NCBI GenBank assembly: GCA_027214385.1
Contig: JAPVXR010000007.1
Location: forward strand, 62,001-126,000
DNA from: Cryomorphaceae bacterium 1068
Lineage (GTDB): Bacteria; Bacteroidota; Bacteroidia; Flavobacteriales_D; Cryomorphaceae
Direction of reading: 5' to 3'
DNA: 64,000 bases
The position numbers were made by a program, and so were the translations under genes. Below, in pieces: positions 1 to 64,000 of the stretch (position 1 is its first letter; every line of letters begins with the position of its first letter). The notes under the pieces were generated by a model. It searched no databases and was not told the origin of the DNA. It worked only from the letters and a program-made list of their open reading frames with translations.

Positions 1-769
1 CATCATTTTAGCTTTTATCGCCTGCGAGCCATCGCAGTCAACTCAAGAAGATGATGAGCTTAAGGTCAAGCCCTCTGCGAAAAAAGTAATTGCAAAAAAG
101 GATAGCACAATAGCAGTCGAAAGAGAGTACCCCAAGTTGGACAGTGCCAATATCGAAAGCTTTTTAAGCGAATACTTTCGCGAAAATCCCGAGAGGAGGG
201 TCAGAGTGATTACGCGTGTAGGAACTCTCAAGGTGAAGTTGTTTGACGATACCCCATTGCATACTGCCAACTTTCTGATGATGACAAAAAGAAATTACTT
301 CACGGGTACGGAATTTATTCGGGTAGCCCCTAATTTTGTGGTCCAAGGTGGGAACAACGAAAGCGAAATCGAAAAAGTAAAGCGGATCTTGATAGGATCA
401 TACACCATACCACCTGAATTTAAAGAAGAACGCTTGCATAAAAAGGGAGCCTTGTCCATGGCTCGCGATTACGAGAACAATCCCAACAAGAGGTCTTCGC
501 CGTATTATTTTTTCTTCGTTCACGGACAGAAATTCAATGAACCACAACTAATGGCTATTGAACGAGACAGCGATATGGTCATTCCTCAATGGAAAAGAGA
601 AATTTACAAGACCATCGGCGGCGCGCCACATCTGGATAATCAGCACACGGTTTTCGGCGAGATATATGAAGGCCTGGATGTCTTAGACAAAATGGCTGCA
701 GTGGATACCGATGCAGGCGAATGGCCTATTACCCCTTTAATCATGCAAATTGATATTATCGATGAATAG
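1..769 (+). CDS. Cyclophilin-type peptidyl-prolyl isomerase, lipoprotein (5' end cut)
   Basis: The frame is open from base 2, so the start codon lies left of the window. The first visible residues (IILAFIACEPSQ) look like the end of a lipoprotein signal peptide with the lipid-attachment Cys in FIAC; about 255 codons are visible. The body is a cyclophilin fold: a segment on threat of substrate entry (LFDDTPLHTANFL), FIRVAPNFVVQGGN, KGALSMAR and HTVFGEIYEGLDVLDKM follow the family order. It should catalyse prolyl cis-trans isomerisation of exported proteins at the periplasmic face of a membrane. Its stop overlaps the start of the gamma-glutamyltransferase gene by 8 bases, so the two are probably co-transcribed. 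The middle carries a longer insertion (around YYFFFVHGQKFNEPQLMAIERD positions 500-570) than minimal cyclophilins, as is usual in Bacteroidota versions. Confidence 0.9.
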   Translation, partial: IILAFIACEPSQSTQEDDELKVKPSAKKVIAKKDSTIAVEREYPKLDSANIESFLSEYFRENPERRVRVITRVGTLKVKLFDDTPLHTANFLMMTKRNYFTGTEFIRVAPNFVVQGGNNESEIEKVKRILIGSYTIPPEFKEERLHKKGALSMARDYENNPNKRSSPYYFFFVHGQKFNEPQLMAIERDSDMVIPQWKREIYKTIGGAPHLDNQHTVFGEIYEGLDVLDKMAAVDTDAGEWPITPLIMQIDIIDE

Positions 770-2462
770 AATAATGCTACTATTGGCGGTCTGTTTTTTA
801 TGGGCTTGCCAAGAATCAGGTGAAACAAATACTTCAATCCGAGTTGACAAAAGTCTCGATTCTTTAAAGGCGGGTGTGGCTTGCGCGCATCCCGTAGCAG
901 CCGAGATCGGAGCAAAAATTCTTGAGAGCGGAGGAAATGCGACTGACGCGGCCGTTGCCGTGCAGTGGGCTTTGGCCGTTTGTTTCCCCGAAGCAGGAAA
1001 CATCGGCGGAGGCGGATTTATGGTCGCCCGACGAAATGACGGTTTGACAACGACCTTAGACTTCCGCGAGCGAGCGCCCGGTGGTGCTTTTCCGGGGTTG
1101 TTCCTTGGCCCTGACGGGGAAGTACTTGAAGGTATCAGCACGGATACGCGAATAGCGGCAGGAGTTCCGGGATCGGTAGCAGGCATTTATGAAATGCACG
1201 ATAAGTTCGGGAGCTTGCAAATGAGTTACCTCCTGGAACCGGCCATTGAGATAGCCCGAAACGGATTTCCAATTACTGCCGATCAGGCCCAACGCCTCAA
1301 CGAGAATCGTGAAATGCTCGAAACACGAAATCGATTTCCCACCGCCTTTGTCAAAGAAACTCCATGGGTAGAAGGTGATATTCTGATTCAAGAAGATTTA
1401 GCCAATACGCTTACTCGTATTAGAGATAAAGGTCCGACGGAGTTTTATATGGGTGAAACAGCACAACTGATTTTGGAGGAGATGGGAGAAGGCAGAGGGC
1501 TCATCACTGCTGAAGATCTAAAAAAGTACCAACCGCAATGGCGGAACCCCATTAAGTTCTCATTTGATCGGTATCAAGTTATCTCAATGCCACCTCCATC
1601 GAGCGGAGGTATTGCTCTGGAACAAATGTTCAAGATGGCTAAAATGCTTGAAGTAGATTCAATTGTACACAACTCTACCGAATACCTCCATTTCAATACT
1701 GAAATTCAGAGACGCGTGTATGCCGACCGATCCATGCACTTAGGTGATCCCGATTACTACGACATTCCGTACAAAGAATTAGTTGATTCCACCTATCTCT
1801 CATCGAGACTGAGGAACTTTGAGTACCGAGCTACACCTAGCTCACGTGTAAGTCATGGGAATATGGAACAAGTCGCTGAGAGTATGGAAACCACCCATCT
1901 TTCGGTAGTGGATGAAGAAGGGAATGCCGTTTCGATCACAACAACTATCAATGGCATGTATGGAAGTCGAATCGTCGTATCCGGAGCAGGTTTCTTGCTC
2001 AACAATGAAATGGACGATTTCAGTTCCAAGCCGGGTACTCCAAATTCATATGGTTTGGTTGGAGGGAAAGCAAATTCCATCGAACCAGGCAAGAGAATGT
2101 TGAGCTCAATGACTCCCACCATTGTGGAAAAAGACGGCGAGCTATTTCTGGTGTCAGGTTCTCCGGGAGGAAGTACCATCATCACCTCCGTGTATCAGAC
2201 TATAGCCAACTGCGCATTTTTCAGGATGGATCTTAAAGATGCTATAGCCGCTCCGAAATTTCACAGTCAATGGCTTCCGGACAAGTTATTCCTTGAACAA
2301 GACAGATTTCCTGAGGACCTCATCACTTTATTGGAAAGCAAGGGACACGAAATCGATTATTTCTACTCACTCGGAAGAGTAGATGCCATTAAAGTTTCGG
2401 ATAATGGAATGCTCGAAGTCTGCGGAGATCCACGTGGCGACGATGTAGGAGCCGGGTATTAA
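762..2462 (+). CDS. ggt: Gamma-glutamyltransferase, lipoprotein
   Basis: Encodes 566 residues if started at the ATG at 762, chosen because it is followed at once by a signal peptide (MNRIMLLLAVCFLWAC) with a probable lipidation Cys; a TTG 12 bases upstream is less likely. The enzyme transfers or hydrolyses the gamma-glutamyl group of glutathione and related compounds outside the cytoplasm. Family marks: the N-terminal region with GGNATDAAVAVQWAL and GGGGFM, the autoprocessing/catalytic Thr at about residue 377 in ETTHLSVVD, and the oxyanion GSPGGSTI near residue 470. The precursor should cleave itself before Thr377 into large and small subunits. Length fits the family. It overlaps the preceding cyclophilin gene by 8 bases and is followed after 5 bases by a thioesterase gene. 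Confidence 0.95.
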   Translation: MNRIMLLLAVCFLWACQESGETNTSIRVDKSLDSLKAGVACAHPVAAEIGAKILESGGNATDAAVAVQWALAVCFPEAGNIGGGGFMVARRNDGLTTTLDFRERAPGGAFPGLFLGPDGEVLEGISTDTRIAAGVPGSVAGIYEMHDKFGSLQMSYLLEPAIEIARNGFPITADQAQRLNENREMLETRNRFPTAFVKETPWVEGDILIQEDLANTLTRIRDKGPTEFYMGETAQLILEEMGEGRGLITAEDLKKYQPQWRNPIKFSFDRYQVISMPPPSSGGIALEQMFKMAKMLEVDSIVHNSTEYLHFNTEIQRRVYADRSMHLGDPDYYDIPYKELVDSTYLSSRLRNFEYRATPSSRVSHGNMEQVAESMETTHLSVVDEEGNAVSITTTINGMYGSRIVVSGAGFLLNNEMDDFSSKPGTPNSYGLVGGKANSIEPGKRMLSSMTPTIVEKDGELFLVSGSPGGSTIITSVYQTIANCAFFRMDLKDAIAAPKFHSQWLPDKLFLEQDRFPEDLITLLESKGHEIDYFYSLGRVDAIKVSDNGMLEVCGDPRGDDVGAGY

Positions 2463-2467
2463 ATAGA

Positions 2468-2908
2468 ATGATGCACGAAGTTTTAAAAAAGTACAACGAA
2501 GTCAACCATTTCGGTGCACTACTCGGGCTGGAACTCAAAGTGATCAAACCGGGTGAGGTCGAATACCGAATGGAGATAAAAGAGGAGCACCTCTCCAACC
2601 CTTTGGCAGCCCATGGCGGAGCTATCTCCGCAATGATGGATGCCATACTCGGTGTGGCAGCGCTTTCACTGGCGGTAGAAAACGACAAGCTAGTGAGCAC
2701 CGTGGAGTTTAAACTCAACTACTACACTCCCATAAAACTCGGAGATAAGCTATTGGGAAATGGAAAAGTGACCTTTGCAGGAAACAGACTGATTTCATCA
2801 GAGGGTACCATCTTTATCGAAAACGAGAATATGAAAATAGCGTCCAAAGGACTCGGCACGTTCAATGGTTATCCCGCTTCTAAAAACGAAATACTAGGGA
2901 AAGTCTAG
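2468..2908 (+). CDS. PaaI-family hotdog thioesterase
   Basis: A 146-residue single-domain hotdog protein. The central NPLAAHGGAISAMMDAILG is the HGG-type active-site helix of the PaaI/YbgC group, and the later TVEFKLNYYTPIKLGD matches the second hotdog strand block. These enzymes hydrolyse acyl-CoA thioesters in the cytoplasm; the substrate cannot be read from sequence. Starts at ATG 2468, 5 bases after ggt, so it may share its transcript. Convergent with the acyltransferase gene, 1 base between the stops. Confidence 0.85.
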   Translation: MMHEVLKKYNEVNHFGALLGLELKVIKPGEVEYRMEIKEEHLSNPLAAHGGAISAMMDAILGVAALSLAVENDKLVSTVEFKLNYYTPIKLGDKLLGNGKVTFAGNRLISSEGTIFIENENMKIASKGLGTFNGYPASKNEILGKV

Positions 2909-2909
2909 A

Positions 2910-3665
2910 CTATTTCTCCCCGTCTTCCTCCGGTTGAGGTACATGCAGAAACTCTGAAGTTTGTTTGATCGCTACCATTACTTGCTCCAAAATTTCTTCC
3001 GCCGGAGCATCGTAATCAATGTCAAGAGGCTCGTAAAACTTCATTAATAGACGAGTATCTCTCTTTTTGATCTTGAGCCCTTTTTTGTCAAATGCCCTTC
3101 GGAATCCGTCAATATTAACAGGCACGACAATAGGCCTATTCTGTTTGATGATATGGGCAGTCCCTTTTCTCCCTTTCTCAAAAGCCTTGGTGGTTCCTTG
3201 CGGAAAAGTAACCAACCAACCCGTTTTCACTGCTTTCGAAATGTTTTCGGGGTCTTTTGGATTCACTTCACGCTCCACTGATTTTCCTGACGCTCGCCAA
3301 GTTCGGTCAACGGTTATGGCTCCGCCGTATGCAAAAAGCTTTGGCAACAAACCGCTCTTCATAGTTTCGGAAGCAGCGACGTAATAAACGTTTAGTTTGG
3401 GAGCAAGCAGATAAATCGGATTGCGAATTCCCCGTTTAAACTTCCATTTCGCGGCACCAAAAGCGTGGTACATCAAGATTACATCTGAAAAATAAGTCTG
3501 ATGGTTGGACACAAAAAGCACGTTCTTGTCGGGTAATCTTTGGAGGACATCCATTCCCGCTATTACGCTTTTATTCGTCCACACGTAACGCGGCCACGTG
3601 ATTATTCCCAGAATGGAAATAAGCAGGGATTTCAATATTTTCCACTGTCCGAATACGTTCTTCAC
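2910..3665 (-). CDS. PlsC-like 1-acylglycerol-3-phosphate acyltransferase
   Basis: A 251-residue membrane-associated acyltransferase. SNHQTYFSD is the catalytic His-Asp block; note that His and Asp are separated by five residues (HQTYFSD) rather than the textbook four, and FPQGTTKAFEKGRKG stands where FPEGTRS is usual. IVVPVNIDGFRRAF is the fourth family block. An N-terminal hydrophobic stretch (LLISILGIITWPRYVW) probably anchors it. It should acylate lysophosphatidate or a related lipid acceptor in membrane lipid synthesis, but the altered motifs leave the acceptor open. Stands alone between a convergent thioesterase gene and the end of priA on the same strand, 199 bases away. Confidence 0.8.
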   Translation of the reverse strand: MKNVFGQWKILKSLLISILGIITWPRYVWTNKSVIAGMDVLQRLPDKNVLFVSNHQTYFSDVILMYHAFGAAKWKFKRGIRNPIYLLAPKLNVYYVAASETMKSGLLPKLFAYGGAITVDRTWRASGKSVEREVNPKDPENISKAVKTGWLVTFPQGTTKAFEKGRKGTAHIIKQNRPIVVPVNIDGFRRAFDKKGLKIKKRDTRLLMKFYEPLDIDYDAPAEEILEQVMVAIKQTSEFLHVPQPEEDGEK

Positions 3666-3733
3666 TGCAGGTGAAATTGGTGGTGCAAGATACGCTTAAT
3701 CGCAAGTGTTGTGTAAAGCCTATGTTAGTCAGC

Positions 3734-3758
3734 CCAAGTTTTGTTCTTTTTAACTTGG
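3734..3758. repeat. Inverted repeat between priA and the acyltransferase gene
   Basis: CCAAGTT at 3734-3740 pairs with AACTTGG at 3752-3758 around an 11-base T-rich loop. It lies between the priA stop and the acyltransferase start. No clear T-run follows the stem, so it may be a weak terminator or an operator; nothing else is evident in this 199-base gap. Confidence 0.3.
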
Positions 3759-3864
3759 CCATCGTTAATAAATTCTTCCTTAACTAAGGCTAGGCAATAA
3801 TTTTTTGCCTCGCCCAAATGAAAAATAACTTCAACTAAACCGACACAATAGACCTTACACAACA

Positions 3865-6339
3865 CTAGTAAGGGTCAACGTTTATAATCAACCTGACGGA
3901 TTTGAATTCTTTCTTTGCGAAAAACGGACCCGTTAGGCTTTTCATTTTCTCCTTAAAATCAGCGGGATTCTGATTTCTATGGAGTTTGAGAAGAAGATTT
4001 TTGTTGTAGCGATTTTTCACCCTTGCCACGATGGGGTACTCAGGACCCAGAATGGACTGCTCAGGCAAAATGGTGAGCAACTCGTTCTTCAATTCAGCGG
4101 AACAATAATCTACCATTTCTGCCTCGCGATGTTGGAGAGTGAGCTTGATCAATCGCGTAAAAGGCGGATAGGCAAACTCTCTTCTTTCCTTAATTTCTTG
4201 GTTCAATACACCCTCGTAATTTCCGTGCTTCACTTGCTGAATCAACCATTGATTGGGATCTTGTGACTGAATGATCACTCTGCCTTGCTTCTCTTTCCTT
4301 CCTGCTCTTCCTGCAACTTGCGTCATCAATTGGTAGGCCCTCTCCCCCGCCCTGAAGTCGGGAAAGCGAAGCAAGAGATCGGCGTTGAGAATTCCAACCA
4401 AATTCACCCGATCGAAATCGAGTCCCTTGGTGATCATTTGCGTACCAATCAAAATATCGATTGAACCGTTTTGGAAATCGGTCAAAATTCGAGAGTATGC
4501 ATTCTTGGAACGCGTAGAATCCAGATCTAAGCGTGCCACCGTGGCTTCGGGAAAATAGATCGGTAGTTCTTCTTCGATGCGTTCTGTTCCAAAACCCGCT
4601 AATCGCAAACCGTGGCTTCCGCAGGCAGCGCAACTCGGTGGAGCCGTATAGCGATTTCCACAATAGTGGCAAACGAAACGGTCCTGGGCTTTGTGGTACG
4701 TCAAGGTTACATCGCATCGCGTGCACTCAGGCGACCACCCGCATGTATTGCAAAGCAGGATCGGTGCATAACCGCGGCGGTTTTGAAAAAGAATAACTTG
4801 CTCGTTATTTTCCAAGGTCTCGCGAATAGCATCGAGCAATTCTTTGGTAAAATATCCCGCTTTGCTGTCTTTTCCCGAAAGGGAAACCGGCTCAATCTTG
4901 GGAAGCTCAACTCCGCCGAAGCGCTCGGTCACTTGCACGTAGCCATATTTACCGCTTTTGGCATTGTAATACGATTCAAAAGATGGTGTGGCCGATCCAA
5001 GCAGTGTTTTGGCTCCGTGAATACTTGCTAGCACAATTGCAGCATCCCTTCCATTGTAGCGTGGTGCGGGGTCAAACTGCTTGAAGGAGGTCTCATGTTC
5101 TTCGTCTACGATCACCAAACCCAAGTCAGAAAACGGAAGAAACAAAGCACTTCTTGCCCCCAATACTACTTTAGCTTTGGTAGAGTTCTTATCGCCGATC
5201 GTGTTCCACAACTCTACTCGTTCGTTTTGACTGAAGCGCGAGTGGTAGACTGCCACCAAATCTCCAAAATGAGCCTTGAGCCGATTGATCATTTGGGTGG
5301 TCAGTGCAATCTCAGGTAGCATGTAGAGTACTTGCTTCCCTTTTTCCAATTGCTCCTTGATCAACGAAATGTAGATTTCAGTCTTTCCCGAGGAGGTCAC
5401 ACCATGAAGTAAGGTGACACTTTTCTCCTCGAATGATTTTTTCAAATCAGCTAAGGCCGTTTCTTGAATCGGGCTCAACTCGATAGGGCAGGCTCCGCCA
5501 CCTTCGCCATAGACCAGTCTACCAACTTCTTTCTCGTAAATCTCGAAAATGCCTTTCTTTTGCAAGGTATTCACCTGTGCCGAAGAGGCTTCAGCTCTCT
5601 TTTGTAGAACCGTTTTTTGCACGTCTTTCGCTTCAGTACCGTATCGCTCACTCAATTGAACAAAAGCCATCAGTAGCTCCTCTTGCTTGGGTGCGCGCTG
5701 TACCGATCGAAAGGCAGCTTCTAAGCCCTCTTCATCCGCGCAAGCCTCGGTTAAACGAATGAACTTCTCCACTTTTGGCTTGAAGCCCTCTTTCAAATCC
5801 TCCATGATCAAAATGGCCGACACTTCAAGGAGCCTCTTCATCGTGCGCTGAATATTCTTGATGTCCAGTATTTCTGAAACTTCAGGAGCCGTCATCACTT
5901 CTCTATCATGCAAGACCTGAAGAAGCATTTGCTCTTTGTCACTCAATCCTGTGATATCCCCTTCAAAAGCAGGGTTGGGAATGTATTTGGTTTCGCTGCC
6001 AAGACGCATGGAGGAAGGCATGGCTGCGAGCATGACTTCGCCTTTAGTAGAGAGATAGTAGGACGCTATCCAATCCCAAAGCTTCATCTGCTTCGCATTG
6101 ATCAAGGCGCTTTCTTCGAGAACGTCATCGAGGTATTTGGCGGTGTATCCCGCAGGAGCTCTGTCGTGAATCCGCTCGACAATACCTGTGTAAAGCTTGT
6201 TTTTGCCGAAAGGCACAACTACCCTGATACCCTCTTCGACATAGTCCACCATATTCTGAGGAATGCGGTAGGTGAAGGTCTTCGGGAGAGCTAAGGGCAA
6301 GACTACGTCGGCGAAATAAACTTTCAAGAGTAAATCCAA
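3865..6339 (-). CDS. priA: Primosomal protein N' (PriA helicase)
   Basis: An 824-residue superfamily 2 helicase that reloads the replisome at stalled forks. Order: N-terminal fork-binding domain (VYFADVVLPLALPKTFTYR), winged-helix region, helicase motif I LLHGVTSSGKTEIY, motif II VIVDEEHETSFKQ, motif III GSATPSFES, then the zinc-binding insertion with paired cysteines (LLCNTCGW, CTRC, FVCHYCGN, CAACGSHG), and the C-terminal helicase lobe with GTQMITKGLDF and QVAGRAGR. All eight expected cysteines are present. The first start is a TTG at 6339; a second TTG at 6327 gives MKVYFADVV, which matches the usual PriA N terminus at least as well. Divergent from the symporter gene. Confidence 0.97.
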   Translation of the reverse strand: MDLLLKVYFADVVLPLALPKTFTYRIPQNMVDYVEEGIRVVVPFGKNKLYTGIVERIHDRAPAGYTAKYLDDVLEESALINAKQMKLWDWIASYYLSTKGEVMLAAMPSSMRLGSETKYIPNPAFEGDITGLSDKEQMLLQVLHDREVMTAPEVSEILDIKNIQRTMKRLLEVSAILIMEDLKEGFKPKVEKFIRLTEACADEEGLEAAFRSVQRAPKQEELLMAFVQLSERYGTEAKDVQKTVLQKRAEASSAQVNTLQKKGIFEIYEKEVGRLVYGEGGGACPIELSPIQETALADLKKSFEEKSVTLLHGVTSSGKTEIYISLIKEQLEKGKQVLYMLPEIALTTQMINRLKAHFGDLVAVYHSRFSQNERVELWNTIGDKNSTKAKVVLGARSALFLPFSDLGLVIVDEEHETSFKQFDPAPRYNGRDAAIVLASIHGAKTLLGSATPSFESYYNAKSGKYGYVQVTERFGGVELPKIEPVSLSGKDSKAGYFTKELLDAIRETLENNEQVILFQNRRGYAPILLCNTCGWSPECTRCDVTLTYHKAQDRFVCHYCGNRYTAPPSCAACGSHGLRLAGFGTERIEEELPIYFPEATVARLDLDSTRSKNAYSRILTDFQNGSIDILIGTQMITKGLDFDRVNLVGILNADLLLRFPDFRAGERAYQLMTQVAGRAGRKEKQGRVIIQSQDPNQWLIQQVKHGNYEGVLNQEIKERREFAYPPFTRLIKLTLQHREAEMVDYCSAELKNELLTILPEQSILGPEYPIVARVKNRYNKNLLLKLHRNQNPADFKEKMKSLTGPFFAKKEFKSVRLIINVDPY

Positions 6340-6440
6340 ATGAGGAGTGCAAAATTAATGGAATTACCAACAGATAGCCGTGGTAAGAAAAGAGAAGCAT
6401 TTGAAAAAGGAATTGGGTCCACCGTGTAAATTCGATTGCC

Positions 6441-8192
6441 ATGATGAGTATGGATTTACATTGGATTGACTGGGCGATAATCATAGTGTTTTTGGTCTTC
6501 AGCCTCACAATAGGACTCTACTTCAGGAAGCGAGCTTCCAAGAGTTTGGAGAGCTTCTTTTTGGGAAACCGCGAGATGCCTTGGTTGGTTGCAGGAATAT
6601 CGATGGTTGCCACGACATTCGCAGCCGATACCCCTCTCGCTGTGACCGAACTGGTGGGAAAGAGCGGTATCTCAGGAAACTGGATATGGTGGAGTTTTTT
6701 GGCGGGTGGAATGCTCACAACCTTCTTTTTTGCCAAGCTATGGCGAAGGGCAGGAGTGCTGACCGAAACAGAGTTTATCGAGCTTCGCTATTCAGGGAAA
6801 CCCGCAGCCATGCTGAGAGGATTCAAGGCGGTTTACCTCGGTCTCATTATGAATATTTTGATCATTGGCTGGGTTAACTTGGCGATGATTACCATCATTC
6901 AAGAGTTTTTTGGCACTACGCCTGAATTGACTTACACTATTGTGGCCATTGCCATGGTGTTTGCCGCATTTTATACTTCCCTTTCAGGAATATGGGGAGT
7001 GGCCGTTACTGACGTGGTTCAGTTCACTTTGGCCATAACAGGCACAATAGTCTTGGCATTCATTGTAGTTGGAAGTGAAGAGGTCGGAGGAATTGACGGG
7101 CTTAAAGCCAGTCTGCCGCCATCCACTTTCAATTTCTTTCCAACGATAGGCGAAACAGGAGATGGAGCAGGCAAGATGATGGTTATCAGCTTTGGCGCTT
7201 TTTTCGCCTATCTCGGTGTGCAGTGGTGGGCCAGTTGGTACCCCGGACAAGAGCCTGGTGGTGGCGGTTACGTAGCGCAAAGGATGATGAGCACCAAAAC
7301 GGAAAAAGGTGCGGTTTACGCAACCTTGTTTTTTCAAATTGCTCACTACTGTTTGAGGCCGTGGCCGTGGATTTTAGTTGCACTTTCGTGCATGGTACTA
7401 TATCCCGAACTGGAGGGGGCCGAATTAAAAGAAGGATACGTCAGAGCCATGAAGGATTTCTTGCCGATGGGGCTAAAAGGTCTTTTGTTGGCGGCATTTC
7501 TGGGAGCTTACTTGAGCACCATCAGTACCCAGCTCAACTGGGGTGCAGGCTATTTGGCCAATGATCTCTATAAGCGATTTATGAAGCCCGAATCCAATTC
7601 AAAACAGTTGGTTTTGGCATCTCGAGTGATCACCTTTCTATTGATGGTTTGCGGACTGATCATCACTCAATTTATGACATCGATTAGTGGAGTTTGGGAA
7701 TTTGTATTGGAATGTGGTGCAGGCCTGGGATTGGTCTTGATTCTACGCTGGTACTGGTGGCGCGTCAATGCTTGGAGTGAAATTTCTGCTACTGTCACAC
7801 CCTTTATCGTCTACGCCTTAGGAAAGTGGGTTTTCGATCTCGAGTTTCCCGATAGCTTTTTCTTGACAGTTGGAGTTACGACGGTCGTATGGATTCTATT
7901 TACCTTTTTCGGCCCAAAGGAGAGCGAAGCGTCTTTGAAAATATTCTTCGACAGAGTGCGTCCCGACGGCAATTGGCGCATTTTCCGAAAATCAACTGTC
8001 GAAAACCGGAACAACATAGCCCGACTTGCCGTATGTTGGTTAGCATCCGTTGCTCTGACATATGGTATCTTATTCTTAACGGGTAAGATCATCTTCAAGG
8101 AATGGAATGCGGCCCTGCTCTATGCAGGTGTAGTAGTAGTTTCAGGAGTTATCCTGGTTACTTTCCTCAAAAGGACCAACGTGTTCCGATAA
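6441..8192 (+). CDS. Sodium:solute symporter (SSS family)
   Basis: A 583-residue integral membrane protein with about 13 hydrophobic segments, the length and pattern of the SGLT/SSF fold. Family marks include an N-terminal helix (DWAIIIVFLVFSLTIGLYF), GNREMPWLVAGISMVATTFAADTP covering TM2 with the Na+-site region, and the Trp-rich loop SGISGNWIWWSF. It imports a small organic solute (sugar, amino acid or similar) with Na+; substrate unknown. Codons for two further Met lie just after the first ATG, so the start could be 6441, 6444 or 6450. The following lipoprotein gene begins 43 bases downstream on the same strand. Confidence 0.9.
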   Translation: MMSMDLHWIDWAIIIVFLVFSLTIGLYFRKRASKSLESFFLGNREMPWLVAGISMVATTFAADTPLAVTELVGKSGISGNWIWWSFLAGGMLTTFFFAKLWRRAGVLTETEFIELRYSGKPAAMLRGFKAVYLGLIMNILIIGWVNLAMITIIQEFFGTTPELTYTIVAIAMVFAAFYTSLSGIWGVAVTDVVQFTLAITGTIVLAFIVVGSEEVGGIDGLKASLPPSTFNFFPTIGETGDGAGKMMVISFGAFFAYLGVQWWASWYPGQEPGGGGYVAQRMMSTKTEKGAVYATLFFQIAHYCLRPWPWILVALSCMVLYPELEGAELKEGYVRAMKDFLPMGLKGLLLAAFLGAYLSTISTQLNWGAGYLANDLYKRFMKPESNSKQLVLASRVITFLLMVCGLIITQFMTSISGVWEFVLECGAGLGLVLILRWYWWRVNAWSEISATVTPFIVYALGKWVFDLEFPDSFFLTVGVTTVVWILFTFFGPKESEASLKIFFDRVRPDGNWRIFRKSTVENRNNIARLAVCWLASVALTYGILFLTGKIIFKEWNAALLYAGVVVVSGVILVTFLKRTNVFR

Positions 8193-8235
8193 AAGAGGTC
8201 TGAATCCGAGGAATTCCTCCCTTAAAACAATTGAA

Positions 8236-9132
8236 ATGAAAAATTTTCGCTTTCCTCTATTTGTCTTTCTCATGGGTATAGTACTGTTAGCGGCTTCCTG
8301 TGGAGAAAAGAGCATAGAAAAGTCTGAGGGACAAAAGGCTTTATCACTAGATAGTGCTAAATCCAATTTGGTTAATGTTTCGGGAGAATTATTCAGTATT
8401 CCCTCACCCATTCAAACGGCCCTGTTGATTCAGGAGTCAGGAGCTGAGTACAAACCTGAATTACTGAATGACTCTAAAGGCTATAGCGAATACGAAACAA
8501 ATACTCAAAAGGCTATGAACCTCGGTATCTATGGAACGGATATGGCCTATTCATCACTTTATGAAGACAGCCAGAAGGCTCTATCTTACTTTAAAGCAAT
8601 TGATAATTTGGCTAAAGATCTTGGTGTGATCTCAGCGATAAGCCCTGATTTGGTAAAGCGTTTAGGTGCCAATGCCGACAATCCTGATTCGCTGGTCTAC
8701 TTGATTGGTCGTTTTTATGAAGAAGGCGATGCCTATCTTAAGAAGAATGAGCGATACGACATTGCCAGTTTGGTCATTTTAGGTGGTTGGATTGAATCAT
8801 CTCACTTGAGCGCTCAATCGGCTACGGGCGGTAATCAAGCTGCAAGAGATCGCGTGGCACAGCAAAAAGAGAGTAGCTCTACCATTGTAAAGGCACTTGA
8901 CAAAACTGCAGACCGAAACTTTAAGAAAAGTGACTTATACCAAGTGCTTGACAGTATTCAAGAGGCTTTTGCCAGCGTTCAATCCTCTTACAGTTTCGAG
9001 CAACCTCAAACCGATGCCGCGAAGAAGTTGACGGTGATCAAAAGTAAAACGGATTACCAAGTCTCTGATTCACTGCTCAACTCTATAGCCGCGCTGCTGG
9101 AGTCAGCGAGAACAAAAATTACAGAAAAATGA
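8236..9132 (+). CDS. Lipoprotein of unknown function
   Basis: 298 residues, not recognised. The start is a clear lipoprotein signal: MKNFRFP, a hydrophobic core, then LAASCGEKS with the lipidation Cys near residue 22. The mature part is rich in Ala, Ser, Leu, Asp and Lys and looks mainly helical, with no Cys or evident catalytic motif. It recurs in form as helical segments around MNLGIYGTDMAYSSLYED and ASLVILGGWIESSHLS, which resembles long helical-bundle lipoproteins common in Bacteroidota. The next gene overlaps its stop by 4 bases (ATGA), so both are probably one transcript ending at the terminator at 9565. Confidence 0.75.
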   Translation: MKNFRFPLFVFLMGIVLLAASCGEKSIEKSEGQKALSLDSAKSNLVNVSGELFSIPSPIQTALLIQESGAEYKPELLNDSKGYSEYETNTQKAMNLGIYGTDMAYSSLYEDSQKALSYFKAIDNLAKDLGVISAISPDLVKRLGANADNPDSLVYLIGRFYEEGDAYLKKNERYDIASLVILGGWIESSHLSAQSATGGNQAARDRVAQQKESSSTIVKALDKTADRNFKKSDLYQVLDSIQEAFASVQSSYSFEQPQTDAAKKLTVIKSKTDYQVSDSLLNSIAALLESARTKITEK

Positions 9133-9542
9133 GAAGACTTCTATTCATTATAGCATTGGCTTTCGCCCCTATATGGCAGCTATCTGCCCAATGCGATAGC
9201 ACGGCATACATGGCCCGCGAGTTTATGACGGACGATTTTATTCCTGACGGACAGTCTTATCGCGCTTTGATCTTCGACGGACAAATCGCAGAGTTTGAAA
9301 CAACTTTTTACGGAAACAGCACCTACAGAATTGCCGCCTTCAGTGGAATGGCGAAAGAACAACTCATCTTCTCACTATATGATCAGGAGAATAATCTACT
9401 GTTTTCCAACGAAGAACATCAGAATAGTCCCTATTGGGATTTTGAAATTGAATCGACCCTTGATGTGAGATTGGAAGCTAAGCTCGACAAAACGAAACAA
9501 AGTTCAGGGTGCGCCGTACTACTCGTTGGATTCGAGAAGTAA
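9129..9542 (+). CDS. Exported protein of unknown function
   Basis: 137 residues with a Sec signal peptide (MRRLLFIIALAFAPIWQLSAQ) and cleavage expected after SAQ. The mature part of about 115 residues is predicted beta-rich, with two Cys (CDSTAYMA near the start and SSGCAVLLVG near the end) that could form a disulfide. Not recognised. Overlaps the upstream lipoprotein gene by 4 bases, suggesting the two products act together at the envelope. Confidence 0.7.
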   Translation: MRRLLFIIALAFAPIWQLSAQCDSTAYMAREFMTDDFIPDGQSYRALIFDGQIAEFETTFYGNSTYRIAAFSGMAKEQLIFSLYDQENNLLFSNEEHQNSPYWDFEIESTLDVRLEAKLDKTKQSSGCAVLLVGFEK

Positions 9543-9564
9543 TTTAATCCCTACTGAATTGTAA

Positions 9565-9593
9565 AACGTCTCGAATTCGAGGCGTTTTTTTTT
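9565..9593 (+). terminator. Rho-independent terminator
   Basis: An 8-base-pair stem (ACGTCTCG / CGAGGCGT, one G-T pair) with an AATT loop is followed by nine Ts. It ends the two-gene lipoprotein unit and separates it from the ABC transporter gene. Confidence 0.9.
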
Positions 9594-9611
9594 GACACCC
9601 TTTGAACTATT

Positions 9612-12600
9612 ATGAGCGAGAGAATACTCAATGCACTGGTACAGCTTTTTGCAATTATTGCAAGGGTTCACACGACGAATGAGGAGGATTTAAGTGGTCG
9701 TACCATAGTTGAATCTTTTCTTAAAGAACGCCTTCCAGGCCCACTGGTCCGCAAGTATCTCGATTCATTCGAAATCTATCTTGAAAAGTATCAAAAAGTA
9801 TCTTCTGCCAAAAATGGCCAACAAAAGCGTACCTCGGTAAATTCTGTAAAGGTGCTGAGAATCTGCACAGAAATAAACGAGGAGCTTACCCAGCGACAGA
9901 AAACAATCGTACTCATCCGACTTCTGGAATTCATCTACACCCACAGCGAGGTTAGTGATCTGGAACAGGAGTTTGTAAATACGGTTGCCATAACGTTCAA
10001 CTTCGATATGGAAGAGTTTAAATTGGCTAGGCTCTTTGTTGAAGAAAAAGAAACAGAACTCATTGCATCGCAAAATGTGATGTACATAACAGACAATACA
10101 GATTCGGCGGCAGCATTTGGAAAGCACTTAACCGCCAAAGGTCTGGATGGGTATTTTAGAATACTAAGACTACCCACCGTTAACCTTCACTTTATCAAGT
10201 ACAAGGGAAAAGGAAGGTATAACGTATCGGGTCAACCTATTATAAACGATAGGTTTTACGTGCTTAACCAAGGAGCATCTATCCGTGGGTCAAAAATCAG
10301 CCCAATCTATTACAGCGATATTCTTGGCTCATTTTTGAAAGACAACGACAGTGTCAATATTCAATTTAGAGCGAAAGCGGTTTCATACACTTTCAAAAAA
10401 GGGAATATTGGCCTACACGACATTAACATCGAAGAGAATTCGGGAAGTCTGGTAGGAATAATGGGAGCCAGCGGAAGCGGAAAGTCTACTCTTCTTAATG
10501 TCCTGAACGGAAATTTATCTCCCAAAAAAGGTACGGTTAGCATCAACGGAATCGACATTCATCACGATGCGCATAGCATTGAAGGAGTAATAGGATACAT
10601 TGCTCAGGACGACTTGCTAATCGAAGAATTAACCGTATTCCAAAACCTCTTCTACAATACCAAACTTTGTTTTGGACAAAAGTCGGACGAGGAAATCTCG
10701 GACTTGGTACATGACATGTTGTCAACATTAGGATTGACGGAAACGGCAGATTTGAAAGTGGGAAACCCACTGGATAAAACCATTAGTGGTGGCCAACGGA
10801 AACGCCTCAATATCGCCTTGGAATTGATCCGTGAGCCAGCAGTTCTTTTCATCGACGAACCGACTTCAGGACTCTCATCGAGAGATTCAGAAAATATTAT
10901 GGACTTACTCAAAGAACTATGCCTTAAAGGCAAATTGATCTTTGTAGTTATCCATCAACCTTCGTCAGATATCTTCAAGATGTTTGATAGCCTTTTGGTT
11001 TTAGACAAAGGCGGATACCCAATCTACAGCGGAAATCCCGTGGACAGTCTTGTGTATTTCCGAAAAATGGTAAATCACGTAAACAGTGAAGAAGCCGAAT
11101 GCTTAAGTTGTGGAAATGTAAAGACCGAAGATGTCTTTAATATCATTGAAGCAAAAATCGTAGACGAATTCGGAAACCTGACTCCCGAGAGAAAAATCTC
11201 ACCTTTAGAATGGTACGAACTCTACAAAGAGCACATTGAAATTTTTGATAATTCGGCCGAGGAGGTACTTGAACTTCCTGAGAGCAATTTCACCATCCCG
11301 GGGAAGCTTAAGCAGTTATCCATTTTTATTAAACGCGATGTCCTCTCGAAGCTAACCAACCGACAGTATGTGCTAATCAATCTTTTGGAAGCTCCGGTTC
11401 TGGCAATGATTCTCGCTTTTTTCATGCGGTTCTTTGTGCCTTCAGGAGGTACGTCAGAGTACGTTTTCAGAGAAAACGAAAATATTCCCGTTTACATCTT
11501 CATCTCGGTTATCGTGGCTCTGTTCATAGGTTTGACCGTGAGTTCTGAAGAGATCATCCGTGATAAAAAAATCAGAAAGAGAGAATCGTTCCTCAACTTG
11601 AGTAAAGGAAGCTACTTATCCGGAAAAATTGGAATTATGTTAGCCATCTCGGCTATTCAAATGCTGCTCTTCGTTTTGATCGGAAATACAATCTTGGAGA
11701 TTAAAGGAATGACCCTCCCTTATTGGGCCATACTATTTTCTACCTGTACGTTTGCAAACGTTTTAGGATTAAACATCTCGGCAAGTTTCAACTCAGCCAA
11801 GGTGATCTACATCTTAATCCCAATTGTGATTATTCCTCAACTTCTCTTTAGTGGAATCATCGTAAAATTTGATAGACTCAATCCTATTTTCGCTTCTCAA
11901 AGTGGTGTGCCTTGGATTGGTAACATCATGGCCAGCAGATGGGCATATGAAGCAATTGCAGTAACTCAGTTCAAGTGGAATGACTACGAGGAGAATTTCT
12001 ACGAACTTGAAAGAAGAAAGAAATTTTCGAATTGGAAGAAGGATTACTGGATCACCGAATTGAAAAATAAAACTGCTCGCGTTTCCAGAATTCTGGATGA
12101 TGAATCTGCTACTGTTGAGCTCGAATCGGAACTTATTGTTTTAAGAAATGAGCTTCAAAAAGAAAATGCGTTTCTGAAAGGAATCAGGTTTAATGATGTC
12201 CATCAGTTGACTTCCGAAGCTATATCAACCGAACATCTGTCCGACCTTCGCGATCACTTGGATTTATTGGAAGAGCATTACCGAAAGGTGTACAACCAAG
12301 CTGAGAGCGAAAAAGAAAATGCGATTTATGCAATGACACGTGAAAGTGGTGGTGAAAACAGTGAATACGAAGTGCTTTTTGACAATTTCAAGAATGATCA
12401 GCTCGAAGTATTCGCTACGAATAGAAACGATCTAAACTACATTGCGGAGCACAATGGTGAATTGATTCAGAAAAAGGATCTGATCTATTTAATGCCGTAC
12501 AATTCTGATTTTTTCAGTGCTCACTTTTACGCACCTGCAAAGAAATTCTTCGGGAATTTCATCGACACTTTCTTTGCCAACCTAATGGTAATTTGGGGTA

Positions 12601-12695
12601 TGACCATTGGACTGATCATATGCTTATTCTTCGATGTATTTCCGCGATTGATGCGTTTTATCGAAGATAATGTGAGCCTACCTGTGAAGAAGTAA
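9612..12695 (+). CDS. ABCG-type ABC transporter, fused ATPase and permease with extra N-terminal domains
   Basis: 1027 residues. Residues 1 to about 150 are helical and resemble a TerB-like fold (TEINEELTQRQKTIVLIRLLEF); residues about 170-240 may be an FHA-like beta domain (YNVSGQPIINDRFYVLNQG), as seen in other fused ABC proteins. The ATPase follows: Walker [12 protein letters not shown] near 285, signature SGGQRKRLNIALELI near 390, Walker B VLFIDEPTSG near 412. About six membrane segments begin near 590 (EAPVLAMILAFFMRFFV). A long charged, coiled-coil-like stretch of about 160 residues lies before the final membrane helix. Half-size ABCG transporters must dimerise and usually export lipophilic molecules; the substrate is unknown. 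Stands alone after a terminator. Confidence 0.9.
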   Translation: MSERILNALVQLFAIIARVHTTNEEDLSGRTIVESFLKERLPGPLVRKYLDSFEIYLEKYQKVSSAKNGQQKRTSVNSVKVLRICTEINEELTQRQKTIVLIRLLEFIYTHSEVSDLEQEFVNTVAITFNFDMEEFKLARLFVEEKETELIASQNVMYITDNTDSAAAFGKHLTAKGLDGYFRILRLPTVNLHFIKYKGKGRYNVSGQPIINDRFYVLNQGASIRGSKISPIYYSDILGSFLKDNDSVNIQFRAKAVSYTFKKGNIGLHDINIEENSGSLVGIMGASGSGKSTLLNVLNGNLSPKKGTVSINGIDIHHDAHSIEGVIGYIAQDDLLIEELTVFQNLFYNTKLCFGQKSDEEISDLVHDMLSTLGLTETADLKVGNPLDKTISGGQRKRLNIALELIREPAVLFIDEPTSGLSSRDSENIMDLLKELCLKGKLIFVVIHQPSSDIFKMFDSLLVLDKGGYPIYSGNPVDSLVYFRKMVNHVNSEEAECLSCGNVKTEDVFNIIEAKIVDEFGNLTPERKISPLEWYELYKEHIEIFDNSAEEVLELPESNFTIPGKLKQLSIFIKRDVLSKLTNRQYVLINLLEAPVLAMILAFFMRFFVPSGGTSEYVFRENENIPVYIFISVIVALFIGLTVSSEEIIRDKKIRKRESFLNLSKGSYLSGKIGIMLAISAIQMLLFVLIGNTILEIKGMTLPYWAILFSTCTFANVLGLNISASFNSAKVIYILIPIVIIPQLLFSGIIVKFDRLNPIFASQSGVPWIGNIMASRWAYEAIAVTQFKWNDYEENFYELERRKKFSNWKKDYWITELKNKTARVSRILDDESATVELESELIVLRNELQKENAFLKGIRFNDVHQLTSEAISTEHLSDLRDHLDLLEEHYRKVYNQAESEKENAIYAMTRESGGENSEYEVLFDNFKNDQLEVFATNRNDLNYIAEHNGELIQKKDLIYLMPYNSDFFSAHFYAPAKKFFGNFIDTFFANLMVIWGMTIGLIICLFFDVFPRLMRFIEDNVSLPVKK

Positions 12696-13079
12696 TCAGA
12701 TCTCCTCGACCTTAACCATTTCGAAGTTGATGTCGATTATAGCATCATAATCTTCACCCGCCTCGAGCATGTCCTCATCATCTTCCTCGTAGTGCCATTT
12801 CACCGATACACTTTTCCCTTGCTTAGAAATGTGCTCGAGCTTTTTGAAAACGTCGAGGATGCATTTAGAACTGCTGGTATTGAAATATTCCAATTCCATA
12901 TTCAGTGTCAAAGCCTCTCCATTTCCCTCAGCATAAGCGTCGAGCCAATCAATTAAAGGTTTATAAAAATCAATCGAATTCTCGGGTATAGACCTTCCAC
13001 GAATGACAAGGGTACCTGAGTGATCCTCAAACTTTACTGTAGGTGTTTTTGGTGTTCCTTCTATATTGATGCTGTCCAT
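12696..13079 (-). CDS. siaC: SiaC-family regulatory phosphoprotein (DUF1987)
   Basis: 127 residues. In Pseudomonas aeruginosa SiaC is phosphorylated on Thr68 by the kinase SiaB and, when unphosphorylated, activates the diguanylate cyclase SiaD. The present protein has Thr exactly at residue 68 in the block YFNTSSSKCILDVFKKLE, which strongly supports the family call. It lies 17 bases downstream of the siaB-like gene, same strand, and is convergent with the ABC transporter gene. No SiaA phosphatase or SiaD cyclase is in the window, so the downstream target here is unknown. Confidence 0.88.
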   Translation of the reverse strand: MDSINIEGTPKTPTVKFEDHSGTLVIRGRSIPENSIDFYKPLIDWLDAYAEGNGEALTLNMELEYFNTSSSKCILDVFKKLEHISKQGKSVSVKWHYEEDDEDMLEAGEDYDAIIDINFEMVKVEEI

Positions 13080-13096
13080 TTGACTAGTTGATTCTT

Positions 13097-13687
13097 TTAT
13101 TTCACTTTGACATTTAAACTGAAAAACGTTTTATCCTCGCCAAATGGAATAAAACCAAAATCCAGTTTTTCTCCGCTCTTTCGAGCAATATCGATCATGC
13201 CTAAACCTCCGCCACCTTTCTCAGACATCTTTCCGTCTGCCAAGACTGACTTATAAAGTTCCTTAACCTCATCTTTGCTCATGGAGTTAATTTCCTCCAA
13301 TCGTCCTTTCAATTCTCCCACTTCACTTTCTTCTACAAAGTTTCCCGTAATGATCGAATATCCCGTTACGTTCTTAGCTACCATCACAATGACTGAAGGC
13401 ATTTCTTTGCCTGCATCCATGGCCGGTTGAGAGATATGGTGATGAAGGTTTTGCAAACATTCAACCATAATATTGAACATACGCTTTTTAACCTTGGAGC
13501 TTTCTCCAAAACGATCAAGCTTGTTTTCTATAATCTGAAGAATCGATGTGAGCAATTCCGTAGAAATCTCTCCCTTAAAAGAGAGCATAATGTTCTTACG
13601 CTCCATGGAATCGTACAGATCAAAAATCTCGTGAATTTCCGTCAATTGCGAGTGTTTTGCCAAATATAGTTTTTTGACCTCGCTCAA
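13097..13687 (-). CDS. siaB: SiaB-family protein kinase (DUF6272)
   Basis: 196 residues with a GHKL-type ATPase layout: the N-box helix MFNIMVECLQNLHHHI and the Gly-rich lid SEKGGGGLGMIDIARKSG. The known partner SiaB phosphorylates SiaC, and the siaC-like gene follows directly. The start is taken as TTG at 13687 (MSEVKKLYLAKHSQ) because an in-frame stop lies four codons upstream and the next Met would remove the first 26 residues; this start is uncertain. Expected to act in the cytoplasm in a partner-switching type signal pathway. Confidence 0.85.
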   Translation of the reverse strand: MSEVKKLYLAKHSQLTEIHEIFDLYDSMERKNIMLSFKGEISTELLTSILQIIENKLDRFGESSKVKKRMFNIMVECLQNLHHHISQPAMDAGKEMPSVIVMVAKNVTGYSIITGNFVEESEVGELKGRLEEINSMSKDEVKELYKSVLADGKMSEKGGGGLGMIDIARKSGEKLDFGFIPFGEDKTFFSLNVKVK

Positions 13688-13779
13688 TGATTCAATTCAC
13701 TTCAATTATTTCTTCAAGCCTATGTTAATTAAATGACAAGACATAATTTCATAGCTTCGCAGCCTGATTTTTATATGCA

Positions 13780-14529
13780 TTGAAACCATCTCACAAATCA
13801 GATAAACCCTGGTACCGCACCTGGTTTAACTCCCCATACTACCATCTTCTCTACAGCAACCGCGATGAGAATGAAGCTGAGCGTTTCATACACAATCTAC
13901 TGAAATACCTGTCGCCAGATAAAAAAACTCATTTCCTTGATCTTGCCTGTGGCAAAGGTAGGCACAGCCTTACGGTAAACCGAGCAGGATTTGAAGTGAC
14001 TGGTGCAGATCTAGCCGAAGAAAACATACGATTTGCTAATCAAAAAAGTAATGAACGCCTTCATTTTGTAAGGCATGATATGAGAGAACCACTGGGAGAA
14101 GATCGATTCGACTATGTTTTGAATCTATTCACGAGCTTCGGCTATTTTGACAGTTTAGAGGAAAACGAACTGGTCTTGAAATCCATTGCTACTGAACTCA
14201 AGCCAAAAGGTAAAGTCGTGCTGGATTTTATGAACGTTGAAAAAGTCACCAAAGGATTAATTCCCCTGGAAACGCGCGAAATTGATGGTATCAACTTCAA
14301 AATAACCAGAACAAATGATGACGGATTTATCGTGAAGACAATAGAGCTGCAAGATGGAGATCTCGAATACACTTTTCACGAAAGAGTAAAAGCTTTGACA
14401 AAAGAGGATTTCATGGGAATGTTTCGTCGCTGTGGTTTCGAGATTCTGGATACTTTTGGAAACTATAATCTCGATGATTTTGATGCCGAGAAGTCTTCTC
14501 GTTTAATACTCATAGGTCGCAAACCATGA
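13780..14529 (+). CDS. Class I SAM-dependent methyltransferase
   Basis: 249 residues with the Rossmann motif I FLDLACGKGRHSLTV, acidic loop ADLAEENI and motif IV-like VLNLFTSFGYFD. Substrate unknown. The start is a TTG at 13780; the only nearby ATG runs into a stop after one codon. The SAM domain is followed by a beta-rich C-terminal insert (GINFKITRTNDDG) seen in small-molecule methyltransferases. Its stop overlaps the ZIP transporter start by 4 bases (ATGA), so they are co-transcribed. Confidence 0.88.
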   Translation: MKPSHKSDKPWYRTWFNSPYYHLLYSNRDENEAERFIHNLLKYLSPDKKTHFLDLACGKGRHSLTVNRAGFEVTGADLAEENIRFANQKSNERLHFVRHDMREPLGEDRFDYVLNLFTSFGYFDSLEENELVLKSIATELKPKGKVVLDFMNVEKVTKGLIPLETREIDGINFKITRTNDDGFIVKTIELQDGDLEYTFHERVKALTKEDFMGMFRRCGFEILDTFGNYNLDDFDAEKSSRLILIGRKP

Positions 14530-15257
14530 CTTGGTACTACGTTGTAATACTATTTGTAGTTGGAATGGCATCCGGAATCGGCGGTATGTATCTGCACGGC
14601 CGCCTCACCAAAGACGTTAAAGTACTGCTGGCCTTCAGCGGTGCTTATCTGTTTGCTTTGGCCATTATGCACCTACTACCCGAGATTTACATCCATTTGG
14701 GTCACGATGCCGGGCTTTACATCTTGCTAGGCTTTCTTATTCAAATGGTAATGGATTATTTTTCCAGAGGAGTTGAGCACGGTCATATCCATCACCACAT
14801 TTCGGTCAAAAATCCTTTTCCACTAGGCATTTTTGTAAGTCTATTCCTTCACTCCATAGTTGAAGGTCTTCCTTTAGGCGGTGGATTTGATCACGACCAC
14901 GGAGGTCATGGTTTTGATACCGGCAGCTTAGTCATCGGGATAGCTATCCACAAAATTCCCGAGGCCATAGCTCTGGCAGCTATCCTCTACCACGTATTTG
15001 AGAAAAAATCGAAGGTGATAGCCTATATCGCTCTTTACGCCATAGCCACTCCTCTCGGGATTCTCATTGGTCAGTATTTTCTTGAAAATACGGCAAATGA
15101 TCCAACAGAGATTTACTCCATTATCCTGTCCATTGCCGTAGGAATTTTTCTGCACGTGAGTACTACCATTATTTTCGAGGCAGATGAGGCTCATCGATTG
15201 AGCTGGCCAAAGTCCATTGCCATCATTCTGGGATTGACCCTCGTTTTAGTCCTTTAG
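14526..15257 (+). CDS. ZIP-family divalent metal transporter
   Basis: 243 residues with about eight hydrophobic segments. The signature TM4-TM5 metal site is visible: FLHSIVEGLPLGG and GIAIHKIPEAIALAAIL, plus a His-rich loop (HGHIHHHIS and DHDHGGHGFD) likely to collect metal. Imports zinc or a related divalent ion across the inner membrane. Shares a transcript with the upstream methyltransferase gene. Confidence 0.92.
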   Translation: MTWYYVVILFVVGMASGIGGMYLHGRLTKDVKVLLAFSGAYLFALAIMHLLPEIYIHLGHDAGLYILLGFLIQMVMDYFSRGVEHGHIHHHISVKNPFPLGIFVSLFLHSIVEGLPLGGGFDHDHGGHGFDTGSLVIGIAIHKIPEAIALAAILYHVFEKKSKVIAYIALYAIATPLGILIGQYFLENTANDPTEIYSIILSIAVGIFLHVSTTIIFEADEAHRLSWPKSIAIILGLTLVLVL

Positions 15258-15262
15258 GCTAA

Positions 15263-15280
15263 TTCTATCAATTGATAGAA
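15263..15280. promoter_or_regulatory. 18-base perfect palindrome upstream of the peroxiredoxin gene
   Basis: TTCTATCAATTGATAGAA reads identically on both strands. It sits 6 bases after the ZIP stop and about 75 bases before the peroxiredoxin start. It could be an operator for a dimeric redox or metal regulator, or a weak bidirectional hairpin; no T-run follows. Confidence 0.4.
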
Positions 15281-15297
15281 AGAAGCAATACGACACT

Positions 15298-15329
15298 CCC
15301 CTGCAAAACAGGGTCCTTGATTACCTTTG
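15298..15329 (+). promoter_or_regulatory. Small hairpin and TAnnTTTG promoter box before the peroxiredoxin gene
   Basis: CCCTG and CAGGG (15298-15312) form a 5-base stem around CAAAA; TACCTTTG at 15322-15329 fits the Bacteroidota -7 consensus TAnnTTTG and lies 26 bases before the start codon. No clear -33 TTG element is seen at the usual spacing. Confidence 0.45.
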
Positions 15330-15354
15330 TACCTCACAAAACAAAGGAAACACT

Positions 15355-15987
15355 ATGTCAGTATTAGTTGGAAAAAAAGCTCCACAGTTTAAAGCCTCAG
15401 CGGTAATAAACGGAGAGGAGATCGTAGAAGATTTTTCATTAGAACAGTACATCGGAAATAAGCACGTCATTTTATTCTTTTACCCAAAGGATTTCACATT
15501 CGTATGCCCTACCGAGCTTCACGCTTTTCAGGCTAAAATGGCTGAATTCAAGGAGCGCGGAGTAGAGCTTGTTGCCGTATCTACCGATACAGAACAGTCT
15601 CACTGGGGTTGGTTGCAATTGACCAAAGACCAAGGAGGAATCCAAGGAATTACCTACCCGATTGTGGCAGATACAAACAAGACCATTTCTCACAACTTTG
15701 ACGTTCTGGCCGGAGACTTCTTTTATGATGAAGAAGGAATGCTTCAAGCAGAAGGTGAGTTAGTAGCTTACCGAGGCCTTTTCTTGATCGACAAAGAAGG
15801 AATCGTACGTCACCAAGTAGTAAACGACCTTCCATTGGGAAGAAACGTAGAGGAAGCTTTACGCATGGTTGATGCACTTCAGTTTTTCGAAGAAAAAGGA
15901 GAAGTATGTCCTGCAAACTGGGAAAAAGGCAAAGGCGGAATGCAAGCGACGCACTCTGGTGTAGCTGAGTACTTGGCTGCAAACTAA
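15355..15987 (+). CDS. Typical 2-Cys peroxiredoxin (AhpC/Prx1 type)
   Basis: 210 residues. The peroxidatic Cys is residue 51 in FYPKDFTFVCPTE and the resolving Cys is residue 185 in GEVCPANWEKG, both intact, so it should reduce peroxides as a dimer in the cytoplasm. The GGIQG and C-terminal helix (GVAEYLAAN) resemble the overoxidation-sensitive GGLG/YF features of Prx1-type proteins. No AhpF or thioredoxin gene is adjacent. Preceded by a palindrome and a TAnnTTTG box, and followed by a strong terminator. Confidence 0.95.
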   Translation: MSVLVGKKAPQFKASAVINGEEIVEDFSLEQYIGNKHVILFFYPKDFTFVCPTELHAFQAKMAEFKERGVELVAVSTDTEQSHWGWLQLTKDQGGIQGITYPIVADTNKTISHNFDVLAGDFFYDEEGMLQAEGELVAYRGLFLIDKEGIVRHQVVNDLPLGRNVEEALRMVDALQFFEEKGEVCPANWEKGKGGMQATHSGVAEYLAAN

Positions 15988-16010
15988 GATCTACTTTCGT
16001 CTCAAACGCT

Positions 16011-16042
16011 AAAGCTCCTCGATTATGAGGAGCTTTTTTTTT
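16011..16042. terminator. Rho-independent terminator after the peroxiredoxin gene
   Basis: AAAGCTCCTC and GAGGAGCTTT pair around GATTAT and are followed by nine Ts on the plus strand; the complementary A-run before the stem gives a T-run on the minus strand too, so it can serve both convergent genes. The last codons of the DCC protein gene lie inside it. Confidence 0.9.
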
Positions 16043-16469
16043 GAGCTGACCCCATAAAAAGATGATCAACCCTCTTATCAGGCATCATGCAAGTATCCCT
16101 TTTACCAAACCAGCGGTAGCGGTTTCGGGCAATGATATCATAAACGGGGTCGCGCAGAAATCGGGGTATGATGAAGAAGATTTTCAGTAAAGGCCATAGT
16201 CCGCTTAGCCTTCCGGCAATTTTTAATGCTGCCGTGCTTTTTTCAAAAAGCTCACCGTCTTCGTAGAGCAAAATGCTATCGACCTGCTGAAAAGAAGGAT
16301 TTTCTTGTAGAAGTTTTGCGGCAGGTGGCCAGCTCAGGCTGGAAAAACGAAAGTGCTCTTTTGGATCCCGCTTGATAATAAATTGGACAGAACCGTTACA
16401 TAGATTGCAGTAACCATCGAACAAAATCAAGCCTTTTCCTTCGGGCAATTCCGACGAGCCTTTTTGCAT
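16023..16469 (-). CDS. DCC-family thiol-disulfide oxidoreductase-like protein (DUF393)
   Basis: 148 residues. The defining N-terminal motif is present: LILFDGYCNLCNGSVQFIIKRD (an Asp followed by CxxC), as are FSSLSW and the later DSILLYEDG. The family is thioredoxin-like; its reaction is not established. The C-terminal codons run into the shared terminator. Confidence 0.88.
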   Translation of the reverse strand: MQKGSSELPEGKGLILFDGYCNLCNGSVQFIIKRDPKEHFRFSSLSWPPAAKLLQENPSFQQVDSILLYEDGELFEKSTAALKIAGRLSGLWPLLKIFFIIPRFLRDPVYDIIARNRYRWFGKRDTCMMPDKRVDHLFMGSAQKKSSS

Positions 16470-16500
16470 AAAACAAAGGTATGCCTTCCAAAGGAATTCC

Positions 16501-16508
16501 TAATTTTG
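16501..16508 (+). promoter_or_regulatory. TAnnTTTG promoter box for glyA
   Basis: TAATTTTG fits the Bacteroidota -7 consensus and lies 22 bases before the glyA ATG. No matching -33 element is evident. Confidence 0.45.
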
Positions 16509-16530
16509 GCAGTTGCTGAAAAACATACGC

Positions 16531-17823
16531 ATGAAAAGAGATCAACTCGTATTCGATATTATTGAAAAAGAGCGCAAAAGACAGCTCGAAGGCATTGAAC
16601 TTATTGCATCCGAAAACTTTGTAAGTGATCAAGTGATGGAGGCAATGGGTTCGGTTATGACAAACAAGTACGCCGAAGGTCTTCCCGGAAAACGGTACTA
16701 CGGCGGTTGTGAATTTGTAGACCAGACAGAAAATTTGGCAATTGATCGTCTCAAAAAGCTTTTTGGTGCGGCTTGGGCCAATGTGCAACCTCACAGTGGA
16801 GCCCAGGCAAATTCAGCGGTAATGCTAGCATGCCTGCAACCAGGCGACAAAATCATGGGGTTTGACCTGAGCCATGGTGGACACCTGACGCACGGTTCGC
16901 CTGTTAATTTCTCCGGAAAACTCTACCGTCCTTCATTCTACGGGGTAGAAAAAGAAACGGGCGTAATTGATTACGACAAGCTGGAGAAGAAAGCCATCGA
17001 CGAGAAACCGAAGATGATCATCTGCGGGGCTTCGGCTTACTCCAGAGATTGGGACTATGCTCGTCTGAGAGACATCGCCGATAAGATTAAAGCGCTTCTC
17101 TTGGCCGATATTTCACACCCCAGCGGATTGATAGCCGCCAAGCTTCTGAACGACCCTCTACCCCACTGCCACATCGTGACATCTACCACTCACAAGACCC
17201 TTCGTGGCCCGAGAGGTGGAATCATCATGATGGGACAAGATTTTGACAATCCTTTCGGTTTAACCACGATGAAGGGAACCGTCAGAAAAATGTCATCTCT
17301 CTTGGATTCGGCTGTCTTCCCGGGGACTCAGGGCGGACCTCTGGAGCACGTCATCGCCTCAAAGGCTGTCGCTTTTGGCGAAGCACTTACCGATGAGTAC
17401 AAGGTTTATTGCAAACAAGTCATCACCAACGCGCAAGGCATGGCTGCTTCTTTTGTAAAAAGAGGCTACGACGTGATCAGCGGCGGGACTGATAACCACA
17501 GCATGCTGATTGATCTTCGCTCAAAAGATATCACGGGCAAGGATGCCGAAAATGCTCTGATCAAGGCCGATATCACCGTTAATAAAAATATGGTCCCTTT
17601 TGACGACAAGTCGCCATTCGTGACCAGCGGAATGAGAATAGGAACTCCTGCAGTCACCACCAGGGGTTTGACGGAAGAGCACATGGATTCCATCGTAGAT
17701 TTGATTGACCAAGTAATCACCAATAGCGAAGACGAAGCGAGCATTGAAAAAGTAAAAAAAGAAGTCAACCAAATGATGAGTAGCTTCCCACTCTTCGCCC
17801 ACGGTGAACTAACTACAAACTAA
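16531..17823 (+). CDS. glyA: Serine hydroxymethyltransferase
   Basis: 430 residues from the ATG at 16531, chosen over a TTG at 16513 because [18 protein letters not shown] matches the family N terminus. A PLP enzyme that interconverts serine and glycine and supplies one-carbon units to tetrahydrofolate. Seen: [26 protein letters not shown], the PLP-binding Lys at about residue 222 in [13 protein letters not shown], and [11 protein letters not shown]. Length is normal. Followed after 8 bases by the fumarylacetoacetase gene. Confidence 0.98.
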
Positions 17824-17831
17824 AATTCTTT

Positions 17832-19121
17832 ATGCAAATTTCTGCCAATGACCCAAAGAGAAAGTCTTGGGTTGAAATACCTCTCAATAGTGATTTCCCT
17901 ATCCAAAACTTGCCATTCGGAATTTTTTCGGTAAAGTCAGGCACGCCCAAACCGTGCGTAGCCATTGGTACTCAATTGGCTGATCTCTCCGCCCTTTCGG
18001 CAAAAGGATTTTTCGCTGATTTACCATTTGACGCTAGCGATTTTGAAAGTTCGACTCTCAACGCCCTTATGAAAAAAGGCAAGCAGGCTACCCGAGCTTT
18101 GAGAAACCGCCTTGCCGAACTTTTTGATGCTGACGGATCATACGTGGACAGAAAATCAGAAATAGAATTGACGCTTCACCTTCTATCGGAAGTTGATATG
18201 CACCTTCCCGTGCAAGTGGGTGATTACACCGATTTCTATTCGAGTATCGAACATGCTACGAATGTGGGAACCATGTTTCGCGATCCGGACAATGCACTTC
18301 TTCCAAACTGGAAACACATCCCTGTAGCTTACCATGGCCGTAGTTCATCGATCATTATTTCAGGCGAAGAAATTCATCGCCCGAAAGGACAAACCAGACC
18401 GAATGACAACGAGCCGCCCGTTTACGGACCAACCCGATTACTCGACTTCGAGCTGGAGATGGCATTTGTGACTTTTGACGGGAAGCATCTCGGAGACTCC
18501 ATTTCCACTTCCGAAGCCGAAGATTACATCTTCGGGATGGTGCTCTTTAATGATTGGTCGGCGCGGGATATCCAGAAATGGGAATACGTTCCGCTTGGGC
18601 CCTTCCTGGCAAAAAACTTTGCCTCCTCGGTATCTCCTTGGATTGTGACACTCGACGCTTTGGAGCCATTCCGCACGGAAGGCCCTGTGCAAAAACCGAA
18701 AGTTCTTCCTTACTTGGAATACAGCGGCGACAAAAACATCGACATCAAGCTTGAGGTAGCGATCGAAACTGAGAAAGGTGATGAAATGACCGTTTGCCAA
18801 TCCAACTACAAGAATATGTATTGGAATATGAACCAGCAACTTGCTCACCATACGGTAAACGGATGTAACGTGAGATGCGGTGACATGATGGCTTCGGGTA
18901 CCATTTCGGGTAGCGACCCTTCGAGCTATGGCTCGATGCTTGAAATAACTTGGCGAGGTAGCAAACCCGTACAAATGCCTGACGGTACGGAAAGAAAATT
19001 CATCAATGACGGTGATTCAGTCATCATGCGTGGAACATGCAAGAAAGACGGAATCAAGATTGGTTTTGGTGAAGTCAAAACAAAAGTATTACCCGCGAAA
19101 CAAGACGCACTAACCATTTAA
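17832..19121 (+). CDS. fahA: Fumarylacetoacetase
   Basis: 429 residues, the size of full-length FAH. It hydrolyses 4-fumarylacetoacetate to fumarate and acetoacetate, the last step of tyrosine breakdown. Seen: DYTDFYSSIEHATNVG with the metal and catalytic residues, AYHGRSSSI, GPTRLLDFELEMAF, MVLFNDWSARDIQKWEY and the closing GTISGSDPSSYGSM. No other tyrosine-catabolism gene is nearby, which is common in Bacteroidota. Closely spaced between glyA and the Rel/SpoT gene. Confidence 0.96.
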   Translation: MQISANDPKRKSWVEIPLNSDFPIQNLPFGIFSVKSGTPKPCVAIGTQLADLSALSAKGFFADLPFDASDFESSTLNALMKKGKQATRALRNRLAELFDADGSYVDRKSEIELTLHLLSEVDMHLPVQVGDYTDFYSSIEHATNVGTMFRDPDNALLPNWKHIPVAYHGRSSSIIISGEEIHRPKGQTRPNDNEPPVYGPTRLLDFELEMAFVTFDGKHLGDSISTSEAEDYIFGMVLFNDWSARDIQKWEYVPLGPFLAKNFASSVSPWIVTLDALEPFRTEGPVQKPKVLPYLEYSGDKNIDIKLEVAIETEKGDEMTVCQSNYKNMYWNMNQQLAHHTVNGCNVRCGDMMASGTISGSDPSSYGSMLEITWRGSKPVQMPDGTERKFINDGDSVIMRGTCKKDGIKIGFGEVKTKVLPAKQDALTI

Positions 19122-19127
19122 CCCGCC

Positions 19128-21353
19128 GTGAAGAAAGTCGATCCCGCAGAAGATAAAAAGCTCATCCTTTCAGCCTACCGAGGGCTTCTTCGCATGGCTA
19201 AGTTTTCGAAGGAGAAGGAAGATCGAAAAATAATTCGGAAGGCTTTTGATTTGGCAATGGAAGCGCACAAAGACATGCGCCGAAAATCGGGAGAGCCATA
19301 TATTCTTCACCCGTTGGCCGTGGCTAGAATTTGTGCTGAGGAGATCGGCTTGGGAACAACGAGTATCGTCGCTGCCATTCTTCATGACACTGTGGAAGAC
19401 ACGGAAATCACTTTGGAAGACGTGGAACATCAGTTTGGCCCCAAGGTGAGAGATATCATTGATGGATTGACCAAAATCTCTGATGTGTTTGACCATACGG
19501 CGAGCATTCAAGCAGAGAATTTTAAGAAAATGCTCCTCACCCTATCGGATGACGTACGGGTGATTTTGATCAAGCTCGCAGATAGGCTGCACAACATGCG
19601 CACCTTGGATTCCATGCGTCGCGACAAGCAGTTGAAGATTGCCAGCGAGACTCAGTTTATGTTTGCGCCTTTAGCTCACCGCTTGGGCTTGTACGCTATA
19701 AAGACTGAGCTGGAAGACCTGGCGCTGAAATACACCGAGCCCGAGGAGTATGAAGAGATTGAAACGAATCTGAAGAAAGGTCAGGCCGTAAGAACAAGGT
19801 TTATAAACCGTTTTACTCTGCCCATCAAAAGAGCGCTTGATGCAGAAGGATTCAACTACGAAATTAAGGGAAGACCAAAATCCATCCACAGCATTTGGAA
19901 CAAAATTCACAAGAAGAACATTCCATTTGAAGAGATTTACGATGTCTTTGCGATCCGAATTATTTTGGACACAGACCTGAAGAATGAGAAAGCTCTCTGC
20001 TGGAAAGTTTACAGTATGGTCACTGACTTTTATCAGCCAAACCCTGACAGATTGAGAGACTGGATCAGCACTCCGAAAGGAAACGGATACGAATCCCTGC
20101 ACACGACGGTAATGAGCCCTACAGGAAAATGGGTCGAGGTTCAAATACGAACTCAGCGTATGGACGACATAGCCGAAATGGGATACGCTGCGCATTGGAA
20201 ATACAAGGACCAACAAGCCCAAGAATCCAGTTTAGACACTTGGCTCAATCGCATTCGCGACATGCTGGAGACCAATAACGGTGAGGCCTTGGACTTCATC
20301 GACGACTTCAAGCTAAACCTGTTCAGTGATGAAATTTTTGTCTTCACTCCCAATGGAGAATTAAAAACGCTCCCTGCAGGAGCCACTGCTCTTGACTTTG
20401 CTTTCGAAATTCACACTCAAGTAGGTGAATCGTGCATTGGCGCCAAGGTCGATCAACGTTTGGTACCGTTGAGCCATAAACTCAAAAGCGGAGATCAAAT
20501 CGAAATCCTAACATCGAAAAAGCAAAAGGCAAAAGAGGACTGGCTGAACTATGTGGTGACCGCTAAAGCCAAATCGAAGATCAAACAAGCTCTGAAAGAG
20601 GAGCAGAAAAAGGTGGCAAGCGATGGGAGAGAAATCGTGCAACGAAAGTTCAAGAGCATCGGAGTCGAGTTTACGAGTCGCAATGTTTCGGAACTGGAAA
20701 AATTCTACGGATACAACTCAGCCACATCACTTTACGAAGATATTGCCAAAGGGAAGGTTACCCTAAAAAAATTAAAAGGCTTTACTGTAGATCAAAAGCA
20801 GCTGAATTTTGAGCGAGACGATTCAGTCTTCGAATATGAAGAAAGGAAAAAATCGGGAGCTCAAGAAATTCCGAAGGATACCCTCATCATTGGTGATGAT
20901 GAAGTGGACGTACCCTACAAGCTATCGCAATGTTGCAACCCCATCCCGGGTGATGATGTCTTTGGTTTTGTGACGATAAACGACGGAATAAAAATTCATC
21001 GTGTGCGCTGCCCGAATGCAGTCGCAATGAGATCGAACTTTGCCTACCGCATCATTAAGGCGAAATGGCAAAGTCAGAAAGAGAGTGAGTTTGCAGCGAA
21101 AATTCGCTTCAAAGGAATCGATGATTTGGGATTGGTCGAAAAAATCACACATGCCATCTCTACCGATCTCAATGTAAATATGAAAGCCATTAGCTTTGAG
21201 AGCAACGATGGTGTGTTTGATGGGAGAGTAACCGTACTAGTATACAACACTGATCACTTAAACAGCCTGATCAAGAGACTGCAAAGTGTAGAGGGAGTGC
21301 TGACTGTAGAGCGGGTTAAGCTGGGTATGGAATCTAGTTCTGAAAACGGCTAG
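19128..21353 (+). CDS. Bifunctional (p)ppGpp synthetase/hydrolase (Rel/SpoT)
   Basis: 741 residues from a GTG at 19128, 6 bases after fahA. Controls the stringent response by making and degrading (p)ppGpp. Order: HD hydrolase domain (YILHPLAVARI, ILHDTVEDT near residue 85, LADRLHNMRTL), so hydrolase residues are intact; synthetase domain (VYSMVTDFYQPNPDR, STPKGNGYESLHTTV near 315); TGS domain (FTPNGELKTLPAGATALDFAF near 405); zinc-finger-like CCNPIPGDDVFGF near 605; C-terminal ACT domain. Both activities are therefore expected. Confidence 0.97.
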   Translation: MKKVDPAEDKKLILSAYRGLLRMAKFSKEKEDRKIIRKAFDLAMEAHKDMRRKSGEPYILHPLAVARICAEEIGLGTTSIVAAILHDTVEDTEITLEDVEHQFGPKVRDIIDGLTKISDVFDHTASIQAENFKKMLLTLSDDVRVILIKLADRLHNMRTLDSMRRDKQLKIASETQFMFAPLAHRLGLYAIKTELEDLALKYTEPEEYEEIETNLKKGQAVRTRFINRFTLPIKRALDAEGFNYEIKGRPKSIHSIWNKIHKKNIPFEEIYDVFAIRIILDTDLKNEKALCWKVYSMVTDFYQPNPDRLRDWISTPKGNGYESLHTTVMSPTGKWVEVQIRTQRMDDIAEMGYAAHWKYKDQQAQESSLDTWLNRIRDMLETNNGEALDFIDDFKLNLFSDEIFVFTPNGELKTLPAGATALDFAFEIHTQVGESCIGAKVDQRLVPLSHKLKSGDQIEILTSKKQKAKEDWLNYVVTAKAKSKIKQALKEEQKKVASDGREIVQRKFKSIGVEFTSRNVSELEKFYGYNSATSLYEDIAKGKVTLKKLKGFTVDQKQLNFERDDSVFEYEERKKSGAQEIPKDTLIIGDDEVDVPYKLSQCCNPIPGDDVFGFVTINDGIKIHRVRCPNAVAMRSNFAYRIIKAKWQSQKESEFAAKIRFKGIDDLGLVEKITHAISTDLNVNMKAISFESNDGVFDGRVTVLVYNTDHLNSLIKRLQSVEGVLTVERVKLGMESSSENG

Positions 21354-21371
21354 CTGTTTTCTAAAATCGAC

Positions 21372-21379
21372 TAACTTTG
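21372..21379 (+). promoter_or_regulatory. TAnnTTTG promoter box before the Fur-like gene
   Basis: TAACTTTG matches the Bacteroidota -7 consensus and lies 17 bases before the GTG start of the Fur-like gene. Confidence 0.4.
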
Positions 21380-21396
21380 ACGACTAAAGTCAACAC

Positions 21397-21864
21397 GTGG
21401 CGACACTAGAACTGAAGGAAAAAGTAAAGCAAATATTTTCGGCATATCTCGAGAAGAATGGTCACCGGAAAACACCTGAAAGGTTCGCAATACTCAATGA
21501 AATTTATGAGTACGACGGTCATTTTGATGTAGAATCATTGTACATCCAAATGAAGAATAAGAACTACCGAGTAAGCAGAGCTACGCTTTACAATACGATA
21601 GATTTACTAATGGCTTGCAATCTTGCGCGGAAGCACCAATTCGGAAAAAATCCGGCGCAGTTTGAAAAGTCTCATGAGTACAAACAGCACGATCACGTAA
21701 TTGTGACCGAAACTGGAGAAGTTTTGGAATTTTGCGATCCTCGAATAGAAGCAATTAAAGCTACCGTCGAGGAGATTTTCAACGTGAAGATTATGCACCA
21801 TAGTTTGTACTTTTACGCCGAGAGAAACGGAACGGATAAAACCGACTCAAATCAACCCGAATAA
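21397..21864 (+). CDS. Fur-family transcriptional regulator
   Basis: 155 residues from a GTG. The N-terminal winged helix is typical ([15 protein letters not shown], then the recognition helix [15 protein letters not shown]), and the C-terminal half has the metal-site block [16 protein letters not shown] and a HHSLYFYAE strand. The two CxxC pairs that hold structural zinc in Escherichia coli Fur are absent: only two cysteines occur in the whole protein. It may sense iron, zinc or peroxide through the His/Asp/Glu sites alone; which one cannot be told. It precedes a STAS gene and purA in an apparent operon. Confidence 0.85.
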
Positions 21865-21873
21865 AAAACACCA

Positions 21874-22230
21874 ATGGCATTCAATTATTCTATAACCGAA
21901 AAGGAAGGACTTGTACTATTAGAAATGCAAGGTAAATTGGTCGACAAGGCTGAAGCAATTGACATAGGCGCCGAAGTAGAGGAGCAAATGGCTTCAGATC
22001 ACAATCATTTCATTATTGACCTGAGCGAGTTGGAATATATGAATAGCACAGGGCTTAACATCATCTTGAACTTGATGAACAAGTGCCGAAATAACGGAGG
22101 GGAAGCCGTTGTAGCGGGCTCAACCGTCCGAATCAAATCTCTTTTTTCGGTAACGAAATTAGATACCGTTTTCACGCTCAAAGATTCTCGTGAAGAAGCG
22201 GTACAGCACTTAAAAGAACTTTCTGAATAA
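21874..22230 (+). CDS. STAS-domain anti-sigma factor antagonist-like protein
   Basis: 118 residues forming one STAS domain (SpoIIAA/RsbV type). The phospho-acceptor Ser is in place at residue 58 in EYMNSTGLNIILNLM. In partner-switching systems such proteins release a sigma factor or other target when dephosphorylated; no cognate kinase lies next to it, though a SiaB-like kinase is encoded 8 kb away. Sits 9 bases after the Fur-like gene and 6 before purA. Confidence 0.88.
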   Translation: MAFNYSITEKEGLVLLEMQGKLVDKAEAIDIGAEVEEQMASDHNHFIIDLSELEYMNSTGLNIILNLMNKCRNNGGEAVVAGSTVRIKSLFSVTKLDTVFTLKDSREEAVQHLKELSE

Positions 22231-22236
22231 GCGTAC

Positions 22237-23523
22237 ATGAAATCAAAAGTTGACGTACTTCTAGGGCTTCAATGGGGCGATGAAGGAAAGGGAAAGATTG
22301 TGGATGTTCTAACACCACAGTACGATGTAATAGCTCGATTTCAAGGTGGGCCGAATGCGGGACACACCTTGGAGTTTAACAATATCAAGCACGTTTTACA
22401 CACCATTCCGTCAGGGATTTTCCACTCTGAAAAACTCAATTTGGTGGGAAACGGTGTAGTCATAGACCCGATAATTTTTAAGCGAGAGATAGATGCTCTT
22501 GCAAAAATGGGTGTTGACGTCAACAAGAACTTAGTCGTTTCGAGAAAAGCTCACCTCATCTTGCCAACACACTGTGTACTTGATGGCGCCAGTGAAGCGG
22601 ATAAAGGCAAGAAGAAAATCGGATCAACGCTTAAGGGAATCGGCCCAACCTACATGGATAAAACGGGACGTAATGGCTTACGCGTTGGAGACATTGAATC
22701 ACCTGATTTTCAAAATCGATATGACGCGCTTAAGGCTAAGCACGAGCGACTCTTGGAGCCTTACGATTTTGAATACGATATCACCGAAAAGGAGAAAGCT
22801 TGGTTTGAAGGTATCGCTGTGATTAAAGGATTGACCCTGATTGACAGTGAACACGAGCTCAACCAGGCATTGAAAGCGGGTAAGAAGATATTGGCCGAAG
22901 GGGCTCAAGGCAGCCTTTTGGATATCGACTTTGGAAGTTATCCTTTCGTGACCTCTTCTAATACCATTGCAGCCGGGGCTTGCACAGGTCTTGGAGTAGC
23001 ACCAAATAGAATTGGCGAAGTAATCGGGATTTTCAAAGCTTACTGCACCCGTGTAGGTAGTGGACCATTTCCCACAGAGCTTTTTGACGAAACAGGGGAA
23101 CGACTTAGAAAAGAGGGTCATGAATTTGGTGCTACCACTGGTAGACCTCGCCGATGTGGATGGATTGACCTTCCCGCGTTGAAATATGCGATCATGATCA
23201 ATGGGGTGACCATGTTGAATATGACGAAAGCGGATGTTCTTTCCATATTTGACGAGATCAAAGTTTGCACCCACTACATCTACCGCGGTGAAAAGATTGA
23301 TTATCTTCCTTACGACGTAACGGGTGAGAAAATAGAGCCCGTTTACGATTCAGTGCCAGGCTGGAAAAAGGACCTGACTCAGCTCAACAGCGAGGAAGAC
23401 TTCCCTCAGGAGTTGAGCGATTACGTCGACTATCTCGAAAAGGCCTTGGAAACCCCAATCACAGTTGTTTCAGTGGGCCCTGACAGAAATCAAACCATTG
23501 TTCGTACCGAAGTACCCGCTTAA
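22237..23523 (+). CDS. purA: Adenylosuccinate synthase
   Basis: 428 residues, full length. Joins IMP and aspartate with GTP in the first step from IMP to AMP. Seen: N-terminal VLLGLQWGDEGKGKIVD with the catalytic Asp, GGPNAGHT, GPTYMDKTGRNGLRVGD, AEGAQGSLLDIDFGSYPFVTSS positions near 222-245, and GATTGRPRRCGWID. Starts with ATG. Confidence 0.98.
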   Translation: MKSKVDVLLGLQWGDEGKGKIVDVLTPQYDVIARFQGGPNAGHTLEFNNIKHVLHTIPSGIFHSEKLNLVGNGVVIDPIIFKREIDALAKMGVDVNKNLVVSRKAHLILPTHCVLDGASEADKGKKKIGSTLKGIGPTYMDKTGRNGLRVGDIESPDFQNRYDALKAKHERLLEPYDFEYDITEKEKAWFEGIAVIKGLTLIDSEHELNQALKAGKKILAEGAQGSLLDIDFGSYPFVTSSNTIAAGACTGLGVAPNRIGEVIGIFKAYCTRVGSGPFPTELFDETGERLRKEGHEFGATTGRPRRCGWIDLPALKYAIMINGVTMLNMTKADVLSIFDEIKVCTHYIYRGEKIDYLPYDVTGEKIEPVYDSVPGWKKDLTQLNSEEDFPQELSDYVDYLEKALETPITVVSVGPDRNQTIVRTEVPA

Positions 23524-23554
23524 AAGCGGCACAAGAATTGCCAATGATGCTCCG

Positions 23555-25099
23555 ATGAATTTCGGCAAAATTTGGTTGGGCATTTCCCTGCTTCTATTGC
23601 TTTTACCTTTTGATTCTTTCTCGCAAGAAAAGAGTCGAATTGAATTGGTGCGGTCAGATATTCTGCGCTTTGACAAAAGTATCGGTGTAGATGCTCAGCG
23701 ACTATTAGGCAACGTGATCTTCAAACACAAAGGGGCCTTGATGTATTGCGATTCAGCATACCTCTACAATGCAACGAATAGTCTCGATGCCTTTGGCCAT
23801 GTTAGAGTAAACCAAGGGGACACTCTTACAATGACCAGCGATAAGTTGAACTACAATGGAAATACTCAGCTAATAAAAGTAAGAGATAACGTGGTACTGA
23901 AGGATGCTGAGATGACTCTTACCACCCATACCTTAGACTACGATCGAAAATCGGGGCAAGCCATATTCTACGATCGTGGTAACATCATAAGTAAAAAGAA
24001 CGACAATCGCTTGGTATCATGCGAGGGCATTTACGATTCAAACAGTGAGTTCTTCTTTTTTCGCGATAGCGTAGTTCTCAACAATCCTCAATATCGAGTG
24101 GAGACGGATACACTCCGATATGGAAACCAGTCGGAAATCGCCTACTTCTTTGGACCAACATTTATCTACAGCGATGCTAACACGATTTATTGTGAAAATG
24201 GTTGGTATGATACCTTCAACGATATCTCACAATTTAACAAGAACGCCTATATCGACAATGGAAAACAACTCCTGAGGGGAGACAGCCTATGGTACTCAAG
24301 AAACGAGGAGCTGGGAAAGGCATACCTGAATGTCAGTGTAGTCGATACGGCAGATCAGTTTGTCATCAACGGCGATTATGGCGAGTACAATGACGCTACC
24401 GGAAAAAATTATGTGACGGGCAATGCCGAGATGCTCCAGTACGATTTGACCGATACACTTTTTCTTCATGGAGATACACTAATGGCGGTGGAAGATAGTT
24501 TGATTGGCAATCGGGTTTATGCCTATCCATCTGTGAAATTCTTCAGAAAAGACATGCAGGGCGCAAGCGACTCGCTTATTTATGCCAGTGATGACAGCTT
24601 GATTTACATGTTTACCAATCCCGTTTTATGGGCCGATGATTTGCAAATAACGGGCGATACCATTCTGATCAGAACCTACGATGGAGCAGTAGAAAATCTA
24701 TTTGTGTTTGACCATGCCTTCATGGTGAACAGAATAGATTCCACCAAGTACAATCAGATCAAAGGCAAACACTTGACTGGTTTTTTTGAAAATAATGATC
24801 TACGCAGAATTCTGATCAAAGGAAATGGTCAGTCGCTTTACTATGCCACTGAAGAAGAAAAACAGGATAGTACTTTAACAGACCCACAGCCTGTCAAATT
24901 CATTGGGGTGAACAAGGCCATCTGTTCGAACATAGAAATCTTTATGATAGATAGAGCGATAGATCGTATCCTCTTTTTGACAAAGCCCGACGGAGCTTTT
25001 TATCCAGTCGAGCAGCTTCCCCAAGACGCAAAGCTCTTTGATGGTTTTATCTGGGATGAGGCCAGAAGACCCAATTCGAGACAAGATATTTTCGACTAA
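23555..25099 (+). CDS. OstA-like exported protein (LptA-type repeats)
   Basis: 514 residues from the ATG at 23555, chosen because MNFGKIWLGISLLLLLLPF...SFSQ is a clear signal peptide; it begins 31 bases after purA. The mature protein has repeated OstA/LptA-like beta segments (LLGNVIFKHKGALMYCDSAYLY, LGHV-type turns, LTMTSDKLNYNGNTQLIKV) in its first half and again later, as in the Bacteroidota OstA-like proteins. Probably a periplasmic bridge or chaperone for LPS transport. The stop overlaps the opposing reductase gene by 4 bases. Confidence 0.85.
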   Translation: MNFGKIWLGISLLLLLLPFDSFSQEKSRIELVRSDILRFDKSIGVDAQRLLGNVIFKHKGALMYCDSAYLYNATNSLDAFGHVRVNQGDTLTMTSDKLNYNGNTQLIKVRDNVVLKDAEMTLTTHTLDYDRKSGQAIFYDRGNIISKKNDNRLVSCEGIYDSNSEFFFFRDSVVLNNPQYRVETDTLRYGNQSEIAYFFGPTFIYSDANTIYCENGWYDTFNDISQFNKNAYIDNGKQLLRGDSLWYSRNEELGKAYLNVSVVDTADQFVINGDYGEYNDATGKNYVTGNAEMLQYDLTDTLFLHGDTLMAVEDSLIGNRVYAYPSVKFFRKDMQGASDSLIYASDDSLIYMFTNPVLWADDLQITGDTILIRTYDGAVENLFVFDHAFMVNRIDSTKYNQIKGKHLTGFFENNDLRRILIKGNGQSLYYATEEEKQDSTLTDPQPVKFIGVNKAICSNIEIFMIDRAIDRILFLTKPDGAFYPVEQLPQDAKLFDGFIWDEARRPNSRQDIFD

Positions 25100-25677
25100 T
25101 ACGGGGTTCCGTTTTCGCGCGCCACTTTCATCGCATCGGCGTACCAAAGCAACTCTGTAGAAAATCGATCAAATCGCTTGATCATTTTTGAGTCCTCCGC
25201 TATTCCGTTTTCATCCAATGCTGAATCTATTTTTGGAATAGGTTGAATTGACGGTATACTGCTCATGCCTAATTCAGCAAGAACCGCACGTGCGTGCATA
25301 GCGACCCGCACACCACCGAAGCTTCCGCGAGAATAGGAAACAACTCCCGAAGGTTTAAAGAAATACTCCTTTTGAAAGTGGTCCAAAAAGTTTTTCAAAC
25401 CAGGCTGAAACCCGTGATTGTATTCACCTGTAATGATGACGTACCCATCGGAAGACTGAAGCGCTTCAGATGCTTTTTGCAAATTCTCAGGAGCTTCGCC
25501 ATCTGCATATTCCTTGTACATTCTATCCAAAATAGGAAGGTCTATTTCCTTAGCGTCCAGAAAAATTGTTTCACATTTTTCATTGAGTTGATCAATGCAG
25601 AAATTCGCTGCTCTGATTCCCAAACGATCTGAACGATAGGAGCCGTAAATCACAGCAATTTTGAGTTTTTTTGTCAT
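25096..25677 (-). CDS. NADPH-dependent FMN reductase-like flavoprotein
   Basis: 193 residues from the ATG at 25677. Flavodoxin-like fold: IAVIYGSYRSDRLGIRAANF holds the FMN phosphate loop, VIITGEYNHGFQPGLKNFLDHF the second flavin loop, and SYSRGSFGGVRVAMHARAVL the third. Reduces FMN, quinones or azo compounds in the cytoplasm; substrate unknown. The start overlaps the stop of the LptD-like gene by 4 bases (ATGA), so it is translated from the same message although its role looks unrelated to LPS export. Confidence 0.88.
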   Translation of the reverse strand: MTKKLKIAVIYGSYRSDRLGIRAANFCIDQLNEKCETIFLDAKEIDLPILDRMYKEYADGEAPENLQKASEALQSSDGYVIITGEYNHGFQPGLKNFLDHFQKEYFFKPSGVVSYSRGSFGGVRVAMHARAVLAELGMSSIPSIQPIPKIDSALDENGIAEDSKMIKRFDRFSTELLWYADAMKVARENGTPY

Positions 25678-28340
25678 AAGAAAAAGCTTTCGTCGTTTCC
25701 GATAGTGCGGTTCTGCTCTAGTTTCAAATCGCGCAACATGGATGACTTGATGTTTAAGCCAATACTGTAGCTCCTGCGAAATCCGAATGGAATAATCCGT
25801 GCATTGAGTTCCCAACAATTGAGGTCTACCCTTACAGTAATCGTTGTCGGTGTAAGTTCTTTATTGGTAAAATCGTAACCCGAGTTTACTCCAACCCTCA
25901 CAATATCGAAGAGAGTAAAATCACCGGTAGCCTGAAGAGACTGGGTGTAAGCCAAGGTATCCATAAGTACTAGGGGAAGGTCTTCGCCTGCCGCTTCTAC
26001 AAAACGATTTCGCCTCACGTTCAAAGTATATTGAAAGCTAATATTCCAAGGTACCTTAAATCCACTCAAGAACGAATCTGAGTCTCCTCCTACCTCCTCC
26101 TCCGCATCTTCAGACTCGATGACTTCTTGAACCTCTTGTCGCTGAAATGCGGTACTACCGAGACCCCTGACATTTACGGCTATATTACCCGACTGAAATT
26201 GCGCCAAAGTGTTGCCGGTACTGACTAAATATTCGGCTGTCCTTACAGGTCTTTCTGCCTCACTAATAGCGTAAACGTATGGATCGAAAACACCTGAAAA
26301 TCTCAAATCAGCGTATTTACCTATTGAGTTAAAGCCACTGATATTGATATTGCTCAACTGATTGCTATCCGCTACGAAATTGTAATTTCCTGAGAAGGTC
26401 AAATTCTCCAGAAAGGCCACTTTCTTGAATTTCGAAGTAGTGTCTCGCCTACTCAAAAATTTCCCTTCTACATTGTTCACAAAAGAGAATGATATGGTCT
26501 GGCTATTTCCGGATGGAGGGCCTCCGTAAACTGTCCCTTGATAGGGATTGTAAGATGTCAATGCGCCGTCAGTGCCATAAAACCCGTATACATTTGGATC
26601 AAAATCAGGCCTATAATTGTAACTTACAGTTGGGGTTAAGGTATGCCTGATCGCTTTTAGGTTTTTGCCTTTAAAGCTGTACATCCCATAAAGCTTGGTA
26701 GTAACGGAGGTGGAAAAAGACCAATTATTATTTCGATCAAACCCTTGAAGGGTGTCAACCTCAAACTGATCTGTTTCAGCATTGAAAGTTCTACCGAAGG
26801 TTTTAAAATACCAACGTTCGTTGTAATTAAAACTGGGATTGATACTCAGCGCTCCCGCCTTCAATGAGGTACTCAGACTGGTAGTGTGTCTGATTCCATT
26901 TCTGAAATTTTTGCTCAATTGGTTCCAATTGTTCAGGGCCAATTCACTTTCTGTTGCGCTTAAAGTATTCTGAAAAGATGAACTCCAGACCCAACCGATT
27001 TTCTCATAAAACCTATCTTTTGGACCATCGTTGAATAGATCCTTTAATGGAAACGTTCGTGCCTTATTTACATTCAATGTGGGCAGTGTAAAATTGTAAA
27101 CTCCCGTCTGCGAATTCTGATCATGACCTGCATTGGCATTAAAGCTCCAAGGCGAATTGTAGAATGAACGCGAATAGCGAATGTTTGAACGGAAGGTATT
27201 GGTGAGGTAATCGTTTTGCGAAGAGTTGAGGTTATTGGTAAAATTCTGAGAGCTTCCCGCATTTACATCTGCAGAAAAATTTGCATATGGATGAGCCTTT
27301 CTATCCTGGGAGTGTCTCCAGTTAATGAAGAAGGTTCTCGCTTCTGAATAATTACTCAAGTCTCGATCTCCCCTTTTTTGAATATTGTACTCTACGCCAA
27401 GATTACCATCGTATTTGTACAGCTTCTTGTAGCGTGTGATATTCTCCAATCCAAAGCTTCCGCGTGAATAAATATCTGCTAAAATCTTGGTATCAACTTG
27501 GTCGCTAATTGGCATGTAGAAACCCAAATCGTTCAGAAAATAGCCAAGTTCATTTGCATTTCCATAGCTGGGCATGATAAGCCCAGCTTGCTTTTTATCT
27601 GCATTGGGGAAAAAGCCAAAAGGAAAAACCAACGGAGTCGGGATTTTTCCCAAGGCCAAATAACCAGGTCCTGTTACAATCTGCTTATCTTTTATCACCT
27701 TTAGCCGACCAATCTTGAATCTGGTCTTCGCATTCGGGTCTTCGCAAGGGCAATATTCTCCCTTACGCACATAGATCACATTGTTATTATCTGTGGTTTT
27801 CACCCGATCACCTGTCAATGTTCCTTCTATCACATCGGTCTGCACCTGTCGAACATAGGCCTTCTTTGACTTGAAATTATAATCCATATTGAAGGCCTCA
27901 AACTTGGAATCACCTTGTTCGAAAACAGGTTTTCCTACCCATACACCAGCCGTATCCTGAATTCCTTCGGCGTGAACGGTATACTTCGCGAAATCGTAGA
28001 TAATCCTCTCTGCCTGCAGTTTGATGTCTTGATAGGTAATCACAGCCTCACCAAACAGGTACACTTTTCCATTTACAATATCGTTTATGATCGTGTCCCT
28101 CGCTGAGTAATTGACAGGGGCTTCAAGAAAAGAATCGGACTGATTTTTGGGTGCTTCTTCAACCATCGCCGAATCGACCGTCAAAGTGTCGGTGAGATTA
28201 AGAGCGAGAGAGTCAGTTTGGGACATTACCTCAGAGGCGGCTATAATGAACAGCCCTACAAGGATAAAAACTAACTTTGCCCGAAGGATGAGGGAAGGAA
28301 TATTCCTAATTTTATTTGTTGATGGTTTTCTAACTACCAA
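25674..28340 (-). CDS. lptD: LptD-like LPS-assembly outer membrane protein
   Basis: About 888 residues. The signal region is LVFILVGLFIIAASEVMSQ. After an Asp/Ser-rich linker comes an OstA/LptA-like domain (VYLFGEAVITYQDIKLQAERIIYD positions 130-155) and then a long beta-rich region with alternating aromatic strands (YSRSFYNSPWSF, YNRGD types) typical of the LptD barrel. It should insert lipopolysaccharide into the outer leaflet. There is no ATG before the signal; the TTG at 28340 is chosen because the alternative TTG at 28382 would overlap the divergent amidase gene. Either start leaves almost no room for two separate promoters. Confidence 0.85.
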   Translation of the reverse strand: MVVRKPSTNKIRNIPSLILRAKLVFILVGLFIIAASEVMSQTDSLALNLTDTLTVDSAMVEEAPKNQSDSFLEAPVNYSARDTIINDIVNGKVYLFGEAVITYQDIKLQAERIIYDFAKYTVHAEGIQDTAGVWVGKPVFEQGDSKFEAFNMDYNFKSKKAYVRQVQTDVIEGTLTGDRVKTTDNNNVIYVRKGEYCPCEDPNAKTRFKIGRLKVIKDKQIVTGPGYLALGKIPTPLVFPFGFFPNADKKQAGLIMPSYGNANELGYFLNDLGFYMPISDQVDTKILADIYSRGSFGLENITRYKKLYKYDGNLGVEYNIQKRGDRDLSNYSEARTFFINWRHSQDRKAHPYANFSADVNAGSSQNFTNNLNSSQNDYLTNTFRSNIRYSRSFYNSPWSFNANAGHDQNSQTGVYNFTLPTLNVNKARTFPLKDLFNDGPKDRFYEKIGWVWSSSFQNTLSATESELALNNWNQLSKNFRNGIRHTTSLSTSLKAGALSINPSFNYNERWYFKTFGRTFNAETDQFEVDTLQGFDRNNNWSFSTSVTTKLYGMYSFKGKNLKAIRHTLTPTVSYNYRPDFDPNVYGFYGTDGALTSYNPYQGTVYGGPPSGNSQTISFSFVNNVEGKFLSRRDTTSKFKKVAFLENLTFSGNYNFVADSNQLSNINISGFNSIGKYADLRFSGVFDPYVYAISEAERPVRTAEYLVSTGNTLAQFQSGNIAVNVRGLGSTAFQRQEVQEVIESEDAEEEVGGDSDSFLSGFKVPWNISFQYTLNVRRNRFVEAAGEDLPLVLMDTLAYTQSLQATGDFTLFDIVRVGVNSGYDFTNKELTPTTITVRVDLNCWELNARIIPFGFRRSYSIGLNIKSSMLRDLKLEQNRTIGNDESFFL
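28272..28279 (+). promoter_or_regulatory. Possible TAnnTTTG promoter box for the amidase gene
   Basis: TAACTTTG matches the Bacteroidota -7 consensus 86 bases before the amidase ATG. It lies inside the signal-peptide codons of the divergent LptD-like gene, so it may be chance. Confidence 0.25.
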
Positions 28341-28364
28341 AACTACCGAATTGCTGCCGCAAAA

Positions 28365-29546
28365 ATGGACGTAAAAAATCAATTATCACGCTGGTCGCCC
28401 AAGAAGCTTTTATTCTTGGTTGGAATTGCGCTCTCAGCGGGAACGCTCTTTTTAGCATCTACCATGCCAAAGTCTGTCGCTACACCTGCGGTAACAAGAG
28501 TTGTAATAGACGCAGGACACGGTGGAAAAGACCCTGGGAATTTAGGTACCGGCCGTTACAAGGTTACCGAAAAAACAATTGCGTTAAACGTCTCAAAGCT
28601 GGTAGGAAAATACATTGAAGAGGCCTTTCCTGATGTGGAAGTGTTGTATACGCGTGACGACGACACCTTCGTTCCACTTCATGAAAGAACAAAATTCGCC
28701 AATTCCAAAGGGGCGGATATTTTCATCTCAATTCACTGTGATGCCTTTACACGTGAGAGCGCAAAAGGATGCGGGTCTTATGTGATGGGGCCTGCAAAAA
28801 CAGACGCGAACTTGAGAATGGCCCAAAAAGAAAATGCTGCTATTCTTTTGGAAGACGATCGAAAAGATAACTACGGCGATATCGATCCCAATTCACCCGA
28901 AGGGCTTATTGAATTAAGCCTACGACAAAACACCCATATACATCAGTCCTTACGTTTTGCTAAACATGTTCAGGATCAAATGAGAACGCGCGTAGGAAGA
29001 ACTGATCGCGGAGTAAAACAAGCTCCGTTCTGGGTTATTTCGTTTACCACTATGCCCAGTGTTTTGGTTGAATTGGGTTTTTTGACAAATAAAGAGGAAG
29101 AGGATTTTTTGAATAGTGAAGAAGGTCAAACTTATACAGCCTCTGCAATCTACCGTGCTTTTAAAAAGTACAAAGTTGATTTGGAAGCTATTGAAGCAGC
29201 AGTAGGAGTAGAGTCTGAACAACCTGTGGCAGAAGCGGTAAACGAAACGCAGACCGCTACTCCTTTAGAAAAGGCGAAGGTGACTTTCAAAGTCCAATTA
29301 TCCAGTTCATCCACACCAATGGAAATAACTGATAAGGCATTCAATGGACTTAAGAATGTCGAAATGTATCGAGACCAAGAATTGTACAAATACCTTTATG
29401 GGGCTGCATCTACCTACAACTCTGCCAAAGAGCTACAAAAAGATGTAAGGAAAACAGGTTATAAAGGGGCATTCATTGTCGCTTTTGATGAAAACGGTGA
29501 GCGAATGCCGTTGGATAAGGCCATAGAGCTGACCGGTAAACCCTAA
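28365..29546 (+). CDS. N-acetylmuramoyl-L-alanine amidase (Amidase_3)
   Basis: 393 residues. An N-terminal hydrophobic segment (KKLLFLVGIALSAGTLFLAS) exports or anchors it. The zinc amidase domain follows: VVIDAGHGGKDPGNLG, the metal-binding Glu/His blocks with SIHCDAF and VLVELGFLTNKEEEDFL. It cleaves the bond between MurNAc and the stem peptide in the periplasm. The C-terminal 90 residues (VTFKVQLSSSSTPMEIT) resemble a SPOR-like or related repeat region. Starts a run of same-strand genes reaching 33232. Confidence 0.92.
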   Translation: MDVKNQLSRWSPKKLLFLVGIALSAGTLFLASTMPKSVATPAVTRVVIDAGHGGKDPGNLGTGRYKVTEKTIALNVSKLVGKYIEEAFPDVEVLYTRDDDTFVPLHERTKFANSKGADIFISIHCDAFTRESAKGCGSYVMGPAKTDANLRMAQKENAAILLEDDRKDNYGDIDPNSPEGLIELSLRQNTHIHQSLRFAKHVQDQMRTRVGRTDRGVKQAPFWVISFTTMPSVLVELGFLTNKEEEDFLNSEEGQTYTASAIYRAFKKYKVDLEAIEAAVGVESEQPVAEAVNETQTATPLEKAKVTFKVQLSSSSTPMEITDKAFNGLKNVEMYRDQELYKYLYGAASTYNSAKELQKDVRKTGYKGAFIVAFDENGERMPLDKAIELTGKP

Positions 29547-29556
29547 ATTTGCTCTT

Positions 29557-30600
29557 GTGAAAAGAAAAAAGGAAATAACCATAGGTCTTGTAGTAATTGT
29601 AGCAATAGGGCTTCTTGTTGTTGGGTTGAACTACCTGAAAGGAATAAATATTTTCAGCCAACCAACAGTTTACTATGGGGTCTATGAGCGCATTAACGGG
29701 CTAGAGGAGTCTAACCCGATTATGATTAATGGTTATAAAATTGGCCAAGTGCGCGACATAAAAATATTGAATGACGGATCAGGACGACTGCTCGTCACTA
29801 TGATGGTGGATAAGGAGATTTCCATCCCCAAAGACACTAAAGCCTTGCTGAAAAGCGGCGATCTACTTGGATCGATGCAAGTTCACTTTTTACTGGGTGA
29901 AAGCCCAACCCCAGCCGTGTCAGGCGATACACTTTCACCGGAAGTAGAAGGAGATTTAGTTGATGAAGTGAACGCTCAACTGAAGCCAATCAAGATGAAA
30001 GCCGAAAGCCTCATCTCCTCGGTAGATTCAGTGATTCGTGTAATCGAAGTGATACTGAACGCCGAAAGTCAGCAGAATTTGATTGAAAGCTTCAAAGGAA
30101 TAAACAACGCGATTGCCAGTTTGGAGAGAACTTCCTTTCGTGTAGATACTCTTGTAGCAGAGCAACGCATAAAGATCAATTCGATCTTCACCAACATCGA
30201 TAACCTGTCTTCTACGCTGAGTGACAATACGGCAGAGCTGGACAATATCATCAAAAACTTTTCTCAAATCAGTGACACCTTAGCAAAAGCAGATATTGCT
30301 ACAACTGTATTAAATGCAAATGCTGCTTTGGTAGAAGTTCAGAAGATCACAGAGAAGATTAACAGCGGAGAAGGAAGTCTTGGTATGCTGATCAACAATC
30401 CTGATTTGTACAAAAAACTGGAATCGGCTAGCAATAATCTTGACCTTCTGGTAGAAGATTTGAGAGTGAACCCGAACAGATACGTACAGTTTTCTGTTTT
30501 TGGTAGAAAGAACACAAAGAGCGTAGAACTTTCAAGGTCGGAATTAGAAGAATTGAAAGAATACGTCAATTCTGAGAATGGAGATTCTGACAGCGAATAA
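29557..30600 (+). CDS. MlaD/MCE-family lipid transport protein
   Basis: 347 residues from a GTG. One N-terminal membrane helix (ITIGLVVIVAIGLLVVGLNYL) is followed by the MCE domain (YGVYERINGLEESNPIMING, GYKIGQVRDI) and a long helical tail. MCE proteins form hexameric rings that move lipids between inner and outer membranes with an MlaFE-type ABC transporter; no mlaE or mlaF homologue is in the window. Lies 10 bases after the amidase gene. Confidence 0.92.
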   Translation: MKRKKEITIGLVVIVAIGLLVVGLNYLKGINIFSQPTVYYGVYERINGLEESNPIMINGYKIGQVRDIKILNDGSGRLLVTMMVDKEISIPKDTKALLKSGDLLGSMQVHFLLGESPTPAVSGDTLSPEVEGDLVDEVNAQLKPIKMKAESLISSVDSVIRVIEVILNAESQQNLIESFKGINNAIASLERTSFRVDTLVAEQRIKINSIFTNIDNLSSTLSDNTAELDNIIKNFSQISDTLAKADIATTVLNANAALVEVQKITEKINSGEGSLGMLINNPDLYKKLESASNNLDLLVEDLRVNPNRYVQFSVFGRKNTKSVELSRSELEELKEYVNSENGDSDSE

Positions 30601-30608
30601 AACAGAAC

Positions 30609-31934
30609 ATGGGAATAGCTAATATTGTCTTTTTGGTGATCTTGATAGCCGCTGGTGGTGCATTTACATATCAAGTAAGTAAGATTCGTCGCAATATTTT
30701 ACTCGGTCGAGATGTAGACCGCAGCAACAGAAAAGGAGAGCGCTGGGCCATGATGACCCGAGTGGCTCTGGGCCAATCTAAAATGGTAACGAGACCTTTA
30801 GCTGGCATCATGCACATTCTAATCTATGTCGGCTTTGTCATTATCAATATTGAGGTTCTCGAAATAGTCATCGATGGAGTTTTCGGCACTCACCGGATCT
30901 TTGCCTTTCTCGGAGGGTTTTATGATTTCCTCATTGGTAGCTTCGAAATCCTGGCATTCTTGGTTCTATTTGCTTGTGTGGTTTTCTTGATTCGAAGAAA
31001 TGCAGGTACGATAAAACGCTTCAAGGCGAGAGAATTGACCAGTTGGCCAAAAAACGATGCCAACATCATTTTGGTAGTTGAAATTCTTTTGATGTTCGCC
31101 TTTTTAAGTATGAACGCTACGGACTATTTGCTTCAAGAAAGAGGAGCAGATCACTACATTGTAGCTGGCGCATATCCTGTTAGTAGCCTCTTAGCTCCTT
31201 TGTTTGATGGAATGTCGACAGAAGGACTAATCATGTATGAACGCGGAGCGTGGTGGTTTCACATCATCGGGATTCTGCTCTTCTTGAACTACCTACCTAT
31301 CTCTAAGCACTTCCATATTATTTTGGCTTTCCCTAATGTGTTCTACGCCAGCCTTACGCCCGAGGGAAAGTTCACGAATATGGACAAGGTGACTGATGAA
31401 GTAAAGCTGATGATGGATCCAACGGCCGATCCCTATGCCACACCTCCACCTGCTGACCCCGATGCTGTCCCCGAAAAATTTGGTGCCAAAGACGTCCAAG
31501 ACTTGCATTGGAAAAACCTGATGGACGCTTATTCCTGCACGGAGTGTGGGCGATGCACCAGTTCGTGCCCTGCAAATATGACGGGGAAACTACTTTCACC
31601 AAGAAAAATAATGATGGACACCCGCGACAGGCTGGAAGAAGTGGGACGAAACATCGACAAGCACGGAAAAGATTACGACGATGGAAAGTCGCTTCTGGGG
31701 GATTATATCCAAGAAGAAGAATTATGGGCATGCACGACTTGTAACGCTTGTGTTGACGCCTGTCCGGTGAATATTAATCCGCTCGAAATCATCGTAGACC
31801 TCAGAAGGTATTTGGTGATGGAAGAGTCTAAAAGTCCTACCGAACTCAACGGTATGTTTACCAATGTTGAGAACAATGGAGCGCCTTGGGCTTTCCCCCA
31901 AGCTGATCGACTAAAATGGGCTGAAGAATTATAG
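30609..31934 (+). CDS. Membrane 4Fe-4S dicluster protein, heterodisulfide-reductase C-like
   Basis: 441 residues. The N-terminal 240 residues carry about five membrane helices (IVFLVILIAAGGAFTYQV, ILIYVGFVIINIEVLEIV and others) with conserved His resembling a b-type cytochrome (NarI/DsrM-like) unit. The C-terminal part binds two 4Fe-4S clusters: CTECGRCTSSCPANMTGK and CTTCNACVDACPVNINP. It should pass electrons between the quinone pool and the soluble CCG-domain protein encoded next. The electron donor and acceptor are unknown; this pair is widespread in Bacteroidota and often annotated only as Fe-S binding. Confidence 0.88.
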   Translation: MGIANIVFLVILIAAGGAFTYQVSKIRRNILLGRDVDRSNRKGERWAMMTRVALGQSKMVTRPLAGIMHILIYVGFVIINIEVLEIVIDGVFGTHRIFAFLGGFYDFLIGSFEILAFLVLFACVVFLIRRNAGTIKRFKARELTSWPKNDANIILVVEILLMFAFLSMNATDYLLQERGADHYIVAGAYPVSSLLAPLFDGMSTEGLIMYERGAWWFHIIGILLFLNYLPISKHFHIILAFPNVFYASLTPEGKFTNMDKVTDEVKLMMDPTADPYATPPPADPDAVPEKFGAKDVQDLHWKNLMDAYSCTECGRCTSSCPANMTGKLLSPRKIMMDTRDRLEEVGRNIDKHGKDYDDGKSLLGDYIQEEELWACTTCNACVDACPVNINPLEIIVDLRRYLVMEESKSPTELNGMFTNVENNGAPWAFPQADRLKWAEEL

Positions 31935-31943
31935 AAAAAGATT

Positions 31944-32738
31944 ATGAGTGAAGCGATAAAAGTGCCAACCATGGCGGAGATGCTTGCCGCAAATGAAGTT
32001 CCCGAAGTTCTGTTTTGGGTCGGATGTGCGGGTAGCTTTGACGATAGAGCGAAGAAAATCACCAAAGCCATCGTGAAGATTTTGCACAAGGCAGAAGTCA
32101 AGTTTGCCGTGTTGGGAACAGAAGAAGGTTGCACGGGAGATCCGGCAAAAAGAGCCGGAAACGAGTTCTTGTATCAGATGCAAGCCATGATGAACATTCA
32201 AGTTTTGGATGGCTACGAGGTGAAGAAAATCGTGACGGGTTGCCCACATTGCTTCAATACCATGAAGAATGAATACCCCGACCTTGGTGGAAATTACGAA
32301 GTGGTTCACCACACGCAGTTTATCCAATCCCTGATCAACGATGGCAGGTTGAAAATCGAGGGTGGCGGAGCATTTAAGGGAAGAAAAATCACTTTTCACG
32401 ACCCATGTTACCTCGGTAGAGGAAATGGAGAATACGAAGCGCCGAGACAATTGCTCGAAAAGCTTGATGCCGAATTGGTTGAGATGAAGCGCTGCAAGAG
32501 TAAAGGACTTTGTTGTGGTGCCGGAGGTGCCCAGATGTTCAAAGAAGCAGAGCCGGGAAACAAAGAAGTAAACATCGAAAGAACTGAAGAAGCTCTGGAA
32601 ATAAAGCCCTCGGTAATTGCCACAGGTTGCCCATTTTGCAATACCATGATGACCGACGGTGTGAAGCACTTTGAAAAGGAAGATCAAACCGAAGTATTTG
32701 ACGTTGCAGAACTCATCGCTCAAGCCGCCGACCTATGA
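31944..32738 (+). CDS. CCG-domain (Fe-S)-binding protein, heterodisulfide-reductase B-like
   Basis: 264 residues with two cysteine-rich CCG domains: WVGCAGSFDDRA, TGCPHCFNTMKNEYP in the first; FHDPCYLGRGN, LCCGAGGAQMF and ATGCPFCNTMM in the second. In HdrB-type proteins such motifs hold a non-cubane Fe-S cluster that reduces disulfides. It starts 9 bases after the membrane Fe-S gene and overlaps the following gene by 4 bases, so the three form a unit. Confidence 0.9.
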   Translation: MSEAIKVPTMAEMLAANEVPEVLFWVGCAGSFDDRAKKITKAIVKILHKAEVKFAVLGTEEGCTGDPAKRAGNEFLYQMQAMMNIQVLDGYEVKKIVTGCPHCFNTMKNEYPDLGGNYEVVHHTQFIQSLINDGRLKIEGGGAFKGRKITFHDPCYLGRGNGEYEAPRQLLEKLDAELVEMKRCKSKGLCCGAGGAQMFKEAEPGNKEVNIERTEEALEIKPSVIATGCPFCNTMMTDGVKHFEKEDQTEVFDVAELIAQAADL

Positions 32739-33232
32739 TAGCCATTGATTCATTGGAAATAAAAGAACTTCTTCCCACGTCATTGTCCGACTCAAGCCGT
32801 GTTTGGGTTTACCAAGCCGAATCAAACCTTTCAGAAAATGAAGTGGCCTTAGTTAAGCAAGCTTGTGAGCAATTTATACCAGCTTGGAAAGCGCATGGCA
32901 CCAACCTTCAAGCCGACTACCGAATTCTATTCGATCGATTCATATGTCTGTTTGTAGACGAATCCGGACAAGACGCCACCGGATGCTCCATCGATAGTTC
33001 GGTTCACTTCATTCAGCAGTTGGAAAAATCGCTTGGAAAAAGCCTGATGCAGCGAACTCAAGTGATTTACTTCGATGAAAATGGAGAACTAAAAGAGATT
33101 GAGATGAATCAAATGAGCGGCAAAATCAACGAAGACACGCTCGTATTGAATAACCTCATCACCTCTTTGGGAGAGATGAGAAAAGGCTGGCTTGTTCCCG
33201 CTAAGGATAGCTGGCACGCGCGGATGTTATAA
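32735..33232 (+). CDS. Conserved Bacteroidota protein of unknown function
   Basis: 165 residues. Homologues are often labelled ABC transporter ATPase, but there is no Walker A, Walker B or signature motif here, so that name is not supported. It has a small mixed alpha/beta look with FDRFICLFVDESGQDATGCSID as the most striking block and a conserved-looking C-terminal GWLVPAKDSWHARM. Overlaps the CCG protein gene by 4 bases; the link to electron transfer is only positional. Confidence 0.75.
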   Translation: MIAIDSLEIKELLPTSLSDSSRVWVYQAESNLSENEVALVKQACEQFIPAWKAHGTNLQADYRILFDRFICLFVDESGQDATGCSIDSSVHFIQQLEKSLGKSLMQRTQVIYFDENGELKEIEMNQMSGKINEDTLVLNNLITSLGEMRKGWLVPAKDSWHARML

Positions 33233-34000
33233 GTTAGCCGGGACAAAATCAATATTCCTTTTAGTCGTCAGCTTACTCGAATCTAAATCGAGGCAAACCA
33301 ACTTTCCAAAGTCAAATACTCCCGCACGAATACAACCGTTGTCCAATTTTATTTCTGGTTTCTCATTCGCAAGAGCTTTTTCAATGACCGTTAAAGTGGT
33401 AGGAACATGTCCGTGAACCACCTTCTTGCCATTTAGCTTCTTTTTGTCATAGCGCATTGAGCGTATCCAAAGCATATCCTTCCAAGAGTCGAAGAGATCT
33501 CTCTCATCAATATTAAAACCTGCATGAACCAAGTAGTGATCCTCCAATTCGTAGAAGTAAGGGAGAGCGTTGAAAAACTTGTAAATGGACTTAGGCAGCA
33601 CGCCATCCTTTAAAAGATGGGCCGAATACTGTCGATCTGCCAAGGCTTGAAGTTTGGTTTGATCTGTAATGGCAAATTTTAAAAAAAGCTGTTCATGATT
33701 TCCCCGTAAGGGAAAAACGGAATAGCCATCAACCAGTAGTTCGGCAATCTTCTCGATAACATAAATGGAATACGGAGCACGGTTGATCATGTCTCCCAAA
33801 ATGAAAAGCTGATCATCTTTGGTCAGCTTTAGCTTTCGCAAAAGCTTAACAAACGTTTGAAAGCTTCCGTGAATGTCGGTCAAAACCAATCTCCGCCCCA
33901 TACCTCTTTTCACAAAGAAGCTCCTACCCTCACCATCGAGAGATTCACCCAAATTCGATTTGAGTATTCCTGTCGCCTCTTTGATCAAACGTGGCTGCAT
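33227..34000 (-). CDS. Metallophosphoesterase, PPP-type serine/threonine phosphatase-like
   Basis: 257 residues with the calcineurin-like motifs in order: TDIHGSFQTF, LGDMINRAPYS, RGNHEQL, VHAGFN and VHGHVP. The second motif is GDxxNR rather than GDxxDR; the second Asp normally supports the catalytic His, so activity may be altered. Otherwise metal ligands are intact. Substrate (protein or small molecule) unknown. It starts 5 bases after the DPP4-like gene on the same strand. Confidence 0.85.
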   Translation of the reverse strand: MQPRLIKEATGILKSNLGESLDGEGRSFFVKRGMGRRLVLTDIHGSFQTFVKLLRKLKLTKDDQLFILGDMINRAPYSIYVIEKIAELLVDGYSVFPLRGNHEQLFLKFAITDQTKLQALADRQYSAHLLKDGVLPKSIYKFFNALPYFYELEDHYLVHAGFNIDERDLFDSWKDMLWIRSMRYDKKKLNGKKVVHGHVPTTLTVIEKALANEKPEIKLDNGCIRAGVFDFGKLVCLDLDSSKLTTKRNIDFVPANL

Positions 34001-34004
34001 GCTA

Positions 34005-36131
34005 TTATAAGTGCAAATCGATGTAATTCAAAACCTTATTCATCAAATGTATGCGATCTTTTCCTCGCACATTGTGCGGATGACCCGGATACGTGAAAAA
34101 GTCAACTTGAACGCCGGCGTCAACAAATGACTTGAGCAGAGAATAAGAATGCTGTGGCACTACCACGTCGTCATCCAATCCGTGGATCAAAAGAAGATCT
34201 CCTTGAAGATTTTCAACGTAGTTATTCAATTTGGCCTTCTTGAATCCTTCAGGATTTTCATCAGGTGTATCCATGTAGCGCTCGGTGTACATGATCTCAT
34301 AAAGACTCCAATCGGTAACGGGACCACCCGCTACCCCGACTCCGAAAACGCCCGGGTGACGAAGCATCAGCGATGTAGTCATAAACCCACCATAGCTCCA
34401 ACCGTGAACGGCCATTTTGCTAGAATTGACGTAAGGCAATGTTTTCAGATAATCCACACCTGCCAATTGATCTTCCATCTCCACATCTCCCATGTTTCTG
34501 AAAGTTGCTTGCTCAAACTTCAGTCCTCGATGACCTGAACCACGATTGTCGACCGTGAAAATCACGTAACCACGATTTGCGGCGTGGAACATCCAGAGTG
34601 GTGCACCTGCAGTGCGGTTGTTCGTGATCATTTGGGCGTGAGGTCCGCCATAAACATAAACAATGACGGGGTACTTTTTGTCAGGATCAAAATCATAGGG
34701 TTTAATCAGCCGCCCTTGAAGCTTCGTACCATCAGAAGCCTGCAAAACGGGTAGTTCGATATCACCCATTTGATATTCCGTTAATGGGTCATCCGCCTCA
34801 ACCAAGTTCAAGACTTTTTTGCCCTTAGCATTCATGATGTAAACATCATTTGCCACAGTCATCGATCGCTCCCGAACCAAGAACAACTTCGAGTCAGTAT
34901 CAAAATTCACCGAAAATGAAGACTCATCACTGGTCAACTTCTTGAGCTTTCCAGTATTTAAATCAGCTACTCCGAGTGCCTCACTCATCAAGCCCTCAAC
35001 TGTTTCCACTAAGATCCCACCATCTAATTGACCTTGATATTCGAGTACATCGAAATCGCCCGAGGTGACTTGTCTGACCAAGGAACCGTCGGCCTTGTAT
35101 AGATAGAGATGATCAAACCCGTCGCGCTCGCTGAACCAAAGAAAACGGCCATCTTTCAAGAAAATCGGTCCTCGTTCTGGCTCCACATAAGCTTCGTCTT
35201 CTTCCGTAAAAAGAGTGTTTTCAAATGCTCCCGTGCTGGTGTTGTAAACGTTCAGCTGCATCTTATTCTGACCTCGATTGACGATAGCGAGGTAGGCTTT
35301 TTTGCCGTTCGGTGAAAAAGTGAAATTCGTGTAGTATTGATCCTTCGGCCCGGTAGTCTGCAAGTAATAAGTCGTATCCCGCTGAGCATCGTAGATTCCT
35401 ACCCTGGCAGTATGACTGGATTGACCCGCCATAGGATACTTGATTGGGCGCGGCTCTCCCGGAATAGTGGAATAATCTGCCAGTGGATAATCCGTCACTT
35501 CAGATTCATCCATTTCGTAAAAGCCAAGCATCGCTCCACTTTCAGACCAGAATAGGCCGTTTACAATTCCAAATTCCGAACGGTGGATGGCAATTCCTGC
35601 TGATACTTCAGACTCTACGGTATGATTGGTCACTTGCCTTTCGGGCGAACCTGAAGACTTGTAAAAAACATTGGGGCCAACGGTGTAAGTAACGGAGCCT
35701 GATGAAGGATGAAATGTAATATTCTTCGCATTTTCGGGGTAAGTCAACACTTGTTGCAAATCAGACCCATCGGAATTCATGGAGTAGAAGATTCTTTTTC
35801 CCGAAAGGAAAATTTTTCCATCAGCTACCTCTTTAGCCCTTAATCTTCTTAGCGTATCGCTATTCGATTTTTTGAGCTCATCGTTAATCGCGCTAAGTAC
35901 GTGAAGATGCAGTGTATCACCATCGAGGTTTCTGACGATTAGATCACGGTTTTCTCCAGAATGAATGAACTGTTGATTCGGCAACCAGTGAAAACCGGAA
36001 ACTGTCTCAGGGGCGAGACTTTTGTTTGGTTCCATAATGGCCGTGGCCATATCAATTTCTTTCTTTTCGGTCTGTGCAAATGACTGCTGAACGAGAATAG
36101 CTAGCAATAAAATCAGGGATAGTTTTCGCAT
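34005..36131 (-). CDS. Dipeptidyl peptidase IV-like serine peptidase (S9B)
   Basis: 708 residues from the ATG at 36131, which opens a signal peptide (MRKLSLILLLAILVQQSFAQ). The N-terminal half is the eight-bladed beta-propeller (repeated blades such as GREDGF-type FSERDGFDHLYLY); the C-terminal hydrolase has the nucleophile in HGWSYGGFMT, the Asp in LIHGLDDDVV and the His in YPGHPHNVRG. Removes dipeptides, usually X-Pro, in the periplasm. Length and motifs are complete. Confidence 0.94.
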   Translation of the reverse strand: MRKLSLILLLAILVQQSFAQTEKKEIDMATAIMEPNKSLAPETVSGFHWLPNQQFIHSGENRDLIVRNLDGDTLHLHVLSAINDELKKSNSDTLRRLRAKEVADGKIFLSGKRIFYSMNSDGSDLQQVLTYPENAKNITFHPSSGSVTYTVGPNVFYKSSGSPERQVTNHTVESEVSAGIAIHRSEFGIVNGLFWSESGAMLGFYEMDESEVTDYPLADYSTIPGEPRPIKYPMAGQSSHTARVGIYDAQRDTTYYLQTTGPKDQYYTNFTFSPNGKKAYLAIVNRGQNKMQLNVYNTSTGAFENTLFTEEDEAYVEPERGPIFLKDGRFLWFSERDGFDHLYLYKADGSLVRQVTSGDFDVLEYQGQLDGGILVETVEGLMSEALGVADLNTGKLKKLTSDESSFSVNFDTDSKLFLVRERSMTVANDVYIMNAKGKKVLNLVEADDPLTEYQMGDIELPVLQASDGTKLQGRLIKPYDFDPDKKYPVIVYVYGGPHAQMITNNRTAGAPLWMFHAANRGYVIFTVDNRGSGHRGLKFEQATFRNMGDVEMEDQLAGVDYLKTLPYVNSSKMAVHGWSYGGFMTTSLMLRHPGVFGVGVAGGPVTDWSLYEIMYTERYMDTPDENPEGFKKAKLNNYVENLQGDLLLIHGLDDDVVVPQHSYSLLKSFVDAGVQVDFFTYPGHPHNVRGKDRIHLMNKVLNYIDLHL

Positions 36132-36150
36132 AGGATATTGTTGATGCGGA

Positions 36151-36183
36151 CAAATATAACAGTTGTAAGATTCCGTATTTTTG
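36151..36183. promoter_or_regulatory. Divergent TAnnTTTG promoter boxes
   Basis: TATATTTG on the minus strand (36151-36158) lies 20 bases before the peptidase ATG; TATTTTTG on the plus strand (36176-36183) lies 5 bases before the DUF3299-like ATG. Both match the Bacteroidota -7 consensus. The second leaves almost no leader, so its gene may be leaderless or start a little later. Confidence 0.45.
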
Positions 36184-36187
36184 CAGA

Positions 36188-36631
36188 ATGGAAAAAGCGA
36201 AGTCACTTATATTTCTTCTCCTTTTGATGGGCTCTGCCGTCTTTGGTCAAAATGATGTCTTGATTACTTGGGACCAGCTGGCCGACGTTCGATTTGAAGA
36301 GACCTACGACGAAGGAACAGGGTCATTTTACGACAAGCCGGTCTTCGGTCCGATGATTCAATCGATGGAAGGTCGGGATGTAAAGATCACAGGGTACGTG
36401 ATTCCAATGGATGTTAATCTCAATGTTTACGTAGTGAGTCGCTTTCCTTTTAGCTCTTGCTTCTTTTGCGGAAACGCAGGACCTGAGACGGTGGTAGACC
36501 TTCAGATGAGCGACAAATCAATCACTTTTAAAAACGACGACAGACGAACGTTTTGCGGACGCTTGTTGCTGAATACGGAAAGGTATTCCGAATTGCCTTA
36601 CATCCTCGAAGATGTAAAGCTATGTCCTTAG
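36188..36631 (+). CDS. Exported DUF3299-like protein
   Basis: 147 residues with a signal peptide (MEKAKSLIFLLLLMGSAVFGQ). The block DVKITGYVIPMDVNLNVYVVSR followed by SSCFFCGNAGPET matches the DUF3299 layout, with the CFFC pair and a later FCGRLLLNT as probable metal or redox cysteines. In other bacteria this family sits near zinc or metal export and import genes; here it is convergent with a probable metal-uptake locus. Function not established. Confidence 0.72.
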   Translation: MEKAKSLIFLLLLMGSAVFGQNDVLITWDQLADVRFEETYDEGTGSFYDKPVFGPMIQSMEGRDVKITGYVIPMDVNLNVYVVSRFPFSSCFFCGNAGPETVVDLQMSDKSITFKNDDRRTFCGRLLLNTERYSELPYILEDVKLCP

Positions 36632-37356
36632 TCTACTTCGATCGAATAGGTCTCTCGTCTCTGATGACCAATGAAATCCTGGGCTTTCAATTCCATCTCG
36701 ACCGGAAACACCTCTAGACTTTCAAAAAAGACCGTATCGGGCGCAGAAGTTAAATCGAAAAGCGTGGTATCGGGCAAAGCGTAATTCAGACTGAGCAAAG
36801 TCAGGCCCAATTCATCTTTGAAAGTAATGCTAAAGGAATCAAGGGTATCAGGATCACTCACCATACCTGAAAACGTTAGTGTATCGCTTTCGCCAATGCG
36901 CAATACTTCGTCTGCTCCTAAAGAAGGATTTGTATCAAAATCGATGATCATCGGCTCCTCTCCCATTTGGCGAACCAAAAATTGGAGAGTCGAATCAACT
37001 GAGCCGTTGCCGCGCTCATCAGAAACCTGAATACTTATTTCATAAAGCCCTGCCAGAGCCGAATCAGGAACGGGGTATAGGAAGTTGGCAGTGAAGGTGG
37101 ATCCTGAAAGATCTCTGACTTCAACGAATTCCCAGAAACCAAAAGATTTAGCAAAAGCTTCGCGAATTCTAGACCTCACTTGTCCCAGTTCTTCATTGTC
37201 TCTTCCCGAGACGCTGACTTGCAAAGTTTCTCCCGGAGAAAATGAATTATCGTTTAATACCAGTGATGTTATCACAGGATCTACCTCATCGTCTGAGACT
37301 GTTGTACAACCCACAAAAATTGCCAGAAAAAAGAAAAGGCCGGCTTTTCGAATCAT
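36628..37356 (-). CDS. Lipoprotein with Ig-like domain (DUF4625-like)
   Basis: 242 residues from the ATG at 37356; the lipobox is FVGC after MIRKAGLFFFLAI. The first 130 residues form a beta-sandwich with GETLQVSVSGRDNEELGQVRSRI and GLYEISIQVSDERGN, as in DUF4625 proteins; a second beta-rich part follows. Probably an outer-membrane lipoprotein helping the TonB receptor upstream. Last gene of the minus-strand unit from 40743; overlaps the convergent gene by 4 bases. Confidence 0.65.
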   Translation of the reverse strand: MIRKAGLFFFLAIFVGCTTVSDDEVDPVITSLVLNDNSFSPGETLQVSVSGRDNEELGQVRSRIREAFAKSFGFWEFVEVRDLSGSTFTANFLYPVPDSALAGLYEISIQVSDERGNGSVDSTLQFLVRQMGEEPMIIDFDTNPSLGADEVLRIGESDTLTFSGMVSDPDTLDSFSITFKDELGLTLLSLNYALPDTTLFDLTSAPDTVFFESLEVFPVEMELKAQDFIGHQRRETYSIEVD

Positions 37357-37387
37357 GGGCGAAATGTACGAAAAGCCAGCCATTGAA

Positions 37388-37993
37388 TTAATCGACGATC
37401 GTCAAATTGAAGGTGACATCAATATCAGTCTCACCGCCCGATCCGGCAAAATCATCAATAGCAATTCCCGTTGCATCCTTGTTCAATTCATGGCGCAAAA
37501 CGATTCGAACGGTCCCATTATCTGCAGTTGGTTCATTCGTATTCCAAATCGTAGATAATCCCACAGGATTTCCATTTCCATCAACATCAAAAATATCGTA
37601 AGAAATGTCTATTGAGTTATCTGCAGATTCAGCGATATAGAAAAATTGATGAGCTTCATCTTCATCCATAATCTCTGTGGTGATATCCTCCACGTCATTT
37701 GGATCAGAAGCATCGAGTACCTCCACACTGACAGAGTACGAAGTGCTGTCATCTATGAAAATGTCATCAACTGCAGGAGGGTCACCTCCGGGGCCGTCAG
37801 GGTCACTAAACATAAAAGTCACCTGCGATTGGTCATCCGTATTCGTAAAAGTCAAAACCAAATCTGTGATAAGCTCTTCTTCATTCGTTGAGCCCGGTGG
37901 GGTATCATCATTGTCGTCGTCTTTTTCGCATGATGTGAATGAAAAAGCCATAACGGCGATAAGAGAGAATCTAAGGTATTTTGAAATATTCAT
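37388..37993 (-). CDS. Lipoprotein partner of the TonB receptor
   Basis: 201 residues with a lipoprotein signal (LIAVMAFSFTSCEKDDD). The mature part is very acidic after the Cys (EKDDDNDDTPP), then beta-rich with EDITTEIMDEDEAHQFFYI and IVLRHELNKDATGIAIDDFAGSGG positions 165-190. This family is recurrent next to ZnuD-like TonB receptors in Flavobacteriia. Acidic and His residues may bind metal. It starts 11 bases after the receptor gene, so it is co-transcribed. Confidence 0.72.
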   Translation of the reverse strand: MNISKYLRFSLIAVMAFSFTSCEKDDDNDDTPPGSTNEEELITDLVLTFTNTDDQSQVTFMFSDPDGPGGDPPAVDDIFIDDSTSYSVSVEVLDASDPNDVEDITTEIMDEDEAHQFFYIAESADNSIDISYDIFDVDGNGNPVGLSTIWNTNEPTADNGTVRIVLRHELNKDATGIAIDDFAGSGGETDIDVTFNLTIVD

Positions 37994-38004
37994 TTGTTCT
38001 GTTT

Positions 38005-40353
38005 TTAAAAATTGTGTTTGATTCTAAGTGTAATGTTCAGTCCCTGTTCGTCCATGTAGTAGCGGAATCGGTTCATGTAATTTCGGTAAGTGGTGTTCAG
38101 CATATTTTCAACTCCCAATTGAAAAGACGTTTGTCCTAGCCTCAATCCCGCTCTTGCGCCAAGCAAAAAATAACCATCGGGGGCTGCGGCAAAATCAAAG
38201 CTCGAGGGCAGAGTCGAAGTCGATCCCGCTTCGAAAACTGATTCAAATGGAAAAACTTCTGGAGCGCGGTATTGCTCCATGGTGTAATTTCCCGAAAGGG
38301 CAATCCAAGGTTGCTTGATTTTATTCAAATCATCCCAGGTCTTTTTGAACTCTAGGGCAAATTGATGGGCAGGAATATTGATAAAGAAATCTCCCGTCCC
38401 CACATTCTGCGCCCAGACCAAGCTGGCTGTCACCAAATAAGCAAACCCTTTATTGAGCTGACCGTCCACCTGTATATCTGATCCCCAATACAGCGCATCC
38501 GTTTGCTCATAGTCAAACCGAGGAAAAGCCCCTCGAATCGTCAATTCGATGTCGTTTGGATTGAGGAAAATGTAATTCTCGATGTAGTTGGTGTAGGCTG
38601 TCGCCAATACGCGTGTCCGACCGAATACCCTTCGCCAAGTTGCACTCAACGAGTACGATCGTTCCTGCAAGAGTTCGCTATTCCCCTGCTCGATGGCACC
38701 TACTCCGTGGTGCAGGCCGCTGGCAAACAATTCATTTACCGCAGGCGCACGCCAAAAAGTAGCAGCCGAGAGCGTCAAGTCACCCGATTCGAGGTCTTTC
38801 TTTGCCGCCAAAGCCGCGCTTAATCCATCAAAACTCAGGTTGAGCGGATCGTCCTCACTTCCAATGGGATTGAAAATATCGGCATCGTAACGCTCGTAGC
38901 GAATGCCGTATTTCAATTTCCAAATTCCGAGATTCCGTTGCTCCAAGGCGAAGGCACCAAAACTGCTGTTTCGGTAGTTGGGCATGAAGTTTCTCCCCCT
39001 GAACGTATTTTCGCGGAAGAGACCCGTCACTCCGACACTTCTCGAAAGAGCGCCCACCTTGTTCCGCCAGACCAATTCACCGAGGTGAGTGGTCAATGCG
39101 TAATCCAATTGGGGACGCGCCAACTCTTCGGCAGAGGGATTGATTCCCACGTGCACATCGAACTCCTTGCGGGAGTTGAATTGACGCGAGTAAATGGCCT
39201 CGATCTTGTTTTCAGCGTCCAGCTCTACCTCCACGCGCCCTTTGAAGAGCTCGTGGCCGATATCCTGATACGGCCGATTGATGTCGTAAGAGAAGTCGGT
39301 GGTATCGGGATTGCTCCGAATACCCGTGATCACTTCGTAGAGATCGGTGAGATTTCCCAGGTGCGAGTAGCGATAAATCCCGATCCGCTGATTGAAATTG
39401 CTGTAGAAAACTTCCGCTTTCCACGCATCTCCTTTCCAGCCCAGAGCGTAGGAGTAATTTAATTCCTCTGCTCCCGTATTGACCAAAAAGACATCGGGGG
39501 TTTTCATATCGCCAAACTTCCTGCTCGAAATCTGCCCGCGAAAGTAAAGCGGAAACTTCTCCGAAACCCTTCCCATCAGCTCACCTCCCAGTGCTCCGCC
39601 TCTGCCGTTGGTCGCCCCCATTCCCGTGAGCGATCCCGAGAGGGAATCACTACCGAAGACATCGGCGGGCTCAACCAGAAGCAATCCTCCGATCGCATCG
39701 GGCGCGTAGCGCAGCGCATCTACACCTTCGATCACACTGACCTGTTGAGCCAGAAACGGATCGATTTCGGGAGCGTGCTCCGAGCCCCAGTACTGACCTT
39801 CCTGACGAACGCCCGCGTTGAGCACCAGCAAACGATTTCCTTGCAAACCACGAAAGACGGGCTTGGCAATGGTGTTTCCCGTTTCTTGCATGCGCATACC
39901 CGGAATAGCCAAAGCCTGCTCGGCCAATTGGAGGCCTGTGGTGCTTTCCAATTGCGCTTCTCGCACTCCGATTTTGGTGAGCACCAATTCCTTCTCTTCC
40001 TCTCCCACCACTACGAACTCGTGTAAAATTGACTCGTCGTGGTTGAGTGAGAAAACGAAAGTCGTATCTCCCGAAAGTCGAATGACCTTCTTTTGCGGAG
40101 CACAGCCAATGTGAGTGACTCTTAAGGTATAGTCACCCACACAAATCCCTTTTAGAGAAAAGAATCCCGCCGAATCGGCATAGGCACCTTGACTCGACTC
40201 TTGAAGAATGACGGAGGCAAAACTGAGTCCTTCTCCTGACTCGGCATCTACCACTTGGCCATCGATCTGAATGGTACAATTATCCTGAGCATTGACAGCG
40301 TCAACACCCAAAAGACTCATAAGGATTGAAACAATCCAAATGAAGGGTTTCAT
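38005..40353 (-). CDS. TonB-dependent receptor, ZnuD-like, probable metal uptake
   Basis: 782 residues. Signal peptide, then a carboxypeptidase-like beta-sandwich (IDGQVVDAESGEGLSFASV), the plug domain (GNTIAKPVFRGLQGNRLLVL and EGVDALRYAPDAIGGLL), and a 22-strand barrel ending in Phe (RIKHNF). The plug segment GQYWGSEHAPEIDP recalls the DHA box of zinc receptors of the ZnuD type. With the His-rich small protein gene just upstream and two lipoprotein genes downstream, import of zinc or another transition metal is inferred. No Zur-like palindrome was recognised. Confidence 0.85.
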   Translation of the reverse strand: MKPFIWIVSILMSLLGVDAVNAQDNCTIQIDGQVVDAESGEGLSFASVILQESSQGAYADSAGFFSLKGICVGDYTLRVTHIGCAPQKKVIRLSGDTTFVFSLNHDESILHEFVVVGEEEKELVLTKIGVREAQLESTTGLQLAEQALAIPGMRMQETGNTIAKPVFRGLQGNRLLVLNAGVRQEGQYWGSEHAPEIDPFLAQQVSVIEGVDALRYAPDAIGGLLLVEPADVFGSDSLSGSLTGMGATNGRGGALGGELMGRVSEKFPLYFRGQISSRKFGDMKTPDVFLVNTGAEELNYSYALGWKGDAWKAEVFYSNFNQRIGIYRYSHLGNLTDLYEVITGIRSNPDTTDFSYDINRPYQDIGHELFKGRVEVELDAENKIEAIYSRQFNSRKEFDVHVGINPSAEELARPQLDYALTTHLGELVWRNKVGALSRSVGVTGLFRENTFRGRNFMPNYRNSSFGAFALEQRNLGIWKLKYGIRYERYDADIFNPIGSEDDPLNLSFDGLSAALAAKKDLESGDLTLSAATFWRAPAVNELFASGLHHGVGAIEQGNSELLQERSYSLSATWRRVFGRTRVLATAYTNYIENYIFLNPNDIELTIRGAFPRFDYEQTDALYWGSDIQVDGQLNKGFAYLVTASLVWAQNVGTGDFFINIPAHQFALEFKKTWDDLNKIKQPWIALSGNYTMEQYRAPEVFPFESVFEAGSTSTLPSSFDFAAAPDGYFLLGARAGLRLGQTSFQLGVENMLNTTYRNYMNRFRYYMDEQGLNITLRIKHNF

Positions 40354-40395
40354 AAAATGAAAAATTAGAAGTTGAATGAAATTGCTGTCTTGGGA

Positions 40396-40743
40396 TTAGG
40401 CAACAGGCGGAGCTCGAGGGCTCGAAACTTCCAGAGGATCAAAGCAAACAACATTTTCATATTGGTAAAAATGAGCTTTGGGCAATGCTTTTACAAAGCC
40501 TTGTGATTTTACCTGAGGTAAAAAATTAGTGCTTGTTTGGATGAGCACACAAAGCTCACATTGGTGTTCGTGAGAACAGATTGAATCTTGACTTGAATCC
40601 GCTTCGTGGTGATGACCATCACAGGTTTCATGTTGCTCCTCCTCATGGTGACTTTCGTGCAATAAGGTATGCAAGCCGGCCTCGGAAAGAAGCAGCCCCA
40701 TAAGCAAGGCAAAAGCTAAAGCGATATTTTTACGAAAATTCAA
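40396..40743 (-). CDS. Small His-rich exported protein
   Basis: 115 residues. A signal-like N terminus (NFRKNIALAFALLMGLLLSEAG) is followed by a metal-binding stretch HTLLHESHHEEEQHETC, then DGHHHEADSSQDSICSHEH, and a CELC pair. Start is taken as TTG at 40743; an ATG at 40701 would leave a shorter signal. It leads the metal-uptake unit, 42 bases before the TonB receptor. Probably a periplasmic or surface metal collector or sensor; exact role unknown. Confidence 0.72.
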   Translation of the reverse strand: MNFRKNIALAFALLMGLLLSEAGLHTLLHESHHEEEQHETCDGHHHEADSSQDSICSHEHQCELCVLIQTSTNFLPQVKSQGFVKALPKAHFYQYENVVCFDPLEVSSPRAPPVA

Positions 40744-40748
40744 GAGTG

Positions 40749-40756
40749 CAAAGATA
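40749..40756 (-). promoter_or_regulatory. TAnnTTTG box before the His-rich gene
   Basis: On the minus strand TATCTTTG matches the -7 consensus and ends 5 bases before the TTG start, so the transcript would be nearly leaderless or translation starts further in. Confidence 0.35.
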
Positions 40757-40767
40757 AGTATTGCGGA

Positions 40768-40860
40768 TTACTGCTTTACTACCAATTGGGAAGAAACAAC
40801 CCTCATCTGCGCAAATAATATTTGAGGTATTCTAGAAAAACCAGGTTTTAGCCACCGCAA
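40768..40860 (-). pseudogene. Remnant of a T9SS type A sorting domain
   Basis: On the minus strand a frame ending in a stop at 40768 reads IPQILFAQMRVVSSQLVVKQ, closely like the end of the DUF4465 protein encoded at 43904 (YILQALIGGVVSSQSVVKR). The frame is closed by TGA about 40 codons upstream and has no start, so it is a fragment of a T9SS cargo gene. The matching DNA forms a direct repeat across the cassette array. Confidence 0.5.
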
Positions 40861-40948
40861 GGAAGTATAGTATCATTCTATTCTTGGAGAAGCAACAGAC
40901 TTGCAAATGCAGTGGAGAGGATCTTATAAATTAAATTTTCCCGATAGT

Positions 40949-40997
40949 CGTAGAATCAGATTATACGTATGAATATACGTGTAATTCAATTCTACGG
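40949..40997. repeat. Imperfect inverted repeat
   Basis: CGTAGAAT..ATTA.ACGTAT pairs with ATACGT.TAAT..ATTCTACG around a short loop, about 18 of 22 positions matching. It lies left of the cassette array. No T-run follows and the flanks do not give attC spacing, so its role is unclear. Confidence 0.5.
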
Positions 40998-41108
40998 CTT
41001 TGAACCGTTGCATTGCAATGAGCTGCAGCAGCGCCGCAAAGCTTTTATTGGTTATACTTGTGTAGAGAAATACAGAAGAGTGAAGACATCATCGAGAACA
41101 TAAAAAAA

Positions 41109-41162
41109 CATCAACCATAAGCTGAATAACCCGCACGAGTGCGTGTTATTCAATTGTTGTGT
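41109..41162 (+). repeat. attC-like recombination site A
   Basis: CAAC at 41112 pairs with GTTG at 41156; inside, TGAATAAC (41123-41130) pairs with GTTATTCA (41145-41152), and CGCAC pairs with GTGCG at the tip. This box-spacer-box-loop plan and a length near 54 bases fit integron attC sites, with GTTGTGTTC as the right core box. The left core is less canonical than in the next two sites. Confidence 0.5.
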
Positions 41163-41230
41163 TCAATTGAAAGAAAAGTTATCTCGGGTACGGTTTGGGC
41201 CCGAATTTGACGGGAGCGGAGCGCGGATGT

Positions 41231-41439
41231 GATCGGGCCGACGAGTCTGATACCGACGGAGGATTAAAGCGTGAATAGAGACGCGAGCGGACGAAGTAGT
41301 CGCGGATTTTTCGCTTACAGCTTCTGCGAACGCCACGGGAAATCATTTTAGGATCTGATCGCTTTGAAGGTGAGCCGAGACTCTGCCGTCAGTGGAATAG
41401 GAAAGTGGATGACTTTTTGAAGCGCCGCGGGGCCCGATC
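41231..41439 (+). ncRNA. Possible structured RNA in the ORF-less cassette
   Basis: This GC-rich stretch lies in a cassette without a credible ORF. GATCGGGCC at 41231-41239 is perfectly complementary to GGCCCGATC at 41431-41439, and a nearer 7-base pairing joins 41198-41204 with 41233-41239; the two pairings would be alternatives. No known RNA family is recognised. Confidence 0.25.
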
Positions 41440-41477
41440 GCTGAGAATGTTGGTAGGGTGCAAAAAAAATAAAGACT

Positions 41478-41614
41478 GAACACAACAAGACCTATGATCA
41501 CATGCGGGTTTTGGTCTTCGGAGAAAAGAGGTTAATTTGGGAGTGAAATTTAAGGCTTCGGATGTGAGATTGGCGGTGAAAGTCCGCACGTGTCATAGCC
41601 TGAGCGTTAGGCAC
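41478..41614 (+). repeat. attC-like recombination site B
   Basis: R'' GAACACAAC (41478-41486), a 4-base spacer, then a stem CCTATGATCACATGCGG (41491-41507) pairing with CCGCACGTGTCATAGCC (41584-41600), a 5-base spacer, and R' GTTAGGC (41606-41612), an exact match to GTTRRRY. The long variable loop of about 76 bases is normal for large attC sites. Confidence 0.75.
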
Positions 41615-41631
41615 AATTAAGAGAATGAATT

Positions 41632-42888
41632 ATGAAAATTGAATTTGTATCACATGCTGGATTCATTGTAGAAGCAGGATCAAAAAAAATATTTATTGAC
41701 CCTTGGACAAAGAGTAAAACTTTCAATGACAGTTGGGCTCTTCTTACTGGAGATATTGAGGTTGACTACTCGGGAGTAGATTACATTTTTGTTACTCATG
41801 AACATCCTGATCATTTCAATTTCCCAACTTTAAAAGGAATTGATATCCATGATAAGAAAAGAATTAAAATCCTTTATCAAAAACACGCATCAACAAGACT
41901 AAAAGATGCGTTTGAAAAACTCGGGTTTTCTCAAGTAATCGAATTACCTATTTATAAATGGACGAGTGTAGATAAATTTGAATTATACTGTGGTTCTGCT
42001 GGTTCAATGGATTCGTTTCTAGCCATAAAATCTGACAATAAAAGTATCGTTAATTTGAACGACTGTGTCTTCAGAAAAAAACAATACGAATACATCTCAA
42101 GACAAATTGGAAAAGTTGATTTTCTTTTTACTCAATTTTCATTTGCAAATTGGGTTGGTAATCAAGAAGATGAAATCGGAGCTTCAAAGAAGAAGATTGA
42201 GGACCTCTTCCTACAAAAAGAAATTTTTTCACCCCAATATATAATTCCATTTGCGAGTTTTGTCTACTTCTGTAATGAAGAAAATTCTAGAATGAATGAT
42301 TGGATTAATTCGCCAGAAGATATTGCCAAAATTCAAATTCCTGAAATTCAATTTATGTACCCTCATGATAAAATCGACACTAATAACACCTTTTTTAATT
42401 CAAAATTAGCCGTTGAAAAATATATGAGGGATTTTAAAAAAATGATCATTGATCCTACTCCCGCTCAAATTCCTTTTCAAGAAATTACTTTAGCAATAGA
42501 GGCAAACTTGAAAATATTTAAAAAGAAAATTAAATACCCATTCAGAAGAATGGTAAAACCTTTTGGAATTTATATTCATGATATAGATAGATCTATTTTT
42601 ATAGACCCTAAAAATGGCAAATGGACTGAAACTTCCAAGGAAAACACGAGATACTCAATGTGTAGTCAAGTTTGCTGGTATACGTTTAAATATGAGTGGG
42701 GAACAGGTACACTTCAAGTTTCTGGAATGTTTTTAGACCGAAAATATCCAGAACCTACTTCCAAATACTTCTTCTTTCAAAATATGTTATCGACTGGTTT
42801 TTTGTCAACTAAATCAATTCGCCAAACCTTCAGAACATTAAATTTTATTTGGAGAAAAAAATGGGAAATATTTTATCGTTTTGTATGA
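41632..42888 (+). CDS. Metallo-beta-lactamase-fold hydrolase, CMAH/UlaG-like, cassette-borne
   Basis: 418 residues. The N-terminal domain is an MBL fold: VSHAGFIVEAGSKKIFIDPW, the metal motif THEHPDHFN and a later SIVNLNDCVF Asp. The layout, with an N-terminal His not preceded by a beta-lactamase-like leader and a C-terminal extension of about 170 residues containing SMCSQVCWYTFKYEW, resembles the MBL module of CMP-N-acetylneuraminate hydroxylase-like proteins more than beta-lactamases. Reaction unknown; an oxidoreductase or sugar-modifying role is possible. The gene is AT-rich and starts 25 bases inside its cassette, with the attC-like site 9 bases after the stop, the usual tight fit. Confidence 0.78.
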   Translation: MKIEFVSHAGFIVEAGSKKIFIDPWTKSKTFNDSWALLTGDIEVDYSGVDYIFVTHEHPDHFNFPTLKGIDIHDKKRIKILYQKHASTRLKDAFEKLGFSQVIELPIYKWTSVDKFELYCGSAGSMDSFLAIKSDNKSIVNLNDCVFRKKQYEYISRQIGKVDFLFTQFSFANWVGNQEDEIGASKKKIEDLFLQKEIFSPQYIIPFASFVYFCNEENSRMNDWINSPEDIAKIQIPEIQFMYPHDKIDTNNTFFNSKLAVEKYMRDFKKMIIDPTPAQIPFQEITLAIEANLKIFKKKIKYPFRRMVKPFGIYIHDIDRSIFIDPKNGKWTETSKENTRYSMCSQVCWYTFKYEWGTGTLQVSGMFLDRKYPEPTSKYFFFQNMLSTGFLSTKSIRQTFRTLNFIWRKKWEIFYRFV

Positions 42889-42896
42889 CAAAAAAA

Positions 42897-42961
42897 GTGC
42901 CTAACAACAGCTATAGCGCATACCCTGAGGGATACGCACCATAGCCAAAACGTTGTAAGTC
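42897..42961 (+). repeat. attC-like recombination site
   Basis: R'' GTGCCTAAC (42897-42905; GCCTAAC fits RYYYAAC), a 4-base spacer, GCTATAGCGCATACC pairing imperfectly with GGATACGCACCATAGCC, a 5-base spacer and the core GTTGTAAGTC (42952-42961). The spacers and the CTAT/ATAG inner boxes are the same as in site B. 65 bases long. Confidence 0.75.
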
Positions 42962-42982
42962 ATTGAATAAATCTCAAAAATT

Positions 42983-43675
42983 ATGAATAAAATCAAAAGT
43001 GCAATCAAGAAAATTCCTCTATTAAGAAATATAGCAATGTATTTTTATAAGAATGTTTATGGCACCTCAGAGTTTAGAAATTCAGGTGAATATTGGGAAA
43101 ACAGATATAAATTAGGAGGTGACTCCGGAGCAGGTTCTTATAATATTTTAGCTGAATTTAAAGCCGAAGTGATTAATGAATTTGTAAAGAAAAATGATAT
43201 CGAAACAGTTATAGAGTTTGGGTGTGGAGATGGAAATCAACTAAAGTATTTCAATTTTAAATCCTACATTGGTTTTGATGTCAGCAGAACTGCGATAAAT
43301 AAATGCCGTGACATGTACGAATCTGATTCGACAAAACAGTTTGAAACCTTAGAATCCTACAATAAGGAAAAAGCCGATCTCGTGTTAAGCCTTGATGTTA
43401 TTTATCACCTGATTGAAGACATCACCTATTTTGATTATATGAAGAAGTTGTTTTCTTCATCCAATAAATACGTAATAATTTATTCTTCAAATGATGACGA
43501 ACATGAGAATAATAATGTGGCTGCACACGTAAAACATCGAAAATTTACGAACTGGGTTGAACACAATGCTCCTAATTTTAGGATGATAAAACAGATCCCT
43601 AACAAGCATCCATTTAACGGGATTAATGAGGTCTCATCATACGCAGACTTTTTTATTTTCCAAATTCAAGATTGA
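42983..43675 (+). CDS. Class I SAM-dependent methyltransferase, cassette-borne
   Basis: 230 residues. Motif I VIEFGCGDGNQLKYF, acidic loop YIGFDVSRTAINKC and motif IV LVLSLDVIYHLIED are clear. The N terminus begins with a basic helix (NKIKSAIKKIPLLRNIAMYF) as in methyltransferases tied to polysaccharide or lipid substrates, but the substrate is unknown. AT-rich, same orientation as the upstream cassette gene, starting 30 bases inside its cassette. Its own attC-like site is degenerate. Confidence 0.8.
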   Translation: MNKIKSAIKKIPLLRNIAMYFYKNVYGTSEFRNSGEYWENRYKLGGDSGAGSYNILAEFKAEVINEFVKKNDIETVIEFGCGDGNQLKYFNFKSYIGFDVSRTAINKCRDMYESDSTKQFETLESYNKEKADLVLSLDVIYHLIEDITYFDYMKKLFSSSNKYVIIYSSNDDEHENNNVAAHVKHRKFTNWVEHNAPNFRMIKQIPNKHPFNGINEVSSYADFFIFQIQD

Positions 43676-43681
43676 CAAAAC

Positions 43682-43815
43682 GAATTACAATATTTTGTAC
43701 AAGTAATGGCAGGAAAAGTGCTAAAAATTGAGATTTATATACCGGTCTAACCGCGTAGCGATTTGAAAAGAAAGAGGCCCGCAATCTGCCACTAATCAAT
43801 AATTTACCGTTGGGA
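43682..43815 (+). repeat. Degenerate attC-like site at the right end of the array
   Basis: GAATTACAAT (43682-43691) partly matches the expected complement of the cassette start (GACTTACAAC); AAGTAATGGCAG (43701-43712) pairs at 8 of 12 positions with CTGCCACTAATC (43786-43797); GTTGGG at 43809 could be the core. Spacers are 9 and 11 bases, unlike the other sites, so this may be decayed. Confidence 0.35.
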
Positions 43816-43903
43816 AAGCCGCATCATTGCAAGTGCAGCATAGCGCTGTTGACTATTCACTTCATGAACAAGGGCAGTATATCAAATCGGATCTTATTGT
43901 CCA

Positions 43904-44845
43904 TTATCTTTTTACTACCGATTGAGAAGAAACAACTCCACCAATCAGCGCCTGCAAAATATAGGTACCCGTTTGCAAATTTTCCAAATTGATTTCATTC
44001 ACATTCTTCTCTTGCAAAACGAGTCTCCCGTTCACATCAAAAACAGAAATCAATTCAGGGATGGATTCTCCTGAAATGCGAATGCGATCTGTTGTGGGGT
44101 TGGGATAAACTTGGAACAATGCTTCTTGCTCGTTTCGAGTTGAAAGGAGATTATTGGTGATAAAATCATCGATACAGAAATAAGCAGGGGTATTCATCCC
44201 GAACTCTCCGACATCGCTGGAGGTAAGCGTGAACGAAAGGCTGTCGGCAGCGCCTAGGCTTGAGAGATCAACGTACGTCCACTCGTCTACGATGTAGTCC
44301 TGAGAATTGTCGGTAAAGGTGAAGTCAGCCAAATAGAATTCCACTTCGTTTGGCATAAGCTCTCCACCTGAATAGGCCTGAATCGTCAGCAAGAAAAAAT
44401 CGGGATCGTTGCCCGTGAGGCCGCCAAATTTCTTGGAGAAGGAATCGCCGTCCAGCATGCTGAAATAGGCGTAAGTGCTGTTGGTGATGTACACTCCTTC
44501 TTGGCTTGCTCCATTTTCCAGACGTACGACGGACTCACCCGAAACATAACCTGTGGCGTAGGTATCTGAATTCAGACCTTGGCCTGTGATGGCGCTGTAT
44601 TGATTCGTAAAGCCGGGAGTCGTGTTATCTGATTTGTTGGTAATCGCCCAGCCCGACCAGCTGGAAAAGTCGGTGTTGTAATCGTTGGGCAAGAAAATAG
44701 CACCATCGCCGAAGCCCCCGCTTAAGTCACTTCCATTTAAAAAGGATTCAGGCTGTAGGTCGAAATTCTCAAAACCCGCGGTGGTTGTTTGGGCATTGGA
44801 AATGGTGAAGGCGATTGCAAAAAGAGGTAGAATTAAGTTTTTCAT
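43904..44845 (-). CDS. DUF4465 protein with T9SS type A sorting domain, cobalamin-locus associated
   Basis: 313 residues. Signal peptide (MKNLILPLFAIAFTISNAQ), then a DUF4465 beta-sandwich (FLNGSDLSGGFGDGAIF, SWSGWAITNKSDN, NQYSAITGQG), and a C-terminal T9SS sorting domain beginning VYPNPTTDRIRISG and ending SSQSVVKR. It is therefore expected to be exported by T9SS and fixed on or released from the surface. Its start overlaps the stop of a BtuB-like receptor gene by 4 bases and both are downstream of a cobalamin riboswitch, so a role in capturing cobalamin is inferred. Confidence 0.85.
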   Translation of the reverse strand: MKNLILPLFAIAFTISNAQTTTAGFENFDLQPESFLNGSDLSGGFGDGAIFLPNDYNTDFSSWSGWAITNKSDNTTPGFTNQYSAITGQGLNSDTYATGYVSGESVVRLENGASQEGVYITNSTYAYFSMLDGDSFSKKFGGLTGNDPDFFLLTIQAYSGGELMPNEVEFYLADFTFTDNSQDYIVDEWTYVDLSSLGAADSLSFTLTSSDVGEFGMNTPAYFCIDDFITNNLLSTRNEQEALFQVYPNPTTDRIRISGESIPELISVFDVNGRLVLQEKNVNEINLENLQTGTYILQALIGGVVSSQSVVKR

Positions 44846-46761
44846 TGATTGGTTTTCACATGATCGTAGGAAATGCGGATACCCGCTTGAAAGTTTATAC
44901 CCGGCATGGGGCGGCGATCGATGACGAAGTAGTCGGCATCGTATAGATTCATGATATCGAAGAAAAAAGAAGCACAGACTTTGCCTTTGTCTTGCTTGGC
45001 TTCGCCGGAATACTGAAGACGGACATCGGCCGTGTGGAATTCGGGAATGGGCTCGTTCACCCCTCTGGAGGCTCCCGTATAGGAATGCCGATACGAGATG
45101 GACAGGCCACGGATCTCAACTTTAGCTGAGACAAAAGCCATTTGCTCAGGGGTGTAAAGCAATTGCGCTCCCACCTCCATTCCGGGCACATCTGAATTTC
45201 CTCCATTAGTGGACAGGGTCTTATCGTAACCTCCGTCGATGAAAAGTTCAAGATTTGAGATGTAGATTCTACTGCTTGCTCTTAACTCAAGGCCTCGGCT
45301 CCAAACCGTTGCCAGATTTGAGGCTGACCAAAATCCTGAACCTTGCTGCGGGCTCCACATGATCCAATTATCAATTTCGCGGTTAAAGCCCGTAATCGAC
45401 CATTTGAACACCGAATTCTCGATTAGAAAGCGATTCTCAATGGTGGCCTCCTGACTCCAGCCCGATTCAGCTTTGAGATCGGGGTTTCCGCCTGGCACCC
45501 AAAAGCGATCATTCAGCGTAGGAAGCCTGAAATTCTTTGAGATCTTCCCTTTGATCAACCAATTCTTAATCGGGCTGTATTCCGCACCAATAGACGGAAC
45601 GGGCGAAACCAGCTCTCCGTCAAAAGATTCTTGACGCAACTCGGCTTGAAGAGTCAAGTCTCTTGCCGTGTAGCGCCACATTCCGAAGACAGACCAGCGG
45701 TGCTCTCGGGCTGTTTCTCTGTACTCATCTGCCTCAGCTTGTGTGACAGTTTGGGTGTGTCCGATAAAAAACCCATTCTTTTCACTCAGCGAAAATTCTC
45801 CTGAGGCTTCCGCCAAATACGTCTGGAAACCACTGGGAGCTTCAAGGCCAATGGACGGATCGGAGAAAAGAATTTGCTCGTCAAAAAAAGCAGCTTTGAC
45901 ATTTAACTTAAAACGGGCCGACTCGCGCCGATACTTCAGCATGGTGCGTGTCACCTCATCTCTTTGTTCGGCCAGACTTCTCGTTTGCACATTGGTGGGA
46001 GGAATTTCCCGAAAGGAGTTTTGATGCCAAATATGCGCGGTGAGTTGATCTTTATCAGAAATCTTCCAACCCAAATCCTGCGTGAAAATTCGCTGACTCA
46101 ATTCGGCGTTGGTTTGTTCCCTTTCGGGCAAATCAGGCGAAATGGGATATCGAAAATCATTGCGTGCTTCGCGGTACTCGAATGTGGTTTTGGACGAAAA
46201 GATCTTTGAACTCAGCTGAATGGATGTGGCTTGCCGCAGCCTGCCGAAATCTCCAAGTACGGTTTCGGAGCTCACACCAACACCATTCGAGAATGAAATT
46301 CCATTCTCCAGATTAATGACACCGCCGATGGCACCGCTTCCCCATGCTCCCGAACCACCGCCGCGCTGCAATCGCACGGAATTGAAAGAGCCGAGTGGCA
46401 GCAAGCTCAAATCGAGTTGGCCCAGCATAGGGCTTTGCACGGGCAATCCATTCCAAAGCACCAATGTGTGACCCGCCGCTCCGCCGCGAAAGGAAGAAGT
46501 AGCCAAGCTTCCCAAGCCGTAGGACTTGATGTAAATCCCCTCTTCTCGCAGTAGTTCCGAAAGGTCTGAAGCAGATATCGAATTTATCTCTGCAGCTGTC
46601 CACTGCTTCACTTGCGAGCCCGGACTCTGACTACGAATGCCTTCAGCCGAAATTTCGACCACGGGAATTTGAAGCAAGGTGTCCGCTTGACCCTTCGCCG
46701 TCATTGCCGAAAGGCCGAAAATGACCCAAAGTAAAAGCACATGTCTTAAGCTGACATTCAT
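44842..46761 (-). CDS. btuB: TonB-dependent receptor, BtuB-like (cobalamin uptake)
   Basis: 639 residues from the ATG at 46761, which opens the signal peptide MNVSLRHVLLLWVIFGLSAM; an ATG 27 bases upstream adds nine charged residues. Plug: IPVVEISAEGIRSQSPG as TonB-box region, GAAGHTLVLWNGLPVQSPM and QRGGGSGAWGSGAIGGVINL; then a 22-strand barrel. The size (BtuB is about 600) and the riboswitch upstream point to vitamin B12 or a corrinoid as the ligand. Co-transcribed with the DUF4465 gene. Confidence 0.9.
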   Translation of the reverse strand: MNVSLRHVLLLWVIFGLSAMTAKGQADTLLQIPVVEISAEGIRSQSPGSQVKQWTAAEINSISASDLSELLREEGIYIKSYGLGSLATSSFRGGAAGHTLVLWNGLPVQSPMLGQLDLSLLPLGSFNSVRLQRGGGSGAWGSGAIGGVINLENGISFSNGVGVSSETVLGDFGRLRQATSIQLSSKIFSSKTTFEYREARNDFRYPISPDLPEREQTNAELSQRIFTQDLGWKISDKDQLTAHIWHQNSFREIPPTNVQTRSLAEQRDEVTRTMLKYRRESARFKLNVKAAFFDEQILFSDPSIGLEAPSGFQTYLAEASGEFSLSEKNGFFIGHTQTVTQAEADEYRETAREHRWSVFGMWRYTARDLTLQAELRQESFDGELVSPVPSIGAEYSPIKNWLIKGKISKNFRLPTLNDRFWVPGGNPDLKAESGWSQEATIENRFLIENSVFKWSITGFNREIDNWIMWSPQQGSGFWSASNLATVWSRGLELRASSRIYISNLELFIDGGYDKTLSTNGGNSDVPGMEVGAQLLYTPEQMAFVSAKVEIRGLSISYRHSYTGASRGVNEPIPEFHTADVRLQYSGEAKQDKGKVCASFFFDIMNLYDADYFVIDRRPMPGINFQAGIRISYDHVKTNQ

Positions 46762-46884
46762 AATCTTCTTGCAAAACTCACTTCGCAAAAAGACGATATG
46801 TAGAAACAGGGAAACCTATCAAGCAGCAGAAAACTGCTTGGGTGACGAGTTTGAACATTGCTCTTTGTGCGAAAGCAAAATCCA

Positions 46885-47002
46885 TACGTCAAGGGAGGCA
46901 TTCTGGCTTACAGCTCCATGTCTGCTTACAGTTGCGCAACAGCTCGTGACTTTCACACGATTCCCCTCTTTCGGTCCGCCACAGGCGGACAACCTTGAAG
47001 TA
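46885..47002 (-). promoter_or_regulatory. Cobalamin riboswitch
   Basis: Read on the minus strand the conserved core GGGGAATCGTGTGAAAGTC, then CTGTTGCGCAACTGTAA, then the B12 box AAGCCAGAATGCCTCC (46893-46910) follow the family order. Closing stem P1 forms between TACTTCAAGG (46993-47002) and CCCTTGACGTA (46885-46895). Binding of adenosylcobalamin or a related corrinoid should shut off the btuB and DUF4465 genes downstream. Confidence 0.93.
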
Positions 47003-47132
47003 CGTGCGGCAAAAGTAGGGATTAAAAGCAGCATGAACGGCGATGAATGAATTTTTCTCAATTAAAAAAAGTAAAGAATGTGGCGTGGAGAATAGAAATG
47101 GATGAAGGGTGATTTAAAGCGCTGCGTCTCCT

Positions 47133-47140
47133 TATATTTG
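47133..47140 (+). promoter_or_regulatory. TAnnTTTG promoter box for trkA
   Basis: TATATTTG matches the -7 consensus 27 bases before the trkA ATG. Confidence 0.45.
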
Positions 47141-47166
47141 TACAAATTTTTCAGAAGACATCTTGA

Positions 47167-48507
47167 ATGAAAGTTATCATAGCCGGTGCAGGAGAAGTAG
47201 GATTTCACTTAGCGAAACTCCTAACAATGGAGGGGCATGCCTTAACGGTAATCGATAAAGATCCCGACTCTTTACAGCACATTTCACAGCACTTGGATTT
47301 GGAAGTATTGGAGGGAAGTTCGACCTCCATCAATATGCTGACCAGTGCGAAGGTGCAGAAGGCAGACTTGGTCATCGGTGTCACGAACAGCGAGGATGTC
47401 AATATTACCACCTGCATCATGGCCAAGCACCTCGGTGCAAAGCGAACGGTAGCTCGGATCTCAAACGTAGAATTTCTGACCAGCAAAGAAAAACTGGACA
47501 TGGCCGAAATCGGTATCGACGAGTTAATCTCGCCTGCCTCATTGGCCGCTCGTGAAATCAAGCGACTTTGCAAAGAGTCAGCTCTGACAGACTTCATCGA
47601 TTTTGACAAAGGCAAGCTTTCAATAATGGGCTTGAAAGTGGAGCACGATAGCCTTGTGGCCGGAAAAACCATCGAGGAGTTATCCCACTTGAATAGCGAA
47701 AAGAACTTCATCACCGTAGCCATTCTGAGAAACAACGAAACGATCGTTCCGAAGAGGGATACGCGCTTTTTGATTAATGATCACGCCTATTTCTGCGCCA
47801 ATCCTGAAGGACTGGATCGGGTATTGGAGATTTTCAAAAAAGATCGTGTTGAAATCAAGCACATCATGATTTTGGGAGGTAGTGCAGTGGGATACCACGC
47901 TGCAAAAGCTCTGAGCAAGCAGTACCGAGTAAAGTTGGTCGAGCCAATAAAAGAGCGGTGCATCAAATTGGCAGAGCAGCTTCCCGACACGCTCATCATC
48001 AATGCCGACGGTAGAAACGTAGATATCCTCGAGGAAGAAAACCTATCTGAAATGGATGCATTTATTGCCGTAACGGGCAATAGTGAAACCAATATCATTA
48101 CAAGTCTGGTCGCTAAAAACCATGGTGTGGATAAAACCATCGCCTTGGTAGAAAACATTGACTACATCCACCTTTCGCAGAGCATTGGGGTAGACACTTT
48201 GATCAATAAAAAATTGATCGCTGCCAACTTCATTTTCCGCTACATACGTCAGGGTGAAGTGCTTTCTTTAACGAGCTTGCACGGAGCAGATGTGGAAGTT
48301 TTGGAGTTTGAGGTTCCGCCGAATGCAAAAATCATAGGAAAGACTATCGGAGATTTAAAGTTTCCAAAAAATGCAGTAGTCGGAGGAGTCGTTCGCGATG
48401 GGCATGGCCGCATTCCCGATAGCAATTTTGAGTTTGCAGAAAAAGACCATATCGTTGTGCTTTCTAAGTTACAATGTATTCACAAGGTAGAATCGTACTT
48501 TAAGTGA
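47167..48507 (+). CDS. trkA: Trk potassium uptake regulator TrkA
   Basis: 446 residues made of two RCK halves, each with a NAD-binding Rossmann start (KVIIAGAGEVGFHLAKLL and IMILGGSAVGYHAAKAL) followed by a TrkA_C domain. It gates the TrkH channel from the cytoplasm. Its stop overlaps the trkH GTG start by 4 bases. Confidence 0.96.
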   Translation: MKVIIAGAGEVGFHLAKLLTMEGHALTVIDKDPDSLQHISQHLDLEVLEGSSTSINMLTSAKVQKADLVIGVTNSEDVNITTCIMAKHLGAKRTVARISNVEFLTSKEKLDMAEIGIDELISPASLAAREIKRLCKESALTDFIDFDKGKLSIMGLKVEHDSLVAGKTIEELSHLNSEKNFITVAILRNNETIVPKRDTRFLINDHAYFCANPEGLDRVLEIFKKDRVEIKHIMILGGSAVGYHAAKALSKQYRVKLVEPIKERCIKLAEQLPDTLIINADGRNVDILEEENLSEMDAFIAVTGNSETNIITSLVAKNHGVDKTIALVENIDYIHLSQSIGVDTLINKKLIAANFIFRYIRQGEVLSLTSLHGADVEVLEFEVPPNAKIIGKTIGDLKFPKNAVVGGVVRDGHGRIPDSNFEFAEKDHIVVLSKLQCIHKVESYFK

Positions 48508-49964
48508 GAATCAATCTAATCGGTATTATTAATATCCTCGGCGTATTGCTCTTTATCAATGCCGGGTTGATGCTTTCCTGCATCCCGTTTGCCGTATATT
48601 TTGATGACGGCACATTGATCAATTGGATCAGTTCGGTCGGAGTGAGCGGTGTCCTCGGAGCTTTGCTTTGGTTTTCTACTTTTCATCACGCCAAAAGAAG
48701 AAACATCAAAAAGCGGGATGGATATATCATCGTGACGTTAAGTTGGGTGGTGATGGCAATGAGCGGAGCGGTACCTTTTATGCTCACCGATTCCATTCCC
48801 AATTTTACCAATGCTTTTTTTGAGAGCATCTCAGGGTTTACTACCACGGGGGCTACGATCTTGGACGATATTGAAAGTCTGCCTGAGAGCATTCTCTTTT
48901 GGCGAAGCCTTACCCAATGGGTCGGTGGTTTGGGATTTATTGTATTAGTTATCAGTATTCTTCCTTCCCTCGGCATCGGCGGAATGCAGCTCTTTTTGGC
49001 GGAAGCACCAGGTATTACGGCAGATAAGATTCAGCCGCGAATTCAAGATACCGCAAAGCGACTTTGGTTTCTCTACATAGGCTTGACCTTGATAGAAATG
49101 GTGATACTCTACTTCGCCGGAATGTCTTTTTTTGACGCCATAAATCATAGCCTTACCACCATGTCTACAGGTGGATTCAGCACGAAACAAGCTAGTATCG
49201 CGTACTTCGAATCGCCCGCCATCGAGTACATCATCACCTTTTTCATGTTCCTCGGCGGAACCAGTTTTGTACTGATTTACTTGGCCCTTAAAGGCAAATT
49301 TGCTCGAATCTGGCAAAACGAAGAATTTCGAGCCTACACTACTCTGACTTTTGGGGTAACCGTGGTGGTTTCGATTATCCTAATGTTCAAAAGTGGGCTT
49401 CCTCTGGAACAGGCATTTCGCGAAAGTATTTTTCAGGTAGTCGGAGTTCTCACCACTACGGGGTTTGCCACAGCTGATTTCACTGTATGGGGCGGTAGTG
49501 TGGCTTTGATTTTCTTCACTTTGATGTTTGTGGGTGGCTCTGCGGGTTCGACCGCCGGTGGAGTGAAAATCATCCGTCACTTGATGATTGCTAAAAACTC
49601 CATCACTGAGTTTAAAAGACAATTGCACCTTTCGGCAATAATTCCGGTACGCTTCAACGGCAAAGCAGTAGCCCACGAAATCACCAGAAACATTCTGGCC
49701 TTTGTGATTATTTACCTCACCATTTTCGGTATTGGGTCGGTTTCGCTAACTCTGCTTGGAATGGATGCGCTCACGGCAATGGGTTCCGTAGCCACCTCCT
49801 TGGGTAATGTAGGACCGGGATTGAACGAAACGGGACCTTCTTTAACCTTCTCCCAAATTCCTTCTTTGGCGAAGTGGATTTTGGGTGCATTGATGGTAGT
49901 CGGTAGACTTGAGATTTTTACCGTACTCATAATTTTCACCGGTTATTTCTGGAGAGATACATGA
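48504..49964 (+). CDS. trkH: Trk potassium channel subunit TrkH
   Basis: 486 residues, about ten membrane helices. The selectivity-filter loops are visible: ESISGFTTTGATIL, TTMSTGGFSTKQ, VVGVLTTTGFATADF and TSLGNVGPGLNETG. Forms the K+ path gated by TrkA. Starts with GTG inside the trkA stop and ends overlapping the HAD gene by 4 bases. Confidence 0.96.
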   Translation: MRINLIGIINILGVLLFINAGLMLSCIPFAVYFDDGTLINWISSVGVSGVLGALLWFSTFHHAKRRNIKKRDGYIIVTLSWVVMAMSGAVPFMLTDSIPNFTNAFFESISGFTTTGATILDDIESLPESILFWRSLTQWVGGLGFIVLVISILPSLGIGGMQLFLAEAPGITADKIQPRIQDTAKRLWFLYIGLTLIEMVILYFAGMSFFDAINHSLTTMSTGGFSTKQASIAYFESPAIEYIITFFMFLGGTSFVLIYLALKGKFARIWQNEEFRAYTTLTFGVTVVVSIILMFKSGLPLEQAFRESIFQVVGVLTTTGFATADFTVWGGSVALIFFTLMFVGGSAGSTAGGVKIIRHLMIAKNSITEFKRQLHLSAIIPVRFNGKAVAHEITRNILAFVIIYLTIFGIGSVSLTLLGMDALTAMGSVATSLGNVGPGLNETGPSLTFSQIPSLAKWILGALMVVGRLEIFTVLIIFTGYFWRDT

Positions 49965-50608
49965 TCGAAGCAGTCATATTTGATATGGATGGGCTGCTCA
50001 TTGACAGCGAGCCTTTTTGGCGCCGAGCCGAAATAGCCGTATTCGCCACAGTGGGAATCTCACTTACAGAAGATGATTGCCGCGAAACCATGGGCTATCG
50101 ACTTAATGAAGTGGTAGACCTTTGGTATTCCAGAAAACCTTGGAACAATAAATCAAAAGAGCAGGTCGAGGAGCAAATACTCGCTCATGTACAAAACCTG
50201 ATCGAAACCGAAGGCGTGCCATTGCAAGGTGTCATGGAGACCATCTCTCTTTGCAATGAGCTAAAGCTAAAAACTGCGATTGCTTCTTCTTCGGCCATGC
50301 GTTTGATCAAGGCTACGGTGAAGCGACTCGGACTCGAGGGTACCTTTGAAATATTGCACTCTGCCGAACACGAAGAATACGGAAAACCGCATCCCGCTGT
50401 TTTCATTCATACGGCGAAAAAGCTGGGAGTGCGAAACGAAAATTGCCTAGTCTTTGAAGATTCATTTCACGGCATGGTAGCGGGATTGGCAGCAAAAATG
50501 AACGTTAGCGTAGTGCCTGAGCTAATGAATGACCGTTTTAAGGCGGCTCACTTAGCACTCGACCACCTCGACTCGAAACGCATTAAAGCCTTTATTTTGA
50601 GTCATTAA
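49961..50608 (+). CDS. HAD-superfamily sugar-phosphate phosphatase (HxpB/YniC-like)
   Basis: 215 residues. Nucleophile motif FDMDGLLIDSEPFW, motif II TAIASSSAMRLI, motif III Lys in EEYGKPHPAVF and motif IV LVFEDSFHG. Closest in layout to hexitol- or 2-deoxyglucose-6-phosphatases, which clear phosphorylated sugars in the cytoplasm. Translationally coupled to trkH by a 4-base overlap, without an obvious functional link. Confidence 0.88.
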   Translation: MIEAVIFDMDGLLIDSEPFWRRAEIAVFATVGISLTEDDCRETMGYRLNEVVDLWYSRKPWNNKSKEQVEEQILAHVQNLIETEGVPLQGVMETISLCNELKLKTAIASSSAMRLIKATVKRLGLEGTFEILHSAEHEEYGKPHPAVFIHTAKKLGVRNENCLVFEDSFHGMVAGLAAKMNVSVVPELMNDRFKAAHLALDHLDSKRIKAFILSH

Positions 50609-50640
50609 CTTTTCTAATAAATCCGCGTATAAAGCGTCAT

Positions 50641-51501
50641 ATGCGGATATTCACTCTTTTATTTTTATTGATCTCGCTGCATTCTTTCAGTCAAGAGCTC
50701 GACGAACTCAAAAAGGCGGAATTGCTCTATGAAAACGGTGACTTTCAAGATGCCATTTTCATCTTGGAAAAGTTGATAGACAGCGATAACAATAACTTTG
50801 AAGCACTGCTGCTGCGGGGAAATTGCTTTCAAAAAGAAGAGAAATTTGTTGCCGCTATCCAATCCTACGAAAGAGCTGAAACTCTTCAAAAAGAATCAGC
50901 TTTGCTCAATGCAAATTATGGTGCGGCATTTCTTAATCTCAAGCAGATGGACGAGGCAAAAGAAAGGCTCAAAACTGCATTAAAACTCGATTCAGATTTA
51001 CCCGAAGCCCATTATTTCATGGGCAACTTGGACTACTTCAATTACAGAACATCTGCAGCATTAAGGCATTATTCAAAAGCCATCAAGCTAAAACCTGAGT
51101 ACAGAGATGCTCTTTACATGCGTGCAGCCGCCTACGCCGAAATGGAAGAGTATTCGTTGGCACTGCGCGATTATGAAAAGGTACTGGAATTGGACCCAAA
51201 TTTAGCCGTAGCGAAATACAATATGGCGGTTATCCTCATAGCCAATGAGCAGTACGAAAAGGGTCTGAGTCTGCTCGATGAAGTAAAACCCGAGCAATTG
51301 CCTAACCCCCGAGATTTCTATTACTATCAAGGTGAGGCACTCTACTTTTCAGGTAAGAAAGAAGACTCTTGCGAATTGTATGCTAAAGCCGGAGAAATGG
51401 GCGACCTTGAAGCTCAGGAAATCTACACTAAGCATTGCATGCAAGGGCAGGAACGCGAGGAAAAAAAACCTGAGAAGAAGGTTATTAGAATGGCATTCTA
51501 G
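50641..51501 (+). CDS. Exported tetratricopeptide-repeat protein
   Basis: 286 residues with a signal peptide (MRIFTLLFLLISLHSFSQ) and about six TPR units, e.g. AELLYENGDFQDAIFILEKL, FVAAIQSYERAETLQKESAL and YSLALRDYEKVLELDPNLAV. Probably a periplasmic or outer-membrane scaffold. Partner unknown. Convergent with dacB, overlapping stops by 4 bases. Confidence 0.82.
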   Translation: MRIFTLLFLLISLHSFSQELDELKKAELLYENGDFQDAIFILEKLIDSDNNNFEALLLRGNCFQKEEKFVAAIQSYERAETLQKESALLNANYGAAFLNLKQMDEAKERLKTALKLDSDLPEAHYFMGNLDYFNYRTSAALRHYSKAIKLKPEYRDALYMRAAAYAEMEEYSLALRDYEKVLELDPNLAVAKYNMAVILIANEQYEKGLSLLDEVKPEQLPNPRDFYYYQGEALYFSGKKEDSCELYAKAGEMGDLEAQEIYTKHCMQGQEREEKKPEKKVIRMAF

Positions 51502-52925
51502 TAGTGGCCATACGCCCGTATGAGCCAATCTTCAATTTTCTTTCTGACCTCAGTCCCTGATATTTCGAAATTATTTACCATGATAGCGAAAGCCAGCTCC
51601 CTTCCCGAATACGTTTGAAAAATACCGGCATAAGCCTTTACATTCTTCATACTTCCGGATTTCAATTTGGTATTTCCGGATAAATTGGTGCGTTGTCCGA
51701 ACCACTTCACACTCCCCTCCTTACCTGCTTCGGGAAGCACATCCAGCAGATACTGCTTCTGAACTTGTGAAGTTCGCATACTCACTAAAAGCTGCGTGAG
51801 TTGCAATGCAGAAACGGCTGTAAATCGGGAAAGTCCACTACCGTCATAGGCGAAGAATGTAGCGTCCTTACCCCAGATTTTCTTTAAATATTCTTCCAAC
51901 GCAGCAATACCACCTTCAATTGACGGGTTCCCCTGCTTTGCACCAAGCTGCACCAACAAACCGTCTGCCATCAAATTATCGCTTTCCCGATTGATATGTT
52001 TCACCATTTCGCTGAGCGGAACGGAAACTGTCGTGGCCAATTTCTTGTAAGTAATCGGTTCGCGAAATTGCTCCTTCTCTGCCACATATCCGTTTGACGG
52101 AATACCCGCATCACTTAATCTCTCCCGCAGATGGTACGCCATGAATAGCGCGGGATCAGGAATACTGCCTTTAATGGTGTATCGGTCTTGCCCAAGAGGC
52201 AAAGTACCTCTGACAGTCCGCTTCATTTCCAACGGTGAACCATAAATGTATGCTTGGTCAGATTGGATGGTACTGCTCTCAACTTCCGATTCAATCACCA
52301 TTCCCGGCACTTCGGGGTAAACGCTGAGCAATTCGGCGGGAAGGCCCGGCTCATCAGGAGTTTTGAAGTTTAGGAAATACGTATTGTCATTGAAATTCAA
52401 GCCGTGGATTCCTGCACCGAAATAATTACCCATATCCTCCCAAACCCGAGTTCCCGGTATAGTTTGACCTTGGAGGTGAGCTCCATTGCCAATCACATTA
52501 CCTGCAATGGAATCAATGCCGGCTGCGATCACAAATTGAGTATAGTTCTCAATAAACTCATCAAAACCACCATCGAAATGCCTCGACCCAAGAGATGGAT
52601 CGCCTGAACCAAGAATAAGGACATCACCATACAATACACTATCCTTGATTTCACCCGTGTAGGCCAGGTGGGTATTAAACCGAAAATCTCTGCCCAAATT
52701 TCCCAAGGCCGCAGAGGTGGTAGCCAATTTCCAAACCGAAGCGGGACAAGCTAGTACTTCCTTATTGTATGACTCAATCTCTTCGCCCGTCAGTGCGTCT
52801 GCGAGCATGGCAGAAATGGTGGCTCCTGCCAAGTCGGCATCGGCGACCAGTCGCTCAATTTGAGCTTCAGAAACTAGATTTAAAAAAATTGCACTGATGA
52901 TGAGAACTACGCTTTTTAATGTCAT
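51498..52925 (-). CDS. dacB: D-alanyl-D-alanine carboxypeptidase/endopeptidase (PBP4, S13)
   Basis: 475 residues with a signal peptide ending near SEAQ. The three active-site motifs are present: SxxK as PASVWKLATT (Ser63, Lys66), SxN as RESDNLMADG, and KSG in TKLKSGSMKN in place of the usual KTG. Trims or splits peptidoglycan cross-links in the periplasm. Divergent from the asparagine synthase gene. Confidence 0.94.
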   Translation of the reverse strand: MTLKSVVLIISAIFLNLVSEAQIERLVADADLAGATISAMLADALTGEEIESYNKEVLACPASVWKLATTSAALGNLGRDFRFNTHLAYTGEIKDSVLYGDVLILGSGDPSLGSRHFDGGFDEFIENYTQFVIAAGIDSIAGNVIGNGAHLQGQTIPGTRVWEDMGNYFGAGIHGLNFNDNTYFLNFKTPDEPGLPAELLSVYPEVPGMVIESEVESSTIQSDQAYIYGSPLEMKRTVRGTLPLGQDRYTIKGSIPDPALFMAYHLRERLSDAGIPSNGYVAEKEQFREPITYKKLATTVSVPLSEMVKHINRESDNLMADGLLVQLGAKQGNPSIEGGIAALEEYLKKIWGKDATFFAYDGSGLSRFTAVSALQLTQLLVSMRTSQVQKQYLLDVLPEAGKEGSVKWFGQRTNLSGNTKLKSGSMKNVKAYAGIFQTYSGRELAFAIMVNNFEISGTEVRKKIEDWLIRAYGHY

Positions 52926-52999
52926 TGTTGAATTCTTTCAAAACTATAATGCCAAAAAAGGCCCTTTTCGTATACTTTCGGCCTCGTAAAAGAACTGTT

Positions 53000-54880
53000 T
53001 TGTGTGGAATAGCGGGTATATGGAGTAAAAAAGATATCTCGACATCGAGGTTGGAAGCTTTATCCAAAGCCTCAGAAGCTATTGCAAAGAGAGGTCCAGA
53101 TGCCAAAGGGAAAGCCGTTTTTCCGAAATGTGCTTTAGCCCATCGAAGACTCTCCATCATTGATACAGACTCCCGTTCAGATCAACCGATGAAGAAGGGA
53201 TCACACAGTTTAATCTTCAACGGTGAAATCTACAACTATAAAGAGCTCAAAACAGAGCTGACTTCAAAGGGGTACTCTTTTCAGACGAAGGGAGATACCG
53301 AAGTCTTGTTGATCGGATTGATTGAAGAGGGTGTGAGTTTTTTGAAAAAAGTTAACGGTTTTTTCGCTTTCGGCTTTTATAGCGAAAGTGAAAACAGGCT
53401 GATCATAGGTCGAGACCGCTATGGTATAAAGCCTTTGTACTATCATCGATCAAGTGATGAAGTAATATTTGGGAGTAGTTTGGGTACGGTCATGCCCTAC
53501 TTATCGAAACCGGAAATTGATCAAGAAAGTCTGTCCCTATACCTCGGCTTAAGTTATATCCCTTTCCCAAAGACCATCTTAAGCCACGTTCATAAACTCG
53601 CACCAGGCACCTGTTTGCACTTTCATGGTGATTCGGTCAATGAGGAAATTTTCTATGAGTTAGATATAAGCAAGACGAAGGATATCTCTGCTGATGAGGC
53701 GAAGAAAGCCATAAGAGAAAAACTTACGGAGTCGGTTCGTAAGCGAATGGTTTCGGATGTTCCGTTAGGAACTTTTTTAAGTGGAGGGGTTGACTCCTCG
53801 ATCATCACTCAGATAGCCTCCCAATTTGATCGATCAATTCCCGCTTTCTCCATTGGCTTTCCCGATCAACCCTATTTTGACGAAAGTCAAAAGGCTGCTC
53901 AAATAGCGAAGCACCTTAGGGTAGACCACCACATTTTGGAAGTGACCGAAAACGACCTCGACCGACATTTGGATGATATTCTGAACGCGATGGACGAACC
54001 CTTTGCCGATTCGTCGGGGATTCTGGTGAATATGCTTTCGGAGTTTGCTCGCAAAAAGGTTAAAGTAAGCCTTAGCGGTGATGGAGCAGATGAGCTATTC
54101 GGAGGGTACAATAAGCACCGCGCTTTGTTGCGCTCCATGCAGTCGGATTGGAAAAACGGCCTGCTCAAAAATGCTTCCCCATTGTTGGATGTGCTCCCCT
54201 CCTCCAGGAATCACAAGGCTTTTGATCGTTTTCGAAAGATTCAAAGGTATTCGAAAGGACTGCGATCAGAATTCAAAGATCGCTACCTGGAATGGGCTTG
54301 TTTCACACCCGAAAAGGAAGTGGCCGGTCTTATCAAATCTCATCGCGGCTATTCAAATAACCAAACGATCAGAGCTTATCTCGATCGATTGGATGAGGGA
54401 AATTTTAACTCAGTTTTGGAAACAGATTTCGCGCTGGTTCTGGCGAATGACATGCTTTGTAAGGTAGACGGAATGAGCATGCACCGGAGCTTGGAAGTGA
54501 GGGTACCTTTTCTGGATCACGAATTAGTAGACTACGTTTTTTCGCTGCCTGCTGAGATAAAGCTGAATAATAACTCAGGAAAAATATTGCTGAAAGAAGC
54601 TTTCGCGAATGAGTTTCCAAAAGGTTTTTTCTCAGGGTCAAAAAGAGGTTTTGAAGCCCCTCTTACTCATTGGTTCAAAGGCCCGTTGAGAGAAAGACTG
54701 GAGCGCCTCTTCAAAAAACAACTCATTGAAGAGCAAGGTCTCTTTGACTATGATCAAATACAAGGCTTGATTAAAAACGCTCTGAGTCGGGCACCTGGCG
54801 ACAGTCCACATACATTGTGGGCATTGTTGGTTTTTCAACATTGGTATGAGCGCTTCTTTTTGACATCCACACCCTCATAA
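53000..54880 (+). CDS. asnB: Asparagine synthase (glutamine-hydrolysing)
   Basis: 626 residues if started at TTG 53000. This start is chosen because it puts the catalytic Cys directly after the initiator Met (CGIAGIWS), which the N-terminal nucleophile glutaminase requires; a longer frame from 52919 would bury it and would overlap the dacB start. Glutaminase marks: KRGPDAKG, LAHRRLSIID, FNGEIYNY; synthetase: FLSGGVDSSII, LSGDGADELFGGY. Makes asparagine, or, given its place at the head of a polysaccharide cluster, may amidate a sugar acid. Confidence 0.93.
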   Translation: MCGIAGIWSKKDISTSRLEALSKASEAIAKRGPDAKGKAVFPKCALAHRRLSIIDTDSRSDQPMKKGSHSLIFNGEIYNYKELKTELTSKGYSFQTKGDTEVLLIGLIEEGVSFLKKVNGFFAFGFYSESENRLIIGRDRYGIKPLYYHRSSDEVIFGSSLGTVMPYLSKPEIDQESLSLYLGLSYIPFPKTILSHVHKLAPGTCLHFHGDSVNEEIFYELDISKTKDISADEAKKAIREKLTESVRKRMVSDVPLGTFLSGGVDSSIITQIASQFDRSIPAFSIGFPDQPYFDESQKAAQIAKHLRVDHHILEVTENDLDRHLDDILNAMDEPFADSSGILVNMLSEFARKKVKVSLSGDGADELFGGYNKHRALLRSMQSDWKNGLLKNASPLLDVLPSSRNHKAFDRFRKIQRYSKGLRSEFKDRYLEWACFTPEKEVAGLIKSHRGYSNNQTIRAYLDRLDEGNFNSVLETDFALVLANDMLCKVDGMSMHRSLEVRVPFLDHELVDYVFSLPAEIKLNNNSGKILLKEAFANEFPKGFFSGSKRGFEAPLTHWFKGPLRERLERLFKKQLIEEQGLFDYDQIQGLIKNALSRAPGDSPHTLWALLVFQHWYERFFLTSTPS

Positions 54881-54913
54881 ATTTTACCTTAGGTCTTTCG
54901 CTCAAGATACACT

Positions 54914-56092
54914 ATGCCCCGAATTCTCAGAATAATAAACCGTTTCAATCTTGGTGGCCCTACTTACAATGCCGCCTACCTTACCAAGTACCTGCCTCCG
55001 GAATACGAGACAATGCTTTTGGGCGGGATGAAAGATGAAACTGAGGATAGCTCTCAGTTCATTGTAGAAAATCTGGGCATAACCCCGACTGTACTTCATG
55101 AAATGCATAGAGAAATTAATGTTTTCAATGATGCCGCAGCTTATCGAAAAATTAAAAATATCATAGCCGAATTCAAGCCTGATATTGTTCACACACACGC
55201 ATCCAAGCCAGGCGCTCTAGGCAGATGGGCCGCGCATCAGATGAATGTCCCGGTAATTATTCACACATTTCACGGGCATGTATTCCACTCCTATTTCAAC
55301 CCCGCCAAAACGAGGTTTTATAAATCCCTTGAGCGAAAGCTTGCAAAGATTAGCACGCGCATAATTGCCATTAGCGAAAAGCAAAAAGAGGAATTGTCGA
55401 TCGATCATGAAATATGTCCTGCTGAAAAAATTGAAGTCATCCCACTGGGATTTGACTTAAACCGCTTTCAAGATGGTATTGCCAAAAAGAGAGAGGTTTT
55501 CAGAGAAGAATTTTCTTTGGCAGACGATGATATCGCTGTATCCATTGTCGGAAGGTTGGTCCCGATTAAAAATCACGAACTATTTCTAGACTCTATGAAG
55601 TGGGTCAAGGCGAGAATCAACAAAAAAATCAAGGGCTTTATAGTCGGTGATGGTGAGTCAAGGGCGCAACTCGAGAGTTATTGTTCGGAAATAGGACTCA
55701 GCTACAGCAGCGATTCTGAAGATGATGTAGATATTTACTTCACATCTTGGGTAAAAAATGTAGACTTTGTAAATTCAGGTTCCGACATAATAGCCTTGAC
55801 TTCGAAAAATGAAGGAACACCAGTGAGTCTGATTGAAGCACAAGCGGGAAACAGGGCTATTGTGAGCACTAGAGTCGGTGGTATCGAAGATGTAGTAATA
55901 CCTGACGAGACGGCCCTTCTGAGCGATCCAAACAGTACGGAGGCATTCCAACAAAACTTATTAAAGCTTGCTTCCGATGATGATCTTAGGAAGGCCATGG
56001 GAGAAAGAGGATGGTCATTCGTAAAAGATAAGTTCCACTATGAGCGTTTAGCCCGTGATGTTGCTGCTCTTTACGCGCGGCTATTGGTATAA
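54914..56092 (+). CDS. GT4-family glycosyltransferase
   Basis: 392 residues, GT-B fold. N-terminal NRFNLGGPTYNAAYLTKYL and the acceptor-domain VHTHASKPGALGRWAA; donor domain VSIVGRLVPIKNHELF and the E-x7-E-type GTPVSLIEAQAGNRAIVSTRVGG positions 305-330. Adds a sugar to a lipid-linked or nascent polysaccharide in the cytoplasm. Head of the close run of polysaccharide genes to 61023. Confidence 0.92.
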   Translation: MPRILRIINRFNLGGPTYNAAYLTKYLPPEYETMLLGGMKDETEDSSQFIVENLGITPTVLHEMHREINVFNDAAAYRKIKNIIAEFKPDIVHTHASKPGALGRWAAHQMNVPVIIHTFHGHVFHSYFNPAKTRFYKSLERKLAKISTRIIAISEKQKEELSIDHEICPAEKIEVIPLGFDLNRFQDGIAKKREVFREEFSLADDDIAVSIVGRLVPIKNHELFLDSMKWVKARINKKIKGFIVGDGESRAQLESYCSEIGLSYSSDSEDDVDIYFTSWVKNVDFVNSGSDIIALTSKNEGTPVSLIEAQAGNRAIVSTRVGGIEDVVIPDETALLSDPNSTEAFQQNLLKLASDDDLRKAMGERGWSFVKDKFHYERLARDVAALYARLLV

Positions 56093-56098
56093 TTTTAA

Positions 56099-56107
56099 TA
56101 CTTTCGA
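56099..56107 (+). promoter_or_regulatory. Promoter-like TACTTTCG box before the Wza-like gene
   Basis: TACTTTCG lies about 16 bases before the GTG start and differs from TAnnTTTG in one base; the same sequence (TACTTTCG at about 52972) precedes the asparagine synthase start. Possible shared promoter form. Confidence 0.3.
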
Positions 56108-56120
56108 CGTTTAAAATAGC

Positions 56121-56921
56121 GTGAATAAATTCCGCATGAGAAGAATTCTCTTTTTAGCTCTAGTAGCTTTTACTTTAGGTAGTTGCACCATCAACAAGGA
56201 CCTATTATTCAAGACTCCGACAGATTATACATTTGACGAAGTACCTGATTCTGCTCGTGCAGAAGTGGTTATTGCGCCAAATAATCTTTTGACGTTCAAC
56301 TTCTTTACCGGAAACGGACACATTCTTGTGGAGCAATCCATCGGTAATGGAATCTTGGGCGGTGCAGGTGGTCAGAACAATCAAAACATTACGAATCAGC
56401 GAAACCAAATTTCTTATTTGGTAAATGATGACGGTACAGTTAAACTGCCCGTTCTCGGGAGGGTAAATCTGGACGGTCTCTCCATCAGAGAGGCTGAGAG
56501 TAAACTCGAGGAAATGTACTCTGTTTACTACAATGAGCCATTTGTAATGCTACAAGTTCAGAACAACCGGGTGATCATATCGCCGGGAGCCGGAGGAACC
56601 GCGCAAGTTATCACGCTTGTAAATGCCAATACTACTCTCATGGAGGCTCTGGCTATGGCCGGTGGTGTAAATGCCAGAGGAAATTCCAGCAAAATAAAGC
56701 TGCTTCGAGAGAATCGCGAAACAGGCGAAAGGGAAGTCTATCTTATCGATTTAAGTACCATTGATGGGCTAAAGGCGGCCGATATGATCGTCCAAGCTAA
56801 CGATATCGTCTATGTTGAACCGCTGCCTTTAATTGCCAGAGAATTTGTTGAGGAGATCACACCAATCGTAACTCTGATCACCACAGCAGCCCTTCTTATT
56901 GCCATTTTGAACGTCAATTAG
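56121..56921 (+). CDS. Wza-like polysaccharide export lipoprotein
   Basis: 266 residues from GTG 56121, or 261 from ATG 56136; either leads into a lipoprotein signal ending LGSCTI. The Poly_export domain (YLVNDDGTVKLPVLGRVNLDG, LSIREAESKLEEMY) and a SLBB domain (VVNAN-type TTLMEALAMAGGVNARGNSSKI) follow, with a C-terminal hydrophobic helix. Forms the outer-membrane conduit for exopolysaccharide or capsule. Followed after 3 bases by the Wzc-like gene. Confidence 0.9.
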   Translation: MNKFRMRRILFLALVAFTLGSCTINKDLLFKTPTDYTFDEVPDSARAEVVIAPNNLLTFNFFTGNGHILVEQSIGNGILGGAGGQNNQNITNQRNQISYLVNDDGTVKLPVLGRVNLDGLSIREAESKLEEMYSVYYNEPFVMLQVQNNRVIISPGAGGTAQVITLVNANTTLMEALAMAGGVNARGNSSKIKLLRENRETGEREVYLIDLSTIDGLKAADMIVQANDIVYVEPLPLIAREFVEEITPIVTLITTAALLIAILNVN

Positions 56922-56924
56922 AAC

Positions 56925-59378
56925 ATGTACGGCGAGGACATATCGAAAATCAACAATAGTTTCGAGAGCTATAAGGAGCGACTGACCAATTTCAGCAATG
57001 AATTTGAGCTGGGGCTTTTTCTGCATATCCTCCGCAAGAACCTTTACTTGGTCGTTATTTTCGTCTCATTGGCTATAGCAGGGTCTTATATTTTCCTTAG
57101 ATATACCGCTCCCGTTTACGAAGCAAGAACAGTCCTGCAACTTAGTAATAGCGACAATGCGAAGCGCGTACTGAATGTAAACCAGTTTTACGACAACAAC
57201 AGCTTACTAGCAGAGATTGAGCTCATGCGCTCGAAACTTTTGGTGGAAAGAGTAGTGAAAAAACTCCCTCTTGAGATCTCTTATTTCGAGAAAGGTGAAG
57301 TACTCACTGATCAGCGTTATCCTACCTCATCTTTCGTTATTGAGACTCTTGCCATAGCCGACTCCTCCATCATGGACACCCCGATTTTTGTGCGATTTTC
57401 GGAAGGCAACACCTACCATCTTGAGTTGAGAGGAGTTCAACTTGGAGAGGTTCACAAAGTGGGACAGTTAGCCCAAAACAATTACTTCACCTACAAATTA
57501 CTGGTTATTGATGCGAACCATTTTAATCGAGTAGAAGAAGGCGAAATTGAGTTTTACTTCAAACTAAATAGGTCGCAGACATTAGCGAACCAGTATAGTA
57601 GGCAGCTGGGCATCAAGATTCTCAATAATACGGCGAAGACCGTGGAGCTGAGTTTGAAAGATAATAATCCCGGAATAGCCCGAGACTTTGTGGTCAATCA
57701 TGCCGAGGAGTATATCAAGTTTGAACTTGAAAACAGAGAGCAAAGCGCCACCAGCATCATTCGATTCATAGATAGTCAACTCGATACGGTTTATCGAAAC
57801 CTGAGGGACTCAGAGCTATTGCTCAATATCTACAAAAAGGAAAACAAGATTTCCAATTTGGATAACCTCTCGGGGTTATATTTCGATTACTTCAGGGAGT
57901 TTGAAAACGAGATGGTCGAACTGGAGCTCGAAGAGAGTATGTTGGCTCAGGTGGTCGAGACCATCGAAACAGATTCTGATGTTGATGTCTACAACATCAT
58001 ACCTATTCTGACCGGCACCAAATACGAGACGATAATCGCCTCAATGCTTGAAAGTCTGAGAAATCTGCTCGTTTCGAGAGAAGAAATACAATTTGACATT
58101 AAAGAGGGAAGTGCCAAACTCGAACAACTTGATTACAGCATCAATATTCAAAAAAGGCTGATTATCGAAAGTATTGAATCGGCATTGGATAAAATTCGTC
58201 GTCGCCAAGAATTTTTAAATGGTAAGCTGGCTGAGTACGAAGGTGATTTTAGCGAACTTCCAAAGAAAGAACTCGAATTTGCCAGACTCAAGAGAATTTT
58301 CGACATCAACGAAAAATACTACACGCTCCTTCTGGAAAAGAAAACGGAATACCGTATCTCTCAGGCGGGCTACGTTCCTGAGAACAGAGTGCTCGAGCGA
58401 TTGATCTCTTCCAATGAGCCCATCTCGCCAAAGAAAAACTTGATCACGACAAGTGCCATTTTGGCGGCAGTTCTTTTAAGCCTGCTCATTATTGTAATCA
58501 AGTATCTTCTGCACAGCAACATCACTTCGCTGAGCGAAATCACCAAGCTTTCAAATGCTTCCATCAATATACTTGGGATGATTCCAAAGTATAAAAAGGA
58601 TATTCCTACATCTCAGTTGCTCATTGATAAGAGTCCTAAATCAATGATTTCTGAGGCTTTTCGAAGCTTACGAACGAATCTCCAATTTATGGGAGAAGGC
58701 ACAACTACCGATGAGCCCAGGGTAATATCAATTACGTCAACGACTTCGGGAGAAGGAAAAACGTTTGTTGCCATCAACCTTGCAGGAATTATCGCCTATT
58801 CAGGGCAACGAGTTATTGTACTGGATTTGGACATGAGGAAACCAAAGATCCACATCGGATTTGACGTTGATAACCTCAAGGGAATGAGCACAGTGCTGAT
58901 CGGAAAAAGCTCTTTAGAGGAGTGTATTAGAAACAGTAAAGTCGAAAACCTAGATTTTATTACGGCAGGACCTATCCCTCCAAACCCAGCTGAATTGATC
59001 ATTGGGAAACGAATGAGTGAAGTAATTGAGAGATTGAAAAAAGATTACGATACCATCATAATTGATAACCCACCTGTAGGGTTGGTAACAGATGGTATTC
59101 CGATGATAAAGGAGGCTGATCATCCTATTTTCATTTTCCGTGCTGACTTTTCAAAAAAGCAATACGTACAGATGGTTGATCGCTTGATCAATGAAAACAA
59201 CTTACCCAATTTGTCAGTGGTACTTAACTGTGTTGACGTTGATCGAAATAAATACGGGTACAGCTATGGCTACGGTTACGGCTATGGCTATGGATATGGA
59301 TATGGATACGGTTATGGCTATTACGAGGATGGCAAAAAGGAGAAAAAGTCCTGGGTCCAAAAAATATTTGGTAGCTGA
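56925..59378 (+). CDS. Wzc-like polysaccharide co-polymerase / BY-kinase
   Basis: 817 residues: a Wzz domain between two membrane helices (LVVIFVSLAIAGSYIFL and ITTSAILAAVLLSLLIIVI), a long coiled coil, then the tyrosine kinase with Walker A TSTTSGEGKTFVAINLA, Walker A' VIVLDLDMRKPKI and Walker B IIIDNPPVGLV. The C terminus has about nine Tyr-Gly repeats (GYGYGYGYGYG) before a Lys-rich end, an extreme version of the Tyr-rich cluster that BY-kinases autophosphorylate to control chain length. Confidence 0.94.
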   Translation: MYGEDISKINNSFESYKERLTNFSNEFELGLFLHILRKNLYLVVIFVSLAIAGSYIFLRYTAPVYEARTVLQLSNSDNAKRVLNVNQFYDNNSLLAEIELMRSKLLVERVVKKLPLEISYFEKGEVLTDQRYPTSSFVIETLAIADSSIMDTPIFVRFSEGNTYHLELRGVQLGEVHKVGQLAQNNYFTYKLLVIDANHFNRVEEGEIEFYFKLNRSQTLANQYSRQLGIKILNNTAKTVELSLKDNNPGIARDFVVNHAEEYIKFELENREQSATSIIRFIDSQLDTVYRNLRDSELLLNIYKKENKISNLDNLSGLYFDYFREFENEMVELELEESMLAQVVETIETDSDVDVYNIIPILTGTKYETIIASMLESLRNLLVSREEIQFDIKEGSAKLEQLDYSINIQKRLIIESIESALDKIRRRQEFLNGKLAEYEGDFSELPKKELEFARLKRIFDINEKYYTLLLEKKTEYRISQAGYVPENRVLERLISSNEPISPKKNLITTSAILAAVLLSLLIIVIKYLLHSNITSLSEITKLSNASINILGMIPKYKKDIPTSQLLIDKSPKSMISEAFRSLRTNLQFMGEGTTTDEPRVISITSTTSGEGKTFVAINLAGIIAYSGQRVIVLDLDMRKPKIHIGFDVDNLKGMSTVLIGKSSLEECIRNSKVENLDFITAGPIPPNPAELIIGKRMSEVIERLKKDYDTIIIDNPPVGLVTDGIPMIKEADHPIFIFRADFSKKQYVQMVDRLINENNLPNLSVVLNCVDVDRNKYGYSYGYGYGYGYGYGYGYGYGYYEDGKKEKKSWVQKIFGS
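59263..59322 (+). repeat. In-frame hexanucleotide tract coding (Tyr-Gly)n
   Basis: Units of the form TAYGGN are repeated about nine to ten times without interruption, with third-position variation (GGCTAC, GGTTAC, GGCTAT, GGATAT). Copy-number change would keep the frame and alter the number of phospho-acceptor tyrosines. Confidence 0.8.
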
Positions 59379-59935
59379 TGAAAATTCTTCAGAACCACAT
59401 CAGCGGCTTGTTGACTATAGAACCTAGCGTTTTCGAAGATGACAGGGGTTATTTTTTGGAAAGTTTCAATACGAAGACTTTCGAAGAAGCCACCGGAGTT
59501 GATGTGGACTTTGTTCAGGATAATGAATCCATGTCAAATAAAGGTGTACTTCGTGGGCTGCATTTTCAGGTGCCGCCTTATGCACAAGATAAATTGGTAC
59601 GGGTAGTAAGGGGCAGCGTGATTGATGTCGCGGTGGACTTAAGGCATGGCTCGCCTACATTTGGAGAATATGCCAAAGTACTCCTGTCTGCGAAAAACAG
59701 AATACAATTCTTTGTGCCCAAAGGGTTTGCACATGGATTCGCAGTGCTGGAAGATCAAACTATTTTCAGTTACAAGTGCTCAGAGTTTTATCACAGAGAC
59801 AGTGAAAGGTCTTTGAAATGGAATGATCCTGCAATAGCTATCAATTGGGAAATTGATGATCCGATTCTATCTCAGAAGGATAAAGAAACTGAACATAGGC
59901 TCGAAGATTTTACAAGTACTTTTTTGGTTCAATAG
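59378..59935 (+). CDS. rfbC: dTDP-4-dehydrorhamnose 3,5-epimerase
   Basis: 185 residues, cupin fold. GYFLESFNTKTFEE, DNESMSNKGVLRGLHFQVPP with the catalytic His, LVRVVRGSVIDVAVDLR and FVPKGFAHGFAVLED are in place, as is the Tyr-containing YKCSEFYHRDSE. Third step of dTDP-L-rhamnose synthesis, though the other rml genes are elsewhere, so another dTDP-deoxysugar is possible. ATG overlaps the Wzc-like stop by 1 base. Confidence 0.95.
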   Translation: MKILQNHISGLLTIEPSVFEDDRGYFLESFNTKTFEEATGVDVDFVQDNESMSNKGVLRGLHFQVPPYAQDKLVRVVRGSVIDVAVDLRHGSPTFGEYAKVLLSAKNRIQFFVPKGFAHGFAVLEDQTIFSYKCSEFYHRDSERSLKWNDPAIAINWEIDDPILSQKDKETEHRLEDFTSTFLVQ

Positions 59936-61023
59936 TGAAAGACACCTCATACTATATCATTTTTTACAGCTTCTTCTTCATTGCCATGACAGCATTTGCA
60001 CTACTCATCAATAGCATCTTATTGAGGTTTGTGAAAACGCTGGGAACCAAAAACCAAGAAGGAGTAACTGTTCGATGGAGTGCGCAAACCAAACCGGCTA
60101 TTGGTGGGCTTTCATTTTTCATCATCTTTTTAATCAGTCTTTGCTTGTGCTTGTTTTTCTATGATTACAAGGATGTTATCAGCGAGCCACAAATTCCGGG
60201 ACTCTTGCTCAGTGCCGGTCTCGGTTTTTTGATGGGGCTTACCGATGATGCCTACAATACTAAACCTATTCTAAAACTGAGCATTCAGATTTTATGCGGT
60301 ATCATTTTGGTTTTGACGGGATCATCGATTGCGATCTTTGAAAGCTATTGGATGAACTACACCCTGACCGTATTCTGGGTAGTGGGCATCATGAATTCCA
60401 TAAACATGTTGGATAATATGGATGGAATCGCCGCTTCTGTAGGAAGTTTCATATTAGCCGCTCCTTTGATTTTTATGGTTTCTACGGGCACTTATGGCGA
60501 CGTCAATTTTATGCTGATAGTCGGAATATTGGCTTCACTTATTGCATTTCTATATCACAATTGGCATCCGAGTAAGATGTTTATGGGAGATACTGGCAGT
60601 CAATTTTTGGGAGTGATTCTGGGATATGTTGGTATCCACTACTGCTGGAATGTAGGTTTAGACCCTGAAACTTCGCAAGGCTGGTATAGCCTAGCAGCCC
60701 TGTTGACCGTATTTATTTTACCCATTTCAGATACAATCACGGTCACCATCAATCGCCTGAGAAGAGGGCAATCACCTTTCGTTGGTGGAAAAGACCACAC
60801 CACTCATCACTTATCTTATCGAGGGTTTTCAGACTCACAGGTGGCAAAGCTTTTCGTTTTTCTCTCTGCATTCTCCATTGTTCTGTACACTTTATATCTT
60901 ATTAACATCAGCCCAGCAGATTATATGATGATAGGTACGTATCTTTTCTACTTTTTAGCCGTATTTTTCATATTATACACATTGACGCAAGTCAATAAGA
61001 AAAAAGGAATAAAAGATCACTAA
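59935..61023 (+). CDS. WecA/MraY-family glycosyl-1-phosphate transferase
   Basis: 362 residues, about 11 membrane helices, GTG start overlapping the rfbC stop by 1 base. Family marks: GGLSFFIIFLISL, LMGLTDDAYNTKPI with the Asp-Asp pair, SINMLDNMDGIAAS, MFMGDTGSQFLG and the sugar-site HHLSYRG. Puts the first sugar phosphate on undecaprenyl phosphate to begin the polysaccharide repeat. Confidence 0.94.
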   Translation: MKDTSYYIIFYSFFFIAMTAFALLINSILLRFVKTLGTKNQEGVTVRWSAQTKPAIGGLSFFIIFLISLCLCLFFYDYKDVISEPQIPGLLLSAGLGFLMGLTDDAYNTKPILKLSIQILCGIILVLTGSSIAIFESYWMNYTLTVFWVVGIMNSINMLDNMDGIAASVGSFILAAPLIFMVSTGTYGDVNFMLIVGILASLIAFLYHNWHPSKMFMGDTGSQFLGVILGYVGIHYCWNVGLDPETSQGWYSLAALLTVFILPISDTITVTINRLRRGQSPFVGGKDHTTHHLSYRGFSDSQVAKLFVFLSAFSIVLYTLYLINISPADYMMIGTYLFYFLAVFFILYTLTQVNKKKGIKDH

Positions 61024-61026
61024 GCC

Positions 61027-62037
61027 ATGCAGCAATCCCCTTCAAATACATTTCGATTCCTACTCATATCCGTCTTGTCTTTACTTGTTATTGCTGTAGT
61101 ATGGACAGGGTACTCTTTCAAATCGGCCAATCTAAATCCCGATATCAGTTACCGACAGTACTTTAATGACAATTACAAAATTTTCAGTTTGAGTTCTCCT
61201 GATGCGTTGACTTTTGCAGAGGAAGAAATTCCGCTTCACATTCTCGATGTCAGAGAAAAGTTGGATCATGAACTCTTGGTAAATACGTACTGGCAATCAC
61301 AAACTCTTTTATTTCACAAGCGGGCTAACAGGTGGTTTCCTATCATAGAACCTATCTTGAAAGAACATGGAGTACCTGATGATTTCAAATATTTGGCAGT
61401 GATTGAGAGCGGACTTACCGACGTCGTTTCGCCTGCCGGTGCCACAGGCTTTTGGCAGTTTATGAAGACAACGGGGCGCGAATATGGCCTTGAGATCAAC
61501 AATGAGGTAGATGAACGTTATCATATCGAAAAAGCTACGGCAGCCGCTTGTGAATACCTGAAGGATGCCCATGCCAAATACGGATCTTGGAGTATGGCAG
61601 CCGCGAGCTACAATATGGGAATGGCAGGGTTAAACAAGCAAGTTGCTCGTCAGAATGTGGACAATTACTATGACTTGCTTCTTAATGCGGAAACAGGTCG
61701 GTACATGTACCGAATTCTGGCCATCAAGGAGATCTTGAGTAAGCCTGCTCAATACGGTTTCCACTTCAGACCACAGGATCTTTATCCAACTTATGACACA
61801 CGCACCATCGTAGTTGATGAAAGCGTAGATGATTTCGCTGAATTTGCGATAGAAAACGGAGTGAATTACAAAATATTGAAAATCCTCAATCCTTGGTTGA
61901 GAGATAAGTATCTCACAAATCCGGGGAAAAGAACATACGAGGTGAAATTACCGACAGATACCATTCAAGGTCTTGTTCCATTTGCTAAACAAAAAGCTGC
62001 TTCTGACACTTTAATCTCTGCACCTCATAGCAACTAA
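61027..62037 (+). CDS. Lytic transglycosylase (SLT domain, MltD-like)
   Basis: 336 residues. One N-terminal membrane helix or signal anchor (FLLISVLSLLVIAVVWTGYSF), then an SLT domain with the catalytic Glu in LAVIESGLTDVVSPAGATGFWQFM (residues about 120-142), the AASYNMGMAG block, and no LysM repeats visible. Cleaves glycan strands of peptidoglycan. Its place after the polysaccharide genes may help exopolymer pass the wall. Confidence 0.9.
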   Translation: MQQSPSNTFRFLLISVLSLLVIAVVWTGYSFKSANLNPDISYRQYFNDNYKIFSLSSPDALTFAEEEIPLHILDVREKLDHELLVNTYWQSQTLLFHKRANRWFPIIEPILKEHGVPDDFKYLAVIESGLTDVVSPAGATGFWQFMKTTGREYGLEINNEVDERYHIEKATAAACEYLKDAHAKYGSWSMAAASYNMGMAGLNKQVARQNVDNYYDLLLNAETGRYMYRILAIKEILSKPAQYGFHFRPQDLYPTYDTRTIVVDESVDDFAEFAIENGVNYKILKILNPWLRDKYLTNPGKRTYEVKLPTDTIQGLVPFAKQKAASDTLISAPHSN

Positions 62038-62042
62038 ACGGA

Positions 62043-64000
62043 TTGGAAAGTACCGAAACCCTTGAAAAAGAAAGTGTCGAAGTTCTCGGCGCCAGAGTAC
62101 ACAACCTTCAGAACATTGATGTAGAAATTCCCAGAAACCAACTTGTGGTCATAACCGGCCTGAGTGGCAGTGGAAAGTCATCCTTGGCATTCGACACGAT
62201 TTATGCCGAAGGCCAGAGAAGATATATCGAAACCTTCTCTGCCTATGCTCGGCAGTTCCTAGGCAACATGGAAAGGCCCGATGTGGATAAGATCACAGGG
62301 CTCAGTCCTGTGATCAGTATCGAGCAAAAAACCATCAGCAAAAGTCCCCGGTCGACCGTGGGTACGATTACTGAGATTTACGACTTCCTCAGATTGCTCT
62401 ATGCCAGAGTAGCAAACGCATACTCATACAAGACAGGCGAAAAGATGGTGAAGTACAGCGAAGATCAAATTGTTGACTTGATCATGGATACTTACCGTGA
62501 TGAAAAAATAGCGGTTCTGGCTCCCGTCGTAAGAGGAAGAAAAGGACATTATCGGGAACTTTTCCAGCAAATCAGCAAACAGGGATACCTGCGCGTCAGA
62601 GTTGATGGTGAAGTAAAGGAGATCACGAGTGGAATGAGGCTCGATCGCTACAAGATTCACGATATTGAGATAGTCGTAGACCGCATAGTGGCAGGTGAAA
62701 AAGACAAGCAACGCCTTCGTCAGAGCGTTACCACGGCCATGGATACCGGAAAAGGCTCGATGATGGTCATGAATTGGGATACTGAAGAAGCACGCCATTT
62801 CAGCCGCGATTTGATGTGCCCTACTACGGGTATCTCTTACCCCGAACCCGAACCAAATTTGTTTTCCTTCAACTCACCTTATGGAGTGTGCAAAAGATGC
62901 AATGGTATCGGTGAAGTAAGCGAGGTGGATCGGAAAAAAATTATTCCCGATGAGAAAAAATCGATTCGAAAAGGAGGAATCGCGCCACTTGGCTCTTACA
63001 AGAATAACTGGATATTCAGACAAGTAGAAGGGCTCTTGCGGAAATACGAGTACGATCTCAACTCCCCACTGAAGGACATAGACGATGAGCTGCTCGATAA
63101 GATTCTAAATGGTACAAATGAGACTGTAAAAATCGATGGCGCGACAGGTTCTAGCGAGTACAACGTAAACTTTGAAGGTATCATCAATTTCATTTCTCGC
63201 CAGGCCGATGAAAATGCTTCCGCTCCGATACAGCGCTGGGCGAATAGTTTTATGAACCAGATCACCTGCCCGGTTTGTGATGGTGCCCGACTCAGAGAGG
63301 AAGCCCTATACTTCAAACTTGATGACAAAAACATTGCTGAAATATCAAGTTGGGGAATCAACAAGTTTGATGTTTGGGTAAATTCTTTGGAAAAGAAATT
63401 GACCAAGACCCAACTGAGAATTGCAACGGAGATTCTTAAAGAAATCAAAAATCGCTCTGGGTTCTTAATGGATGTAGGCTTGGATTACTTGTCCTTGGAT
63501 CGCAGCGCCAAAACCTTGTCAGGCGGTGAAGCTCAGCGAATTCGTTTGGCTACTCAAATCGGATCAAAACTGGTTGGAGTTCTCTATATTCTGGACGAGC
63601 CAAGCATTGGACTCCACCAAAGAGACAATAACAAGCTGATTGACTCTTTGAGAAATCTTAGAGATATCGGGAATAGCGTAATCGTTGTTGAGCATGACAA
63701 AGACATGATTCTGGCAGCTGATCACCTCATCGACATTGGCCCGTTTGCGGGAGTCCATGGAGGTAAGATTGTAGGTGAAGGCACTGTCAAAGAAGTAATG
63801 AAGTCAGGTTCACTTACTGCAGACTACCTATCTGGGAAAAAGAGAATCGAAATACCAAAAAAACGCAGAAAAGGTAATGGTGATAAAATCACCTTGACTG
63901 GGGCTACGGGCAATAACCTGAAAAATGTGAATGCCATCTTTCCTTTGGGCACTTTCACTTGCGTGACTGGAGTATCGGGAAGTGGCAAGTCTACACTGAT
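62043..64000 (+). CDS. uvrA: Excinuclease ABC subunit A (3' end beyond window)
   Basis: About 652 codons visible of a usual 930-950. TTG start at 62043, 5 bases after the transglycosylase stop. First ATPase: Walker [37 protein letters not shown], signature [16 protein letters not shown], Walker [16 protein letters not shown]; second Walker A (VSGSGKSTL) is at the very edge. The first zinc module reads CPTTG and CKRCNGIG, so one of its four Cys is replaced by Thr, as I recall for Bacteroidota UvrA. Recognises bulky DNA lesions. Confidence 0.96.

Follow-up and report, generated by a model that had tools for sequence, protein, structure and literature searches.

Introduction

How does a row of integron-type gene cassettes come to lie in a bacterial chromosome with no integron integrase nearby? 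The window analysed here, a 64 kb stretch of contig C7 in the draft genome of Cryomorphaceae bacterium 1068 (G000), raises this question. A first-pass annotation had read part of it as a CALIN-like array whose mobile cassettes were acquired through an integrase encoded elsewhere. Bacteroidota have been listed among the integron phyla, without detail (PMC8618304). For Bacteroidetes, where only In0 had been reported before, IntegronFinder 2.0 recovered one complete integron, in Salinibacter (PMC9024848). Below, G, C and L numbers denote genomes, contigs and loci, and positions are those of the window unless a contig is given.

Anatomy of the array

The window array runs from an attI-like head through a non-coding cassette and a metallo-beta-lactamase-fold cassette to a methyltransferase cassette (Table 1). 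The G|TT cores lie at 41156, 41606 and 42952, exactly where they had been placed at first. In the ORF list, cassette 1 has no forward-strand entry that reaches 50 aa. Both of the complementary pairs originally claimed proved perfect: the start of cassette 1 (41156-41164) is the reverse complement of its own R'' (41478-41486), extending to 10 bases, and that of cassette 2 (41606-41614) matches R'' at 42897-42905 over 9 bases. Neither of these R'' 9-mers has a second occurrence in the 64 kb window.

Table 1. Features of the cassette array, in window coordinates.
Feature	Position	Strand	Remarks
attI leader	41053..41114	+	resembles the stretch directly 3' of the C16 recombinase stop codon
attI-like head	41115..41158	+	CCATAAGCT; palindrome 41124-41151, AATT, G|TT
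Cassette 1	41156..41605	+	450 bp; 10-base R'/R'' match
attC1	41477..41615	+	long terminal structure of ~75 nt; 39.3 bits with model R1; training row
Cassette 2	41606..42951	+	9-base R'/R'' match
Metallo-beta-lactamase-fold protein, 418 aa	41632..42888	+	PF13483, 32.7 bits; in cassette 2
attC2	42896..42961	+	53.1 bits, E 1.7e-10; outside the training set
Cassette 3	42952..43808	+	begins at the attC2 G|TT; degenerate attC at its end
SAM-dependent methyltransferase, 230 aa	42983..43675	+	PF13489, 39.1 bits; in cassette 3
attC3, decayed	43684..43815	+	~79% identity over 124 nt to a G020 attC

The first two attC sites read ACACAAC-AAGAC-CTATGATCACATGCGG ... CCGCACGTGTCATAG-CCTGAGC-GTTAGGC (attC1) and GCCTAAC-AACAG-CTATAGCGC ... 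GCACCATAG-CCAAAAC-GTTGTAA (attC2). Both have the canonical layout R''-5 nt-L''-terminal structure-L'-7 nt-R'. The CTAT/ATAG inner boxes had been named correctly, while the spacers, given earlier as 4 and 5 bases, measure 5 and 7 nt by the present box limits.

We searched with a home-made covariance model (R1) built from 28 attC sites, the E-values of which are rough. Strong matches stood above the noise: attC1, as a training row, reached E 3.2e-7, attC2 scored better still (Table 1), and no other match in the window was better than E 0.9. Because the training sites had been picked for their stems, covariation by itself is not independent support; the attC2 match is. The third site is decayed, with R'' changed from ACAAC to ACAAT, but its alignment to an intact G020 attC scored 138, where the best of 300 shuffles reached 51. 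Together with the R'/R'' matches, the model matches bear out the reading of these units as integron-type cassettes. The only Rfam match in the window falls outside the array: a cobalamin riboswitch (RF00174, 48.4 bits, 46876-47012, minus strand) upstream of a TonB-dependent receptor gene (44842-46788, minus strand).

The cargo of cassette 2 could not be traced to another array, since its metallo-beta-lactamase relatives (loci L029-L043) have no attC around them; nor does a methyltransferase homologue lie beside any of them. Its protein is 74% identical to one from Lishizhenia tianjinensis. There the DNA likeness ends at the ORF ends, and attC is absent from that copy. A plasmid search with the same protein returned distant relatives only.

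Insertion relative to the congener

Positions 36000-50000 of the window are colinear with contig C56 of G001, the single congener at hand. The distance from the TonB receptor gene to the gene at 43904 is 3.5 kb in the window and 323 bp in G001. The array is an insertion, missing at the syntenic place in this closest congener. The alternative that had been set against the cassette reading, one arrangement conserved across distant relatives, thus failed. With 29% identity between the two diverged TonB receptors, the insertion point can be located only approximately. Beside the receptor gene lies a small His/Cys-rich ORF (40396-40743, minus strand), perhaps metal-related, for a counterpart of which the 323-bp gap in G001 is too small.

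Arrays across the genome

The genome has at least 12 cassette arrays, among them the one in the window. Model R1 found about 30 attC sites in G000 at E < 0.003, on contigs C3, C5, C6, C7, C9, C12, C13, C16, C20 and C21. The genome was searched by model and read in stretches, with the best candidates alone scored, so these counts are lower bounds for a draft genome. A scan for consensus and stem in 193 kb of own-genome DNA, from stretches chosen for holding similar sequence, gave 6 sites scoring at least 15, compared with 0.3 in Markov-shuffled sequence. About 20 cassettes could be delimited by R'/R'' matches of 9-10 bases. Among the proteins they encode are a fatty-acid desaturase, an esterase, a DJ-1/PfpI protein, a PQQ-type propeller and a TIR protein. 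The last (L127:5963-6818, on G000:C3) is of the CAP12/Pycsar type and matches the PADLOC candidate defence family PDC-S35.

AT-rich DNA often contains short inverted repeats, and chance hairpins and repeats might be mistaken for cassettes. We regard this account as ruled out. Hairpin partners and 9-10-base R'/R'' matches recur in successive cassettes, some 20 of them in all, and the model E-values and the congener without an array speak against it as well.

attI-like heads

Variants of the array's left end, CCATAAGCTGAATAAC..GTTATTCAATT|GTT, occupy at least 12 places in G000, and every copy terminates at the G|TT where a unit begins. In the window the head is the palindrome followed by CAATT|GTT. 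The sequences upstream of the heads fall into a few related families. Alignment of the window leader to the C16 leader scored 54, with a shuffle maximum of 31, and the window leader also resembles those of a C5 head and one C13 head. Further upstream, at 40946-41000, there is a degraded second head-like hairpin, ATTATACGTATGAATATACGTGTAATTCAATT followed by CTAC, not GTT; this stretch is also found above one C13 head and one C5 head.

Between the stop codon of a tyrosine recombinase gene and the C16 head there are about 107 bp, and the first cassette of this head has a 10-base R'' match and a 51.7-bit attC. Since it stands behind the recombinase and is followed by a closed canonical cassette, we consider this head an attI by position. 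The other G000 heads match this attI and also the one beside a recombinase remnant in G002. A search of the 600 bp upstream of the gene-less heads found no recombinase remnants. In the complete genome G009, two further attI copies lie far from the recombinase gene, one less than 1 kb from an attC match and the other within about 6 kb of one, so the multiplicity of attI sites does not come from faulty assembly.

A recombinase without the patch

The C16 gene (G000:C16:81999-83123, 374 aa) is the sole recombinase gene found joined to such an array in G000, and we take its product as the candidate integrase. There is no tyrosine recombinase gene on the window contig. Two further Xer-like genes, on C8 and C9, could carry out chromosome-dimer resolution at dif. 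The catalytic R, K, H-x-x-R, H and Y can all be read from the C16 sequence. When the protein is aligned to VchIntIA (2A3V), the alignment has a break precisely where the additional domain lies. The stretch compared after the KGGKDR motif counts 31 residues in this protein (30-33 in the patch-less enzymes) and 73 in ten IntI of the same phylum. The C16 recombinase and its homologues all lack the ~42-residue additional domain of IntI (I2, or the patch). Against the IntI model the C16 protein scored 184.5 bits, short of the cut-off of 265, and against the XerA-type model NF040815 it scored 226 bits, above the cut-off of 220.

IntI above the curated cut-off was found in none of 100 relatives and in 105 of 395 genomes drawn from the phylum; just one of the genomes with strong matches in that draw belongs to the window's class. 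The proposal that the cassettes came through an integrase elsewhere is partly upheld: the search yielded no IntI in the accepted sense, but it did yield a patch-less recombinase joined to an array with the same type of head. In a tree made by a quick method with SH-aLRT support only, IntI are united with full support on a long branch, and most attI-linked patch-less enzymes belong to two clades; its rooting is too weak to tell whether the patch was lost or never gained.

The same order in other genomes

We fetched about 60 homologues; those that show the same arrangement in other genomes of the order have 35-73% identity. In G009, G020, G021, G050, G053 and G098 the recombinase gene is followed on the same strand by the palindrome (mostly 50-110 bp behind the gene), a few nucleotides, G|TT and attC cassettes. 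The G053 array has seven consecutive units closed by 7-10-base matches. The palindrome and G|TT also stand behind the gene in G010, G028, G033, G042, G056 and G095, where the downstream sequence was too short or a nearby attC was not found, and directly behind it in G099. G002 has a gene remnant only, yet palindrome, G|TT and attC sites are present. Cassettes follow heads of a different form in G001, G083 and G087, and in G034 the array is divergent from the recombinase gene, as in common integrons.

Two sets of loci extend these observations. Behind the patch-less recombinase at L076 (G099:C1:2322000-2340000) are attC-like sites of about 160 nt to which model R1 is blind; these longer sites are perhaps another attC type. 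The system probably has further branches in more distant patch-less recombinases, at L151, L152, L158, L164, L092 and L150. In these the gene is followed at about 60-120 bp by a palindrome or the end of the contig, and some show heads that read ATATAAAT.A|GTT.

The 3' end of the gene lies less than 300 bp from a contig end in 22 of 62 cases and the 5' end in 1 of 62, a clustering that a repeat behind the gene predicts. Sites of the attC type were present in 16 of the 20 genomes with the two main attI-linked recombinase clades and in 26 of the 80 without (p 2e-4), in a test that ignores shared descent and uses clades chosen after the tree and arrays had been seen. Some arrays in those 26 genomes without this recombinase type may have another origin, or the gene may have been lost or lie in an assembly gap.

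These comparisons bear on whether the window holds an ordinary CALIN, its cassettes delivered by a patched IntI of an ancestor or donor that has since been lost, with the patch-less enzyme an unrelated Xer-like protein. Where intI has been lost, CALINs are a frequent finding (PMC8618304). The decay of attC3, the attC sites in recombinase-less genomes and the patched IntI in other classes of the phylum would all fit such a history. We nevertheless consider it unlikely: many genomes have the recombinase, the attI-type palindrome and the cassettes side by side, the 100 relatives have no IntI over the cut-off, and the G000 heads match the attI sites at the G002 remnant and the C16 gene.

Which strand of attC folds

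Stem mismatches in 17 G000 attC sites were G.T pairs of the bottom-strand polarity 27 times and of the reverse polarity twice (p 1.6e-6). The stem score treats both strands alike, so this polarity was not built in, and it makes the bottom strand probably the folding one. On this evidence, the strand that stays foldable would be the bottom one, as it is in known integrons. Among the relatives, 6 of 23 stems were perfect, without extrahelical bases. In attC recombination by IntI, I2 reads these extrahelical bases; stems that offer none would suit a patch-less enzyme.

The wobble bias also weighs against a division of labour in which the patch-less enzyme acts only on double-stranded attI, scattering the heads by attI x attI exchange, and attC is left to host XerC/XerD or an outside IntI. 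Exchange between double strands is a known activity of enzymes that lack I2, the attI palindromes resemble paired binding boxes, and the Xer-like genes on C8 and C9 could supply the second activity. But the enzyme's own attI bears a cassette, with the attC junction exactly at G|TT, and we find this division quite improbable.

Discussion

We put at roughly 70% the probability that this genome has an integron-like system with several attI sites, operated by a patch-less Xer/XerA-like integrase. Circular cassettes would be inserted by the C16 recombinase at palindrome-headed attI sites (palindrome, ~4-6 nt, G|TT), the attI being recombined with the folded bottom strand of attC. Gene-less attI copies across the chromosome would serve as further landing places, the window array among them, and the C16 recombinase would act on that array in trans. 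We infer that it would catalyse both attI x attC and attC x attC recombination, on single strands.

In every anatomical respect tested, the system appears to work like an integron. It has foldable attC sites with R'', L'', L' and R' boxes, cassettes that begin with the complement of their own R'' (the first two in the window, and about 20 genome-wide) and, judged by position and sequence alone, an integrase gene adjoining an attI with a G|TT insertion point (G000:C16 and homologues). It shares with the IntI integrons, both class 1 and sedentary chromosomal, the attC R and L boxes, the G|TT crossover, tandem arrays with mostly one ORF per cassette, an attI beside a tyrosine recombinase gene and, as the wobble pairs suggest, a bottom-strand fold. 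Unlike in those integrons, the recombinase has no additional domain, the attI takes the form of a palindrome downstream of the gene's 3' end, with gene and array co-directional, there are many attI copies per genome, and some attC stems are perfect, without extrahelical bases. The IntI-specific domain was looked for and is missing, so we do not file the system as a strict-sense integron.

Taken by itself, the window array has what defines a CALIN, at least two attC sites and no integron integrase nearby, and to this extent the original label stands: attC1, attC2 and the decayed attC3 lie on a contig free of tyrosine recombinase genes. As a full account, we reject a plain CALIN. The array begins with an attI-type head, which is common to at least 12 arrays, and a candidate integrase with the same head type is present in the genome. 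The enzyme itself resembles XerA (NF040815, whose model it passes) and XerC/XerD in its patch-less catalytic domain with R, K, HxxR, H and Y. It differs from them in its linkage to attI and attC cassette arrays and, often, in an N-terminal extension of about 100 residues.

Evidence against a patch-less integrase comes from IntI1, which is inactivated by deletion of I2 (PMC7790495). The domain has been described as necessary for cassette capture and as occurring in no other protein (PMC7790495), and for archaeal integrons it was said to be a defining character (PMC9668308). An origin of I2 before attC sites existed has been called a chicken-and-egg paradox (PMC4792948). Our literature search, with preprints and most subscription journals outside its scope, found no paper on patch-less integron integrases.

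With somewhat less confidence than for the genome itself, we favour a lineage-wide integron-like system in the order of this genome, probably the Flavobacteriales judging by the nearest named relatives, that would combine a patch-less Xer/XerA-like integrase, attC folded from the bottom strand and many dispersed palindromic attI sites; I2 would then be unnecessary for attC recombination, or a pre-I2 state would be preserved. Such a system may represent a form of bacterial gene capture that has gone unrecognised. If so, detectors that require the IntI domain report such systems as CALINs or miss them, and a large bacterial group deemed integron-poor has a gene-capture system of its own. A natural I2-less integrase family beside attI and attC arrays would make the question of the origin of I2 directly testable.
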